Part shown: one piece after another, positions 1 through 42,016 of the stretch
Layout: each line of letters opens with the position of its first letter
Numbering within the stretch: the stretch's first letter is position 1
Source: Candidatus Uhrbacteria bacterium CG10_big_fil_rev_8_21_14_0_10_50_16
Lineage (GTDB): Bacteria > Patescibacteriota > Patescibacteriia > UBA9934 > UBA11717
Assembly: GCA_002774875.1 (NCBI GenBank)
Contig: PCYM01000001.1
Span: 76,137 to 118,152 of the forward strand
Length of the DNA: 42,016 nt
Direction of reading: 5' to 3'
The notes under the pieces: model-generated
Database searches by the model: none
The model's input: the letters and a program-made list of their open reading frames with translations, nothing else
What the model was told of the DNA's origin: nothing
Position numbers and translations under genes: made by a program

Positions 1-135
1 TATCTTCAAACACATGCGTTTTAAGAGGACCAGTGCAGTGGCTCTATCTTTCAGAACATTCGTGTTCTAAAAAAAAGGGGGGGCGACAGGCTAGATTAAA
101 TCAAATCAAACTTCTCGCAATGACGACGGGGGATC
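1..135. repeat. Dispersed-repeat remnant upstream of the CPBP gene
   Basis: Two related blocks lie here. Positions 2-20 carry ATCTTCAAACACA followed by a GTT-rich stretch. Positions 46-97 carry ATCTTTCAGAACA, CGTGTTCT, a homopolymer run and then CGACAGGCTAGAT. Similar blocks recur near 29157-29195 (ATCTTCAAACACA, CGTGTTCT, CGACAGGCTGGAT). The motif CTCGCAATGACG at 115-126 resembles the end of intergenic repeats seen in many bacterial genomes. I see a shared arrangement of short blocks, not a complete mobile element with a transposase. Confidence 0.4.
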
Positions 136-179
136 CATTGTCCGTAAAGCTTTATGAAACCGTGCTACACTTTGTACCT

Positions 180-875
180 ATGAACATCCCTCGTGATACA
201 CGGATCGGAATTTTTGTGACCTCACTGTTCCTGCAGTTTTTTGGAGCATTGTTCTACTTTGTTTTATTTACGGACACGGGTTTCGTACAACTGTTCTACT
301 CTGCAACCAAGGTTCTTATGATTGTCGTTCCTGTTGCGCTTATTGTTTCGAAATTTAAACTTCCAAGACTCTTATTCAAAGAGAATGCTTTGATGTCGCT
401 AGTCTATGGAGTCGTCTCAGGCGTTCTGATGAGTGGGTTTATCCTTGGTGCGTTCTTTACGTTCTACGACACGTTTTTCACGTATTCGAGCAATATCCTG
501 GCAAAAGTTATAGAGGTGGGAATTTTGCCGTACTACTTCTGGGTGGCGATCGGCATTAGTGTTTTTCATTCGTTATTCGAAGAACTCTTTTGGCGATGGT
601 ACGCGGTGCATGGCCTACAGAACTTCCTATCACCATTAAGTGCGATGCTCATTGGAGCGGGCCTTTTTGCCCTTCATCACTATGTTCTTTTATCACAGTT
701 TGTCTCATGGGAACTTACGCTTTTGTTTGGAACGCTCGTGGGTGTGGGTGGATTGATTTGGTCTTGGATGTACAAAAAAACAGGATCCATTCTCTCTGCG
801 TGGGTGAGTCACGCTATAGTCGACGCAACATTATTTTCTATTGGCTATCTGCTCATTCAATCGATTACGCAGTAG
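180..875 (+). CDS. CPBP family intramembrane metalloprotease
   Basis: A polytopic membrane protein of 231 residues with about six hydrophobic segments. The hallmark is an EELFWRW motif (EExxxR type) in HSLFEELFWRWYAVHGL, followed about 25-30 residues later by FALHHY and near the C-terminus by WVSHAIVDA. These are the glutamate and histidine motifs of the CPBP (CAAX protease and bacteriocin-processing, Rce1-like) family, which cleave peptides within the membrane. The open frame reaches back to 33, but residues upstream of 180 read like repeat-derived sequence (basic, poly-Lys/Gly), so I start at ATG 180. The gene converges on the GH9-like gene, with only 5 nt between the stop codons. The substrate is unknown. 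Confidence 0.8.
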   Translation: MNIPRDTRIGIFVTSLFLQFFGALFYFVLFTDTGFVQLFYSATKVLMIVVPVALIVSKFKLPRLLFKENALMSLVYGVVSGVLMSGFILGAFFTFYDTFFTYSSNILAKVIEVGILPYYFWVAIGISVFHSLFEELFWRWYAVHGLQNFLSPLSAMLIGAGLFALHHYVLLSQFVSWELTLLFGTLVGVGGLIWSWMYKKTGSILSAWVSHAIVDATLFSIGYLLIQSITQ

Positions 876-880
876 AGAGT

Positions 881-2020
881 CTAATCAATTGGATACTCGG
901 AAAGAAGTACACGTGTCAGAACAAAAATCGCCTGTCCATAGGTCTGCACCTCGGTTACCTGCCAAGGTTTGTCCATGGGGCTCACCACTTTTCTGTCGTC
1001 AACGCCGTTTACAAGGGCCGTCTCTAAATCACAAGCACGGAAAAATGTGCATGCATGATGTGGTTTTATATTAGTAAAGTCTGTGCCATAGTCGTTGTAT
1101 CCGAGAAGGTACGCATAAAGATGCTTAGAAAGCGGTGCAAATTGTTGGTCGCCAGTTTTCTTTGCATAAAGACGCTCCAAGACAATGGTTCCCGCAATAT
1201 CATAATTGCCTCCCACATAATCAAACGGTTGGCCGCTTGATGTAAAATTTTCTTGCACGTAGGTGAGAACCCCTGCAATTTTTGCAAACTCTTGTTCGAC
1301 AAGGGCGGCTATGGCGATTGGCTGCGCACCCCAGAGACCCTCATATTCATGCTCATTGACTCCGTTGAGTCTTTCGAGCGCGTAGAGTCGATTGTCAGAA
1401 AACGCGAGGTTTCCTTCTTCGCAGCAGCGCTCTGAATAGGTTTGCGTTGCATGCTCCTGTGCAAATTGTCTGTAGATACTCGCTTTATCCCTCTCTCCAA
1501 GATTCTCATACGTGAGGGCGAGCAAGAGCGCCGTGTCCCGTCCTTCTTGTGCGCCAAGTTGATACGCTGTTTGAGGAAACTCTTGTTCATGCAAGACGGG
1601 GCTTAATTGAATTCCGTGGCTTTGTTGGTCTCTGAATTGCTTGTATCCTGATTGCATCATTTGATCGAGACATGCGAGAGGGGATTGCAGCACATCGAGA
1701 AGATCTTGTCGCGTATGCGTGTCTGTTGATTCTGCATAGGCGAGGGAGAGATACCAGGCGGCAAGAGCGTCTCGTGGGGCAAAGATAATGTAATCCCCGC
1801 TGTCGTACCAACAGCCCTGTATTGGATCCGAATGGACACTCTCGTTGTAAGAAAAAAATGCAAGAACATCGGCCTGTTTGGACGTGTAGGGATTGTCGTG
1901 TATGTAGGGCGCGATGGTGATCATTCGGAAAAGCGCAAACCCAAGAAAACAAACAAGAAGAAGTATCCAAACGCCCCAGTGGACTTGCGTTTTTGAGACC
2001 TTTTTCCGTGATGGATGCAT
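881..2020 (-). CDS. Membrane-anchored GH9-like glycoside hydrolase (putative endoglucanase)
   Basis: 379 residues. Residues 14-33 form an N-terminal membrane anchor; the rest should lie outside the membrane. GCWYDSGDY (D73, D76) matches the GGWYDAGD motif of GH9 cellulases, whose aspartates position and activate the water nucleophile. Near the C-terminus, IKPHH, ALVNGVDD and TEVQTYGQAIF follow the order of the GH9 motifs PPxRPHHR, LVGGPD and NEVAxxYNAGF; E357 would be the catalytic acid. At about 340 residues the catalytic domain is shorter than typical GH9 enzymes. It is the last gene of the operon, 6 nt after a micro-ORF and downstream of a BcsA-like synthase. A glucanase paired with a beta-glucan synthase is familiar from cellulose systems, where BcsZ (GH8) trims the product. 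Family assignment is from motif order; substrate specificity is inferred. Confidence 0.72.
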   Translation of the reverse strand: MHPSRKKVSKTQVHWGVWILLLVCFLGFALFRMITIAPYIHDNPYTSKQADVLAFFSYNESVHSDPIQGCWYDSGDYIIFAPRDALAAWYLSLAYAESTDTHTRQDLLDVLQSPLACLDQMMQSGYKQFRDQQSHGIQLSPVLHEQEFPQTAYQLGAQEGRDTALLLALTYENLGERDKASIYRQFAQEHATQTYSERCCEEGNLAFSDNRLYALERLNGVNEHEYEGLWGAQPIAIAALVEQEFAKIAGVLTYVQENFTSSGQPFDYVGGNYDIAGTIVLERLYAKKTGDQQFAPLSKHLYAYLLGYNDYGTDFTNIKPHHACTFFRACDLETALVNGVDDRKVVSPMDKPWQVTEVQTYGQAIFVLTRVLLSEYPID

Positions 2021-2026
2021 GAGCTG

Positions 2027-2200
2027 TTAGCTAATGAGAGTAACGATGTGAGCAACGATCATCTGCTTTTTGTGAATAGTATCGATGATGCGCTGTTTAT
2101 GGGGACTAGCTGGATCTAGAGCTGTGGCGAGTGTGTAGGCCTCCTCTTCTAAATAGAGGAGATCACGCAAAAAGTTTTTTAAATCGCTGTTAGTCATCAT
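2027..2200 (-). CDS. 57-residue micro-protein of the glucan operon
   Basis: A 57-residue open frame running from ATG-ATG at 2200 to TAA at 2027. The start codons lie inside the last codons of the upstream micro-ORF (11-nt overlap), and the stop is 6 nt before the GH9-like start. The tight overlap on both sides supports real, coupled translation. The product is charged, without a signal peptide or strong membrane segment, and looks helical (begins MMTNSDLKNFLRDLLYLEEE and contains PHKQRIIDTIHKKQ). I do not recognise the family. By position it may be an accessory or regulatory subunit of the synthase, comparable in size to some small Bcs accessory proteins, but no homology is claimed. Confidence 0.6.
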   Translation of the reverse strand: MMTNSDLKNFLRDLLYLEEEAYTLATALDPASPHKQRIIDTIHKKQMIVAHIVTLIS

Positions 2201-2351
2201 ACTTTTTGAGAAGTTGAATATTCTTTTTTGTCAGTGTCTGGAGTTCTTCTAAAAAACTCTTAATTTCACGCTCTGCAGAGGTAGAGACATTCAGAAAATT
2301 AAAGAGTGAGTTAATTTTAAACCGTACAATATCCAGAAAGTGTTCTTCCAT
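2190..2351 (-). CDS. 53-residue helical micro-protein of the glucan operon
   Basis: A small ORF directly after the GT2 gene. I chose the start at 2351 (MEEHFLDIVRFK), 10 nt after the GT2 stop. An in-frame ATG at 2393 would add 14 residues but overlap the GT2 gene by 32 nt. The product is predicted to be helical and amphipathic (SAEREIKSFLEELQTLTKK) with heptad-like leucines, so a short coiled coil is plausible. It has no signal peptide and no recognised domain. Its stop codon overlaps the start of the next micro-ORF, and the same coupling runs through the operon. Function unknown; a structural or regulatory partner of the synthase is a guess based on position. Confidence 0.6.
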   Translation of the reverse strand: MEEHFLDIVRFKINSLFNFLNVSTSAEREIKSFLEELQTLTKKNIQLLKKYDD

Positions 2352-2361
2352 GACGAGGAGC

Positions 2362-3906
2362 TTATCGGGTGCGTGATCTGCGGGCGTTTGCATAGACTTC
2401 TAGAGGAATAAAGGCGAGAAAGAAACCATGAAAGGCGGACCAGAACGTATTGATTGCGAGAGGTAGGTCCAGACTCCCTTGAGAGAGATACCAGACGCCC
2501 AACAGGAATGCGGCTAGGTTGATCACGATAAGGAACACCTGCGCACCAAACATGTCCCAAGGAATTTCAAATCGAGAAGCGTTTTTACGTGTTGTTTGAA
2601 ACGACGTCCTATTTCTGAGGAGTGTGTCGATTGCCGCCTTGGCATAAATGGGAACGGCGAGGAGTGTCAAAGACTCGGCTCGCAGCCAATCGATGGCACG
2701 GTACTGTCTGCTCATCAATGTCTGGAAAAAGAGGAATCCCGTCATGGCGAAGTAGGGCACATAGGCGAGAAGATAAGCATACGGATTTGCCGCATAGAGA
2801 GGAATGCGGAAAAAAACGTACAGCGGCGGCAACATCACGAGTACAAACCAGCAAAGACCAACCAGGTAGTAGCTGCCAGAAAGGAGAAACTCCCAGCGCT
2901 GTCCGACTGTAAGACCTCGCCTCCACAGGATATACGGAAGGTTTTTAAAGAACAGATCAAGCGTTCCTCGTGCCCAACGATACTGTTGTCTAAAGTATTC
3001 TCGAAGGTTAACCGGGCCGTCTCCAAATGCGGCGGTATAGTTGTAATATCTTCCCACCCATCCGGCACGCATCAATAGCAGAGATGTGGCAAAGTCCTCC
3101 GTGATAGATGTTTCGTCAAATCCACCCACTTCTCGCAGGGCGGATGTGCGAATAAGCAAGTTCGTTCCACACATAAAGAGTCCGTCATGAGCACTTTTTG
3201 CCTCGCAAAGGTATTCGTAGAAGATGGATTGTTGTAGCTCGGCTGCGCGGCTCACGACGGAGGTATCAATATTGCCGTAAAATTGAGGCGTTTGAATAAA
3301 CGCTACATGTGGAGTCTCGGTGATCTGTGCGACGAGGGTTTTGAGAAAATCTCGACTGGGTCTGAAGTCTGCATCAAAGACGGCAATAAAATGGCTACGA
3401 ATCACATCGCGCAAGCAATCGTTAATAGCGCCTGCTTTTGCTCCATGCTTTGGTTCTGGAACCGCGTAATAGGTAAACTGATAGTCCTCACAAAGCTGCT
3501 TGTACGCATCTCGATTGACTTGTTTGTCGGATCCATCGAGAAGAATAATCTCAAAATTGGGATAATCTAAAAAGGAGCAGGCAATAAGTGTGCGTTTAAC
3601 GATTCCGAGAGGTTCGTCGCGCGCTGGGATGCAAACGGTTACCTTTGGCGTCGACTCACCCGCGTAATAGAGGTCGGGACGTGTATATCGCATAAGAGCG
3701 CGCATGATACTGTAAAAATAGCCGCCAGCATGCAAGAGAATAAACATTTCTCCAACGTAAAAGGCGACAATGAGGACTGTATCAATTGCGTTGATAGAAA
3801 TTGCAAGCGTGTCTCTCAATACAAAAATACGGAACACAAAATAGACAAAAACAGTCATGAGCGTCAGCGTGCTCGTGACAAGAAGTGATTTTTTCCCTAA
3901 ATGCAT
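2362..3906 (-). CDS. BcsA-like processive family 2 glycosyltransferase
   Basis: 514 residues. Two N-terminal transmembrane helices (about 10-30 and 42-65) precede a GT-A domain and at least four C-terminal helices. It carries the processive GT2 set in order: LLDGSD (D124), FDAD (D178, D180), TPQ (206-208), TED (269-271) and QQYRW (Q307-R310-W311). These residues bind UDP-sugar and acceptor in cellulose and hyaluronan synthases. The TPQ and QxxRW motifs and the membrane layout favour a cellulose/beta-glucan-type synthase that extrudes its polymer. There is no C-terminal PilZ domain, so direct cyclic-di-GMP control is not expected. The gene follows a receiver protein by 7 nt and precedes two micro-ORFs and a GH9-like glucanase. 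The exact sugar cannot be told from sequence. Confidence 0.88.
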   Translation of the reverse strand: MHLGKKSLLVTSTLTLMTVFVYFVFRIFVLRDTLAISINAIDTVLIVAFYVGEMFILLHAGGYFYSIMRALMRYTRPDLYYAGESTPKVTVCIPARDEPLGIVKRTLIACSFLDYPNFEIILLDGSDKQVNRDAYKQLCEDYQFTYYAVPEPKHGAKAGAINDCLRDVIRSHFIAVFDADFRPSRDFLKTLVAQITETPHVAFIQTPQFYGNIDTSVVSRAAELQQSIFYEYLCEAKSAHDGLFMCGTNLLIRTSALREVGGFDETSITEDFATSLLLMRAGWVGRYYNYTAAFGDGPVNLREYFRQQYRWARGTLDLFFKNLPYILWRRGLTVGQRWEFLLSGSYYLVGLCWFVLVMLPPLYVFFRIPLYAANPYAYLLAYVPYFAMTGFLFFQTLMSRQYRAIDWLRAESLTLLAVPIYAKAAIDTLLRNRTSFQTTRKNASRFEIPWDMFGAQVFLIVINLAAFLLGVWYLSQGSLDLPLAINTFWSAFHGFFLAFIPLEVYANARRSRTR

Positions 3907-3913
3907 ATGCGTG

Positions 3914-4270
3914 TTAGGAAAAGAGTCGTTGAATTTTTTCAGCGAGTAATGTGGGGTTTACTTCCGATTTTGTGCAGACTTCCTTGACGCCAAGGGCAAG
4001 CGCATCTTCTCGGTCCGTCTGACCATCTAGGTTCGTAAGTACGATCGTTGGAATACGCTTTCGCTGGATTTTCTTAAGTAAGGATAATCCACTAATAATA
4101 GGCATAACAAAGTCTACAACAATGAGGTCTGGCCGTTGCTCCTGGATTTTTGCAATTGCTTCCTCTCCATCTTTTGCAAATACAACGGTAAACCCAGCTT
4201 TGGCAAGGGCTGCTCCGTATTGCTCGCGGTAGATGAGCTCGTCGTCGACAAAAAGGATGTTTGTGCTCAT
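3914..4270 (-). CDS. Single-domain response regulator (receiver), second copy in operon
   Basis: 118 residues, entirely a CheY-like receiver domain. The acidic pair D9-D10 is present, with phosphoacceptor D53 in LIVVDFVMP, the switch threonine in IVLTNLD, and the conserved lysine in CTKSE. No output domain is attached, so it acts by protein-protein contact or as a phosphorelay intermediate. The frame extends upstream to 4387, but the start at 4270 forms an ATGA overlap with the stop of the histidine-kinase-like gene, typical of translational coupling. The gene lies 7 nt before the GT2 synthase, suggesting direct control of polymer synthesis. Family assignment is firm; partner and target are inferred. 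Confidence 0.9.
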   Translation of the reverse strand: MSTNILFVDDELIYREQYGAALAKAGFTVVFAKDGEEAIAKIQEQRPDLIVVDFVMPIISGLSLLKKIQRKRIPTIVLTNLDGQTDREDALALGVKEVCTKSEVNPTLLAEKIQRLFS

Positions 4271-4947
4271 AGGGGAAAGGTAAAAGAGAGTGTTATTTGC
4301 TCCTCTGAGCCTTTGCAACGAACGGTTCCGGAAAGTGATTGAACGATTGTTGGAAGCGAAGCAAGGTAGACAGCCAGCCCAAACCAAGGTTGATGCTTTA
4401 AAGTGAATTTCTCTGCATTCGTAAAAAGTGTTTTCGGAACGGTTGGCAATGCACTTCCATGCGCCGCGAACCCAAGTGTTTGTGTTTTTGTTGTCTTAGT
4501 AAGCTCGCAGGCTAACCGTGCGTTTGGGCAGGCTCGTGCGAGGATACCTATACCTAACAAGAAAAGTACCTGGGCAACTGTTTGATCGAGAGAAAATTGC
4601 GACTCTCCTGTAAGGGTAATACGCCGTTTTCCAAGTGTGTACCTATCTGCCAATTGTGCCGTGCGAAGAAGTTCCTTAACATGACAGGGGACGGATTTTG
4701 GCTGGAAGGAACCGAGGCTCGTACGAGATAATAGAGAGAGTGAATTGAGAAGTAAATTCTGATCTTCGTTGACCGTACGTAACTGTTTAAGGATTTTCTT
4801 CCCAACGGTGGATAGCGATCCGTGAGACTCATTTTGAAAATTATCGAGGAGAAATTTACTAAGAGTGGCGTTCTTTTTTAAATCATGCCAAGCAAAGCGA
4901 GAGTGTGTTGGGTCTTGCAACAAATGTGTTTTAGATGTTTGGGACAT
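4267..4947 (-). CDS. Degenerate histidine-kinase-like / phosphotransferase-like protein
   Basis: 226 residues, no membrane segment, no signal peptide. Near the N-terminus, FAWHDLKKNATL (H21-D22-L23-K24) resembles the H-box of a dimerisation/phosphotransfer domain, followed by long helices. The C-terminal part resembles a histidine-kinase ATPase domain only in outline: PWFGLAVYLASLPTIVQSLSG parallels the GLGL...GG region and the end ITLSFTFPL parallels the usual final strands. Convincing N, G1 and G2 boxes are missing. This architecture, DHp plus decayed ATPase domain, is that of Spo0B and ChpT phosphotransferases. It sits between two receiver genes with overlaps on both sides (17 nt and 4 nt). 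The relay role is inference; a non-catalytic scaffold is also possible. Confidence 0.6.
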   Translation of the reverse strand: MSQTSKTHLLQDPTHSRFAWHDLKKNATLSKFLLDNFQNESHGSLSTVGKKILKQLRTVNEDQNLLLNSLSLLSRTSLGSFQPKSVPCHVKELLRTAQLADRYTLGKRRITLTGESQFSLDQTVAQVLFLLGIGILARACPNARLACELTKTTKTQTLGFAAHGSALPTVPKTLFTNAEKFTLKHQPWFGLAVYLASLPTIVQSLSGTVRCKGSEEQITLSFTFPL

Positions 4948-5317
4948 AGGTGTTGTGTACTTCTCGTACCGCTTTTACAAATCCGTCGAGGTCGATATTG
5001 GATTTGAGAATTGCTGCAGCTGCTCCGAGTTCTGTTGTGCGCTCGAGTTCCTCTGGCTGACTCAGGTTGGATGCAACGATGATTGGATAAGAGAGATGTT
5101 TTTTCTTTGCTTCCTTGAGTACTTCAAACCCATCTTTGACAGGCATGAGGAGATCCAGGATCATGACATCAAAATCTTGCTCCATAATATCGCAGGCGGC
5201 TTGACCGTCCTCAACGTGTGTTACGTCCCAGCCCTCCATGTTAAATCGATCAATTAAAAGACCTGCGAGCATGGTGTCGTCTTCTGCGAGGAGAATACGC
5301 TTAATTGGAGGGGGCAT
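4931..5317 (-). CDS. Single-domain response regulator (receiver), first gene of operon
   Basis: 128 residues, a stand-alone CheY-like receiver. The acidic residues E12-D13-D14 lead, phosphoacceptor D55 lies in VMILDLLMP, the switch residue is the serine in IVASNLS, and the lysine is in ILKSN. The frame runs back to 5422, but the start at 5317 (MPPPIKRILLAEDD) fits the family; residues upstream read as leader sequence. An extended -10 box (5381-5389, minus strand) lies 63 nt upstream. This is the first gene of the operon, so the two receivers flank the kinase-like protein. No DNA-binding domain is present. The cognate kinase is not in the operon; the CACHE/PAS kinase at 19678 is an orphan candidate. 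Confidence 0.9.
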   Translation of the reverse strand: MPPPIKRILLAEDDTMLAGLLIDRFNMEGWDVTHVEDGQAACDIMEQDFDVMILDLLMPVKDGFEVLKEAKKKHLSYPIIVASNLSQPEELERTTELGAAAAILKSNIDLDGFVKAVREVHNTYVPNI

Positions 5318-5380
5318 ACATTCTTGTTTGTGGTGAGTTATAGAAGAAAAGAATAAAGAAAAAACCACATGTATAAAATT

Positions 5381-5389
5381 AGTATAACA
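5381..5389 (-). promoter_or_regulatory. Extended -10 promoter for the glucan/phosphorelay operon
   Basis: On the minus strand this reads TGTTATACT, an extended -10 box, 63 nt before the first receiver start at 5317. The same nine bases occur upstream of 18620 and 40145. No good -35 is visible, as is usual for extended -10 promoters. Confidence 0.55.
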
Positions 5390-5464
5390 AATAAAGCTTT
5401 CTTTTGCTGAAAAGATTTGCACAGCTCAAGTATTGCAGCTATCCCCAATCGCTCCCTCTGTCTT

Positions 5465-5473
5465 TGCTATAAT
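5465..5473 (+). promoter_or_regulatory. Extended -10 promoter, leaderless start at 5482
   Basis: TGCTATAAT ends 8 nt before ATG 5482. Transcription would begin at or next to the start codon, and there is no Shine-Dalgarno sequence, so the mRNA is predicted to be leaderless. Confidence 0.65.
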
Positions 5474-5481
5474 TTACTTCT

Positions 5482-6843
5482 ATGAGGAACGGTTCGCGAA
5501 AAGGAGGACATGTGCATTATGCGCATATCGTTGCAGCGGATATGGGCTATGGGCATGAGCGACCTGCACGATCATTGGAATACCTCGCAGTAAAAGGCGA
5601 AGGTGTTGTTGTTGCCAATAATTATCCGGGGATTCCAAAGAAGGATCGAGCCGTGTGGCAAAAATCTCGACAGTTTTATGAAACCATGTCGCGATTAAAG
5701 TCGATTCCATTGATTGGCGATGTGTTATTCGAAACACTGGTCGATAAAGGCCAGGAAGTCGCGCTATTTTATCCTCGCCGCGACTTGTCGCACCCAACGA
5801 TACAACTGAGGCAGATGTATACAGGAATTCGAGCAGGCTTGGGTCGTCACTTGATAGAAAAGCTCGCAAAAAATCCCGTTCCTATCATTACCACATTTTT
5901 CTATGTGGCGTTTATGGCGGAGGAGTTTGATTATCCGGGTGACATTTGGTGTGTGACGACCGATGCCGACATCTCGCGTGCGTGGGCACCTTGGGATCCA
6001 AAAAAGAGTCGGATTCATTACATCGTTGGGAACGGCCGGTGTGCGGAGCGACTCAAGCTCTATGGTGTTCGTGACGAGTTCATTCATCTTACGGGATTTC
6101 CGTTGCCGCCTGATTTGATTGGAGGAATAGACGCACCTGTATTGAAGACAGACATTATTCGACGCATGTGTGCCTTGGATCCAAAAGGTATCTTTAGGAG
6201 CTTCCATGCACAGGTGCTTGATTCGCATCTAGGAAAGGGTGTTTGCCCAATGACGCAAAACGGCCATGTGCCAACAGTGATGTTTGCCATTGGTGGAGCG
6301 GGAGCGCAGGAGAAATTAGCGAAGACGATTCTCAAGAGCCTCGCACATGTCCTTGCACGAGGGGAGATAAAGCTTATTCTTATGGCGGGCGCGAGGCCGG
6401 GTCTAGGAGAACGATTAAAAAAAGAGGCGCAACGACTGCACCTCGGTTCACTTCTTAATAAAACACTCGTGATCAAATCGTACAAACGACGTGCGACGTA
6501 TTTCTCCGCGTTTCATGAACTCCTTCATTCCGTGGATATTTTGTGGACCAAACCGTCCGAGCTATCTTTTTACGCGGGGCTAGGTATTCCGATTCTCATT
6601 GCACCGCCTGTTGGATCACAGGAAAATTTTAATAGAAAATGGATCGAGCAAGTGGGTGGTGGCGTTTTTATGGAAGATCCACGATACGCAGGAGAATGGC
6701 TCATGGATTGGATTGCCTCTGGAGCCTTTGCGCGTATGGCGTGGAATGGGTACATTAGTGCCCCGACACATGGAACCTATAGGATCGAGGCGATCGTTTT
6801 TGGTGAGGATATGCCAATCCACACACTCCCATTGATTGTTTAG
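5482..6843 (+). CDS. MGDG-synthase/GT28-like glycosyltransferase
   Basis: 453 residues, soluble. The N-terminal ADMGYGHERPA resembles the glycine/histidine-rich loop that opens MGDG synthase and MurG-type GT-B enzymes. The middle FAIGGAGAQEK starts the second Rossmann lobe (like the PLxxxGG(S/G) region), and LWTKPSELSFYAGLGIPILIAPPVGSQENFN corresponds to the nucleotide-sugar-binding signature (usually KPG...EA...G.P...P...QE..N). The family transfers sugars to lipids or lipid-linked acceptors at the inner membrane face; acceptor and donor here are unknown. It is divergently transcribed from the glucan operon and overlaps the flavoprotein stop by 4 nt. The start at 5482 is supported by a promoter 8 nt upstream. 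Confidence 0.68.
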   Translation: MRNGSRKGGHVHYAHIVAADMGYGHERPARSLEYLAVKGEGVVVANNYPGIPKKDRAVWQKSRQFYETMSRLKSIPLIGDVLFETLVDKGQEVALFYPRRDLSHPTIQLRQMYTGIRAGLGRHLIEKLAKNPVPIITTFFYVAFMAEEFDYPGDIWCVTTDADISRAWAPWDPKKSRIHYIVGNGRCAERLKLYGVRDEFIHLTGFPLPPDLIGGIDAPVLKTDIIRRMCALDPKGIFRSFHAQVLDSHLGKGVCPMTQNGHVPTVMFAIGGAGAQEKLAKTILKSLAHVLARGEIKLILMAGARPGLGERLKKEAQRLHLGSLLNKTLVIKSYKRRATYFSAFHELLHSVDILWTKPSELSFYAGLGIPILIAPPVGSQENFNRKWIEQVGGGVFMEDPRYAGEWLMDWIASGAFARMAWNGYISAPTHGTYRIEAIVFGEDMPIHTLPLIV

Positions 6844-8090
6844 GCACCTGCAGCGTGAGACCCGGCAATAAAGCCAGTGGTCCAACAAAGTTGTAAGGAA
6901 AACCCGCCGGAGGGTCGATTGATGTCAATGGTATCTCCCACGAGGTAGAGATTTGGGTGGATCTTGGACGCCATGGTTTTAAAATCAACTTCTTTTGGGG
7001 ACACGCCTCCGTCGGCCACAATCGACCAGGCAAATCCCATGGTGCCATTAATAGGAAAATTGAGATCCTTTAAGATGTGGGCGAGTGTTTTGCGATCTTC
7101 CTTGGTGATGGAATGAACAGGGATGCCGCCGATGTAGGGCTGAATGCCGTCCAAGATGCAATCACTCAATTTTTTTTGCACCAGCTCCTTGAACACGGAT
7201 TTTAATTGTTTGTTTTTGTGGGACGCAAAGACGTCTTGCAGATGCTTGTCGAGTTGACCAAGGTTGAGATCCGGGAAAAGGTCGATGGATGCCGTAAGTG
7301 CACCTTGTTTGAGTAGTTTTTTAACGGTGTGTGCGGCGTTGATCACCACAGGGCCCGAGATACCAAAATGCGTAAACAAAAGACGCCCATGCACTTTATG
7401 CTGTGTTTTACCGTTTTGAATGAAGCGAAGATCCATGTCGTCCACACTCAAGCCAGACAGGTGATGCACCCATTCGGCGGTTGTACGCAGCGGTGCGAGG
7501 TTTGGGTCGGGTTCTTTGACCGAGTGGCCAATGGAGGCCAGCATAGAAAGGCCTTCGCCTGTGGAGCCGGTCTCGGGTGCGGCAAGCCCTCCCGTGGCGA
7601 GAATAACCCGTCTGCCATAAAACGCGCCCTTGCTTGTATGAACGCCTGTAAGAATACCTTCCGAGACAATCAAGGACTCTACGGCGGCGTTAAGCTGCAC
7701 GGTAACGTTGTTGCTCGCATGTACATAGGTCGACAAAACCTTGCAGACATCCTCGGCCTTTTGTGATTTTGGAAACGCGCGTTTTTGATCCTCGACGACA
7801 AGTGGGAGACCGCGACTTTCAAAAAACGTAAACGTGTCTTCCACATTAAACTGTGAAAAAGGGGAAAAAAGAAACTGCTTGGATTCTGGAAAGTTTTCTA
7901 AAAATAGGCGATTGTCGTATTCGGCATTGGTGATGTTGCAACGTCTGCCGCCCGTGATACTTAATTTTTTGCCAAGACGATTATTTTTTTCGATCAACAA
8001 AACCTTGGCTCCAAGTTCGCCTGCGCGACCTGCGGCCATCATTCCAGCGGGTCCTCCGCCGATAACAAGGATGTCGAATTGAGGTTCCAT
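6840..8090 (-). CDS. HI0933/BaiN-like NAD(P)/FAD-dependent oxidoreductase
   Basis: 416 residues. A dinucleotide-binding Rossmann motif lies at the N-terminus (VIGGGPAGMMAA, glycines 11-16) with the adenine-binding acidic residue in LLIEKN. TGGRRCNITN, LATGGLAAPETGSTG and, near the C-terminus, LYLVGDTIDINRPSGGFSLQ are hallmark blocks of the HI0933/YhiN/BaiN flavoprotein family. Length matches the family. Members are soluble flavoproteins of mostly unsettled function; BaiN was implicated in bile-acid chemistry, which need not apply here. It converges with the glycosyltransferase (4-nt overlap). The intergenic region upstream of its start holds the large folded element at 8119-8255, which could lie in its 5' leader. 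Confidence 0.9.
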   Translation of the reverse strand: MEPQFDILVIGGGPAGMMAAGRAGELGAKVLLIEKNNRLGKKLSITGGRRCNITNAEYDNRLFLENFPESKQFLFSPFSQFNVEDTFTFFESRGLPLVVEDQKRAFPKSQKAEDVCKVLSTYVHASNNVTVQLNAAVESLIVSEGILTGVHTSKGAFYGRRVILATGGLAAPETGSTGEGLSMLASIGHSVKEPDPNLAPLRTTAEWVHHLSGLSVDDMDLRFIQNGKTQHKVHGRLLFTHFGISGPVVINAAHTVKKLLKQGALTASIDLFPDLNLGQLDKHLQDVFASHKNKQLKSVFKELVQKKLSDCILDGIQPYIGGIPVHSITKEDRKTLAHILKDLNFPINGTMGFAWSIVADGGVSPKEVDFKTMASKIHPNLYLVGDTIDINRPSGGFSLQLCWTTGFIAGSHAAGA

Positions 8091-8118
8091 CTTAGTAGGA
8101 TTATGTGAATGCGTCGCG

Positions 8119-8255
8119 GGCTCACAGATTGTCTAAAAATGACATTCGACGTTTCCTGCGAACGTCTCATTGACGCAGTTCATAAAATACCCTCGTCTAA
8201 CTCGGGGCCAAGCTATTTTATAAACTGAGCCCATTTTTAGATAACCTGTGATCCC
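8119..8255. other. 137-nt imperfect palindromic element (possible structured RNA or MITE)
   Basis: The ends form a long stem: 8119-8142 pairs with 8232-8255 as GGG/CCC, TCACAG/CTGTGA and TCTAAAAATG/CATTTTTAGA, with only small internal mismatches. Inside are a hairpin with stem GACGTT (8149-8154)/AACGTC (8162-8167) and a second arm with CAGTT (8177-8181)/AACTG (8223-8227), AAAATA/TATTTT and a CCCtCG/CGGGG tip. The fold is therefore a three-way junction. It fills the gap between the M29-like gene (stop at 8266) and the flavoprotein start (8090). It lacks a clean U-tract, so a simple terminator is unlikely. Confidence 0.55.
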
Positions 8256-8265
8256 ACCCAATGAC

Positions 8266-9264
8266 TTAAACCTGGTACGTGCCGTCTTGATAGACAATTA
8301 CGCCGTCAATCTCTACCGTGGTTACATCCACAAACACATCTACGTGATACTTGCTATTGCGCTTGGGAAACCCGGGTTTACCATAGATTGTATGCTTTTG
8401 TCCAAGGGAGAGGTGTACGCCGCACATACGTTCGTAGCTTCCAACGTCCAGTAGGCGACGATTCCGTGTAAGGGCACGATTGAGGCCAAATCCTAGCTCG
8501 CGTACCCAGAGAGGCTCGTCGGTACGAATAATATCGAGAATCGCCGTAAAGGACGTCGGGGCGTTGGGTGTGTTTGTGATCAATCCCTTTTTGATCACCA
8601 CAAGGACGGGTTCCTCTGGAACCACGACTCGGCTTTGCTCATTCCCATACGCGTAAAGTTGTACCGTTCCGTTGACGCCAGAAAAATCGACAGCCTCGGT
8701 AAAGACCTCGCCAATAGGGAACTGCCCGCCAATGTTATTCATGTTTGAATAGTCGCCAATGTTGAGCTTGGCTTCCTCAAATGGTGTGTTATAGACAAGC
8801 TCGGCGTCGGGACCACGGACAATAATTTGTTTAGCATTATCGATAAGCAATTTAAGTTTTGGCCCGACGGTGCGATAGTAATCAACATCGTAGGCGAGTG
8901 CATCAATATACGTATCCCACTCTTCTTCGGGCATGCGATTGAGATGTGGATGTTCAATCACCGCCAGACCACGGTTAAACAGCTCTAATCGAAATCGAAA
9001 TTTATTAAGCCTAAAACTCGCCGATTGAATGAGGACAACGAGGCTGCCCGGCGTGAGGATGTTGATTTGATCAATGATTGCCTCGGGAGCCGTTTGGTTA
9101 AATTCGACCATCTGCGCGTTAGGCAAAACGGTTTTGTAGGCATGAGTGAGCAAATGCGCGAGGCCCGAATCTGTGTCAAACACAATAAGTACATCCGCGG
9201 CGGGCGGATGTTGGATGGCGGTATGCACAATGGCGTCAATATTTTTTTGAAGATGATCCTCCAT
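8266..9264 (-). CDS. M29-like (thermophilic-type) aminopeptidase family protein
   Basis: 332 residues, soluble. Recognisable blocks are NIGGQFPIGEVFTEAV (the family's P.GEV.T.P region with a metal-binding glutamate), ELGFGLNRAL, GVHLSLGQKH and HVDVFVDV, in the order of the metal-binding E/H/H/D residues of M29 aminopeptidases (AmpS, aminopeptidase T). It is a little shorter than classical M29 enzymes (about 400), mainly in the N-terminal half, so it belongs to the divergent leucyl-aminopeptidase-like branch. It would remove N-terminal residues from peptides in the cytoplasm, which suits a cell that scavenges amino acids. It follows the DUF5665 gene by 8 nt, so the two are probably co-transcribed. 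Confidence 0.72.
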   Translation of the reverse strand: MEDHLQKNIDAIVHTAIQHPPAADVLIVFDTDSGLAHLLTHAYKTVLPNAQMVEFNQTAPEAIIDQINILTPGSLVVLIQSASFRLNKFRFRLELFNRGLAVIEHPHLNRMPEEEWDTYIDALAYDVDYYRTVGPKLKLLIDNAKQIIVRGPDAELVYNTPFEEAKLNIGDYSNMNNIGGQFPIGEVFTEAVDFSGVNGTVQLYAYGNEQSRVVVPEEPVLVVIKKGLITNTPNAPTSFTAILDIIRTDEPLWVRELGFGLNRALTRNRRLLDVGSYERMCGVHLSLGQKHTIYGKPGFPKRNSKYHVDVFVDVTTVEIDGVIVYQDGTYQV

Positions 9265-9272
9265 AGTGTCTC

Positions 9273-9557
9273 TTAATCTTGAGGCGTTTGTATCTCTGTC
9301 TGCTGTTCGATAGTATTCGCGGCATCCTGATTAAAGGCACTTGTATCAACACCAAAGACGCGGAGTGTTTGGGACAAAATGAGGATAATAAGAGAGGCGA
9401 TAATAGAAGCGCCAATTGCTGTTCCGACACCAAAGACAACACCTAAAAGAAGACGTTTCTTGACGCTATTTTGTTTTTCGAGTGCAGAGGCGACGCGGCC
9501 AACTTCCTTTACAAGTCGCGCAGCAGTATTTGAGGCTGTTTGTTTTGTCGCAGACAT
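9273..9557 (-). CDS. Small DUF5665-like membrane protein
   Basis: 94 residues. A charged N-terminal helix (about 10-30) is followed by VKKRLLLGVVFGVGTAIGAS and a single long hydrophobic segment (about 36-63), then a polar tail rich in Gln and Asn. The pattern of a basic stretch, glycine-rich turn and one membrane helix matches DUF5665, widespread in CPR and Firmicutes and without known function. The start is supported by an extended -10 box 9 nt upstream. It is the first gene of a likely two-gene unit with the M29-like peptidase. Confidence 0.65.
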   Translation of the reverse strand: MSATKQTASNTAARLVKEVGRVASALEKQNSVKKRLLLGVVFGVGTAIGASIIASLIILILSQTLRVFGVDTSAFNQDAANTIEQQTEIQTPQD

Positions 9558-9566
9558 ATCTTATAT

Positions 9567-9575
9567 ATTCTATCA
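9567..9575 (-). promoter_or_regulatory. Extended -10 promoter, near-leaderless, for 9557
   Basis: On the minus strand this reads TGATAGAAT, ending 9 nt before the ATG at 9557. No Shine-Dalgarno sequence lies between. Confidence 0.5.
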
Positions 9576-9637
9576 TAGTATATAGACGTAATTGAGGGTC
9601 AACTTGATAAAAAATACAGAAATAAATTCTTGTAACA

Positions 9638-9667
9638 AAAACCACCCAACGAATGCTGGGTGGTTTT
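9638..9667 (-). terminator. Rho-independent terminator after the cupredoxin gene
   Basis: An 11-bp stem (core AACCACCCA/TGGGTGGTT) with loop ACGAATGC, followed on the minus strand by TTTTTG. It lies 11 nt after the stop of the cupredoxin gene at 9678. Confidence 0.8.
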
Positions 9668-9677
9668 GTGGAAACGC

Positions 9678-10226
9678 TTATTCTACAATCAACGTTCCAA
9701 CCATACCGTTTGCACGGTGGCTTCCAACGGTGCAGTAATATTCAAATGATCCTACTTGATCCGCAAGAAATGTTACGCTCGTTTTCTCGCCCGTGTTAAT
9801 GCGGTCTGAGGCGACGTGAAGTTGGTCAATGACGATGTCGTGTAAACCGTTAGACGAGGTAAAGTTGATTGTAACAGCCTGGCCTTTTTTGACGCGGAGC
9901 TCCTTTTCGGAGTAGCCGAACAGAAAACCGTCAACATTGAAGGAAATAGCTTCTGGCGCCTGAGCATTGTCATCCGTATCTTCCTCTGGTTCTCGTGAGT
10001 CGTCACGGTCTTCTATTTTGAGTACGTCGGTATCTTCCGTATCATTCTCAGATTCATCGACGGATTCTGACTCCTCTGCTTCGTCTGAGGCTTCTACGGA
10101 TTCTTGATCCTCAAACTGGCTGTCTCCACGTAAATCATCCTGATCTGCATTGGGTGTCAGGTTGCAACCAGCGCCCAGGAGCAAGAGCGGGAGCAAGAAT
10201 AGGGAGAGTCTCTGTGTTATTTTCAT
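9678..10226 (-). CDS. Cupredoxin-domain lipoprotein (blue-copper type)
   Basis: 182 residues. A lipoprotein signal peptide ends in the lipobox LLGAGC (Cys21). Residues 28-90 form a very acidic Asp/Glu/Ser linker. The C-terminal 90 residues are a plastocyanin/azurin-like cupredoxin: H129 in GLHDIVID and C165, H170, M175 in YYCTVGSHRANGMVG give the His-Cys-His-Met set of a type 1 copper site. The protein would be lipid-anchored outside the membrane and carry electrons or bind copper. The acidic linker may hold the domain away from the surface. A -35/-10 pair (TTGTCA, 17 nt, TAAGAT) lies upstream with a 24-nt gap to the ATG. The redox partner is not evident here. Confidence 0.85.
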   Translation of the reverse strand: MKITQRLSLFLLPLLLLGAGCNLTPNADQDDLRGDSQFEDQESVEASDEAEESESVDESENDTEDTDVLKIEDRDDSREPEEDTDDNAQAPEAISFNVDGFLFGYSEKELRVKKGQAVTINFTSSNGLHDIVIDQLHVASDRINTGEKTSVTFLADQVGSFEYYCTVGSHRANGMVGTLIVE

Positions 10227-10343
10227 AGGGGTTGTTTATGATTTGTCCCTATCTTAATATGCCGTCTGTGTCTTGACAATGTGGACAATTCTTGGAGTGG
10301 GGGAATGTTTGGGAGTGATTGGCCAAGAAGGGGAGCGTTATGC

Positions 10344-10372
10344 TTGATTGGATTGCTCGTTTATGTTACATT
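10344..10372 (+). promoter_or_regulatory. Promoter for tRNA-Trp
   Basis: TTGATT (10344-10349), a 17-nt spacer and TACATT (10367-10372) lie 18 nt before the mature tRNA 5' end. Confidence 0.5.
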
Positions 10373-10390
10373 TTAGCCGGCTTTGAAGAG

Positions 10391-10464
10391 AGGGGTATGG
10401 TGAAGAGGTATCACGCGGGTCTCCAAAACCCTAATCGGAGGTTCAATTCCTCCTACCCCTGCCA
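10391..10464 (+). tRNA. tRNA-Trp (anticodon CCA), CCA end encoded
   Basis: The cloverleaf is complete. The acceptor stem is AGGGGTA (10391-10397)/TACCCCT (10454-10460), the D-stem GTGA/TCAC, the anticodon loop CTCCAAA (10421-10427) with anticodon CCA at 10423-10425, the variable loop AATC, the T-arm GGAGG-TTCAATT-CCTCC, discriminator G and encoded CCA (10462-10464). The top anticodon-stem pair is a C-T mismatch; the other four pair. The CCA is also the left edge of a perfect 24-nt palindrome. Confidence 0.93.
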
Positions 10465-10485
10465 CGTCGTTCGCGAACGACGTGG
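10462..10485. repeat. 24-nt perfect palindrome, left copy
   Basis: A 12-bp perfect inverted repeat with half-site CCACGTCGTTCG, starting in the CCA of tRNA-Trp. It is closely related to the palindrome at 10868-10893. The pair brackets the tRNA terminator and the GIY-YIG gene. Confidence 0.7.
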
Positions 10486-10555
10486 CCTGCCACGCTAGGT
10501 ATTCAAGTTGATGCCAGGCTTAAGTGGGCATTCGTTCGCAACAATGTGACAGTAG

Positions 10556-10579
10556 AAAAGACGTCTCAGGACGTCTTTT
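10556..10579 (+). terminator. Terminator of the tRNA-Trp transcript
   Basis: Stem AAAAGACGTC/GACGTCTTTT, loop TCAG, with the T-run built into the 3' arm and CTGTT following. Confidence 0.75.
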
Positions 10580-10597
10580 CTGTTACCATGTATCAAT

Positions 10598-10858
10598 ATG
10601 TGGCATTTCTATATTCTACAATCTCAGAAAGAGCCAGACTATTTCTATAAAGGATCGACTGGTGACCTAAAGAATAGACTAAAGCTTCACAATGGCGGAG
10701 AGGTCAAATCTACAAAACTAAGACGAACCTGGAATCTCGTATATTACGAGGCTTTCGTTTCTGAAAAGGCTGCAAGGCTTAGAGAGTCTTCTGTGAAGAG
10801 GAGTGGTTCGGTTTCGGTCCCGCTCTCAAAACGGATAAATGAAGGCCTCAGAAACTAA
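10598..10858 (+). CDS. GIY-YIG domain protein (UPF0213-like)
   Basis: 86 residues, essentially a single GIY-YIG nuclease domain. FYILQS (4-9) and FYKGST (16-21) correspond to the GIY and YIG strands, DLKNRLKLHN (23-32) carries the catalytic-type arginine R27, WNLVYYEAF follows, and RLRESSVKRSG carries a glutamate at about 63. This matches the small UPF0213/YhbQ-type proteins common in CPR genomes. The last residues (SVSVPLSKRI) differ from the usual K(R)SGxxAxK end but keep the length. It begins 18 nt after the tRNA terminator and ends 10 nt before the second palindrome. Whether it is an active nuclease is not known; being flanked by palindromes suggests a mobile or selfish unit. Confidence 0.8.
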   Translation: MWHFYILQSQKEPDYFYKGSTGDLKNRLKLHNGGEVKSTKLRRTWNLVYYEAFVSEKAARLRESSVKRSGSVSVPLSKRINEGLRN

Positions 10859-10867
10859 AGGTGCCAT

Positions 10868-10893
10868 GGCACGTCGCTCGTGAGCGACGTGCC
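10868..10893. repeat. 26-nt palindrome, right copy
   Basis: GGCACGTCGCTC and GAGCGACGTGCC form a 12-bp stem around a GT centre. It shares CACGTCG and CGACGTG with the left copy at 10462-10485. Confidence 0.7.
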
Positions 10894-10939
10894 AAATGTC
10901 TCCGGGCGTTGTCTCGAAGATTTTTGTTTTTACCAAATC

Positions 10940-10983
10940 GAAACCGCCCATCAAGTGAACCTCCAGCCAAGCTGGGCGGTTTC
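10940..10983 (-). terminator. Long-loop hairpin after the GC-rich gene at 11031
   Basis: An 11-bp perfect stem, GAAACCGCCCA/TGGGCGGTTTC, with a 22-nt loop, on the 3' side of the minus-strand gene ending at 11031. It is followed on the minus strand by GATTTGGTAAAAAC, a poor U-tract. Confidence 0.6.
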
Positions 10984-11030
10984 TCGATTGGGCGGCTAGG
11001 AGAGAGGCTTACATTGTCTGTGGAAGGGGG

Positions 11031-11366
11031 CTAGCCCATGCTCCAGTAGTCTCCTTCCGGCAGGGTGTCCTCGGGATTGGCGATCGAGTGGTAGCGGAAG
11101 GCGCCTTGCCATTCACGTCTTCCGTCGCGAACCGTTACGGGGAATCCGCCAATCTCCACGGCCATGTTGCGAAATCGTGTGGCATGGTTGTTGACGTACG
11201 CCCAGAACCTCTTGCATTCCGCTGTGTTGGAAGAGTAGTAATTCCAGTCTATGCTCCACCACTCATTCTCATGTTGGTAACACCGGCTACATGCACCGGC
11301 AGCATCTACCTGCTGTCCTGCCGCCGCAAAGATCCGCTTCAACTCCTGTTCTCCGACAATAGCCAC
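11031..11366 (-). CDS. GC-rich orphan gene, hypothetical protein
   Basis: 111 residues from a GTG start at 11366. The start is chosen because a strong Shine-Dalgarno, AGGAATGGAGG, lies just upstream; native genes in this window lack one. Composition is clearly more GC-rich than the neighbours, especially at third codon positions. The protein is soluble and Trp/Tyr/Arg-rich, with CSRC near the N-terminus, ENEWWSIDWNYYSS and GRREWQGAFRYHS. No signal peptide or membrane segment is visible and I recognise no domain. A long-loop hairpin follows. It belongs to a group of similar GC-rich cassettes in this window (14989, 27124) and is probably acquired. Confidence 0.6.
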   Translation of the reverse strand: MAIVGEQELKRIFAAAGQQVDAAGACSRCYQHENEWWSIDWNYYSSNTAECKRFWAYVNNHATRFRNMAVEIGGFPVTVRDGRREWQGAFRYHSIANPEDTLPEGDYWSMG

Positions 11367-11458
11367 GTGGCCTCCATTCCTGCAGTGATCTGCGGAGCAA
11401 CCCTACTGCCAATTTGGCCATTTGTTAATACTTGCCCTAAGAAAATAATGATTTTTAT

Positions 11459-11487
11459 TTGCAAGGATCACTTTACGCACGTACACT
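11459..11487 (+). promoter_or_regulatory. Promoter-like pair before the 35-residue ORF at 11494
   Basis: TTGCAA, a 17-nt spacer and TACACT, ending 6 nt before ATG 11494, the same leaderless spacing as seen for the gene at 27636. Confidence 0.4.
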
Positions 11488-11493
11488 GTCTGT

Positions 11494-11601
11494 ATGATAG
11501 AAATTCAAGGAATCGCAGGGCTTCGGCTGGCGGTGCCCCAAAAGCACGTAGAGCGACGGAGGGCAGCTAGCGGAACATCGGCGAAGGCTGGTCCGCCATA
11601 G
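11494..11601 (+). CDS. Possible 35-residue leaderless micro-ORF (or gene remnant)
   Basis: A short frame beginning MIEIQGIAGLRLAVPQKH, basic in the middle (VERRRAA) and ending at TAG 11599-11601. The case for it is the promoter ending 6 nt upstream. Against it, the second half lies in a GC-rich folded repeat, so this could be the 5' stub of a gene cut by the repeat. No family is recognised. Confidence 0.25.
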   Translation: MIEIQGIAGLRLAVPQKHVERRRAASGTSAKAGPP

Positions 11602-11680
11602 CCTTACAGTCCACAGGACGAATGTGGCGACGGCGGACATTCCAAAAGCACTCGTGCAAGCAAGTGTTTTTTGTTTGTTT
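11515..11680. repeat. GC-rich structured repeat-like segment
   Basis: It contains nested inverted repeats: GTCCGCC (11591-11597) pairs with GGCGGAC (11632-11638), GCC with GGC inside that, and GTCC-ACA-GGAC at the tip. Related strings (TTCGGCTGGCGG, GAAGGCTGGTCCGCC) occur twice. A direct-repeat GCAAGCAAG and a T-run follow. It looks like a dispersed intergenic element rather than a gene. Confidence 0.4.
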
Positions 11681-11707
11681 TAAACCTACCCAAAACGGGA
11701 TTCGAAC

Positions 11708-11716
11708 TGGTATAAT
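11708..11716 (+). promoter_or_regulatory. Extended -10 promoter upstream of the metallopeptidase-like gene
   Basis: TGGTATAAT, a consensus extended -10 box, 58 nt before the ATG at 11775, the likely original start of the frame-disrupted gene. Confidence 0.5.
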
Positions 11717-11902
11717 GCGAACACTGTGAAAAATGAAGAACTAGTCATTCATAATTTCGACTAAACTTAAGAGTATGCATAGAAACAAAGAAGGTGGTCC
11801 TGAGTATATATCTAGCAGCCCGATGAAGATGTTAAGCAAGAGATCAAAGAGACGAACTCCGAAGAGCGACGATGGCTGGAAATCGGAAATAAGTTTTGGT
11901 CT

Positions 11903-12340
11903 TTGTTGTCTCAGCGTGTTGGGGCTAGGAACATCGGCTCAGTTGATGTTTTAAAAGTTGTGTTCAAATCGGATGCTGTATCATTTACAAAAACACGTGA
12001 ACGGCTTCTGCGCACCGGTACGGCCACAGAGAAGGATATCGATCAGTATGTTATCGGAAAGTATTTTATAGATTCAGATTCGGTGGAGTTCAACACGGGT
12101 TATGATGATATGCGATCACTAGGTATTGATCCTGACGAGCTTGTATTGCATGAATTAATTCATATGGTGCAAGATATGGCTGATAAATACCCAGACATGA
12201 AGGGGAATATTATAAGCAAGGGTCACGATATTGAATCTCCATGGGAGAAAGAGGCATATCGTCTACAGAAACAACTGCTTCCTGATTTTAAATCGTATTG
12301 TTCATGGGATGAGCCGTTGGATTGGCACGCGGCAGTATAA
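11903..12340 (+). CDS. HExxH metallopeptidase-like protein, 5' end frame-disrupted
   Basis: The open frame ending at 12340 contains LVLHELIHMVQDMADKY (HELIH, a zinc-binding HExxH motif) and, about 25 residues later, SPWEKEAYRLQKQL, whose glutamates fit the third ligand of gluzincin-type peptidases. Coding-like sequence continues upstream to 11816 (DEDVKQEIKETNSEERRW) but without an ATG; the first possible start in that frame is TTG 11903. A good ATG at 11775 (MHRNKEGGPEYISSSP) is in another frame and runs into the upstream segment near 11815-11825. A single-base indel would fuse them into one protein of about 188 residues. Promoter and terminator bracket the fused gene. Substrate unknown; length and motif resemble ImmA/IrrE- or SprT-like minimal metallopeptidases. 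Confidence 0.6.
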   Translation: MLSQRVGARNIGSVDVLKVVFKSDAVSFTKTRERLLRTGTATEKDIDQYVIGKYFIDSDSVEFNTGYDDMRSLGIDPDELVLHELIHMVQDMADKYPDMKGNIISKGHDIESPWEKEAYRLQKQLLPDFKSYCSWDEPLDWHAAV

Positions 12341-12416
12341 AAACCGATCTATTATAAGCTTAATGTTGTCCCAGTTCACGGTTCTGAACCCGTTCAGCAA
12401 TCGGAGCCAGAGAAAC

Positions 12417-12440
12417 ACAATCGCGGAGGCGGTTGTTTTT
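12417..12440 (+). terminator. Terminator after the metallopeptidase-like gene
   Basis: Stem ACAATCGC/GCGGTTGT (one T-G pair), loop GGAG, followed by TTTTTCTTT. Confidence 0.75.
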
Positions 12441-12491
12441 CTTTAACCCAAACGGGACGTTAGAACCCAAGTCTGGTAAGCTGGTATTAAT

Positions 12492-12728
12492 ATGATCAAC
12501 AACGAGGTAGTCCCACAGAAAAATAACCCCTTGCACGGCACTCCACTTAAAACAATTCTTGAGACGTTGGTCGAGCAATACGGTTGGGAAGAGCTTGCCA
12601 GTAGGATAAGGATTAACTGTTTTAAGGAAAATCCGAGTATTAACTCAAGCTTAGTGTTTTTACGAAGGACCCCATGGGCTCGGGAGAAGGTAGAAAAACT
12701 CTATCTCCGTGGTGTTGCACATGAATAG
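12492..12728 (+). CDS. VF530 family (DUF2132) DNA-binding-type protein
   Basis: 78 residues and nearly all domain: NPLHGTPLKTILETLVEQYG, WEELASRIRINCF, NPSINSSLVFLRRTPWAREKVEKLY. These blocks match the VF530 family (DUF2132), small helical proteins named after Vibrio fischeri VF530 and thought to bind DNA from structure. Length is normal for the family. The gene is monocistronic, with terminator-like hairpins on both sides (12417-12440 and 12732-12762). No Shine-Dalgarno is present; a TGGTAAGCT box ends 9 nt before the ATG, the spacing seen for leaderless genes here. The cellular role is not established. Confidence 0.85.
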   Translation: MINNEVVPQKNNPLHGTPLKTILETLVEQYGWEELASRIRINCFKENPSINSSLVFLRRTPWAREKVEKLYLRGVAHE

Positions 12729-12731
12729 TAT

Positions 12732-12762
12732 TTGGTTGTCAGAGTAACGTGCTGGCAACCAA
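12732..12762 (+). terminator. Hairpin terminator after the VF530 gene
   Basis: An 11-bp stem (TTGGTTGTCAG/CTGGCAACCAA, one T-G pair) with a 9-nt loop, followed by TGCCAATTTATTT. It starts 3 nt after the stop codon. Confidence 0.55.
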
Positions 12763-12985
12763 TGCCAATTTATTTCGACGATTATGTTGATTGCACAGTT
12801 GCTTTTTGTGCTGAACCTGTCTCCTCACACTTATCTTGGTCTTTACACCTTGGTTTAAAAAGAATAAAGGGGATGCGCTTGCGTTTGTCCTTGTGCTCCT
12901 TGGGGGTTGGGATTGCCTCTGTATTGATTCGATTGTTTATTGGGTTATAAACACGCGCTGGTCCCTCGTCTTTTTGAATGATGAC
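12763..12985 (+). other. No confident gene; possible frame-broken membrane-peptide remnant
   Basis: About 220 nt between VF530 and NUDIX. An ATG at 12784 opens MLIAQLLFVLNLSPHTYLG but stops near 12858. Two other plus frames then carry hydrophobic stretches (one ends GVGIASVLIRLFIGL at 12950; the other reads DALAFVLVLLGGWDC). No single frame gives a convincing protein, so I read this as remnant or non-coding sequence. Confidence 0.3.
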
Positions 12986-12994
12986 TGTTATGAT
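12986..12994 (+). promoter_or_regulatory. Extended -10 promoter, near-leaderless, for NUDIX gene
   Basis: TGTTATGAT ends 10 nt before ATG 13005; no Shine-Dalgarno sequence. Confidence 0.55.
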
Positions 12995-13004
12995 AGTCTT
13001 ATAA

Positions 13005-13550
13005 ATGCCTATGACGGAAGAACAGTTTGACATTGTTGATGAGCAAAACAAGGTGACGGGCAAGGTATGTTCACGTGTCGATGCACATACATTAGGCCTG
13101 TGGCATCGAACCGTCCACGTCTATTACCTCAATTATAAGGAAAACGTCTGTTCGGTACTTGTGCACTTAAGATCCGCATCAAAAGACTTGTATCCAAGCT
13201 GCTGGGACACGCGTTTTGGTGGTCATATTAAAGCTGGGGAGTCGGTGGAGCAAACTGTGGTGGATGAACTTGCCGAAGAGATTGGATTATCTGTTGCTGC
13301 TTCTGAGCTTTTAGCAGGACCAATTCGAAAACGCGACAAATATCCAAATAGAGAATTTACTCACACCTACTTTTTTCGAGGTTCAAAAAGCATTGATGGC
13401 CTATCATTTACAGATAGGGAGGTGCAGGAGGTCAAATGGATGACCATAGAAGAAATCGTGACGTCAATGCAGCATGAGCCACGTAACTGGTCTGGGTCAC
13501 CAGAGTCACTTGTTGAGGTAATTCAGACCTTTCTCGCGACAGTGGAGTAA
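13005..13550 (+). CDS. NUDIX hydrolase (YfcD/IPP-isomerase-like type)
   Basis: 181 residues. FDIVDEQNKVTGK, GLWHRTVHV and SCWDTRFGGHIKAGES follow the N-terminal layout of YfcD/IPP-isomerase-like NUDIX proteins. The Nudix box runs from G73 to L95: G73, E79, E88-L89, E91-E92, G94. The metal-binding glutamates are intact, but the arginine of the REUXEE core is replaced by aspartate (D87). The family cleaves nucleoside-diphosphate-linked compounds; the substrate cannot be predicted and the R-to-D change may alter activity. Two in-frame ATGs (13005, 13011) are possible; I prefer 13005 for its promoter spacing. It is followed by, but probably not co-transcribed with, the Gmad2 gene. Confidence 0.85.
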   Translation: MPMTEEQFDIVDEQNKVTGKVCSRVDAHTLGLWHRTVHVYYLNYKENVCSVLVHLRSASKDLYPSCWDTRFGGHIKAGESVEQTVVDELAEEIGLSVAASELLAGPIRKRDKYPNREFTHTYFFRGSKSIDGLSFTDREVQEVKWMTIEEIVTSMQHEPRNWSGSPESLVEVIQTFLATVE

Positions 13551-13585
13551 CATGTGTCGATCAACGACGTATAAAGTAAAATTGT

Positions 13586-14071
13586 ATGAAAAAAATTGCC
13601 CCACATAACTGGCTCATAGGGATTGCGGTGTTTTGGGTGTTGGTGATTGCAGGTGGTGTTGGATTAGGGTTTTATTATCAATCCTTTCCAGAGCATAACC
13701 CGCAAACGCCCACCACGGATCAAACATATGCGTTTTCATCGAACAAACAGGAGACTCTATATTTAACCGATTTAGAGCCAGAACAGGTCATTGAAAATCC
13801 TGTGAAAGTGACGGGTGAGGTGAGCGGAACCTGGTATTTTGAAGCGAGTTTTCCGGTGGTGCTTGTGAATTGGGATGGATTGATTATCGCCGAAGGGGTC
13901 GCAACAGCACAATCTGATTGGATGACGGAAGAGCTTGTGCCATTTACGGCGATTCTCGAATTTGAGATGCCAACGCTTTATAATCGTGGCGCGTTGATTC
14001 TTAAAAAAGACAATCCGTCTGGTATCCCGGAGTATGATGATGCACTCGAGATCCCGGTACGATTTTGGTAG
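13586..14071 (+). CDS. Gmad2 immunoglobulin-like domain protein, membrane-anchored
   Basis: 161 residues. One N-terminal transmembrane anchor (about 10-32) is followed by a polar linker and a Gmad2 domain (about 55-160): EPEQVIENPVKVTGEVSG, WYFEASFPVVLVN, WMTEELVPFTAILEF and LKKDNPSGIPE are the conserved strands. Gmad2 is an immunoglobulin-like fold of secreted bacterial proteins, linked in some Gram-positives to spore germination proteins. Here it would be a surface-exposed module held in the membrane. No Shine-Dalgarno is visible; the next gene begins 33 nt downstream, so the two may be co-transcribed. Confidence 0.82.
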   Translation: MKKIAPHNWLIGIAVFWVLVIAGGVGLGFYYQSFPEHNPQTPTTDQTYAFSSNKQETLYLTDLEPEQVIENPVKVTGEVSGTWYFEASFPVVLVNWDGLIIAEGVATAQSDWMTEELVPFTAILEFEMPTLYNRGALILKKDNPSGIPEYDDALEIPVRFW

Positions 14072-14104
14072 ACTGTCCTTAATTACTTGGTGAATAAATT
14101 CTGT

Positions 14105-14770
14105 ATGAAAAAAATATGCAAGGCGTTTGGAGGAATTCTGAGCTTAGGTCTTTTGTTGATTCTACCAATGTTGACGTATGCTCGGTCAGGAGTGTCTGCA
14201 GAATATCAGGGGTATTTAGACGAGTTTACTATTATTGTAGAGGAAGCTATTCTAGATCAAGATTCGGGATACTTGGTAGATATTATGTCTCCTGCGTTAG
14301 CAGATGACATCGGTACGCAATTGCAAAAGCAATTGGAGGATATTGAAATACTCGAATTTCAAATCTACGATGCAGAATATTCTCAAATCGACGCGATGCA
14401 CTACCGAATTGACACGCGCTATTCAATCAAAGCGCATAGTGGGGAGCGAACTTGGTCAACAAGTGGATTGAGTCTGTACATGATTATCGAAGATACTCCA
14501 GAATATCTTTACATCGCAGATACAAATCTGTTGAACGTGTTTGACGGATTAAGTATGGGTGATTTTTCTGGAGCTGTCGTCGGTGTCTTTTTTGCCATAG
14601 TCGCCGTTGGTTTGCTGTTTATGGCGTTCTGGATTTGGATGTTGGTGGATGTTCTTAAGCGCGATATTCCAGACAAAACACTTTGGGTAGTATTGATCGT
14701 GTTTACCAACTGGATTGGGGCATTTATCTACTTCTTTGTTGTTCGCAAAAAGTATTCAATGAAGAAGTAA
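14105..14770 (+). CDS. Secreted-domain membrane protein with PLDc_N-type C-terminus
   Basis: 221 residues. A signal peptide (about 1-26, ending LTYARS) is followed by an extracytoplasmic alpha/beta domain (about 30-150) with no family I can name, resembling small NTF2-like or lipocalin-like secreted domains. The C-terminus (about 160-218) has two membrane helices with FWIWMLVDVLKRDIPDKTLW and IGAFIYFFVVRKK, the signature of PLDc_N (the cardiolipin-synthase N-terminal membrane module). There is no phospholipase HKD motif, so it is not a cardiolipin synthase. The frame begins at 14087, but ATG 14105 gives a proper signal peptide. Confidence 0.7.
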   Translation: MKKICKAFGGILSLGLLLILPMLTYARSGVSAEYQGYLDEFTIIVEEAILDQDSGYLVDIMSPALADDIGTQLQKQLEDIEILEFQIYDAEYSQIDAMHYRIDTRYSIKAHSGERTWSTSGLSLYMIIEDTPEYLYIADTNLLNVFDGLSMGDFSGAVVGVFFAIVAVGLLFMAFWIWMLVDVLKRDIPDKTLWVVLIVFTNWIGAFIYFFVVRKKYSMKK

Positions 14771-14928
14771 ATGACAGTGAATTTGACAGATAAAATAGAA
14801 CCTGTGTAGACTAGAACTATTATGAATACGAGCTCGTACATGCCGACATGCCTCCGACACCACTTTACGTGGTCGGTTTTGGTATTTTGGCATCGGTAGC
14901 TCCTACAAGAACATTTACGTGTTTTTTT

Positions 14929-14957
14929 ACGAGACCACTGATGACCAGTGGTCTCGT
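14929..14957 (+). terminator. Hairpin between PLDc_N gene and GC-rich gene
   Basis: A 12-bp perfect stem (GAGACCACTG/CAGTGGTCTC core) with a 5-nt loop, ending in GTTTGTTG. It may end transcription from upstream and insulate the GC-rich gene at 14989. Confidence 0.65.
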
Positions 14958-14988
14958 TTGTTGCGCAATGCAACAGAAAGGATCGGCT

Positions 14989-15198
14989 ATGACCACCGAG
15001 AACGGTCAGAACAAGATGCCGGATCAAGGACAGATCCCGGCCCCTGGCAACAACCCCACGCGCAGTGATGAGACCTGGAGCGGTCCCGATGGCGAGCGCT
15101 ACGGCAACAATCCAGATGGATTCAGCCGTGGCAACGAAGGCGGGCACTCCTGGCCGAGCTGGGACGTGGGAGGGGGAGGAAGCGGTTTCTTCCTCTAG
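14989..15198 (+). CDS. GC-rich orphan gene, Gly/Asn-rich small protein
   Basis: 69 residues starting MTTENGQNKMPDQG, low-complexity and hydrophilic (Gly, Asn, Pro, Asp, Ser), ending in VGGGGSGFFL. No signal peptide, membrane helix or domain. The start at 14989 is chosen because an AGAAAGGA Shine-Dalgarno lies 7 nt upstream; the frame also runs back to 14848 through unlikely sequence. Third codon positions are mostly G/C, unlike the flanking genes. Hairpins lie on both sides (14929-14957 and 15231-15283). It is probably intrinsically disordered and, with 11031 and 27124, part of a group of foreign-looking cassettes. Confidence 0.5.
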   Translation: MTTENGQNKMPDQGQIPAPGNNPTRSDETWSGPDGERYGNNPDGFSRGNEGGHSWPSWDVGGGGSGFFL

Positions 15199-15230
15199 CC
15201 TGGGAACATAAAAAGCGCCAAGGCGCGCTC

Positions 15231-15283
15231 TGTGATGCCACCCGATGCGACTGGGTGGACTCCCTGCATTGGGTGGCATCACA
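15231..15283 (+). terminator. Long-loop hairpin after the GC-rich gene at 14989
   Basis: A 13-bp perfect stem (TGTGATGCCACCC/GGGTGGCATCACA) around a 27-nt loop, with weak T content after it. The architecture resembles the hairpins at 10940-10983 and 27563-27599. Confidence 0.6.
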
Positions 15284-15317
15284 TTCATATCACCATTTAT
15301 TCACGTATTTTGCAAGT

Positions 15318-16727
15318 ATGAATGTCAAAGAAACTCACGCGTTCATTGAACAATTTTGGGATGAGCGCGTAGAACAAACGCTCAAGGACTACATCCGCAT
15401 TCCCAATGTCTCGCCGGCATACGCACCCGATTGGGAACAGGACGGACACATGTTGCGTGCGGCTCGGTTGATCAAAATATGGGTACAAGATCAGTCGCTA
15501 CAAAATACGTCGATTGAGTTGCTTACGCCAAAGGGGCGAACACCGCTTCTAATCGTAGATATTCAAGGAAGTGCACCTGGAAACATTTTGCTCTACGGGC
15601 ACATGGACAAGCAACCGCCGCTTTCTGGATGGAGAGAGGGGTTGTCGGCGTTTAATCCCGTGATTGAGGGTGATCGACTCTACGGGCGAGGTGCAGCCGA
15701 TGATGGGTATGCGGTGTTTGCCGCAGTGGGCGCCATAAAGGCTCTTCAGGCGCAAGGAGTCGCTCACCCACGCTGTCTGTTGCTTATCGAAGGATCGGAA
15801 GAAAGCGGAAGTATTGATCTCTCTACCTATATCCAAGAACTCACCGACCGGATCAAAACACCAGATTTGGTTGTGTGTCTCGACTCGGGCTGTGGCACGT
15901 ACGATCAGCTATGGCTGACAACGTCTTTGCGGGGATGCATTATGGGGACACTGCGTGTAGATATTCTAACTGAGGGCGCACACTCGGGGTCTGCCAGCGG
16001 CGTAGTGCCGTCAAGCTTCCGTATTGCGCGGTCACTATTGTCGCGTATTGAGAACGAGGTAACGGGGGAGGTGACATTGCCAGCGTTGTTTCAAATACTG
16101 ACCGATGATGAAGAACGATCTCTTGCGCAAACGGCAACACTCTTGGGGGAAGCAATTGGAGCAGACTTTGCATTTGTCGATGGTGCCCGATGTATGTCGG
16201 ATGATCCGCGTGTCTGTATAGGTAATAGAACACTAAAACCGACGTTATCGGTTACGGGTGCCGAGGGACTTCCGGCGTTGCAAGATGCAGGAAACGTGCT
16301 TCGTCCCTACACCGCACTTAAGCTGTCAGTTCGTTTGCCGCCGAAGATCGATGCAATAATGGCAGGACAGTTGCTTAAGGAAACACTTGAGGCAGATTCG
16401 CCCTACGGAGCACATGTGCAGTTTGATATGGAAGAACCGATGGATGGTTGGGCTGCGCCGCCCGTTGCCTCTTGGCTGCAAACGGCGCTTGAGCTTGCGT
16501 GTGAGGAATCCTTTGGTACAGATCTGTGTTCTATGGGGGAAGGGGGATCGATCCCATTTATGGCGATGCTGGGCGCACGTTACCCAGAGGTGCAGTTTGT
16601 GATTACGGGTGTGTTGGGACCGGAATCAAACGCGCATGGACCGAATGAATTTTTGCACATCCCAACCTTTAAACGTGTTACCGCGTGTATCGCGCGGATT
16701 GTCGCCGAGACGGCGAAGAAAGGGTGA
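15318..16727 (+). CDS. M20 family metallopeptidase (CNDP-like)
   Basis: 469 residues. Metal-binding motifs appear in order: LLYGHMDKQPP (H95, D97), YGRGAADDGY (D128 bridging), LIEGSEESGS (E161 general base, E162 metal ligand), LDSG, and HGPNEFLHI (last histidine). EGAHSGSASG and SLRG belong to the dimerisation/lid region. This fits the dipeptidase/CNDP branch of M20, which uses two zinc ions to cleave dipeptides or short peptides. It is soluble with no signal peptide, hence cytoplasmic peptide breakdown. The start at 15318 was chosen over 15255 because the first 21 residues of the longer frame come from the hairpin region. The stop overlaps a GTG start of the next small gene. Confidence 0.9.
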   Translation: MNVKETHAFIEQFWDERVEQTLKDYIRIPNVSPAYAPDWEQDGHMLRAARLIKIWVQDQSLQNTSIELLTPKGRTPLLIVDIQGSAPGNILLYGHMDKQPPLSGWREGLSAFNPVIEGDRLYGRGAADDGYAVFAAVGAIKALQAQGVAHPRCLLLIEGSEESGSIDLSTYIQELTDRIKTPDLVVCLDSGCGTYDQLWLTTSLRGCIMGTLRVDILTEGAHSGSASGVVPSSFRIARSLLSRIENEVTGEVTLPALFQILTDDEERSLAQTATLLGEAIGADFAFVDGARCMSDDPRVCIGNRTLKPTLSVTGAEGLPALQDAGNVLRPYTALKLSVRLPPKIDAIMAGQLLKETLEADSPYGAHVQFDMEEPMDGWAAPPVASWLQTALELACEESFGTDLCSMGEGGSIPFMAMLGARYPEVQFVITGVLGPESNAHGPNEFLHIPTFKRVTACIARIVAETAKKG

Positions 16728-16924
16728 TCGTGACGAATACTCCTCATTTGTCTGTTGAATCTTGGCTCAGGGAATTGGCACCTGACCTGCGTGAGGTCAC
16801 AAGGCCGCTGTCGATGGCGGATCAGCTCGCGGATCAGGAACGGTGGCATTTGGCAGAGCATGCACCGGGATACCTGGCGCAGCTAGCCGCAACGCCGGCA
16901 CTCAAGGACCCACAAACGACGTAA
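16724..16924 (+). CDS. Small hypothetical protein coupled to the M20 peptidase
   Basis: 66 residues from GTG 16724, whose bases overlap the peptidase stop (GTGA). GTG 16730 is an alternative with AAAGGG upstream as Shine-Dalgarno. The protein is soluble and helical (SVESWLRELAPDLREVTR, SMADQLADQERWHLAEHA), acidic, with no known domain. Composition is richer in G/C at third positions than the peptidase, between native genes and the GC-rich cassettes. The overlap suggests coupled translation, but the hairpin immediately downstream (16945-16970) also fits a cassette end. Function unknown. Confidence 0.5.
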   Translation: MIVTNTPHLSVESWLRELAPDLREVTRPLSMADQLADQERWHLAEHAPGYLAQLAATPALKDPQTT

Positions 16925-16944
16925 TACGACGTGTTTCGCGTACT

Positions 16945-16970
16945 TCGGGTCGTCCTTCTGGACGGCCCGA
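16945..16970 (+). terminator. Terminator after the M20/16724 pair
   Basis: An 11-bp stem (TCGGGTCGTCC/GGACGGCCCGA, one T-G pair) with loop TTCT, then CTATCAGTTTTTG. Confidence 0.75.
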
Positions 16971-17033
16971 CTATCAGTTTTTGTGTGCAGGGATCACGAG
17001 ATCTTGCTATGATTAATGTATAAGCAAAGATCT

Positions 17034-17360
17034 ATGCAACAAACCTACAAAGAATACGCAACAGACAACCCCCACGGATACTGGTTTAAAGCACGCCCGT
17101 TTGGATGGGGCTGGGTGCCGGTTAAACGCGAAGGGTGGATGGTGGTTGGTTTGATGATGATCGCATTGCTCATTAATGGTCTGTGGCTGAACGGACTCGG
17201 CGAACCAACGCTAAAACAGGCAATTCAATTTGTTCTGCAGACCACTGGGATTGTGATCGTGCTTCTTGTGATTTGTTTTAAAACGGGCGAGCGACTTCGG
17301 TGGCAATGGGGACTGTCGACAAGAGAATCAGATGCCACAAAAACAACGGAGAGACACTAG
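17034..17360 (+). CDS. Small two-helix membrane protein, hypothetical
   Basis: 108 residues. The N-terminus has GYWFKARPFGWGWVPVKREGW, a Trp/Gly-rich block that recurs in small uncharacterised CPR and other bacterial membrane proteins, just before the first helix. Two transmembrane helices (about 36-55 and 66-86) and a short charged tail follow. I start at ATG 17034; a frame from 17016 adds six residues but begins only 2 nt after the -10-like TATGAT (17008-17013), whereas 17034 leaves a short normal leader. Function unknown. Confidence 0.65.
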   Translation: MQQTYKEYATDNPHGYWFKARPFGWGWVPVKREGWMVVGLMMIALLINGLWLNGLGEPTLKQAIQFVLQTTGIVIVLLVICFKTGERLRWQWGLSTRESDATKTTERH

Positions 17361-17409
17361 GCATTTATTGAGGGCGTGCTATTATTGAGGCACAATTAAT
17401 TTTACTTCT

Positions 17410-17472
17410 ATGGCTAAAGGTCTCAACTCTCGCAAGAACATCAAAAAACCCAAAAAGGACAAAAAGAAATAA
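17410..17472 (+). CDS. 20-residue Lys-rich peptide (MAKG type)
   Basis: A complete 21-codon frame from ATG 17410 to TAA 17470, beginning MAKGLNSRKN, with about half the residues Lys or Arg. A TATTAT box lies upstream and a strong terminator starts 6 nt after the stop, so it forms its own transcription unit. Short basic MAKG peptides of this style recur in CPR genomes as I remember them; function unknown, with RNA or ribosome binding plausible from charge alone. Confidence 0.55.
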   Translation: MAKGLNSRKNIKKPKKDKKK

Positions 17473-17477
17473 CGGTT

Positions 17478-17509
17478 AAAAACAGACCAGCGCAGGCTGG
17501 TCTGTTTTT
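17478..17509 (+). terminator. Strong terminator after the MAKG peptide
   Basis: A 13-bp stem (AAAAACAGACCAG/CTGGTCTGTTTTT) with a CGCAGG loop. It can work on both strands and also faces the end of the methyltransferase gene at 17538. Confidence 0.85.
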
Positions 17510-17537
17510 ATAGAGATTGTAAGCGCTCAATAAATGG

Positions 17538-18449
17538 TTACCCGAAAACAGATTCAGAATTCACACAAGCAACAAAGAGTCCCTCGTGTTCTACAGACGG
17601 TAGGAGATAGAATCCCTCGCTAACAGGGTGGCTTGGAAGGGGGGATTGAATCGGCACGAGAGATAGGTGTGGAAATGTTTTGAGGAGCCAGCGAATAATT
17701 CCTTCATTCTCCTGTGGTGCAAGCGTACATGTGGAATAGACGAGCCGACCACCCGGTTTGAGGCAGGGGACAGCTGCGCGGAGCAAGTCCTTTTGCATCG
17801 CGACGTGCTTCTCAATATTGCGCTCGGACCAGTAGGCGTAGCTGCGTTCGAGGGATAAATTCATGCGACCCTCGGCGGTGCAGGGGACATCTGCCAAGAT
17901 GGCATCAAACGTGTTATGAAGGGAACGACAAAGTTGAATAGCATTGCCTTTGCGTGCATCGACAAACGGAAGGCCTTGCTTGGCGAGGGTAAAAAGCAAT
18001 TTATCAAATCGGACGGTATTTTGTTCCATGGCAATAAGCTGACCTTGCTGCTGCATGTCTGCAGCGATTTGACTCGTTTTGCTGCCAGGTGCGGCGCAAA
18101 GATCAAGTACAGATTCGCCGGGCTGCGTGTTGAGAATCAGTGGCGGCACCATGGAAGACAATCCTTGCACATAAATACGACCGTCTTGGCAGATGGGAAG
18201 GCTCAAAACACCTTTGTCGCCTATCCCTTCCACGCAAAATGCATGTGGGATTGATTCAACTCGTGTGAATGAAATCTGATGCTCCGTTAAAAATGTCTCT
18301 ATCTCTGCATCTGTCGCCTTGCTAATATTGGTTCTAAACGTAGTGAGTCGCTTTGTGCGAAATCCCTCGAGGATTGTCTCGACGTTGCGTGCGCCAAACT
18401 GGTTGGTGAGTCGATCGAGAAACGGTTTTGGGAGAGGATTGGAGGTCAT
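17538..18449 (-). CDS. NOL1/NOP2/Sun (RsmB/RsmF-like) RNA m5C methyltransferase
   Basis: 303 residues. A short N-terminal domain precedes a SAM-binding fold: LDLCAAPGSKTSQIA (motif I), ADVPCTAEG (motif IV with the PC cysteine) and YSTCTLAPQENEG (motif VI with the TC nucleophile cysteine). Both catalytic cysteines of the family are present. These enzymes methylate cytosine C5 in rRNA or tRNA using S-adenosylmethionine. There is no PUA or NusB-like RNA-binding domain beyond the short N-terminus, so it is a compact member. The start at 18449 (MTSNPLPKPF) was chosen over 18554, since the extra residues overlap the promoter region of the divergent gene. Which rRNA base is modified is unknown. Confidence 0.87.
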   Translation of the reverse strand: MTSNPLPKPFLDRLTNQFGARNVETILEGFRTKRLTTFRTNISKATDAEIETFLTEHQISFTRVESIPHAFCVEGIGDKGVLSLPICQDGRIYVQGLSSMVPPLILNTQPGESVLDLCAAPGSKTSQIAADMQQQGQLIAMEQNTVRFDKLLFTLAKQGLPFVDARKGNAIQLCRSLHNTFDAILADVPCTAEGRMNLSLERSYAYWSERNIEKHVAMQKDLLRAAVPCLKPGGRLVYSTCTLAPQENEGIIRWLLKTFPHLSLVPIQSPLPSHPVSEGFYLLPSVEHEGLFVACVNSESVFG

Positions 18450-18565
18450 AGAAGGGGTCAGGAATGCCTGTATCTTATCAGGAAACGAGACGAGAAGAAA
18501 TAGATTGGTCGTGCAATCGGATATAGTACAACATGTGGATAGACCGCACACCAAACGTGTTTATT

Positions 18566-18574
18566 TGTTATACT
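18566..18574 (+). promoter_or_regulatory. Extended -10 promoter of the solute-binding/kinase operon
   Basis: TGTTATACT, 45 nt before ATG 18620 and identical to the boxes before 5317 and 40145. It would drive the solute-binding protein, histidine kinase and probably the rhodanese. Confidence 0.55.
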
Positions 18575-18619
18575 GACTGTACGAGCAACGCGGTGCTTTT
18601 TGTAACAACATTTTCTGTT

Positions 18620-19672
18620 ATGAACTCATGGCGCGATAAATGTTATTTTAAGAATGCTATCTGCTTCTTTTGCGTTGTTGGCGCGATAGGGGTACTCGTG
18701 TTTGGAATCTGGCTTTTTTTTCAGCCAAGGCAACAGGACGAGGGTTATTATCCCGGCACAGTACATATTGGCGTGAATCCTTTTCCGGGTTATGTTGCTT
18801 TGTACGTTGCGGAAAGTCAGGACTTGTTTGAGAAACATGGTGTAGACGTTTCCTTGGAACGCTTTGATAACCCCGCGGAGATAACAGAAGCTTTTGCAAA
18901 AAACAAGGATCTAGAAGGGAGAGTTAATTTAACGTACGACGTCGTTAAGGAGAACCATGAAGGGATCTATCAAACGATTGTATTGATCATTGATCAATCA
19001 GCAGGGGCGGATGCACTCGTGGCGTCTGAGGATATTCAGTCACCAAAGGAACTTAAGGATAAACGGATTGCCTTAGACGTTGATTCATTTCAGATGTACT
19101 TTTTGCACCACTTGCTAAGAGATACATTTCTTTCGCCGTCAGACGTCTCAATAGTGCCTTCTGTTTCACCAGAACAGTCATCGGAACTTCTTAAGAACCG
19201 GGAAATAGACGCAGCAATTGTCTATGAGCCGGGGCTTTCTACGATTGTAGAAAACAGGTTCGGATCTGTTCTGGTATCGTCGGCTGAACATCCCTATACG
19301 ATTATTGACGTTTTGGCATTCCGCAAAGAGTTTATCGAGCAATATCCAAAGACGGTTCAGGCGATTATAAGCGCATACTTTGATGGATATGCCTTTCTTC
19401 AAGAACATCCCGTTGAGGCGGAACGCATACTTTCGCGAGAGTTACAGGTTGATCCAAGTGAAGCATCAACTCAATTAGCAAGTGTTTCCATGTACGATCT
19501 TCAAGAGAATATTCGTCTTTTGCGTTCAGGTTTTGTCCCGGATTCTATTTATCTCCATCTGTTTGACATTCGTAATTATCTCTTACGATCATTAAAGTAC
19601 GCCACATTTGTAAATACGGACCTTTTGATTGATCCGTCTTTTTTGCGACAGGAGCTCAAACATCGTGAATAG
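18620..19672 (+). CDS. Membrane-anchored NMT1/SsuA-like solute-binding protein
   Basis: 350 residues. An N-terminal transmembrane helix (about 13-35) is followed by a type 2 periplasmic-binding fold: VHIGVNPFPGYVALYVAESQDLFEKHGVDVSLERF is replaced here in part as IGVNPFPGYVALYVAE and LFEKHGVDV, the standard opening of NMT1/SsuA/ThiY-type proteins; LKDKRIALD and REIDAAIVYEPGLS follow in family order. Such proteins bind small organic ligands such as sulfonates, pyrimidines or nitrate analogues. The helix shows no lipobox, so it stays anchored. No permease or ATPase gene is nearby; it lies 5 nt before a CACHE-type histidine kinase, so it probably presents a ligand to the sensor rather than feeding a transporter. 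Confidence 0.82.
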   Translation: MNSWRDKCYFKNAICFFCVVGAIGVLVFGIWLFFQPRQQDEGYYPGTVHIGVNPFPGYVALYVAESQDLFEKHGVDVSLERFDNPAEITEAFAKNKDLEGRVNLTYDVVKENHEGIYQTIVLIIDQSAGADALVASEDIQSPKELKDKRIALDVDSFQMYFLHHLLRDTFLSPSDVSIVPSVSPEQSSELLKNREIDAAIVYEPGLSTIVENRFGSVLVSSAEHPYTIIDVLAFRKEFIEQYPKTVQAIISAYFDGYAFLQEHPVEAERILSRELQVDPSEASTQLASVSMYDLQENIRLLRSGFVPDSIYLHLFDIRNYLLRSLKYATFVNTDLLIDPSFLRQELKHRE

Positions 19673-19677
19673 ATACT

Positions 19678-21804
19678 ATGAAGATACGAAACCTCTTAAT
19701 TAGTGTCTACGCGGTCGTTGCGTTGCTTCCTCTTTTTGGCATTGTGTGGGTGAACTACCGATCAACGGAAACCGCTTACGTAGAGCAGGAGTTTTCTAAT
19801 TTGACTGCGATCGTAGAAGCAAGGACCTCTGCCATTAAGGAATATATGTATTCGTGGGAGCGGTTGATTACAATCATTCAGGATGACAATCAGATCAAAA
19901 CAAACTTGCCAGTTCTCGTTAGGCTGGAGAACACAACGAATGATCAAGAGTTTCAGTCAGCCAAACACAACCTTGATCAGCAATTGCGTGCATGGAGGAA
20001 CACTGTCGAGGAGGTCATGGACGTTCTGCTCGTGTCTCCGGATGGGACGGTTGTGTTTGCAGACGATCATCGTATTACAAACGGCGTTCGTAAAACCCTG
20101 TACGATCCCACAAACACGGTTATGCAGAATGCAAAAAATGGAGTCTTTATCAGCAGTCTTTTTATTGGAAAGGATAATGAACCAAAATTTTTTGTTGCTG
20201 CACCTATTTATGACGTTGGTGAAGAATTTGTTGGGATTGTGATTTTTGAGGTGAATGCATACAAACTGTACGCCATTATCCAGGATACAACGGGACTCGG
20301 GACGACCGGAGAGACTGAGGTTGCTCAACTTGTTGGGAATTCTGTGCTCTTTTTAAATCCATTGCGCTTTAATTCAGATGCGGCGTTTACTGTATCGCTG
20401 CCATTTTCGGGAGAGGTTCTCAATAACCCTGCGCAGCGTGCTGTTTTGGGAGACAATGATCAAGGATTTGTCGTCGATTATCGAGGCAGGGACGTGCTGG
20501 CTGTCTGGCGCTATATTCCAAGCCTTAATTGGGGCCTTGTGACAAAAATCGATCAAGCGGAAGTGCTTGTTCCTGCACAAGCTCTTGGTAGGTGGATTAT
20601 TGCAATCGTTTCTATTTTGTCGGGTATTATTTTGTTTTGTGTGTGGATAATGGCAACGTATGTAGATAAACTCGTCCGTTCACGGGAGGAGATAGGCAAA
20701 AAAAGCGAGGCAATTTTGCAGGGAATTGGGGATGCTGTGTTTGTGGTGGATCCAAATTTGATTATTCAGCAATTCAATCGTGTGGCGGTTGAGATGACTG
20801 GTATATCGGAAAAAGATGCGCTTGGGAAACATTACAAACAAGTCATGCGCTTTATTTCAGAAGAAACTGGAGAGGAAAAAGATGTCTTTATTACGGAAGC
20901 GCTTAAGGCGGGAGCCGTGCGAACACGCGCAAATCATACGCTTTTGTTGCGCAATGATGGTGTAAAGATCCCCATCGAGGAAAACGTGGCTCCCCTCGTG
21001 AATCATGAGGGAAGTATTTTAGGTGTTGTAGTGATGTTTGAGGATGTTACAAAAGAGCGGGAGATCGATAATATGAAAACAGATTTTATCTCAATTGCCT
21101 CACACCAATTGCGTACTCCTCTTACGGGAATTAAGTGGGCTACAGAACTTCTACTAAAGGACCGCGCTTCGTTGTCGGATAAACAACAGGAGTATCTTGA
21201 CCGTATCCATTCGAGTGAGGAGCACATGGTGGATCTTGTTAAAGGTCTTCTAAATGTGAATCGATTGGAATCGGGTACAATTAGCATCCAACCAGTATCT
21301 GTGGATCTTGGTGAGTTGGTGAGATCGCTTGGGAAGGATGTGAGTCTTGTTGCGGAAAAAGAAGGTGTTTATTTTGAGACACGAGTCCCAACGGAGCCTA
21401 TAGTTACGGGGATTGATAAGGATATCTTTGGTATCATTGTTCAGAACCTTGTTTCTAACGCCATGAAATATTCAAATACTGGAGGAGAGATTACACTTTC
21501 CTTGTCGTCGCATGATCAAAGGATTGCACTTTCTGTTACGGATACCGGTATTGGGATCCCCGTGCGTCAACAGTCTCAACTCTTTCAAAAGTTTTTCCGT
21601 GCAGATAATGCAATCTTGTCGCCAGCCGAGGGAACGGGTCTTGGGCTGTATGTTACAAAAACAATGGTGGAGCAGGCGGGAGGAACGCTGACGTTTGTTT
21701 CGGCAGAAGGTAAGGGATCCACGTTTACGGTGGAATTTCCTCTCTCGGGCATGGCGCCGCACAAGGGAACAAAGAAGCCGGAAACAGTTATCTTGATTTC
21801 TTAA
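19678..21804 (+). CDS. CACHE/PAS sensor histidine kinase
   Basis: 708 residues. TM1 (about 7-25), a large extracytoplasmic double-CACHE-like domain (about 30-300), TM2 (about 308-330), a PAS domain (about 343-465, with GDAVFVVDPNLIIQQFNR), a HisKA domain with ASHQLRTPLTG (phosphoacceptor H476) and a complete HATPase_c: QNLVSNAMKYSN (N box), DTGIGIP (G1) and GTGLGLYVTKTMVEQAGG (G2). All catalytic motifs are intact. It sits 5 nt after a solute-binding protein gene and 8 nt before a rhodanese gene, but no response regulator is adjacent. The two stand-alone receivers in the glucan operon are candidate partners; that pairing is inference only. Confidence 0.92.
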   Translation: MKIRNLLISVYAVVALLPLFGIVWVNYRSTETAYVEQEFSNLTAIVEARTSAIKEYMYSWERLITIIQDDNQIKTNLPVLVRLENTTNDQEFQSAKHNLDQQLRAWRNTVEEVMDVLLVSPDGTVVFADDHRITNGVRKTLYDPTNTVMQNAKNGVFISSLFIGKDNEPKFFVAAPIYDVGEEFVGIVIFEVNAYKLYAIIQDTTGLGTTGETEVAQLVGNSVLFLNPLRFNSDAAFTVSLPFSGEVLNNPAQRAVLGDNDQGFVVDYRGRDVLAVWRYIPSLNWGLVTKIDQAEVLVPAQALGRWIIAIVSILSGIILFCVWIMATYVDKLVRSREEIGKKSEAILQGIGDAVFVVDPNLIIQQFNRVAVEMTGISEKDALGKHYKQVMRFISEETGEEKDVFITEALKAGAVRTRANHTLLLRNDGVKIPIEENVAPLVNHEGSILGVVVMFEDVTKEREIDNMKTDFISIASHQLRTPLTGIKWATELLLKDRASLSDKQQEYLDRIHSSEEHMVDLVKGLLNVNRLESGTISIQPVSVDLGELVRSLGKDVSLVAEKEGVYFETRVPTEPIVTGIDKDIFGIIVQNLVSNAMKYSNTGGEITLSLSSHDQRIALSVTDTGIGIPVRQQSQLFQKFFRADNAILSPAEGTGLGLYVTKTMVEQAGGTLTFVSAEGKGSTFTVEFPLSGMAPHKGTKKPETVILIS

Positions 21805-21812
21805 TAAAATGT

Positions 21813-22160
21813 ATGACTGGACAAACAGGAAAAACAATCGCTGAGGAGGCTTTGCAGGAAACGCCAAGTATTTCTTGTGATGAATACAAAACGTTACTTG
21901 CAGATGATACTGAGCACGTCTTACTGGACGTTCGGGAGGAGGATGAATGGAATGCTGGTCATATTGAGAATGCTATGCATATTCCTCGTGGGTTTTTGGA
22001 GTTTAAGGTCGAAGAAGCGGTTCCAGACAAGGGGACACGCATTATTGTTTACTGTGCACGTGGCGGCCGCGCAGCTCTTGCGGGTCAAACGTTGCTGGAA
22101 CTTGGATATACGCATGTTCAATATTTAGATGGCGGATACATGGGCTATTGTCAGTCGTGA
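21813..22160 (+). CDS. Single-domain rhodanese-like protein
   Basis: 115 residues, one rhodanese domain: LLDVREEDEWNAGHIENAMHIP, then IVYCARGGRAA with the active cysteine C81 in the loop, and YLDGGY at the end. The family carries persulfide sulfur on this cysteine and moves it to cyanide or protein acceptors in the cytoplasm. There is no signal peptide. It begins 8 nt after the histidine kinase stop, so it is probably the third gene of that operon, though a functional link to sensing is unclear. Start 21813 gives a slightly extended N-terminus with no Shine-Dalgarno. Confidence 0.88.
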   Translation: MTGQTGKTIAEEALQETPSISCDEYKTLLADDTEHVLLDVREEDEWNAGHIENAMHIPRGFLEFKVEEAVPDKGTRIIVYCARGGRAALAGQTLLELGYTHVQYLDGGYMGYCQS

Positions 22161-22250
22161 TGTTTTGTATGGGGCTCGGGAGAAATAACCTAACTTACAG
22201 TGGTTGTTTACAGTGTGAAGGCTGTTTCTCTCCCAAATTTGTGTTTTTTG

Positions 22251-22259
22251 TGGTAGATT
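22251..22259 (+). promoter_or_regulatory. Extended -10 promoter, near-leaderless, for ABC-F gene
   Basis: TGGTAGATT ends 9 nt before ATG 22269; no Shine-Dalgarno sequence is present. Confidence 0.5.
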
Positions 22260-22268
22260 CTGGCCACT

Positions 22269-24062
22269 ATGGGAAAGCCGCTGTTGGAAGTGCAAGGGAT
22301 TCGTAAAGCCTATGGCAAACAAACCGTTTTAAACGACGTGTCTTTTTTGTTGTCAGAAGGTCAGAAGATTGCATTGATTGGCAGGAACGGCGCAGGAAAA
22401 TCAACACTTGTTAAAATTCTCACGGGCGACATTGAACCAGATGCCGGGAGTGTAACGATGTTTGATCGCACACATGTGGGTGTGGTGCATCAGCAAGAGG
22501 TGTTGCCAGATCATGTTTCGACGCAGGGATACTTGGAAACCGTGAGTGGGAAACCTTCGTGGGAGGTCAAAAAACGAGGAAGTCGATTTGGATTGCACGA
22601 GGCGCAGTTAAGCAAGTCGCCTGCGGCGTTGTCGGGCGGGTATCAGATGCGCGTTAAATTAGTAGCAATGTTTTTGCAGGAGCCAACGTTGTTGTTTTTG
22701 GATGAGCCAGTCAACTATTTGGATTTGCAAACGCTGTTGTTGTTGGAAAACGTGTTGGCTGATTACAGGGGCAGTTTTTTGCTGATTGCCCACGATCGCA
22801 CGTTTTTGCAAAACACCTGTGACGCGGTGTATGAGATTGAACGCGGAAACCTCACCACGTATAACGGAGACGTACAGTCCTACCTTGCGTGGAAAGCGGA
22901 GCAATTAGAATTTATAAAACGCACAAACAAGAAGTTGTCGCGTGAGATCGTGCATCATCAAACGTTTGTGGATCGGTTTGGCGCCAAGGCGAGTTTGGCA
23001 ACACGCGCACAAAATAAGATGAAGCATATCCAAAAATTGCGCTCACAGATTCAAAAAATCGATGCAGACCTGGCAACGACACGTATTAAAATCGCGTCGC
23101 CTCTCGTGCATCCAGGGTTGGCGTTACGCGTCCGTGATTTGGAGATTGGGTATCCGGGTCATTCGGTGGCCGCAGGCATTGGATTTGATATTCTGCGCGG
23201 TGAGAAAGTGGTGATTACGGGTGAGAATGGTCGCGGAAAATCAACGCTCCTAAAAACGCTCGTCGGAAATCTGGAGGCCATGAGCGGAGAGTATAAATGG
23301 TGGAAGCATGCCAATATTGGGTATTACGATCAGCTCACGAGTGCGTCGCTGTCGGATAAGGACACGGTGTTGTCGCATCTTATGGGCTGCGCGCCGGGAA
23401 ATACGTCGAGTGAGCAGATTTTAATGATGGCGGGAAACTTTTTATTTCAAGGCGACGCATTAGATAAGCGTGTGCAGGTGTTGTCTGGAGGTGAGCGTGC
23501 GCGATTGGCATTGGCAGGTGTGTTGTTGCAAGAGCACACGGTGCTTGTTTTGGATGAACCTACAAACCACTTGGACGTGGAAACGGAAGAGGGGTTGGCG
23601 CTTGCGCTTAAGGCCTATAAGGGAACCGTCTTATTCGTGTCACATGCACGAACGTTTGTAAGCGCGCTGGCGGACAGGATTTTGGAGGTGCGCCACGGGT
23701 CGGTTCGCGAGTATATTGGGCCGTACGAGGAATACGTGCAGGATGTGGCAGAGCTTATGGAGGCAGAGTCTCAGTTGGAATCCGAGGCGACATTGGAGGA
23801 CCCACTTGTTGAGCAAGACCGTGTTACGAGACGCCAACAGTACGAGCGCGCGCGGGAATTGCAGCGCTCCATTAAGCGACTCGAGGGCCAGATGGCCGTT
23901 TTAGAATCCGAGAAAAGTGCTATCCTTAAGTTCTTTTTTAACAATCCTACAGACTACGCACCAGCTAAATCGCAACGACTTGAGGAGATAAAATCAGAAT
24001 TGGAACGCATGGAAAAATCATGGATGCGTTACCAAATACAATTAGAATCCGTACGACAGTAA
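22269..24062 (+). CDS. ABC-F type ATPase (Uup/YdiF-like)
   Basis: 597 residues, two ABC domains without transmembrane segments. First domain: Walker A GRNGAGKS (38-45), signature LSGGYQMRV, Walker B LLFLDEPVNYLDL. A linker with the charged P-site-tRNA-interaction character follows (about 210-280, ARAQNKMKHIQKL). Second domain: GENGRGKS, LSGGERARL, VLDEPTNHLDVET. The C-terminal extension (about 510-597) is a charged coiled coil, as in Uup and YdiF. ABC-F proteins act on the ribosome E-site to relieve stalling or give antibiotic tolerance. The first-domain signature is slightly divergent. It shares the operon with Maf (1-nt gap). Confidence 0.93.
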   Translation: MGKPLLEVQGIRKAYGKQTVLNDVSFLLSEGQKIALIGRNGAGKSTLVKILTGDIEPDAGSVTMFDRTHVGVVHQQEVLPDHVSTQGYLETVSGKPSWEVKKRGSRFGLHEAQLSKSPAALSGGYQMRVKLVAMFLQEPTLLFLDEPVNYLDLQTLLLLENVLADYRGSFLLIAHDRTFLQNTCDAVYEIERGNLTTYNGDVQSYLAWKAEQLEFIKRTNKKLSREIVHHQTFVDRFGAKASLATRAQNKMKHIQKLRSQIQKIDADLATTRIKIASPLVHPGLALRVRDLEIGYPGHSVAAGIGFDILRGEKVVITGENGRGKSTLLKTLVGNLEAMSGEYKWWKHANIGYYDQLTSASLSDKDTVLSHLMGCAPGNTSSEQILMMAGNFLFQGDALDKRVQVLSGGERARLALAGVLLQEHTVLVLDEPTNHLDVETEEGLALALKAYKGTVLFVSHARTFVSALADRILEVRHGSVREYIGPYEEYVQDVAELMEAESQLESEATLEDPLVEQDRVTRRQQYERARELQRSIKRLEGQMAVLESEKSAILKFFFNNPTDYAPAKSQRLEEIKSELERMEKSWMRYQIQLESVRQ

Positions 24063-24063
24063 T

Positions 24064-24663
24064 ATGAAAAAACAACAGATAATTTTAGCCTCCACATCTG
24101 CACGTCGGCGTGAATTGATGGAGCTGCTGCGACTCCCGTTTGAGGTGGTTGCGAGTGACTACGAAGAAGACATGGCATTAGACATGGCACCGGAGGCTCT
24201 GGTGCAGCACCTCGCGCTCGGGAAAGCACGGGCAGTTGTGGACACGGTGGGAGAGGGTCTCGTGATTGGAGGAGATACAATCATTGTTCTCGAATCGATG
24301 GTGATGGGGAAACCTCATACGCCAGAACGCGCACGAGAAATGTTGCGATTGTTGCGTGGTAAAACACACCAAGTCATGACGGGGCTGGCCGTGATTGATG
24401 CAGTCACGAATGAGACACGGCAAGCGGTCTCAATTACAGACGTGACGTTTACTGCCTATACCGATAAAGAAATTGATGATTATGTTGCAACCGGAGAGCC
24501 GCTAGATCGTGCCGGAGCATATGCAATACAGGGGTATGCCTCACTGTTTTTAGAGGAGATGCGAGGCGATTATTTTGGTGTGCTCGGACTCTCGGTTGTG
24601 GATCTGGCACGTGTGCTCAAAGAATTCGATGTGGATGTTTGGGAGGGGATCGCAGTAAATTAA
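24064..24663 (+). CDS. maf: Maf-like nucleoside triphosphate pyrophosphatase
   Basis: 199 residues. ILASTSARRRELM at the N-terminus is the Maf signature, followed by GGDTIIVLE (metal-binding aspartate) and MGKPHTPERAREML, and GAYAIQGYASLFLEEMRGDY near the C-terminus. Length and motifs match the family, which hydrolyses dTTP, UTP or modified nucleotides to monophosphates and keeps non-canonical bases out of nucleic acids. It starts 1 nt after the ABC-F stop and is followed by a terminator, so it closes this operon. Confidence 0.92.
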   Translation: MKKQQIILASTSARRRELMELLRLPFEVVASDYEEDMALDMAPEALVQHLALGKARAVVDTVGEGLVIGGDTIIVLESMVMGKPHTPERAREMLRLLRGKTHQVMTGLAVIDAVTNETRQAVSITDVTFTAYTDKEIDDYVATGEPLDRAGAYAIQGYASLFLEEMRGDYFGVLGLSVVDLARVLKEFDVDVWEGIAVN

Positions 24664-24679
24664 AACGAGATCGCAAACC

Positions 24680-24710
24680 AAAAACCAGACGTTTATCGCC
24701 TGGTTTTTTT
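24680..24710. terminator. Bidirectional terminator between Maf and the zinc-ribbon gene
   Basis: Stem AAAAACCAG/CTGGTTTTT with an inner weak stem and an A/T loop. T-runs on both strands serve Maf (+) and the minus-strand gene ending at 24719. Confidence 0.8.
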
Positions 24711-24718
24711 GTGAATCT

Positions 24719-25126
24719 TTATTGCTCCATGTTGGCAATCGCCCCCAAGAGCTGATCCATCTTGTCGTTCAGCGCCTTGAGTTGCTTTACCACCTCTCCG
24801 TTGTCGTTGGATGGGGCTGCGCTGCGGAAGCTCGGCTTCTCGTAGCGGTCTGATCGGTCAGAACGCTCAGGTCGATCATAACGATCGGACTTCTCAAAAT
24901 TTGGTCGTCCACCGTCGTCCTTGCGGAAACAATCGCTGCACAATACAGGCTTCTTACCGTTTGGTTTAAATGGAACCTCACAGTTGGCGCGACATTCGAC
25001 ACAGGTTGCCCGGTGCATGTCTGGTCGTCCTCCACCGGATTGTCCATCACGCTTCCAATCGCCTCCGCCGTTGCCGCCGCGTCCTTTGTATCCACCGCCA
25101 CTGCTTTTTCGCGTATTATTAAACAT
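24719..25126 (-). CDS. CxxC zinc-ribbon protein with Gly/Arg- and Asp/Arg-rich linkers
   Basis: 135 residues. A Gly-rich, Arg-containing N-terminus (about 1-34) precedes a zinc-ribbon CVECRANCEVPFKPNGKKP with VLCSDCF, that is CxxC...CxxC with a third cysteine after the first pair. An Asp/Arg-rich low-complexity stretch (about 72-105) and a C-terminal coiled helix follow (VVKQLKALNDKMDQLLGAI). The ribbon style C..C...C.VPF.P....PV.C..CF is a recurrent small-protein domain in CPR and archaea with no assigned function. It lies 9 nt after the ABC-F stop, so it is translated from the same transcript. Confidence 0.75.
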   Translation of the reverse strand: MFNNTRKSSGGGYKGRGGNGGGDWKRDGQSGGGRPDMHRATCVECRANCEVPFKPNGKKPVLCSDCFRKDDGGRPNFEKSDRYDRPERSDRSDRYEKPSFRSAAPSNDNGEVVKQLKALNDKMDQLLGAIANMEQ

Positions 25127-25135
25127 AGTCTGTAA

Positions 25136-26599
25136 TTAGGAATCTGGGGTAAGTGTTGCTAAATCTAGGGTATCGGTAATTTGCACCTGTTTCACAAAGT
25201 CGTCTGCGTGACTGACCATGATCAAACATCCTTCATAGTCGTTTAACGCCTTGGCGATAATGGGCAAATGACGGAAGTTGATGTGGTTGGTAGGCTCATC
25301 AAAAATAAGGAGTCCCGGTTGCTGCAGCACAAACCGTGCAAAACAGAGTAAGCCTTTTTGACCTTCTGACAACGCGGCTACAGGTGTTGCCAATGTTTCG
25401 CCGTCGAGCAAAAAGCGTGCTCCTGTGCGACGTATTTCTTCATTGTCTTGCTCATCCATCATACTGGCAAGGGACGCATAGGCCGTCTCTTCCATGTTGA
25501 GCCCGGAGAAATCTTGCCGGTAATAGCCGACTTTGACGCCTTCGGTGATGATGGCGTCTGGGTTGGTACCCTCTGCCAAGCTGCGTAACAGTGTGCTTTT
25601 GCCGATCCCATTGGGTCCGGTAATGAGCAAATGATTCTTGCGACGCAGTGAGAGGTTAACCTTGGCGTGCTTAGCCTCATGATCGCGAATCACTTTAACG
25701 CCCGTGATGCGTACCACGACCTCGGACGTATGCTGTGCAGGAATAGTAAACGGTGGGATGGTGCGATCGTCGCGTTTGACGTCCACCATGTTGTCTTCCG
25801 CGTCGGCGACCTCGTCTCGTAATTTACTCGCAAGCTTTCGCATTTTTCCTCCCTTGTTGGCAAAGAAGTTGACTTTGTCCTTGCGATCCTGAATTGTCTT
25901 GAGTAACTGGGCATTCTTGGCACGGTCTCGCTCCACGCGCGCGGCAATCTCTTCTACCACGTCCGTGTAGTTTCCATCGTACTTTTCTACCTTGCCGGTG
26001 TACACGTCCAAGTGCAGCACACCTTCTGTAAAACTGTTTAAAAAGTCGGCGTCATGGGAGATTACGAGAACCGTCTTTGGGTACATGATCAAAAACGCCG
26101 TGAGGTAATTGATTCCGTCTTGATCCAGGTTGTTGGTCGGCTCGTCTAGGAGCAAAATGTCCGGCTCCTGAATCAATGCGTAGGCAAGAAGTAAACGCGC
26201 CTGTTGACCACCTGAGAACGTGCCAATGGCTTGATCGAGCGGCGCCGAGAGGTTGACGGTGCTCAGGACATCGGCAATACGCTTATCCAAGTTATAGGGA
26301 ACCTCCTCAAAGGCGCGCGCAAAGTATTCACGCACCGTGTCGGTGAGGAGATCTCGCGCCATGACCTGCTTGGCAGTGGCGATTGTGGCACCAGAGGCTA
26401 AGTGAATTTGACCACGGTCGGGCGCCAGCTCACCGGTAATGAGTTTAAACAGGGTGCTTTTGCCAGCTCCGTTTTGACCCATGAGGGTTAATTTGGCGTC
26501 TTCTCGGACAGAAAAACTCGCCTCGTCTAAGATGAGGTTTTCTGAGCGGTAGCCAAAGGTGACTTCCTCGAATCGAACAACTACGTTTCCTTGTGCCAT
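25136..26599 (-). CDS. ABC-F type ATPase, second in window
   Basis: 487 residues, two ABC domains, no membrane helices. First domain: Walker A GQNGAGKS (41-48), signature FSGGQQARLLLAYAL, Walker B LLLDEPTNNLDQD. Second domain: Walker A GPNGIGKS, signature LSEGQKGLLCFAR (divergent, LSEGQ instead of LSGGQ), Walker B IFDEPTNHIN (the ABC-F D-loop LD is replaced by IN). It lacks the C-terminal coiled coil of the ABC-F at 22269, and its second active site is probably weakened. ABC-F proteins act on translating ribosomes; Vga/ARE-type members with degenerate sites give antibiotic resistance, but assignment is not safe here. First gene of a two-gene unit with the zinc-ribbon protein. Confidence 0.88.
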   Translation of the reverse strand: MAQGNVVVRFEEVTFGYRSENLILDEASFSVREDAKLTLMGQNGAGKSTLFKLITGELAPDRGQIHLASGATIATAKQVMARDLLTDTVREYFARAFEEVPYNLDKRIADVLSTVNLSAPLDQAIGTFSGGQQARLLLAYALIQEPDILLLDEPTNNLDQDGINYLTAFLIMYPKTVLVISHDADFLNSFTEGVLHLDVYTGKVEKYDGNYTDVVEEIAARVERDRAKNAQLLKTIQDRKDKVNFFANKGGKMRKLASKLRDEVADAEDNMVDVKRDDRTIPPFTIPAQHTSEVVVRITGVKVIRDHEAKHAKVNLSLRRKNHLLITGPNGIGKSTLLRSLAEGTNPDAIITEGVKVGYYRQDFSGLNMEETAYASLASMMDEQDNEEIRRTGARFLLDGETLATPVAALSEGQKGLLCFARFVLQQPGLLIFDEPTNHINFRHLPIIAKALNDYEGCLIMVSHADDFVKQVQITDTLDLATLTPDS

Positions 26600-26609
26600 A
26601 GTGAAGCTG

Positions 26610-26618
26610 TGTATACCA
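26610..26618 (-). promoter_or_regulatory. Extended -10 promoter, near-leaderless, for the second ABC-F
   Basis: On the minus strand this reads TGGTATACA, ending 10 nt before the ATG at 26599. No Shine-Dalgarno sequence. Confidence 0.5.
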
Positions 26619-26737
26619 TGAATCTATTATTTTGGCTAGTCTTTGGGGGTGGATGGAGTTCGTTCCTCTCGTTCTGCCCATCTGTTGCCGCATAATACAG
26701 GATCCATAGCGGATTTTGTGTTGATAAGTGATTTGTC

Positions 26738-26746
26738 TGGTAAAAT
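26738..26746 (+). promoter_or_regulatory. Extended -10 promoter for 26770
   Basis: TGGTAAAAT, 23 nt before the ATG. No Shine-Dalgarno sequence. Confidence 0.5.
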
Positions 26747-26769
26747 GAGGGTATTCATTTAATCCGCTT

Positions 26770-26985
26770 ATGTCAGAACAAAATCCAGAGTTTGCCTATC
26801 AAAAAGAAGGTGTGTTGGGATTGATTGATCACTACCCAGCTGACACAAAAATTCATGTTTCTATCCCAGGCCATGGGGAACGGGATATGACCATGGGGGA
26901 GCTGGCGCGCCAAATAGAGACGTTGCAGGAGAGCGACGTGGGGCGGAATGCGATTCGAAAGATTGACGTGAGAATCCTTGAATAG
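26770..26985 (+). CDS. Small hypothetical protein
   Basis: 71 residues, soluble, no signal peptide or membrane segment. Sequence features are YPADTKIHVSIPGHGERDMTM and a following helix (GELARQIETLQES). I do not recognise a domain. It has its own promoter and is followed by a terminator-like hairpin (27004-27059), so it is a monocistronic unit. Composition matches the native genes. It is probably a small cytoplasmic protein conserved in relatives, though nothing here shows its role. Confidence 0.6.
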   Translation: MSEQNPEFAYQKEGVLGLIDHYPADTKIHVSIPGHGERDMTMGELARQIETLQESDVGRNAIRKIDVRILE

Positions 26986-27003
26986 GCGCATTTGCTCATA
27001 AAT

Positions 27004-27059
27004 CGCTCGTTTTCACCCTGTTTGTGGACAGCACGGGGTTGACAAACGAGCGGTTTTTT
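27004..27059 (+). terminator. Long-loop terminator after 26770 / before the GC-rich gene
   Basis: A 9-bp stem (CGCTCGTTT/AAACGAGCG) around a 31-nt loop, ending in GTTTTTTG. A smaller pairing (CCC/GGG) is possible in the loop. Confidence 0.7.
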
Positions 27060-27123
27060 GATATATGTGAAGGCGTCATTTGGTTGGCCAGGGAGCATAA
27101 AGCGACCTGTGTGGAGGCGAAAA

Positions 27124-27546
27124 ATGCGGCAGTTGCGTCTGCTGAAGTGTACGACCAAGTATGAGGAAACCCCGTGGAGGAGGAACACGGAGGGCCTGAA
27201 AAAGGTCCTCTTGCCGCCGAAAGTGGTCTGGGACGGGGAGGTCGACGAGACCGAACCGAGCCCTGACGGGCGCTGGTTCTACGAGTTGCTGCTGGATCTT
27301 CCCAGCAACAACCAGGAGGCCGAGGGCCGTCGTCGTACCGGCTCGCCGGTTGATGGCGACGAGGACTACTCGTATGTCCTGCAGGAGGAGAAGATCGGCG
27401 GCGCGTGGGCCTACGCGGCTCACGTCGTCCCGTGGGCGCCGCCTGAGGAGGAGGCGACGGCGGACGACGACGGGGATCTGACCGACCCCGAGGCCGTCCG
27501 GAACGCTCAGGCGTTCCAGGACGCGATGGAGATCGCCCAGGCCTGA
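27124..27546 (+). CDS. GC-rich orphan gene, hypothetical acidic protein
   Basis: 140 residues from ATG 27124, chosen because GTGGAGGCG lies 4 nt upstream as a Shine-Dalgarno (GGAGG), unlike native genes. Third positions are overwhelmingly G/C and codon use (CGG, GAG, GGC, CTG) differs from all neighbours. The protein is soluble and very acidic, with LPPKVVWDGEVDETEPSPDG, WFYELLLDLPS and a long Asp/Glu-rich tail ending EAVRNAQAFQDAMEIAQA. No known domain. It sits between long-loop hairpins (27004-27059 and 27563-27599), with no link in function to the nuclease gene downstream. Probably horizontally acquired. Confidence 0.6.
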   Translation: MRQLRLLKCTTKYEETPWRRNTEGLKKVLLPPKVVWDGEVDETEPSPDGRWFYELLLDLPSNNQEAEGRRRTGSPVDGDEDYSYVLQEEKIGGAWAYAAHVVPWAPPEEEATADDDGDLTDPEAVRNAQAFQDAMEIAQA

Positions 27547-27562
27547 ACAACGTGACCGCTCT

Positions 27563-27599
27563 GAAGACCGCCTCCTGGCGCTGCTTCGGGGCGGTCTTC
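27563..27599 (+). terminator. Long-loop terminator after the GC-rich gene at 27124
   Basis: A 10-bp stem (GAAGACCGCC/GGCGGTCTTC) with a 17-nt loop, followed by TCATTTAG. Confidence 0.65.
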
Positions 27600-27620
27600 T
27601 CATTTAGGGGGAATCTTATT

Positions 27621-27629
27621 TGCTATACT
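27621..27629 (+). promoter_or_regulatory. Extended -10 promoter, leaderless start at 27636
   Basis: TGCTATACT ends 6 nt before ATG 27636; transcription would start at the ATG. Confidence 0.65.
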
Positions 27630-27635
27630 GCTTCC

Positions 27636-29129
27636 ATGAACATCTCAAAAACCGATTACTTGGAATACACCTTTTGCAAAAAGAACCTCTGGCTCAAAAA
27701 GCACAAGCCGGAGTTGTTTGTTGGTGCGGAATTGTCCGAATTTGAAAAAAAGATTATTGAAGAGGGAAATCTGGCGGACCAAGCCGCCCGTAACTTATTC
27801 CCCAACGGCGTGCTGATAGAAATCGTAGGGCGATCCGCCGTGAAGCCAACGCAAGCACTTTTGTCCACGCATCCGCCCACAGTGTTCCAAGGAGCCTTTG
27901 TCTGGGACGATTTTTTTGTGCAGGCGGATATTTTGGTGTGGAATGCAGTTTTGGACGGCTGGGAATTGTACGAGGTCAAGGCGACTAATGATGTAAAACG
28001 AGAAGTACCGCATCACCACGTAAACGACTTGGCGTTTCAGAAGACCGTGATTGAGCGCAGCGGCCTTAAAATCGTTAAAGCAGGCGTAATCCACCTCAAT
28101 AGTGAATACCGGCAGCAGGGCGAGGTCAACTATCACCAGCTGTTTGTGATCGCCGACCTGACAGACGAGGTACTTGCGGCAGAATTGGAGGTGCAAGAAC
28201 AAATGATGGATCTTAAATCCTACTTGCAGATGGAGGAAGAAAAGGGGTGCGAATGTTTGTACCGCGGTCACAACGCGCAATGCACCACGTTTCGCTATTC
28301 CAACCCGCAGGTACCGGAGTATTCCGTTCATGACATCAATCGTATCGGCGGCAGTAAAAAGATTTTTTACGATTGGATTGATCGAGGTATTTACACGTTG
28401 GACGACATCAATAACCCACAGGTGCTCAAAGGGGCCAAGAAGGCGCAATACGATGCCTATACCACCGGACGACCACTTATTAATCATACGGCTATCTCAA
28501 AGGCGTTGGGGGCGCTTGTGTTCCCACTGTATTTCTTTGATTACGAAGGCTATTCGAGTGCCATCCCGCGGTTTGACGGGTTTGGCGCGTACGAACAAGT
28601 TCCGTTTCAATATTCTCTGCACATCATGCAGGAAGACGGCTCGCTGGAGCACCGTGAATTTTTAATTACCGAGCCCAAAGGCGATTTGACACGCGCGCTT
28701 GTAGAGCGGATGCACGAGGATTTTGACACGCAGGGATCGGTTATCTCATGGTATAAATCGTATGAGTCACAACGCAACAATAAACTCGCTGAGTTGCACC
28801 CGGACCATGCACCGTTTTTGGAAGGGCTCAACGATCGCATGTTTGATCTTATGGAAATATTTTCCAAAAATTATTACGTGGACGCCAAGTTTAAAGGAAG
28901 CGTGAGTATTAAACATGTGTTGCCGGTGTTAGTGCCGGAGCTCACGTACAAGGCGTTGGGGATTCAAAAAGGGGATCAGGCCGTGGAGCGATGGGAAAAG
29001 ATGATTAACAAGGCAACGCCACAGGAAGAGAAAGAGGCGATTGCGAGAGATTTATTGGAGTACTGCAAGCTCGATACGTTTGCGATGGTGGAGATTTATC
29101 GATTTTTGCTGCGCGTGATCGGACGGTAG
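27636..29129 (+). CDS. DUF2779 protein: RecB/Cas4-like nuclease fused to RNase H-like exonuclease fold
   Basis: 497 residues. The N-terminal half begins MNISKTDYLEYTFCKKNLWL, the opening of RecB/Cas4-like nucleases, and has ADILVW (metal-binding D) and YEVKAT (the E-x-K of the PD-(D/E)XK fold). C14 with three later cysteines in KGCECLYRGHNAQC gives the 1+3 cysteine pattern of the Fe-S clusters in Cas4 and AddB. The C-terminal half has FFDYEGYSSAIP and YCKLDTFAMVEIYRFL, the DUF2779 signature, which resembles the first acidic and last D motifs of RNase H/DnaQ-type exonucleases. DUF2779 is found in many bacteria, CPR included. A DNA or RNA end-processing function is inferred. No CRISPR array is present in the window. 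Confidence 0.85.
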   Translation: MNISKTDYLEYTFCKKNLWLKKHKPELFVGAELSEFEKKIIEEGNLADQAARNLFPNGVLIEIVGRSAVKPTQALLSTHPPTVFQGAFVWDDFFVQADILVWNAVLDGWELYEVKATNDVKREVPHHHVNDLAFQKTVIERSGLKIVKAGVIHLNSEYRQQGEVNYHQLFVIADLTDEVLAAELEVQEQMMDLKSYLQMEEEKGCECLYRGHNAQCTTFRYSNPQVPEYSVHDINRIGGSKKIFYDWIDRGIYTLDDINNPQVLKGAKKAQYDAYTTGRPLINHTAISKALGALVFPLYFFDYEGYSSAIPRFDGFGAYEQVPFQYSLHIMQEDGSLEHREFLITEPKGDLTRALVERMHEDFDTQGSVISWYKSYESQRNNKLAELHPDHAPFLEGLNDRMFDLMEIFSKNYYVDAKFKGSVSIKHVLPVLVPELTYKALGIQKGDQAVERWEKMINKATPQEEKEAIARDLLEYCKLDTFAMVEIYRFLLRVIGR

Positions 29130-29149
29130 AGCTTTGCTATTGCTCCGCC

Positions 29150-29200
29150 GAGGATATGCATCTTCAAACACACGTGTTCTTGGGTTACGACAGGCTGGAT
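29150..29200. repeat. Second copy of the dispersed repeat seen at 1-135
   Basis: Blocks ATCTTCAAACACA (near 29159), CGTGTTCT and CGACAGGCTGGAT occur in the same order as near 46-97. The gap between the last blocks is short here, while the copy at the window start has a homopolymer run. Confidence 0.45.
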
Positions 29201-29248
29201 GAAGAATGAATTAATTTGGAGTGTTCATATCTTGTCGTGAGGCGTATG

Positions 29249-29677
29249 ATGAAAGTATACAGAGAAACTCAATCAATTAAGCCTTTATGTATGAAAGGAT
29301 TTGTCACAAACATTGAGGTCGCAACGCTTACGAATACCGACTATCGCCGCGTTTTGTATACTGCAGAGCACAGTCAACTTGTGTTGATGTGTTTGCAGCC
29401 GGGTGATGAGATCGGAATGGAGGTACATACTCTTGATCAATTTATTCGCATCGAACAAGGGTCAGCTAAGGCTCTATTAGACGGGGTAGAACACACACTT
29501 GCGGCAGACTTTGCTGTTGTTGTCCCAGCCGGTACTAAACACAATATTATCAATACGGGTGATGGTGCATTAAAACTCTACACGGTGTACGCACCGCCTG
29601 AGCATAAGGATGCCATGGTGGAGCATACAAAGGCCGAAGAAATAGAAGAACATTTTGACGGAAAAACCACAGAATAA
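29249..29677 (+). CDS. Cupin-domain protein
   Basis: 142 residues. YRRVLYTAEHSQLVLMCLQPGDEIGMEVH opens the cupin fold here only as RRVLYTAEHSQLVL and LQPGDEIGMEVH, with DQFIRIEQG, VVVPAGTKHNIIN and LYTVYAPPEH following. Metal-site histidines of the two cupin motifs are present (VH and KHNI). This is a common single-domain bacterial cupin (a mannose-6-phosphate-isomerase/RmlC-like fold) with unassigned substrate. The start is uncertain: ATGs at 29246 and 29249 are adjacent. An extra ten or so residues at the N-terminus (IKPLCMKGFVTNIEVATL) sit ahead of the usual start of the family. It lies beside the dispersed repeat. Confidence 0.85.
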   Translation: MKVYRETQSIKPLCMKGFVTNIEVATLTNTDYRRVLYTAEHSQLVLMCLQPGDEIGMEVHTLDQFIRIEQGSAKALLDGVEHTLAADFAVVVPAGTKHNIINTGDGALKLYTVYAPPEHKDAMVEHTKAEEIEEHFDGKTTE

Positions 29678-29755
29678 CAGACAACCCCGCACCAGAGATG
29701 GCGCGGAGCTTGCTATAAGGGCCACAATCGCTGGGCTTTAATCGTTTTAAGGGTG

Positions 29756-29764
29756 TGCTATACT
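29756..29764 (+). promoter_or_regulatory. Extended -10 promoter for 29787
   Basis: TGCTATACT, ending 22 nt before ATG 29787; likely drives the secreted protein, the RecB-like gene and perhaps the antiporter. Confidence 0.55.
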
Positions 29765-29786
29765 ACCTCCAATCATTATTCTAACT

Positions 29787-30617
29787 ATGAATCGAAAACA
29801 GATTGTTTTGAGCCTTTTTGCTCTCGGTATTGGTGTTGTTGGTCTGTCGCCGCTTTTGAATAGAACGGAGCTGGTCCATACGGCAGACGCGGCAGGAGCG
29901 TCGGAAAAGCACATACAACAACGCCTCTCAACACGGTTAGAGAAGAAACTTATTCGGCAAACACGTCGGCAAACACGTAAGAAAGTGACCGCTACGGCTC
30001 CTCTCGCACCAACGTTCGTATTAGATGGGGTCAACCTTGCAGACATGACACAGCAAGTAGCGACATCTTTTTTTGAGGTGTTTAACGGGTATGGAGTGGT
30101 TGAAGTAAACCCAAGTGCACAAAACGTCCATTTGCGACCCATGGCGGCAACGATGGCGGGAGAAACGCACGCGGGGCTCGTACGAACAGGCGAGTGGATG
30201 ACGGGAGATTATCGCATTGCAACAACGATCAAAACAAGTGCACAGTTGCGGACGGGGTCTGCACCAAATCCTTGGGAGGTTGCTTGGCTCCCATTTGGCT
30301 ACAACGAGGATGGCACATTTAAATACCTGATTTTTAAACCAAACGGATATGGTGTTGAGCTTGGAGAAGCTCTTGGCAACAACGCACAAAACTTTTTGTG
30401 GACGTCGGCCGTTGGTGCACAGAATTTTCCGATTCAAACGGCGTATGATGTTGTGGTAGAGATCCGTGGGTCTGTGATCACGGTATTGGTGAATGGATCA
30501 AACGTGTTGACCTATACTCAAAATACACGCGATAGACTCGATACGAATGGATATGTTGGATTCTATTCCGAGGATGCCGATGTGAGTTTTACCAATATCT
30601 CTATTACATCGCTGTAG
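29787..30617 (+). CDS. Secreted concanavalin A-like (LamG/DUF1080-type) protein
   Basis: 276 residues. A signal peptide (about 1-33, with ADAAGA at the cleavage region), a basic linker rich in Arg/Thr (about 38-70, LIRQTRRQTRKK), and a beta-sandwich domain (about 75-276). The C-terminal block YDVVVEIRGSVITVLVNG, LDTNGYVGFYSED and VSFTNISI is characteristic of concanavalin-like domains of the 3-keto-disaccharide hydrolase/LamG type, and the centre has WEVAWLPFGYNEDG. Probably a carbohydrate-binding or glycan-active exported protein. Catalytic residues are not evident. It is 3 nt ahead of the RecB-like nuclease gene, an odd functional neighbour. Confidence 0.7.
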   Translation: MNRKQIVLSLFALGIGVVGLSPLLNRTELVHTADAAGASEKHIQQRLSTRLEKKLIRQTRRQTRKKVTATAPLAPTFVLDGVNLADMTQQVATSFFEVFNGYGVVEVNPSAQNVHLRPMAATMAGETHAGLVRTGEWMTGDYRIATTIKTSAQLRTGSAPNPWEVAWLPFGYNEDGTFKYLIFKPNGYGVELGEALGNNAQNFLWTSAVGAQNFPIQTAYDVVVEIRGSVITVLVNGSNVLTYTQNTRDRLDTNGYVGFYSEDADVSFTNISITSL

Positions 30618-30620
30618 GTT

Positions 30621-31388
30621 ATGTCCGATTATTACCGAATCCCACGCGGAGCGGATTGGAACTACGGAGGCCAAAAATGGCGACTCAGTAGAAGCAAAAT
30701 AGATTTGTATAAAGAGTGTCCGCGCTGTTTCTGGTTGGATAATAAAAAGGGACTCAAGCGACCGGCGGGGTATCCCTTTAATCTCAACTCGGCGGTGGAT
30801 CAATTGCTCAAAACAGAATTTGATGTCCATCGTGCCGCGAGCACACAGCATCCCTTGCAAGAAAAGTACGGCCTAGCTATGAAGCCAGCTGTACACACCA
30901 AGATGCGGCAATGGAGAGAAAACTTTGAAGGAGTCGACACGGTCCATACAGCAACAGGGCTTACAGTTTGCGGCGCGATCGACGATCTCTGGGTAGATGA
31001 TGCAGGCACGTACTACGTTGTGGATTATAAGGCGACGGCAAAATCGGAGCCGGTAACGGAGCTTAACGAGCCATGGCAGGATTCCTACAAGCGGCAGATG
31101 GAGGTCTACCAATGGCTGCTGCGTCACAATGGGCTTACGGTGAGCGATACAGGATATTTTGTGTATTGCACCGGGAAGCCAGACGAGGCTGCGTTTGATG
31201 GAAAGCTCGAGTTTGATGTCCATGTGATTCCGCATACGGGTAAAGCCGATTGGGTGGACGGTGTGTTGGAGGAGATTAAGGTTTGTTTGGAGGGGAGTCT
31301 TCCTCGTGAGGGAACGAATTGCGATCACTGCTTGTACAGGCGGGTGTTGCGATCCGAGGAGGAACAAGAGCAGGGGCGATTATTATAA
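30621..31388 (+). CDS. PD-(D/E)XK (RecB/Cas4-like) nuclease
   Basis: 255 residues. LSRSKIDLYKECPRCFWL opens the fold, GAIDDLWVD and YYVVDYKAT give the D...D-x-K metal site, and YKRQMEVYQWLL is the RecB-family QxxxY motif. Cysteines come in two pairs, CPRC (33-36) and CDHC near the C-terminus, which could hold a metal or Fe-S cluster. The family acts on DNA ends in repair or defence. It is soluble. It is co-directional with the secreted protein upstream (3 nt) and the antiporter downstream (3 nt), but functional linkage is unclear. The arrangement resembles the DUF2779 nuclease at 27636; the two are not obviously duplicates. Confidence 0.85.
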   Translation: MSDYYRIPRGADWNYGGQKWRLSRSKIDLYKECPRCFWLDNKKGLKRPAGYPFNLNSAVDQLLKTEFDVHRAASTQHPLQEKYGLAMKPAVHTKMRQWRENFEGVDTVHTATGLTVCGAIDDLWVDDAGTYYVVDYKATAKSEPVTELNEPWQDSYKRQMEVYQWLLRHNGLTVSDTGYFVYCTGKPDEAAFDGKLEFDVHVIPHTGKADWVDGVLEEIKVCLEGSLPREGTNCDHCLYRRVLRSEEEQEQGRLL

Positions 31389-31391
31389 ATC

Positions 31392-32825
31392 ATGTTTGGT
31401 ACATTAGGTATGAATTACGTACGAGAGGCTTTACAAACGGGAATGCAAACGGTTAAACGGCATGCAATCTTTTTTTTGGCACTGTTTGGAGGTTTGTTGG
31501 CACAAGTCGCGTTTGCAAGTGGATCTGAATCAGAGGCAGGGCATGCGACGTTTGCGGTCACTATTCTGTGGATCGCTGTTTTGTTGATGTTGGCAAGGAT
31601 TTCTGGCTTGGTAGAAAAAATCGGACAGCCCTCCGTGTTAGGTGAGTTGGTGTTGGGTGTTGTACTTGGCAACCTCGCGCTCCTTGGTTTTGATTGGTTT
31701 GAGCCGATGAAGCATGACATCATCATTGAATTCCTTGCAGAGCTTGGAGTGGTGATTTTGCTTTTCCAGATTGGGTTGGAATCCAATATCACGCAAATGA
31801 AGAAAGTTGGACTACAGGCGATCCTTGTTGCCGTTGTTGGTGTGGTCGTTCCATTTGTGTTGGGAACCTATGTTGTTGGGCCTTGGCTTTTGCCAGGGCT
31901 TGATTCTAACGCGTACTTGTTTTTGGGAGCAGCGCTTACGGCAACCTCCGTGGGTATTACGGCACGCGTATTTCAGGAACTCGGAAAATTGCACATTAAA
32001 GAAGCACAGATTGTTTTAGGCGCAGCGGTGTTTGACGACGTCCTTGGTTTGATTATCTTGGCGATTGTTTCTGCGATTGCTACCGTTGGTGCGGTGAGCT
32101 TTGGCGTAATCAGTCTTATTGCCGGAAAAGCCATCATCTTCCTTGTGGGAGCAATCGTGATTGGTCAATTTGCGGCTAAGTGGCTTGGCAAATTCTTCTC
32201 CAAGATTCACACAGGAATCGGCATGAAGTTTACAATGGCGATCTCCTTTGGCCTCTTCTTTGCCTTCCTCGCATCCGAGATTGGCCTTGCTCCTATTATT
32301 GGAGCGTTTGCGGCAGGTCTAGTGTTGGATCCGGTTCATTTCCGTTACTTTAAAGATCCGCATATTGTAAAGGATGTGAAGAAGATTATGGATGCAAAGG
32401 TAGACGCCGCGACGCGTACATCTGTTTTGGAAGCGATGGATAAACATGCAGACCGACACATAGAAGAAATCGTCGAACCTCTTGGATTGTTCTTGGTGCC
32501 GATCTTCTTTGTGGTAACGGGAATGACGGTAGACCTCACAACGCTTTCCGATGTTCGTGTCGTCCTTGTATCCCTTGCGATTACGTTGGTGGCGATTGGA
32601 GGAAAGTATGTTGCGGGTTTTGCAGCAGGGAAAGGAGTTAATCGATCGCTTGTGGGATTTGGAATGGTTCCACGTGGCGAGGTTGGATTGATCTTTGCGA
32701 GTATCGGTATAGGCTTAGGAGTCATTAGCAATGAGGTCTTCTCTGTGATTGTGATTATGGTGATTCTGACGACACTTGTGAGTCCGCCGATCCTTTCCTT
32801 TATGCTCAAACGCGCAGAAAAGTAA
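31392..32825 (+). CDS. CPA2 family cation:proton antiporter (Kef-type membrane domain)
   Basis: 477 residues with about 12 hydrophobic segments. A cleavable-looking signal segment (about 22-42) precedes the Na_H_Exchanger domain. Marks of the family are QPSVLGELVLGVVLGN, GAALTATSVGITARVF, AAVFDDVLGLI (the acidic pair in the ion-transport core) and GMVPRGEVGLIFA. There is no C-terminal TrkA-N domain, so it is the transporter module without the KefB/KefC regulatory part. It would exchange K+ or Na+ for H+ across the inner membrane. The 3-nt spacing puts it in an operon with the RecB-like gene; a terminator follows at 32880. Confidence 0.92.
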   Translation: MFGTLGMNYVREALQTGMQTVKRHAIFFLALFGGLLAQVAFASGSESEAGHATFAVTILWIAVLLMLARISGLVEKIGQPSVLGELVLGVVLGNLALLGFDWFEPMKHDIIIEFLAELGVVILLFQIGLESNITQMKKVGLQAILVAVVGVVVPFVLGTYVVGPWLLPGLDSNAYLFLGAALTATSVGITARVFQELGKLHIKEAQIVLGAAVFDDVLGLIILAIVSAIATVGAVSFGVISLIAGKAIIFLVGAIVIGQFAAKWLGKFFSKIHTGIGMKFTMAISFGLFFAFLASEIGLAPIIGAFAAGLVLDPVHFRYFKDPHIVKDVKKIMDAKVDAATRTSVLEAMDKHADRHIEEIVEPLGLFLVPIFFVVTGMTVDLTTLSDVRVVLVSLAITLVAIGGKYVAGFAAGKGVNRSLVGFGMVPRGEVGLIFASIGIGLGVISNEVFSVIVIMVILTTLVSPPILSFMLKRAEK

Positions 32826-32879
32826 CGGGTTGATTAATACAGGCTTTTTGGTTGGGTCTGAGAATACGTTGATTCTTAT

Positions 32880-32908
32880 AAAGGAGTAGCCTAGAGGCTG
32901 CTCCTTTT
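32880..32908 (+). terminator. Terminator after the antiporter
   Basis: A 12-bp stem with one T-G pair (AAAGGAGTAGCC/GGCTGCTCCTTT), loop TAGA, tail TTTTCC. Confidence 0.8.
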
Positions 32909-32909
32909 C

Positions 32910-33437
32910 CGTTCCCAAATTCTTCGTTTAATACAAATAATGAATCGCCCACCGGAGACGAGCGACCTTTGCGGCGCTCGATGGCGAGCAATAGAGTTTG
33001 AGACATGTGAGGCCGGATGCTACCCCTGGGACTTGACCTCGTCAAAGAATACCCTTTTTGTCTGCGTGAGTCTTCTAGACCAGCGTTCTAAATCTGATAG
33101 GAACAACTCATCTCCAGGAAAGCACCTGAGGGGCACGATTAATCTCTCCCAAAGCCTACTCGGGAATCGCAGGATGAATGGGCAAGGAGATAGCGGTCTT
33201 CACATCCAGATTAGGTCATTAATTTGGCATACTTCATGAAGAATCTGTGCACACTCGCACCCGACGACCATGTTGTTATTTACGATACTGAAACTCACGA
33301 CAATCCTACGAGAGGGCGATGATTTGCCCTAAAATAGGTGAGGACATTACTGCCCTTAAAAGAGGGATTCTCTTACGTTAAATTGGTCAATGAGAGCCCT
33401 ACTGTCAATGGGAGATAAGAGGGGTAGGAGGTTAAAC
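32910..33437. other. Gene-poor intergenic region, no recognised gene
   Basis: About 530 nt with no convincing protein or RNA gene. I checked both strands for the tmRNA, RNase P and SRP signatures and did not find them. On the minus strand a 43-codon frame contains IVVSFSIVNNNMVVGCECAQ and runs to about 33200, but it lacks a good start. Sequence looks neither homopolymeric nor repeat-like. It may hold gene remnants or an unrecognised RNA. Confidence 0.4.
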
Positions 33438-33467
33438 AAAACCCCCACCAATCGGTAGGGGTTTTTT
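33438..33467. terminator. Bidirectional terminator beyond the DEAD-box helicase
   Basis: Stem AAAACCCC/GGGGTTTT extended by CC/GG with a small internal mismatch; loop AATC. T-runs face both ways; it ends the minus-strand helicase mRNA. Confidence 0.8.
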
Positions 33468-33476
33468 AATACATGA

Positions 33477-34922
33477 TTATGGTCGTTGCTTTGGTCGACG
33501 ATCGGCGCTACGAGGTGCTGGGCGTCCCTGGGATCGAGAAGCTCCATAGCTTCCGGAACCAGATCCACCGGAGCGACCTTGTGGCCGTGAAGCTCCATAG
33601 CTTCCAGATCCACCGGAACGTTCCTGTGATCGTCCACCCTGGGATCCAGACTGGCTTCGCTTTGGATAGTTGCCTGTGTATCCACCGGAGCGTCCTTGTG
33701 ATGGTCTTGATCCTCCACGACCCTGTGGGCCACGACGGTAAGATCCACCGCTAGAGGAACGTTGCCCGCTTGCAAGAGGCTTAATAGGGTCCATCGCCTC
33801 ACCCGACGGGGACTTGATTGGTAACGTAACGTCAATTAACTGCTGAATTTGGTAAATTTCGCGTTTTTGGTCGGGACACGCAAAGGTAATTGCTTTTCCT
33901 GATTTTCCAGCACGACCCGTGCGTCCAATACGATGGACGTAATCCTCTAGTTGATCTGGAAGATCAAAGTTCAAGACAAGTTCGATATCTTTGACATCGA
34001 TTCCGCGCGAGGCAATGTCGGTTGCCACGAGGATACGATATTTTCCGTTGGTAAATCCTCGTAGGGCACTTTGTCGCTGGCTCTGTGTTCGGTTTGAGTG
34101 GATCTCGTCTGCTGTATGTCCGAGGAGTCGAATTGCACGAGCGATCTTTTTTGCCCCGTGTTTTGTACGGCTAAAGATAAGCACGGTTCCTTTGTACTCT
34201 TTAAGCAGTCGTTCCATGAGGGCCATTTTGTCATCCTTATGGACGATAAAGACTTCTTGATCAATGTTTTCTGCCGTTGTGCCGGGACGTGTGACCTCGA
34301 TACGCAAAGGAGACTTCATGTACTTTTGTGCCATGTCTGCAATTGCTTTTGGCATGGTTGCAGAAAAGAGCATCGTCTGACGCTGATCAGGTACACCTTG
34401 GAGAATAAGCTCTAATTGTGGGGCGAATCCCATATCCATCATACGGTCAGCCTCGTCCAAAACAAGAATACCAATGTTATGCAAATTGATGTTACCTTGC
34501 TCAATATGGTCAATGAGTCGTCCCGGTGTTGCAACGATTACATGTGGTTTTGCACGCAATTGACGAATCTGAGGGCGTGGGTTAGCACCACCAATCACAA
34601 TGGCGGTACGAAGACCAGAGGCGCCGGCAAGCTTACGGATGGTCTCTTCTACCTGAATCGCGAGTTCTCGCGTTGGCAACAAAATAAGTCCCATCGTTTT
34701 AGACGCGGCGACGTGCTGCAATACAGGGATAGAAAAAGCAAGTGTCTTACCGGATCCAGTCTGGGCAATACCCACAACGTCTTCACCGGCTGTGGCGACA
34801 GGAATCGCTTTATATTGAATAGGAGTTGGATGCTCAAATTTGAGCGCTTGCAGCCGCTTGAGAAGGCCGGGTGTAATCCCGAGTCCATTAAAGTCGTGTT
34901 GTTCTAGTTCTTCTCTTGGCAT
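33477..34922 (-). CDS. DEAD-box RNA helicase, RhlE-like, with RGG/SGG tail
   Basis: 481 residues. The Q motif (FEHPTPIQ), Walker A AQTGSGKT (53-60), PTRELA, GGANPR, TPGR, DEAD (VLDEADRMMDMGF), SAT, and HRIGRTGRAGKSG are in order, so the helicase core is complete. From about 385 onward there is a Gly/Ser/Arg/Gln-rich tail of about 95 residues (repeats of the type RSGGSGSYGASR and PQGRGGS), an RNA-binding or phase-separating style of tail. At DNA level the tail shows tandem imperfect repeats that produce spurious plus-strand frames. It unwinds RNA in ribosome assembly or cold adaptation. A near-leaderless promoter lies at 34932-34960. Confidence 0.93.
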   Translation of the reverse strand: MPREELEQHDFNGLGITPGLLKRLQALKFEHPTPIQYKAIPVATAGEDVVGIAQTGSGKTLAFSIPVLQHVAASKTMGLILLPTRELAIQVEETIRKLAGASGLRTAIVIGGANPRPQIRQLRAKPHVIVATPGRLIDHIEQGNINLHNIGILVLDEADRMMDMGFAPQLELILQGVPDQRQTMLFSATMPKAIADMAQKYMKSPLRIEVTRPGTTAENIDQEVFIVHKDDKMALMERLLKEYKGTVLIFSRTKHGAKKIARAIRLLGHTADEIHSNRTQSQRQSALRGFTNGKYRILVATDIASRGIDVKDIELVLNFDLPDQLEDYVHRIGRTGRAGKSGKAITFACPDQKREIYQIQQLIDVTLPIKSPSGEAMDPIKPLASGQRSSSGGSYRRGPQGRGGSRPSQGRSGGYTGNYPKRSQSGSQGGRSQERSGGSGSYGASRPQGRSGGSGSGSYGASRSQGRPAPRSADRRPKQRP

Positions 34923-34931
34923 GAAGGTGCA

Positions 34932-34960
34932 AGCATAGTCTGTTTTAACGAATCTGTCAA
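34932..34960 (-). promoter_or_regulatory. Sigma-70-type promoter, near-leaderless, for the DEAD-box gene
   Basis: On the minus strand this is TTGACA, a 17-nt spacer and TATGCT, a textbook promoter, ending 9 nt before the ATG at 34922. Confidence 0.75.
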
Positions 34961-35064
34961 GCGATCATACGAGCATTTCCTCATTCTATCGCTTTTACTG
35001 AAGGAATGCGACAAAATGGAGAAATAAAACGGGGATAAATCGTACAGTTATCATAGCCAGAATC

Positions 35065-35073
35065 TGGTATTAT
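35065..35073 (+). promoter_or_regulatory. Extended -10 promoter for the DUF2914 gene
   Basis: TGGTATTAT ends 14 nt before ATG 35088. A GGAGG abuts the ATG directly, too close to act as a normal Shine-Dalgarno. Confidence 0.5.
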
Positions 35074-35087
35074 AGGAAAAACGGAGG

Positions 35088-36194
35088 ATGAAAGAGCACA
35101 TTAAGCGCCTCACGCGCTACTATCAATTACGATCGTTTTACGAGAAGTACGAACGCTGGCTCTTACCGGCGGCTCTTTTAGTTGGAGTCGCGGTAGACTT
35201 TGTAACGTTTCGTACTATTCAAATCGGAACGGCCTTTCTTCTGCTTGGTTTACATGCGATTTTGGCGGGGGCAAGTATTGCCTATGTCAACGTGTATGGG
35301 GTAGGAAAAGTGCCAAAGAACCGGTTTACACGGTATCTGCGGCTGTTGGCTCCTCTGGGGATGCAGTTTAGTTTAGGTGCGTTGCTGAGTGCTTCGTTTA
35401 TCTTTTATTGGTTTAGTGGATCGTTGTCTGCGTCTTGGCCACTCATGATCCTCGTGGTGTTTTTAATGATCTCTAATGAGACGTTGCGGGACTATTATCG
35501 TGAGCCAGTTGTGCAGGTGGGTGTCTACTATTTTGTTGTCTTGTCTTACTGTATTTTGGTGCTGCCGTTTTGGCTCAACTCTATTTCTGTGTGGGTGTTT
35601 GTCTTTAGCGGGTGTGTAAGTTTGATTGCAATGGCGTTTTATTTGCATAGTATGAATCGACATCTCAAACGGTTTCGCGTGCGAAAGAAAAAAATGCGTA
35701 CGACGATTCTGATTATTTTTGCGTGCATGAATGGGTTTTATTTCCTCAACATTATTCCTCCGATCCCGCTTTCCCTTACCGAGGCGGGCGTATACCACTA
35801 CATCGAATCGCAGACAGACGGATATCTGATGCAAGAAGAAGCAACGTCTTGGGTTGATCGTTTTGTACCCGGACAGGTGATTCATATACGACAAGGTGAT
35901 CAGGTGTTTGTGTATTCCTCCATTTTTGCTCCCGGGAAAATCAATACTCGGATCGTGCACAACTGGCAACGCTACAACGAGGAGTCGGGCAAATGGGAGT
36001 CGCGTGACAAGCTTTCTTTTGGCATTGCGGGCGGGAGGCAGAATGGGTACCGGGGCTTCTCTCACAAGGCGCGTATGGATGCGGGTAAGTGGAGAGTGGA
36101 TGTGCAAACTACGCGTGGGCAGACGCTCGGACGGATTACCTTTATGGTGGAGTGGGTAGAAGACCTCCCGCCGTTGCAGACTGTGATAAAATAG
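35088..36194 (+). CDS. DUF2914 multi-pass membrane protein
   Basis: 368 residues. About seven transmembrane helices fill residues 25-235, then an extracytoplasmic C-terminal domain (about 245-365). The final section, WQRYNEESGKWESRDKL, GGRQNGYRGFSHK and GKWRVDVQTTRGQTLGRITF, is the DUF2914 signature. Membrane proteins with this domain are common in CPR and delta-proteobacterial genomes with no known function; an envelope role is likely. A basic loop (KRFRVRKKKM, about 198-207) follows the positive-inside rule. It is followed by the secreted protein at 36238 after a 43-nt gap. Confidence 0.8.
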   Translation: MKEHIKRLTRYYQLRSFYEKYERWLLPAALLVGVAVDFVTFRTIQIGTAFLLLGLHAILAGASIAYVNVYGVGKVPKNRFTRYLRLLAPLGMQFSLGALLSASFIFYWFSGSLSASWPLMILVVFLMISNETLRDYYREPVVQVGVYYFVVLSYCILVLPFWLNSISVWVFVFSGCVSLIAMAFYLHSMNRHLKRFRVRKKKMRTTILIIFACMNGFYFLNIIPPIPLSLTEAGVYHYIESQTDGYLMQEEATSWVDRFVPGQVIHIRQGDQVFVYSSIFAPGKINTRIVHNWQRYNEESGKWESRDKLSFGIAGGRQNGYRGFSHKARMDAGKWRVDVQTTRGQTLGRITFMVEWVEDLPPLQTVIK

Positions 36195-36237
36195 ATGCAC
36201 GAATACATTACTAACGGATATAAGTATTTAAAATTGT

Positions 36238-37185
36238 ATGAGACGAATTTTGACATCATTCACCGCCCTTGTGTTTTTGATGACGGCCGTTGCTCCTGCC
36301 TTGGCGGGGCCAGACGTTACAGGCCCTGAGATTAGCGCAGTATCGCCGCTTTCCGCACAGTACACGGTTCCGCAAGTCTATTCTGTTTCTGCAGCCGATT
36401 CTGCCGGCGTGGAATCCTGTACGCTCCTCGTCTCAAGTACCTATGAGACACCTATGGCGTATGATTCTGTTACGGGGATGTGGTCGGTTACCTACACCTT
36501 TACAACGTTTCGATCGGCAAACAGTATTCGTGCCGTGTGCGTGGATACGTACGGCAACTCAACCAATGGGCCAAGCAAAATTATTTCCGTGTCCGACGCG
36601 CCCATTGTTGTACCGCCAGGTGACGGAACACCTGTGGGAGGCGATCCGATAACGATTGACGCTACGGAATGGCCGGCGGCGGATGTGATTGCAGAATCAC
36701 CCGTACTGATAAAAACAGTCTGCCCGGGGAATGAGGATTTTACGCACCCTTGCCGCACTGTGTACTTTTTGGATCATGCGGGTAAACGTCATGCGTTTAC
36801 CAACGAGAAAGCGTTCTTTACGTGGTATACCAATTACGATCAGTTGCATTTGGTGAATACCGCGGTCATGGCATCGTATCCGCTCGGGCCAAATGTGCGC
36901 TATCGTCCCGGTGTAAAGATGATTAAGTTCCCGTCCGTGTCAACAGTGTATGCGGTTGGGCGGTATGGATCGCTCTTTCCGATCGGTTCGGAGTCGGTCG
37001 CAGAGGAGCTCTATGGAACCAATTGGAATCAACAGATTGATGACGTATCGGAAGTTTTTGCAACCAATTATACAATTGATAGTTGGAATATGATCTCCTC
37101 TGCCAGTCAATTTGATCGATCAATTATGCTCAGTTCAGTGAACTCTATCAATGATAATTTAGGAGAGCCTATTTTCCTTGAGTAA
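36238..37185 (+). CDS. Secreted surface protein with Ig-like and CPR-type repeat-domain
   Basis: 315 residues. A signal peptide (about 1-23, ending ALAGP) is followed by an Ig-like domain (about 25-125, with VTGPEISAVSPL and SCTLLVSS) and a Pro/Gly/Asp linker. The C-terminal part (about 155-290) has VYFLDHAGKRHAFTNEKAFFTWY, here only the blocks YFLDHAGKRHAF and FFTWY, then YRPGVKMIKFPS, VYAVGRYGSLFPI and LYGTNWNQQID. This arrangement is one I associate with surface proteins of CPR bacteria, where it often sits at the C-terminus. It is probably exported and cell-surface attached. It shares the transcription direction with the DUF2914 gene and ends at the bidirectional terminator. Confidence 0.72.
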   Translation: MRRILTSFTALVFLMTAVAPALAGPDVTGPEISAVSPLSAQYTVPQVYSVSAADSAGVESCTLLVSSTYETPMAYDSVTGMWSVTYTFTTFRSANSIRAVCVDTYGNSTNGPSKIISVSDAPIVVPPGDGTPVGGDPITIDATEWPAADVIAESPVLIKTVCPGNEDFTHPCRTVYFLDHAGKRHAFTNEKAFFTWYTNYDQLHLVNTAVMASYPLGPNVRYRPGVKMIKFPSVSTVYAVGRYGSLFPIGSESVAEELYGTNWNQQIDDVSEVFATNYTIDSWNMISSASQFDRSIMLSSVNSINDNLGEPIFLE

Positions 37186-37225
37186 AGGCAGCTCTCTTTC
37201 TACGCCCAATCTTAGAGATGTAGCA

Positions 37226-37259
37226 AAACGAAACACCCCCATGCGGGGGTGTTTCGTTT
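37226..37259. terminator. Bidirectional terminator between the surface protein and lipoprotein
   Basis: A 15-bp stem (AAACGAAACACCCCC/GGGGGTGTTTCGTTT... core) with loop ATGC; it overlaps the last codon of the minus-strand lipoprotein gene. Confidence 0.8.
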
Positions 37260-37689
37260 ACTGTTTCAGAACGCTGAACTTTGTTTTTCCATCCTCAATG
37301 CCGATGGTAATGGATCGCGTAACAATACTGTTAGGACCCGTGCCGCCCGGGTTTGCTTTTATATAGCTGCCAATAATCACGTCTTTATCGGGATTGGCGA
37401 TCACGGAGTTTTTGGCACTCACGGTGTCCTGAAATCCTTGTGCCATAAGTTGCGTATGAAACGAATCGCGTACCTCCTGCCAGGTTTGATCTGTGTAGCC
37501 AATCACCGTGTAATGACCCGCAACATCTGTGACGTTTGTTATGTTGCTGTCCACAGGGAGTTCCATACCAAGCGTGGCGTTGAGCTCTGCAACACTGTAG
37601 TTAACCGTATTGGTGGGAGTTGACCCGCTTGTACACCCAGCTCCCAAAAGCGCGAATGCAAAGAGGAGAGAGAAAAACCGTTTTGTCAT
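37258..37689 (-). CDS. Small lipoprotein, hypothetical
   Basis: 143 residues. Signal peptide with lipobox LLGAGC (Cys19), then a Thr/Ser-rich linker and a compact globular domain (about 30-143, with LPVDSNITNVTDVAGHYTV, WQEVRDSFHTQLMAQGF and VTRSITIGIEDGKTKF). No known domain assigned. Because CPR cells have little obvious outer membrane, lipidated proteins like this probably sit on the outer face of the cytoplasmic membrane. The gene ends at the bidirectional terminator shared with the surface protein. Confidence 0.7.
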   Translation of the reverse strand: MTKRFFSLLFAFALLGAGCTSGSTPTNTVNYSVAELNATLGMELPVDSNITNVTDVAGHYTVIGYTDQTWQEVRDSFHTQLMAQGFQDTVSAKNSVIANPDKDVIIGSYIKANPGGTGPNSIVTRSITIGIEDGKTKFSVLKQ

Positions 37690-37849
37690 AAAGAAAAAAT
37701 TATTCTAATACCTAGATCATACGACATTGACCAACAAACACAACCCACTATGTATGGGCATGGCATGTGGATAGAATCGCAAACCTTTGAGACGCCATTG
37801 TGCAATGGGCGTATACTTTCTCTACGTTCATTCATCTAATGCGAGAAGT

Positions 37850-38230
37850 ATGTCTACGTCAATTTGGTTGGGTCAAATCATTGCAATCTATTGTTTGATT
37901 GCGGGTCTCGGAATAATGTTCAATGCAGGTTATGTTGAGTCGTTTATTAAGGAAATAAGGCAGAGCCATATGGTGATGTATATTTCCGGGTTGCTTTCTC
38001 TCCTAATTGGCCTTGCGATTTTGTATTCCCATAACGGCTGGGAAGGATGGGCAGTGCTTATTACGCTTTTTGGTTGGATGGCCGTGGTAAAGGGTGTCTT
38101 TATTATTTTACTTCCTCATGCAGCAATTCGTGTGGTGCGTCTGTGGAAAAGCAGGATGATGCTTTTTGGCAGTGGCGTTGTGATTTTTGTTCTAGGAGCG
38201 ATCTTCGGCGTGTTTAGTTTTCTTCTGTAG
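37850..38230 (+). CDS. Four-helix membrane protein, hypothetical
   Basis: 126 residues, with four predicted transmembrane helices (about 5-25, 40-60, 66-90 and 103-124) connected by short charged loops. Features are YVESFIKEIRQSHMVMYISG and FGWMAVVKGVFIILLPHAAIR. No named domain; it resembles short integral membrane proteins in CPR genomes. The start at 37850 was chosen over 37787, since the earlier residues (MRRHCAMGVY) look like upstream sequence. It ends inside the following minus-strand gene (17-nt convergent overlap). Confidence 0.6.
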   Translation: MSTSIWLGQIIAIYCLIAGLGIMFNAGYVESFIKEIRQSHMVMYISGLLSLLIGLAILYSHNGWEGWAVLITLFGWMAVVKGVFIILLPHAAIRVVRLWKSRMMLFGSGVVIFVLGAIFGVFSFLL

Positions 38231-38861
38231 GTTTGCTTACCGAGTTTTTCGCGGACTGGGTTGCGCTCTGTGTTGGCGCAAGTTGGTCCGCGTTTTTGTT
38301 GGTAGATTCATTGGGTTTGTGACAAAACGGCCGAATAGCGGCGACGCTTTTTTTGACCGACTTGTTGCCATAGAGTCGACTAATAACGAGCCGACCAAAT
38401 GCAAATTGAATGCCTGCAGACGTGGCGAGCCCGGTTGGTAGGTCTTTAGTTGTATCAAACTCAAGAACGACTCCTCCAAGACTTAGTAATTGTTCTGGTC
38501 GAAATGAGGACATGCTTGGCGTTGCGATACTTGCATGTACGTCTTGCAATGCATTGGTCGGCATGTGTGTCGGTGTGTACCCCCAGCCAGTTCCAAACGT
38601 CACCGTCTCTGCATCAACACGTAGCATAAGAGGTGGGTGGAGGAGATAGGGGATTTGACGTGCGATGACGAGAAGCGGAATTACTCCAAAGAATAGAATA
38701 ACGACAACAGAAAGCAAAGACGGATGATCCGTAAGATCCTCGGGAGAAAAAATACGATGAAGAAAAAGGATCTCTGTGCCGAACCACAGTAGAATTGCCG
38801 CGCTCAATAAAAAGAAACTTGCAGCACGCCGTGACAAGTGAATTTCAAATGATTCTGCCAT
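38214..38861 (-). CDS. Membrane protein, hypothetical, with disordered tail
   Basis: 215 residues. Two transmembrane helices near the N-terminus (about 14-36 and 48-70) precede a soluble beta-rich domain (about 75-160, with LRVDAETVTFGTGWGYTPTH and GVVLEFDTTKD) of the style of bacterial PH (bPH) domains. A Lys/Ser/Gln/Thr-rich disordered tail (about 170-215) ends it. No family is certain. Its stop region overlaps the end of the membrane gene at 37850 by 17 nt. Confidence 0.55.
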   Translation of the reverse strand: MAESFEIHLSRRAASFFLLSAAILLWFGTEILFLHRIFSPEDLTDHPSLLSVVVILFFGVIPLLVIARQIPYLLHPPLMLRVDAETVTFGTGWGYTPTHMPTNALQDVHASIATPSMSSFRPEQLLSLGGVVLEFDTTKDLPTGLATSAGIQFAFGRLVISRLYGNKSVKKSVAAIRPFCHKPNESTNKNADQLAPTQSATQSAKNSVSKPTEEN

Positions 38862-38884
38862 GTGGATATGTTTATAGGAATGTC

Positions 38885-38893
38885 TGATAGAAT
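38885..38893 (+). promoter_or_regulatory. Extended -10 promoter for 38915
   Basis: TGATAGAAT, ending 21 nt before ATG 38915. Confidence 0.5.
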
Positions 38894-38914
38894 TTTAACA
38901 CACAACCATACTGT

Positions 38915-39124
38915 ATGACTCCCTATATTGCTGGCCTTACTCTCTCGATGATTGGAGATTTACTCATTGCGTTAATCGTTCTTAAGGTGCATCGTGATGT
39001 GCTCGCCGAAGGGAAAATCGGCAAGCGTACCAAACGTGATCTGCGTCGAGAGATGACGCTGGGTGTTACGGGCATTATCTTCTTTATTGTGGGGTATCTG
39101 TTGCAACTACTTGGATCTCGATAA
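38915..39124 (+). CDS. Small two-helix membrane protein, hypothetical
   Basis: 69 residues with two transmembrane helices (about 5-24 and 47-66) around a basic loop (KIGKRTKRDLRREM), which should face the cytoplasm. No known domain. Stand-alone with its own promoter and a terminator 4 nt after the stop. Function unknown. Confidence 0.6.
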   Translation: MTPYIAGLTLSMIGDLLIALIVLKVHRDVLAEGKIGKRTKRDLRREMTLGVTGIIFFIVGYLLQLLGSR

Positions 39125-39128
39125 AAAT

Positions 39129-39153
39129 AAAACCGCATGACGCGGTTTTTTTT
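39129..39153 (+). terminator. Terminator after 38915
   Basis: Stem AAAACCGC/GCGGTTTT, loop ATGAC, followed by further T residues. Confidence 0.8.
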
Positions 39154-39167
39154 GGTTAGAGGGACGC

Positions 39168-40145
39168 TTATTTTGCGTAGTGTTGTTCTATAAATTGGCT
39201 TACAATTCCGCCTACGAGTAGGAGAGCAAGATAATACGTGAGCAGCTCCCAGAGATCCACGATAACAGCGGGGGCGATGGTTAGTAAGAGCACGGCGTAC
39301 CAGGACACGATCCATGCAGAACCGACTGTAAACGCCCAGCGACGCAGGGAGCGAAACGTGCTTAACTTTTGCTTTTGATTATTACGGAATGATATGTCAA
39401 AAAGTCTTGGAGCAATATGAAAATTTAAGAACCATCCGCTAATGAGTAATACGATGAAGGTAGCACCTTTTGTAATAAAGATGGGATCCTGATTGTAGGT
39501 AGAGGTGAACGCCAAAAATATGGCAGCGTTACTTACAAGAAGAATAACAAATCCCATCCAAATAAGTTCAAAAATATTCTTTAATGATTCTGCCTCGTCG
39601 TTTGATATACGGAAGTCACGTAGAAACTGGAAAAATAATGCAAAGGAAATTGTGGCACCGCCAATACAGACACCGAGGCTCACGTAGCTGAGGATGGAAA
39701 AAATCGGAAAGAGTAGTTGGAGATACGGGATGGCAACGCTGGTGCCGGTGAAAAGTGCGAGAAAAAATGATGTTGTTGTAATGGCTGCTGAGATAAGACA
39801 CCAGGTGCAGAATTTACGAAGCGTAATCACTTGGATGAACGTAAGATAGAGCGAAAAAAGGAATCCGATCGTTGTAAGAATGAGAAGTGTGGACGTAACA
39901 CGGTTTACACCCGGCGGAATTGTGAGAGCGACACCGTAACCTGCCACGAGAATGCCGTAGTAGAGCATTCCAAGAAATTCAACGGGGATGCCGAGAAATT
40001 TGGAAAATGAACTTCCAGTGACGGCATGACAGTTACCTTTGAGTGGGCAAACGAGGGGGCGTGCCTTTGTTTTTGTGTAACGAATGTAAAACGAGATGCT
40101 AAATCCGCATGCGGCAAGGAGAAGGATTGTTAGATAAATTCCCAT
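39168..40145 (-). CDS. Vitamin K epoxide reductase (VKOR) family membrane protein
   Basis: 325 residues. The N-terminal half is a VKOR domain: VCPLKGNCHAV (the loop cysteine pair), GIPVEFLGMLYYG and, after two more helices, FCTWCLISA with the active-site CxxC. VKOR proteins re-oxidise disulfide-forming thiol proteins using quinone. The C-terminal half (about 160-325) adds four or more helices that are not VKOR and that I do not recognise. Neither a DsbA nor a thioredoxin-like partner is found in the window. An extended -10 box (40169-40177, minus strand) lies 23 nt upstream of the start. Confidence 0.87.
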   Translation of the reverse strand: MGIYLTILLLAACGFSISFYIRYTKTKARPLVCPLKGNCHAVTGSSFSKFLGIPVEFLGMLYYGILVAGYGVALTIPPGVNRVTSTLLILTTIGFLFSLYLTFIQVITLRKFCTWCLISAAITTTSFFLALFTGTSVAIPYLQLLFPIFSILSYVSLGVCIGGATISFALFFQFLRDFRISNDEAESLKNIFELIWMGFVILLVSNAAIFLAFTSTYNQDPIFITKGATFIVLLISGWFLNFHIAPRLFDISFRNNQKQKLSTFRSLRRWAFTVGSAWIVSWYAVLLLTIAPAVIVDLWELLTYYLALLLVGGIVSQFIEQHYAK

Positions 40146-40168
40146 ACGATTGGTTGAAGAATAGTCCT

Positions 40169-40177
40169 AGTATAACA
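40169..40177 (-). promoter_or_regulatory. Extended -10 promoter for VKOR
   Basis: On the minus strand this reads TGTTATACT, the same nine bases as before 5317 and 18620; 23 nt to the ATG at 40145. Confidence 0.55.
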
Positions 40178-40189
40178 TGGTAAACGATA

Positions 40190-40300
40190 AGCCCCTGCAC
40201 CAGGTCGGTGCAGGGGCTCGTTCGTTTTTGGGATGGTGATCTGGCCCATCGCGTCGGCCTCCAGGAGGTCGTCGACGCACTGCATCAGCTGTCAAGAATA
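40190..40300. other. GC-rich fragment with orphan hairpin (possible cassette remnant)
   Basis: Positions 40190-40218 form a 12-bp perfect stem (AGCCCCTGCACC/GGTGCAGGGGCT) with loop AGGTC, followed on the plus strand by CGTTCGTTTTT; no plus-strand gene precedes it. Positions 40230-40300 are conspicuously GC-rich, and on the minus strand read DDLLEADAMGQITIP in one frame without an intact ORF. It resembles a leftover of the GC-rich cassettes seen elsewhere. Confidence 0.45.
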
Positions 40301-40339
40301 AAACCAATCAAATACGGCTTCAATAGACACTAAAAAACA

Positions 40340-40367
40340 AAAAAAACCAGCAAATGCTGGTTTTTTT
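40340..40367. terminator. Bidirectional terminator after the lipoprotein gene at 40371
   Basis: A 12-bp stem with AAAAAACCAGC/GCTGGTTTTTT and a 4-nt loop, flanked by A- and T-runs on both sides. Confidence 0.8.
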
Positions 40368-40370
40368 GGT

Positions 40371-41030
40371 CTACTTTACAAACGTATAGGAGATAGGTAC
40401 GCCCACGGTGGAAGGATTAAAACTCAGGGTAAGCACCGTCCAATCCTCATTCACGGTGTAGGTATAGGCCATGTGTAATCCATTTGAATCAGAGCTCACC
40501 GGACCTGTTCCAAGCGGAGGTGTGGTGCCACTTGATTCCACCTCTATCCCTGTTGCTTGGCAGCGCAACGTGGTGTCAGATCCTGCGGGATAGACCTTGA
40601 GGGTGGCGACATTCGATGGAGGTGTCGGATTATTTGGATCCCAGGTAGCAAGATCTAGATCAACCTCTGATTTAAACGTTCCACCACCGTATCCAATACT
40701 TTCACATGTATTTGAGCTAGGAAATCCTGGGACGTTATTTTCTTTTAGTTCGGTTGTCCAATCCTCACTATAGGCACCGTAGCTTGTATTACCGAGCGAA
40801 TTAATGGCAAAGGTTGTCTCTCGACCACTGAATGGATGCGTTTGTCCTGCAATAAGGACGGAGTCTAGGGTCCATGTTCCAATAAGTGCTTGGTCCACAC
40901 CGTCAAAGTTTACGCAACTGTTCCAGGGGGTTGTTGCAAAACACTGTGCAAATGGATTGCCCGTCCAACAACCGGCGCCGACGAGCACAAGGGAGAGCGC
41001 AAGGGCTCCAAAAGCTTTTGAGAATATCAT
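40371..41030 (-). CDS. Lipoprotein, hypothetical
   Basis: 219 residues. Signal peptide with lipobox LVGAGC (Cys21) when started at 41030 (MIFSKAFGALAL). After it comes a globular domain (about 40-219) with IGTWTLDSVLIAGQ, TTFAINSLGNTSY and, at the end, DWTVLTLSFNPSTVGVP. The opening is lipocalin-like and the rest is beta-rich; several cysteines are present, which fits the disulfide-forming VKOR protein next door. The frame extends to 41075, but the extra residues are not signal-like. Promoter at 41054-41082. No named family. Confidence 0.7.
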   Translation of the reverse strand: MIFSKAFGALALSLVLVGAGCWTGNPFAQCFATTPWNSCVNFDGVDQALIGTWTLDSVLIAGQTHPFSGRETTFAINSLGNTSYGAYSEDWTTELKENNVPGFPSSNTCESIGYGGGTFKSEVDLDLATWDPNNPTPPSNVATLKVYPAGSDTTLRCQATGIEVESSGTTPPLGTGPVSSDSNGLHMAYTYTVNEDWTVLTLSFNPSTVGVPISYTFVK

Positions 41031-41053
41031 AGATAAGGATAAAGAATAGATTG

Positions 41054-41082
41054 AGTATAGCCGATACGGGTGCATGTTACAA
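41054..41082 (-). promoter_or_regulatory. Promoter of the lipoprotein gene at 40371-41030
   Basis: On the minus strand this is TTGTAA, a 17-nt spacer and TATACT, ending 23 nt before the ATG at 41030. Confidence 0.65.
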
Positions 41083-41185
41083 TGAAGTTAACTCTGTTCT
41101 GTGAGGCAGGTTTTGACATTGTCGGTTGTTAGGTAGAGGATAGAGAACAATTAACCAGTCACGTTCTCATAAAAACCATAAAAAT

Positions 41186-41581
41186 ATGAAACGCACAACG
41201 CGAGGTGGAATAGTGATGGCGGCACCGTTTATTCTTCTATTTCTTACACTCACAGGATACGCAATTACAAACTTTATGATTGCCGAGTTAGTGGGAGACA
41301 ATGATCTCACGGCAGATTCGCCGGCGACACAATCGGAGGTTCAACCTGTGCAGTCACGGCTCGTAAAGAATGAGGAAACGGGAATGTTTAATCTCGTCGC
41401 AGAGGAACCGGGGACGGATTTACCAGATTCGTCTGGCGAGCATTCAACACAGGCGGCTTTAGGGAACCTTATAAACGTGATTCTCGGATTTGTTGGAGTG
41501 ATTGCAGTCCTTGGCATGTATATTTGTGTTCCACTCGGTGTTTACCTGCTCGCCACAAAAGACAAACCCAAAAATATATGA
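41186..41581 (+). CDS. Two-helix membrane protein, hypothetical
   Basis: 131 residues. Helix one (about 11-33) with a small polar face, a long acidic and Ser/Thr/Gln-rich extracytoplasmic stretch (about 36-85), and helix two (about 90-122) ending in a Lys-rich tail. No family assignment. The stop (TGA) shares bases with the ATG of the CYTH gene (ATGA-type overlap), so these two are translationally coupled. No Shine-Dalgarno is visible. Confidence 0.6.
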   Translation: MKRTTRGGIVMAAPFILLFLTLTGYAITNFMIAELVGDNDLTADSPATQSEVQPVQSRLVKNEETGMFNLVAEEPGTDLPDSSGEHSTQAALGNLINVILGFVGVIAVLGMYICVPLGVYLLATKDKPKNI

Positions 41582-42016
41582 TGGAAGTAGAAAAGAAATT
41601 TCATTTAACTCCGGAGGAGGAGGCTCGTTTGATTGAGGGAGCGGTGCACATGTATACAAAAACAATATGCGATGTGTATTTCGACCGCGGTGTTGAGTTG
41701 TGCACTACGGATCGCTGGCTACGCTTACGTGATGGAAGATTTGAACTCAAACTCCCCATGCACGCGATTTCCGAGGGAAAGCCGAGTGTGGACAGATATC
41801 AGGAGATCGATAATGACGCAGAGATTTTAGAAGTGCTTGGGTTAGATTTGTTTGAGCTGACAGACGAACAGTTGATAAAGGCAGGATTTGAGAGGATTTC
41901 TGAATACAAGACAATTCGCACGAGCTACGAGAAAGAAGGATTTACCATTGTTTTTGATAAAATGGATTTTGAATTTCAGATCTGCGAAGTCGAGCGGGTT
42001 GTGGAAGAAGGAACAG
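41578..42016 (+). CDS. CYTH-domain phosphatase-like protein, truncated by window end
   Basis: Partial: about 146 residues before the window ends, with no stop. It begins MMEVEKKFHL, the ExExK motif of the CYTH fold (usually EIERKF/EVEKKF), and has DVYFD, WLRLRDGRFELK and CEVERV, in which alternating charged residues line the tunnel. CYTH enzymes hydrolyse thiamine triphosphate, inorganic triphosphate or other triphosphates, or make cAMP. The choice cannot be made here. ATG 41578 overlaps the preceding stop; ATG 41581 is in the same frame. The gene continues past the window. Confidence 0.8.
   Translation, partial: MMEVEKKFHLTPEEEARLIEGAVHMYTKTICDVYFDRGVELCTTDRWLRLRDGRFELKLPMHAISEGKPSVDRYQEIDNDAEILEVLGLDLFELTDEQLIKAGFERISEYKTIRTSYEKEGFTIVFDKMDFEFQICEVERVVEEGT

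Follow-up and report, generated by a model that had tools for sequence, protein, structure and literature searches.

Within the window, the 42,016-nucleotide stretch of a Candidatus Uhrbacteria genome that was analyzed here, seven ORFs lie on the minus strand between positions 881 and 5317, as listed in an earlier note on this DNA. In order of transcription, these encode a stand-alone receiver (RR1, 4931..5317, 128 aa), a histidine-kinase-like protein (HK-like, 4267..4947, 226 aa), a second stand-alone receiver (RR2, 3914..4270, 118 aa), a BcsA-like processive GT2 (2362..3906, 514 aa), two micro-proteins, mp1 (2190..2393, 67 aa) and mp2 (2027..2200, 57 aa), and a GH9-like glucanase (881..2020, 379 aa). 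The genes were said to overlap or nearly touch, and the spacings agree. Overlaps range from 4 to 32 nt (17 nt for RR1/HK-like, 4 nt in an ATGA for HK-like/RR2 with the RR2 start at 4270, 32 nt for GT2/mp1, and 11 nt for mp1/mp2), and the two gaps measure ~7 nt (RR2/GT2) and 6 nt (mp2/GH9). No RNA element was found in the operon, and Pfam gave no significant match for the HK-like protein, mp1 or mp2 of the window. The two micro-proteins are nevertheless real genes, because their homologues sit at corresponding positions in other genomes (phmmer E-values down to 7e-14 for mp1 and 1e-11 for mp2).

Both receivers match the receiver profile (PF00072; 1.3e-16 for RR1 and 4.1e-21 for RR2) and contain the phospho-site residues, which in RR1 include the Asp in ILDLLMP and the Lys in LKSN. 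The protein encoded between them had been described as a decayed histidine-kinase-like protein. The kinase likeness was upheld: a profile alignment placed its invariant WHD (His at about residue 21) on the H-box of true kinases, and hhalign gave 91% over 145 columns, with the N-box lost. Its low-confidence predicted structure (pLDDT 45) contains two long helices, and the top PDB matches are kinase cores, none of them significant (best E 0.095). No HATPase match was obtained in Pfam and ATP-binding motifs appear to be absent. The term decayed was not upheld; since the H-box histidine is kept, the protein is better read as a candidate DHp-type histidine phosphotransferase. No kinase is encoded within the operon itself. 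On the plus strand, a dCache-PAS-HisKA-HATPase sensor (19678..21804, 708 aa; PF02518 1.7e-27, PF00512 8.4e-18) is 38% identical to the kinase adjoining RR1 in locus L018 of another genome; RR1 orthologues adjoin a CHASE histidine kinase in both L018 and L019. Assignment of the dCache-PAS sensor as the input of the relay is tentative because it lies 15 kb from the operon. An NMT1/THI5-like substrate-binding protein encoded just upstream of this kinase (18533..19672, plus strand; PF09084 4e-19) may be a ligand input, with a putative tie to the operon.

The synthase matches the GT2 family in Pfam (1e-28). Its best PDB match is BcsA (3e-41, residues 16-499), as is its best NCBIfam match (TIGR03030, 3.6e-65), on which its 220.3 bits fall below the equivalog cut-off of 699 bits. 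The DxD, TED and QxxRW motifs previously reported were recovered as DAD, TED and QQYRW. The FxxTxK gating motif is retained as FQTTRK; in BcsA, this motif has been linked to the gating of substrate (PMC6821405). The C-terminus falls shortly after the last predicted membrane helix, and the protein therefore lacks a C-terminal domain like that of the glucan synthase BgsA. The galU genes in the loci of relatives point to a supply of UDP-glucose, and the polymer is predicted to be a beta-glucan made from it.

In the case of the glucanase, which carries one N-terminal membrane anchor, the GH9 assignment proposed earlier stood up to a profile search (PF00759; 2.1e-7, 31.1 bits versus a cut-off of 27.7), with 22.6 bits obtained in a six-frame scan. 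The AF2 model (pLDDT 73) has an (alpha/alpha)6 fold, and its best 29 Foldseek matches in the PDB are all GH9 (probability 1.00, E 5.5e-5). DSGD aligns with DAGD, and D73, D76 and the C-terminal E357 are invariant in the GH9-like proteins; around E357 the model has low confidence. The GH9-like proteins of L018, L021 and L022 reach only ~14 bits on the GH9 profile. A profile built from the five GH9-like proteins alone matched no PDB sequence, and an hhalign comparison with multidomain GH9s of Patescibacteria added no information. A chance match is ruled out by the Pfam gathering score together with the GH9 structure matches.

The homologues of the micro-proteins were more informative than the window copies. 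In locus L065, mp1 matches Rubrerythrin 1-58 (25.3 bits, cut-off 22.8) and mp2 matches Ferritin_2 83-134 (24.1 bits, just under the cut-off of 24.7). From these profile matches, mp1 and mp2 are predicted to be the N-terminal and C-terminal helical hairpins of one split ferritin-like domain, a nature that had not appeared in the earlier note. Fusions of mp2 to PilZ occur in six Omnitrophota, so that mp1 and mp2 probably serve the synthase as its regulatory subunit. A receiver gene lies directly 3' of mp2 in six Omnitrophota loci. The metal ligand motif ExxH has been lost in the copies of the window and of L018-L022; in Omnitrophota, most copies still have ExxH (mp2) and a His (mp1). ExxH is kept in 0/10 receiver-adjacent mp2 versus 15/18 other mp2, a correlation that was noticed post hoc and that represents about two origins. 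Mutual exclusion of PilZ fusion and receiver adjacency was a trend only (p 0.05-0.13, not significant). A PilZ barrel in the C-terminal tail of the GT2s of L024, L063, L071, L072, L077 and L078 was supported by neither hhalign nor Pfam.

The same gene order recurs in distant genomes at ~45% identity. HK-like/RR2/GT2/mp1/mp2/GH9 is found in L018 and, with a galU gene ahead of GH9, in L019, two genomes from another class than the window genome, so that GT2 and the GH9-like gene do occur there with a receiver/kinase-like pair. L020, from Dojkabacteria, has HK-like/RR2/GT2/mp1/mp2/galU, and GT2 identity in these three loci is 42-48%. RR2 occupies the same place in all three; including the window, it is immediately upstream of GT2 with near-zero spacing in four genomes of three classes. 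Two further Patescibacteria (L021 and L022) show GT2/mp1/mp2/galU/GH9, and Omnitrophota show TPR/GT2/GH26/mp1/mp2. Homologues of mp1 are present in all close loci. The earlier note did not know of galU as a member of the set; it lies 3' of mp2 in five relatives' loci (L019-L022 and L013). No relay genes adjoin the GT2 unit in L021, where the contig has just one gene upstream of GT2, or in L022, which indicates that the relay is not obligatory. The GT2 is present in 20/285 genomes. The locus is sporadic: a search of the 60 nearest relatives gave one distant GT2 but neither a close GT2 nor such a GH9. Horizontal movement of the locus is conceivable, and the GT2 tree is indecisive.

PilZ was reported as missing from the operon, and none was found in the GT2 or in the whole genome to which it belongs. 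PilZ is absent from 7/7 patescibacterial carriers, and GGDEF from 5/7; one genome, G000, retains a single GGDEF protein with its motif intact. Because relatives have PilZ on mp2 and the patescibacterial carriers have none, the control input of the synthase appears to have been swapped from c-di-GMP to a phosphorelay. This strengthens the earlier suggestion that receivers stand in place of a c-di-GMP switch.

We propose, with a probability of roughly 55%, that the operon encodes a UDP-glucose-fed beta-glucan synthase in which the c-di-GMP input is replaced by a relay acting through the mp1-mp2 bundle. The GT2, in the membrane, would convert UDP-glucose to a beta-glucan chain and putatively push it across the membrane, and the anchored GH9 glucanase would trim or edit the emerging chain. 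Together, mp1 and mp2 would form a four-helix ferritin-like bundle that takes the role PilZ has in BcsA. In the Omnitrophota relatives, with PilZ on mp2, c-di-GMP is the probable input. In the window, a membrane histidine kinase would phosphorylate RR1, the HK-like phosphotransferase would pass the phosphate from RR1 to RR2, and phospho-RR2 would dock on the bundle or on GT2 and move the retained gating loop. The gene content, the conserved order, the motifs, the PilZ fusions of relatives and the lack of PilZ here are observations; we infer relay control of polymer synthesis, as the earlier note also did, along with the identity of the polymer, the direction of phosphoflow, the docking site and the sign of control. 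A broader idea, to which we give slightly less than even odds, is that the split ferritin-like hairpin pair serves as a general adaptor for the regulation of BcsA-like polysaccharide synthases across Omnitrophota, Planctomycetota and Patescibacteria. Its input would be exchangeable, either an mp2-fused PilZ (c-di-GMP) or a phospho-receiver docking on a ligand-free bundle, with the window operon as the PilZ-free, phosphorelay-driven end.

Among other explanations, an accidental cluster of unrelated genes would fit the absence of the locus from the 60 nearest relatives, bar one distant GT2, but it is contradicted by an order kept in distant genomes at ~45% identity and has a negligible probability. 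Rather unlikely is a relay that is merely co-transcribed, with RR2 targeting another protein (motility, pili, or transcription via a partner) and the synthase constitutive. In its favor, the receivers have no output domain and L021/L022 have no adjacent relay genes; however, RR2 is placed directly upstream of GT2 at near-zero spacing in four genomes of three classes and, independently, a receiver is found 3' of mp2 in Omnitrophota loci. We give a similarly low chance to a polymer other than beta-glucan, such as an amino-sugar polymer. The specificity of a GT2 is not easily deduced from its sequence, the TIGR03030 cut-off was missed, and some GH9 are exo-glucosaminidases, one of which was weakly matched in the structure search. 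Against this, the GT2 matches BcsA best in both the PDB and NCBIfam, galU is present in five relatives' loci, and the top GH9 structure matches are endoglucanases.

Of the two remaining alternatives, it is improbable that mp1/mp2, as a split di-iron protein, senses metal or oxygen instead of acting as a docking subunit. Most Omnitrophota copies retain ExxH in mp2 and the His in mp1, but all window-type copies are ligand-free yet retained and mp2 is also the protein that bears the fused PilZ; such sensing could apply to the relatives alone. Less probable still is that c-di-GMP continues to control the synthase by way of a site other than PilZ, with the relay as an additional layer. BgsA does bind c-di-GMP without PilZ motifs (PMC5567048) and G000 has its one intact GGDEF, but the GT2 has no C-terminal domain like BgsA's and 5/7 carriers have no GGDEF whatever.

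What is known of synthase-dependent exopolysaccharide systems comes mainly from machines under c-di-GMP control. New here are the reading of the micro-proteins as split ferritin-like halves and the mp2-PilZ fusion in six Omnitrophota. If the proposal is true, the switch is modular: some phyla have the c-di-GMP receptor on a very small subunit of its own, others have a phosphorelay instead, and the coupling could be tested with a few small soluble proteins. Some Patescibacteria have genomes of ~1 Mb and keep very few kinases; our proposal suggests that such cells may control a glucan that is secreted or displayed at the cell surface, a point relevant to their host attachment or aggregation.

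Searches of open-access journal literature turned up no described system with this gene set. The operon resembles Bcs (BcsA-BcsB-BcsZ) in its processive GT2 with DxD, TED, QxxRW and gating-loop motifs and in its associated endoglucanase. It differs in lacking PilZ, in having GH9 for GH8, and in adding two micro-proteins and a phosphorelay; no BcsB-like gene is present among the locus genes of the window and relatives. In clostridial Ccs (PMC7710045), too, a BcsA-like synthase is paired with a dedicated glycosidase; homologues of BcsB, BcsC and BcsZ are missing there, but CcsA has PilZ, the glycosidase is GH5, and receivers and micro-proteins are not described there. BgsA, a mixed-linkage glucan synthase (PMC5567048), is also a BcsA-like GT2 without PilZ motifs, but it binds c-di-GMP through a C-terminal domain that the window GT2 lacks. 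The relay parallels Spo0F-Spo0B-Spo0A and CckA-ChpT-CtrA (ChpT: PMC3433190) in its receiver, candidate DHp-type phosphotransferase and second receiver, and the HK-like protein, like Spo0B and ChpT, keeps the H-box histidine and appears to lack ATP-binding motifs. Unlike in those relays, the second receiver of the window has no DNA-binding domain and shares its operon with an enzyme complex. Rubrerythrin and ferritin-like domains share the fold whose two halves are matched by relatives' mp1 and mp2, whereas here the fold is split over two genes and tied to a synthase and, in relatives, to PilZ, with the ligands lost in the window copy. In Myxococcus xanthus, the single-domain receiver EpsW activates the exopolysaccharide enzyme EpsZ post-translationally (PMC12802240). 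EpsZ is not a processive synthase but a phosphoglycosyl transferase acting in a Wzx/Wzy pathway, and that system has no phosphotransferase and no ferritin-like pair, but its pairing of a single-domain receiver with a polysaccharide enzyme is a precedent for the proposed action of RR2.

The seven minus-strand genes proposed in the earlier note as one tight unit were confirmed to run from 5317 down to 881 in the order RR1, HK-like, RR2, GT2, mp1, mp2 and GH9-like, with neighbors overlapping by 4–32 nt or separated by 6–7 nt; the genome that carries them measures about 0.9 Mb. The stand-alone receivers, RR1 and RR2, clear the Pfam receiver threshold easily, and the nearest solved structure to the GT2 synthase is BcsA. 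The kinase-like protein between the receivers (HK-like) and the micro-proteins mp1 and mp2 were assigned no family in family-profile searches. The divergent neighbor of the operon (5482–6843, plus strand) matches DUF6938 (3.8e-12).

Relatives’ loci were collected by GT2 searches, which recovered other classes and phyla, and gene orders were read from gene maps. The order HK-like, RR2, GT2, mp1, mp2 recurs in L018 and L019, from another patescibacterial class, and in L020 (WS6/Dojkabacteria), which bears out the conservation sought by the earlier note. It is followed by GH9 in L018, by galU and GH9 in L019, and by galU in L020. In L018 and L019, RR1 and a PorA-CHASE-PAS histidine kinase lie on the opposite strand (assigned by similarity in L019). 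The patescibacterial loci L021 and L022 read GT2, mp1, mp2, galU, GH9, with relay genes not adjoining GT2, and L013 reads GT2, mp1, mp2, galU. The Omnitrophota core is TPR, GT2, GH26-like, mp1, mp2, and GT2 profile matches occur in 20 of 285 genomes of that phylum. The gene set is real and conserved, more than a product of chance, and it is distributed sporadically: a close GT2 occurs in only two others of the 381 genomes from the window’s class and in none of the 60 nearest relatives. GT2s of relatives are 35–48% identical to that of the window, which lies near L018/L019, L021/L022 and L020 in a GT2 tree whose long branches leave deeper placement unsure; L013 clusters with a verrucomicrobial sequence.

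The GH9-like protein, which has a single membrane anchor at its N-terminus, exceeds the GH9 family cut-off only narrowly, and the first matches of its structure model (pLDDT 73) are GH9 endoglucanases, in agreement with its earlier assignment. All five GH9-like homologues keep DSGD and the same C-terminal Glu. Other, mostly larger GH9 proteins (L005–L011) occur in about 2% of class genomes (7/381 over cut-off). The gene galU, tied to UDP-glucose supply, is present in five loci; this linkage points to UDP-glucose as substrate, and the product is likely a beta-1,4- or mixed-linkage glucan. L021 and L022 also encode an upstream membrane protein (203–1903 and 6193–7947, the latter a weak GlcNAc 2-epimerase match) and, downstream, a type I phosphodiesterase-like protein (6073–8574, with a CBM60-like match, and 11848–14304), possibly polymer-modifying enzymes.

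The window’s mp1 and mp2 match no profile themselves; their homologues do. In L065, mp1 matches Rubrerythrin model positions 1–58 (25.3 bits, cut-off 22.8), and mp2 matches Ferritin_2 positions 83–134 just below cut-off (24.1 bits against 24.7) as well as Rubrerythrin positions 90–132; mp2 of L024 and L013 behaves alike. Because homologues match the N- and C-terminal halves of the models, mp1 and mp2 together look like a single ferritin-like four-helix domain split across two genes. Six Omnitrophota loci (L066, L067, L073–L076) have an mp2 that runs on into a PilZ domain; Pfam directly confirms two of these, and hits of a genome-wide PilZ scan fall in all six, with coordinates compared by hand. 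These fusions are the main reason for thinking that mp1–mp2 is probably the synthase’s regulatory subunit.

The absence of PilZ noted earlier extends to all seven patescibacterial carrier genomes by genome-wide scan. GGDEF domains are lacking in five and number one each in the window’s genome and G407; ten Omnitrophota used for comparison hold 4–10 GGDEF and 5–15 PilZ domains. The sole GGDEF protein found in the window’s genome (G000:C2:26587-27090; L083 776–1435, minus strand) has an intact motif. The window GT2 keeps the gating-loop motif FQTTRK; in BcsA the corresponding FxVTxK is coupled to substrate entry (PMC6821405). With this motif present and PilZ missing, the gate seems to be retained without its usual sensor.

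When a profile was built from four HK-like proteins, it retrieved true histidine kinases, and its invariant Trp-His-Asp aligned on their H-box. By hhalign against kinases (two sequences on the kinase side) the match reaches 91% over DHp together with the first part of the catalytic domain, and the N-box is lost. Two long helices are visible in the structure model, which is of low quality (pLDDT 45); the model’s best 21 fold matches are all kinase cores, none significant. This architecture is shared with ChpT, a phosphotransferase unable to use ATP (PMC3433190), and makes HK-like a candidate phosphotransferase, so that RR1, HK-like and RR2 would form a receiver, phosphotransferase, receiver set. 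No kinase is among the operon’s own genes. A candidate input kinase is the dCache-PAS histidine kinase at 19678–21804 (plus strand), one of only two matches in the genome to the L018 kinase; it is 38% identical to that kinase, which lies beside RR1, across PAS-HisKA-HATPase, and we infer a link to the operon relay. An NMT1-like substrate-binding protein gene precedes it (18533–21804 for the pair, plus strand).

In six Omnitrophota loci (L024, L063, L071, L072, L077, L078) the gene right after an mp2 encodes a receiver. The ExxH ligand is lost from mp2 in these six and in the window, L018, L019 and L020; it is kept in 0 of 10 receiver-adjacent mp2 versus 15 of the 18 remaining mp2 (p 2e-5 by Fisher’s test, or 7e-4 once close relatives are merged). 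This tie between ExxH loss and receiver adjacency is suggestive only, since the grouping was chosen after viewing the data and may reflect two origins. The four-helix bundles of kinases and phosphotransferases are receiver-binding surfaces, and docking of phospho-RR2 onto an mp1–mp2 bundle would therefore be plausible. At their C-termini the GT2s of the same six loci extend by about 100 further residues, and this tail gives no PilZ match. In L024 (354–2303) and L063 (474–2438) a histidine kinase adjoins a second mp1–mp2 pair and receiver; the L024 kinase has a C-terminal PilZ domain (4.5e-14) and the L063 kinase also contains a PilZ match.

The overall mechanism, covering polymer, phosphoflow and docking, is a motivated proposal. 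Neither a phosphorelay encoded alongside a processive synthase nor a split ferritin-like pair serving one was found in the open literature (subscription journals and preprints lay outside the search), and a large operon survey names neither “Omnitrophota” nor “Patescibacteria” (PMC7112194). Synthase systems differ in accessory parts: clostridial Ccs has GH5, lacks BcsB and BcsC homologues and keeps PilZ (PMC7710045), and BgsA binds c-di-GMP yet has no PilZ motifs (PMC5567048). In EpsW/EpsZ, of a Wzx/Wzy pathway, a single-domain receiver controls a polysaccharide enzyme post-translationally (PMC12802240). Set beside these, the novelty of the operon is a new regulatory assembly upon a known kind of enzyme.
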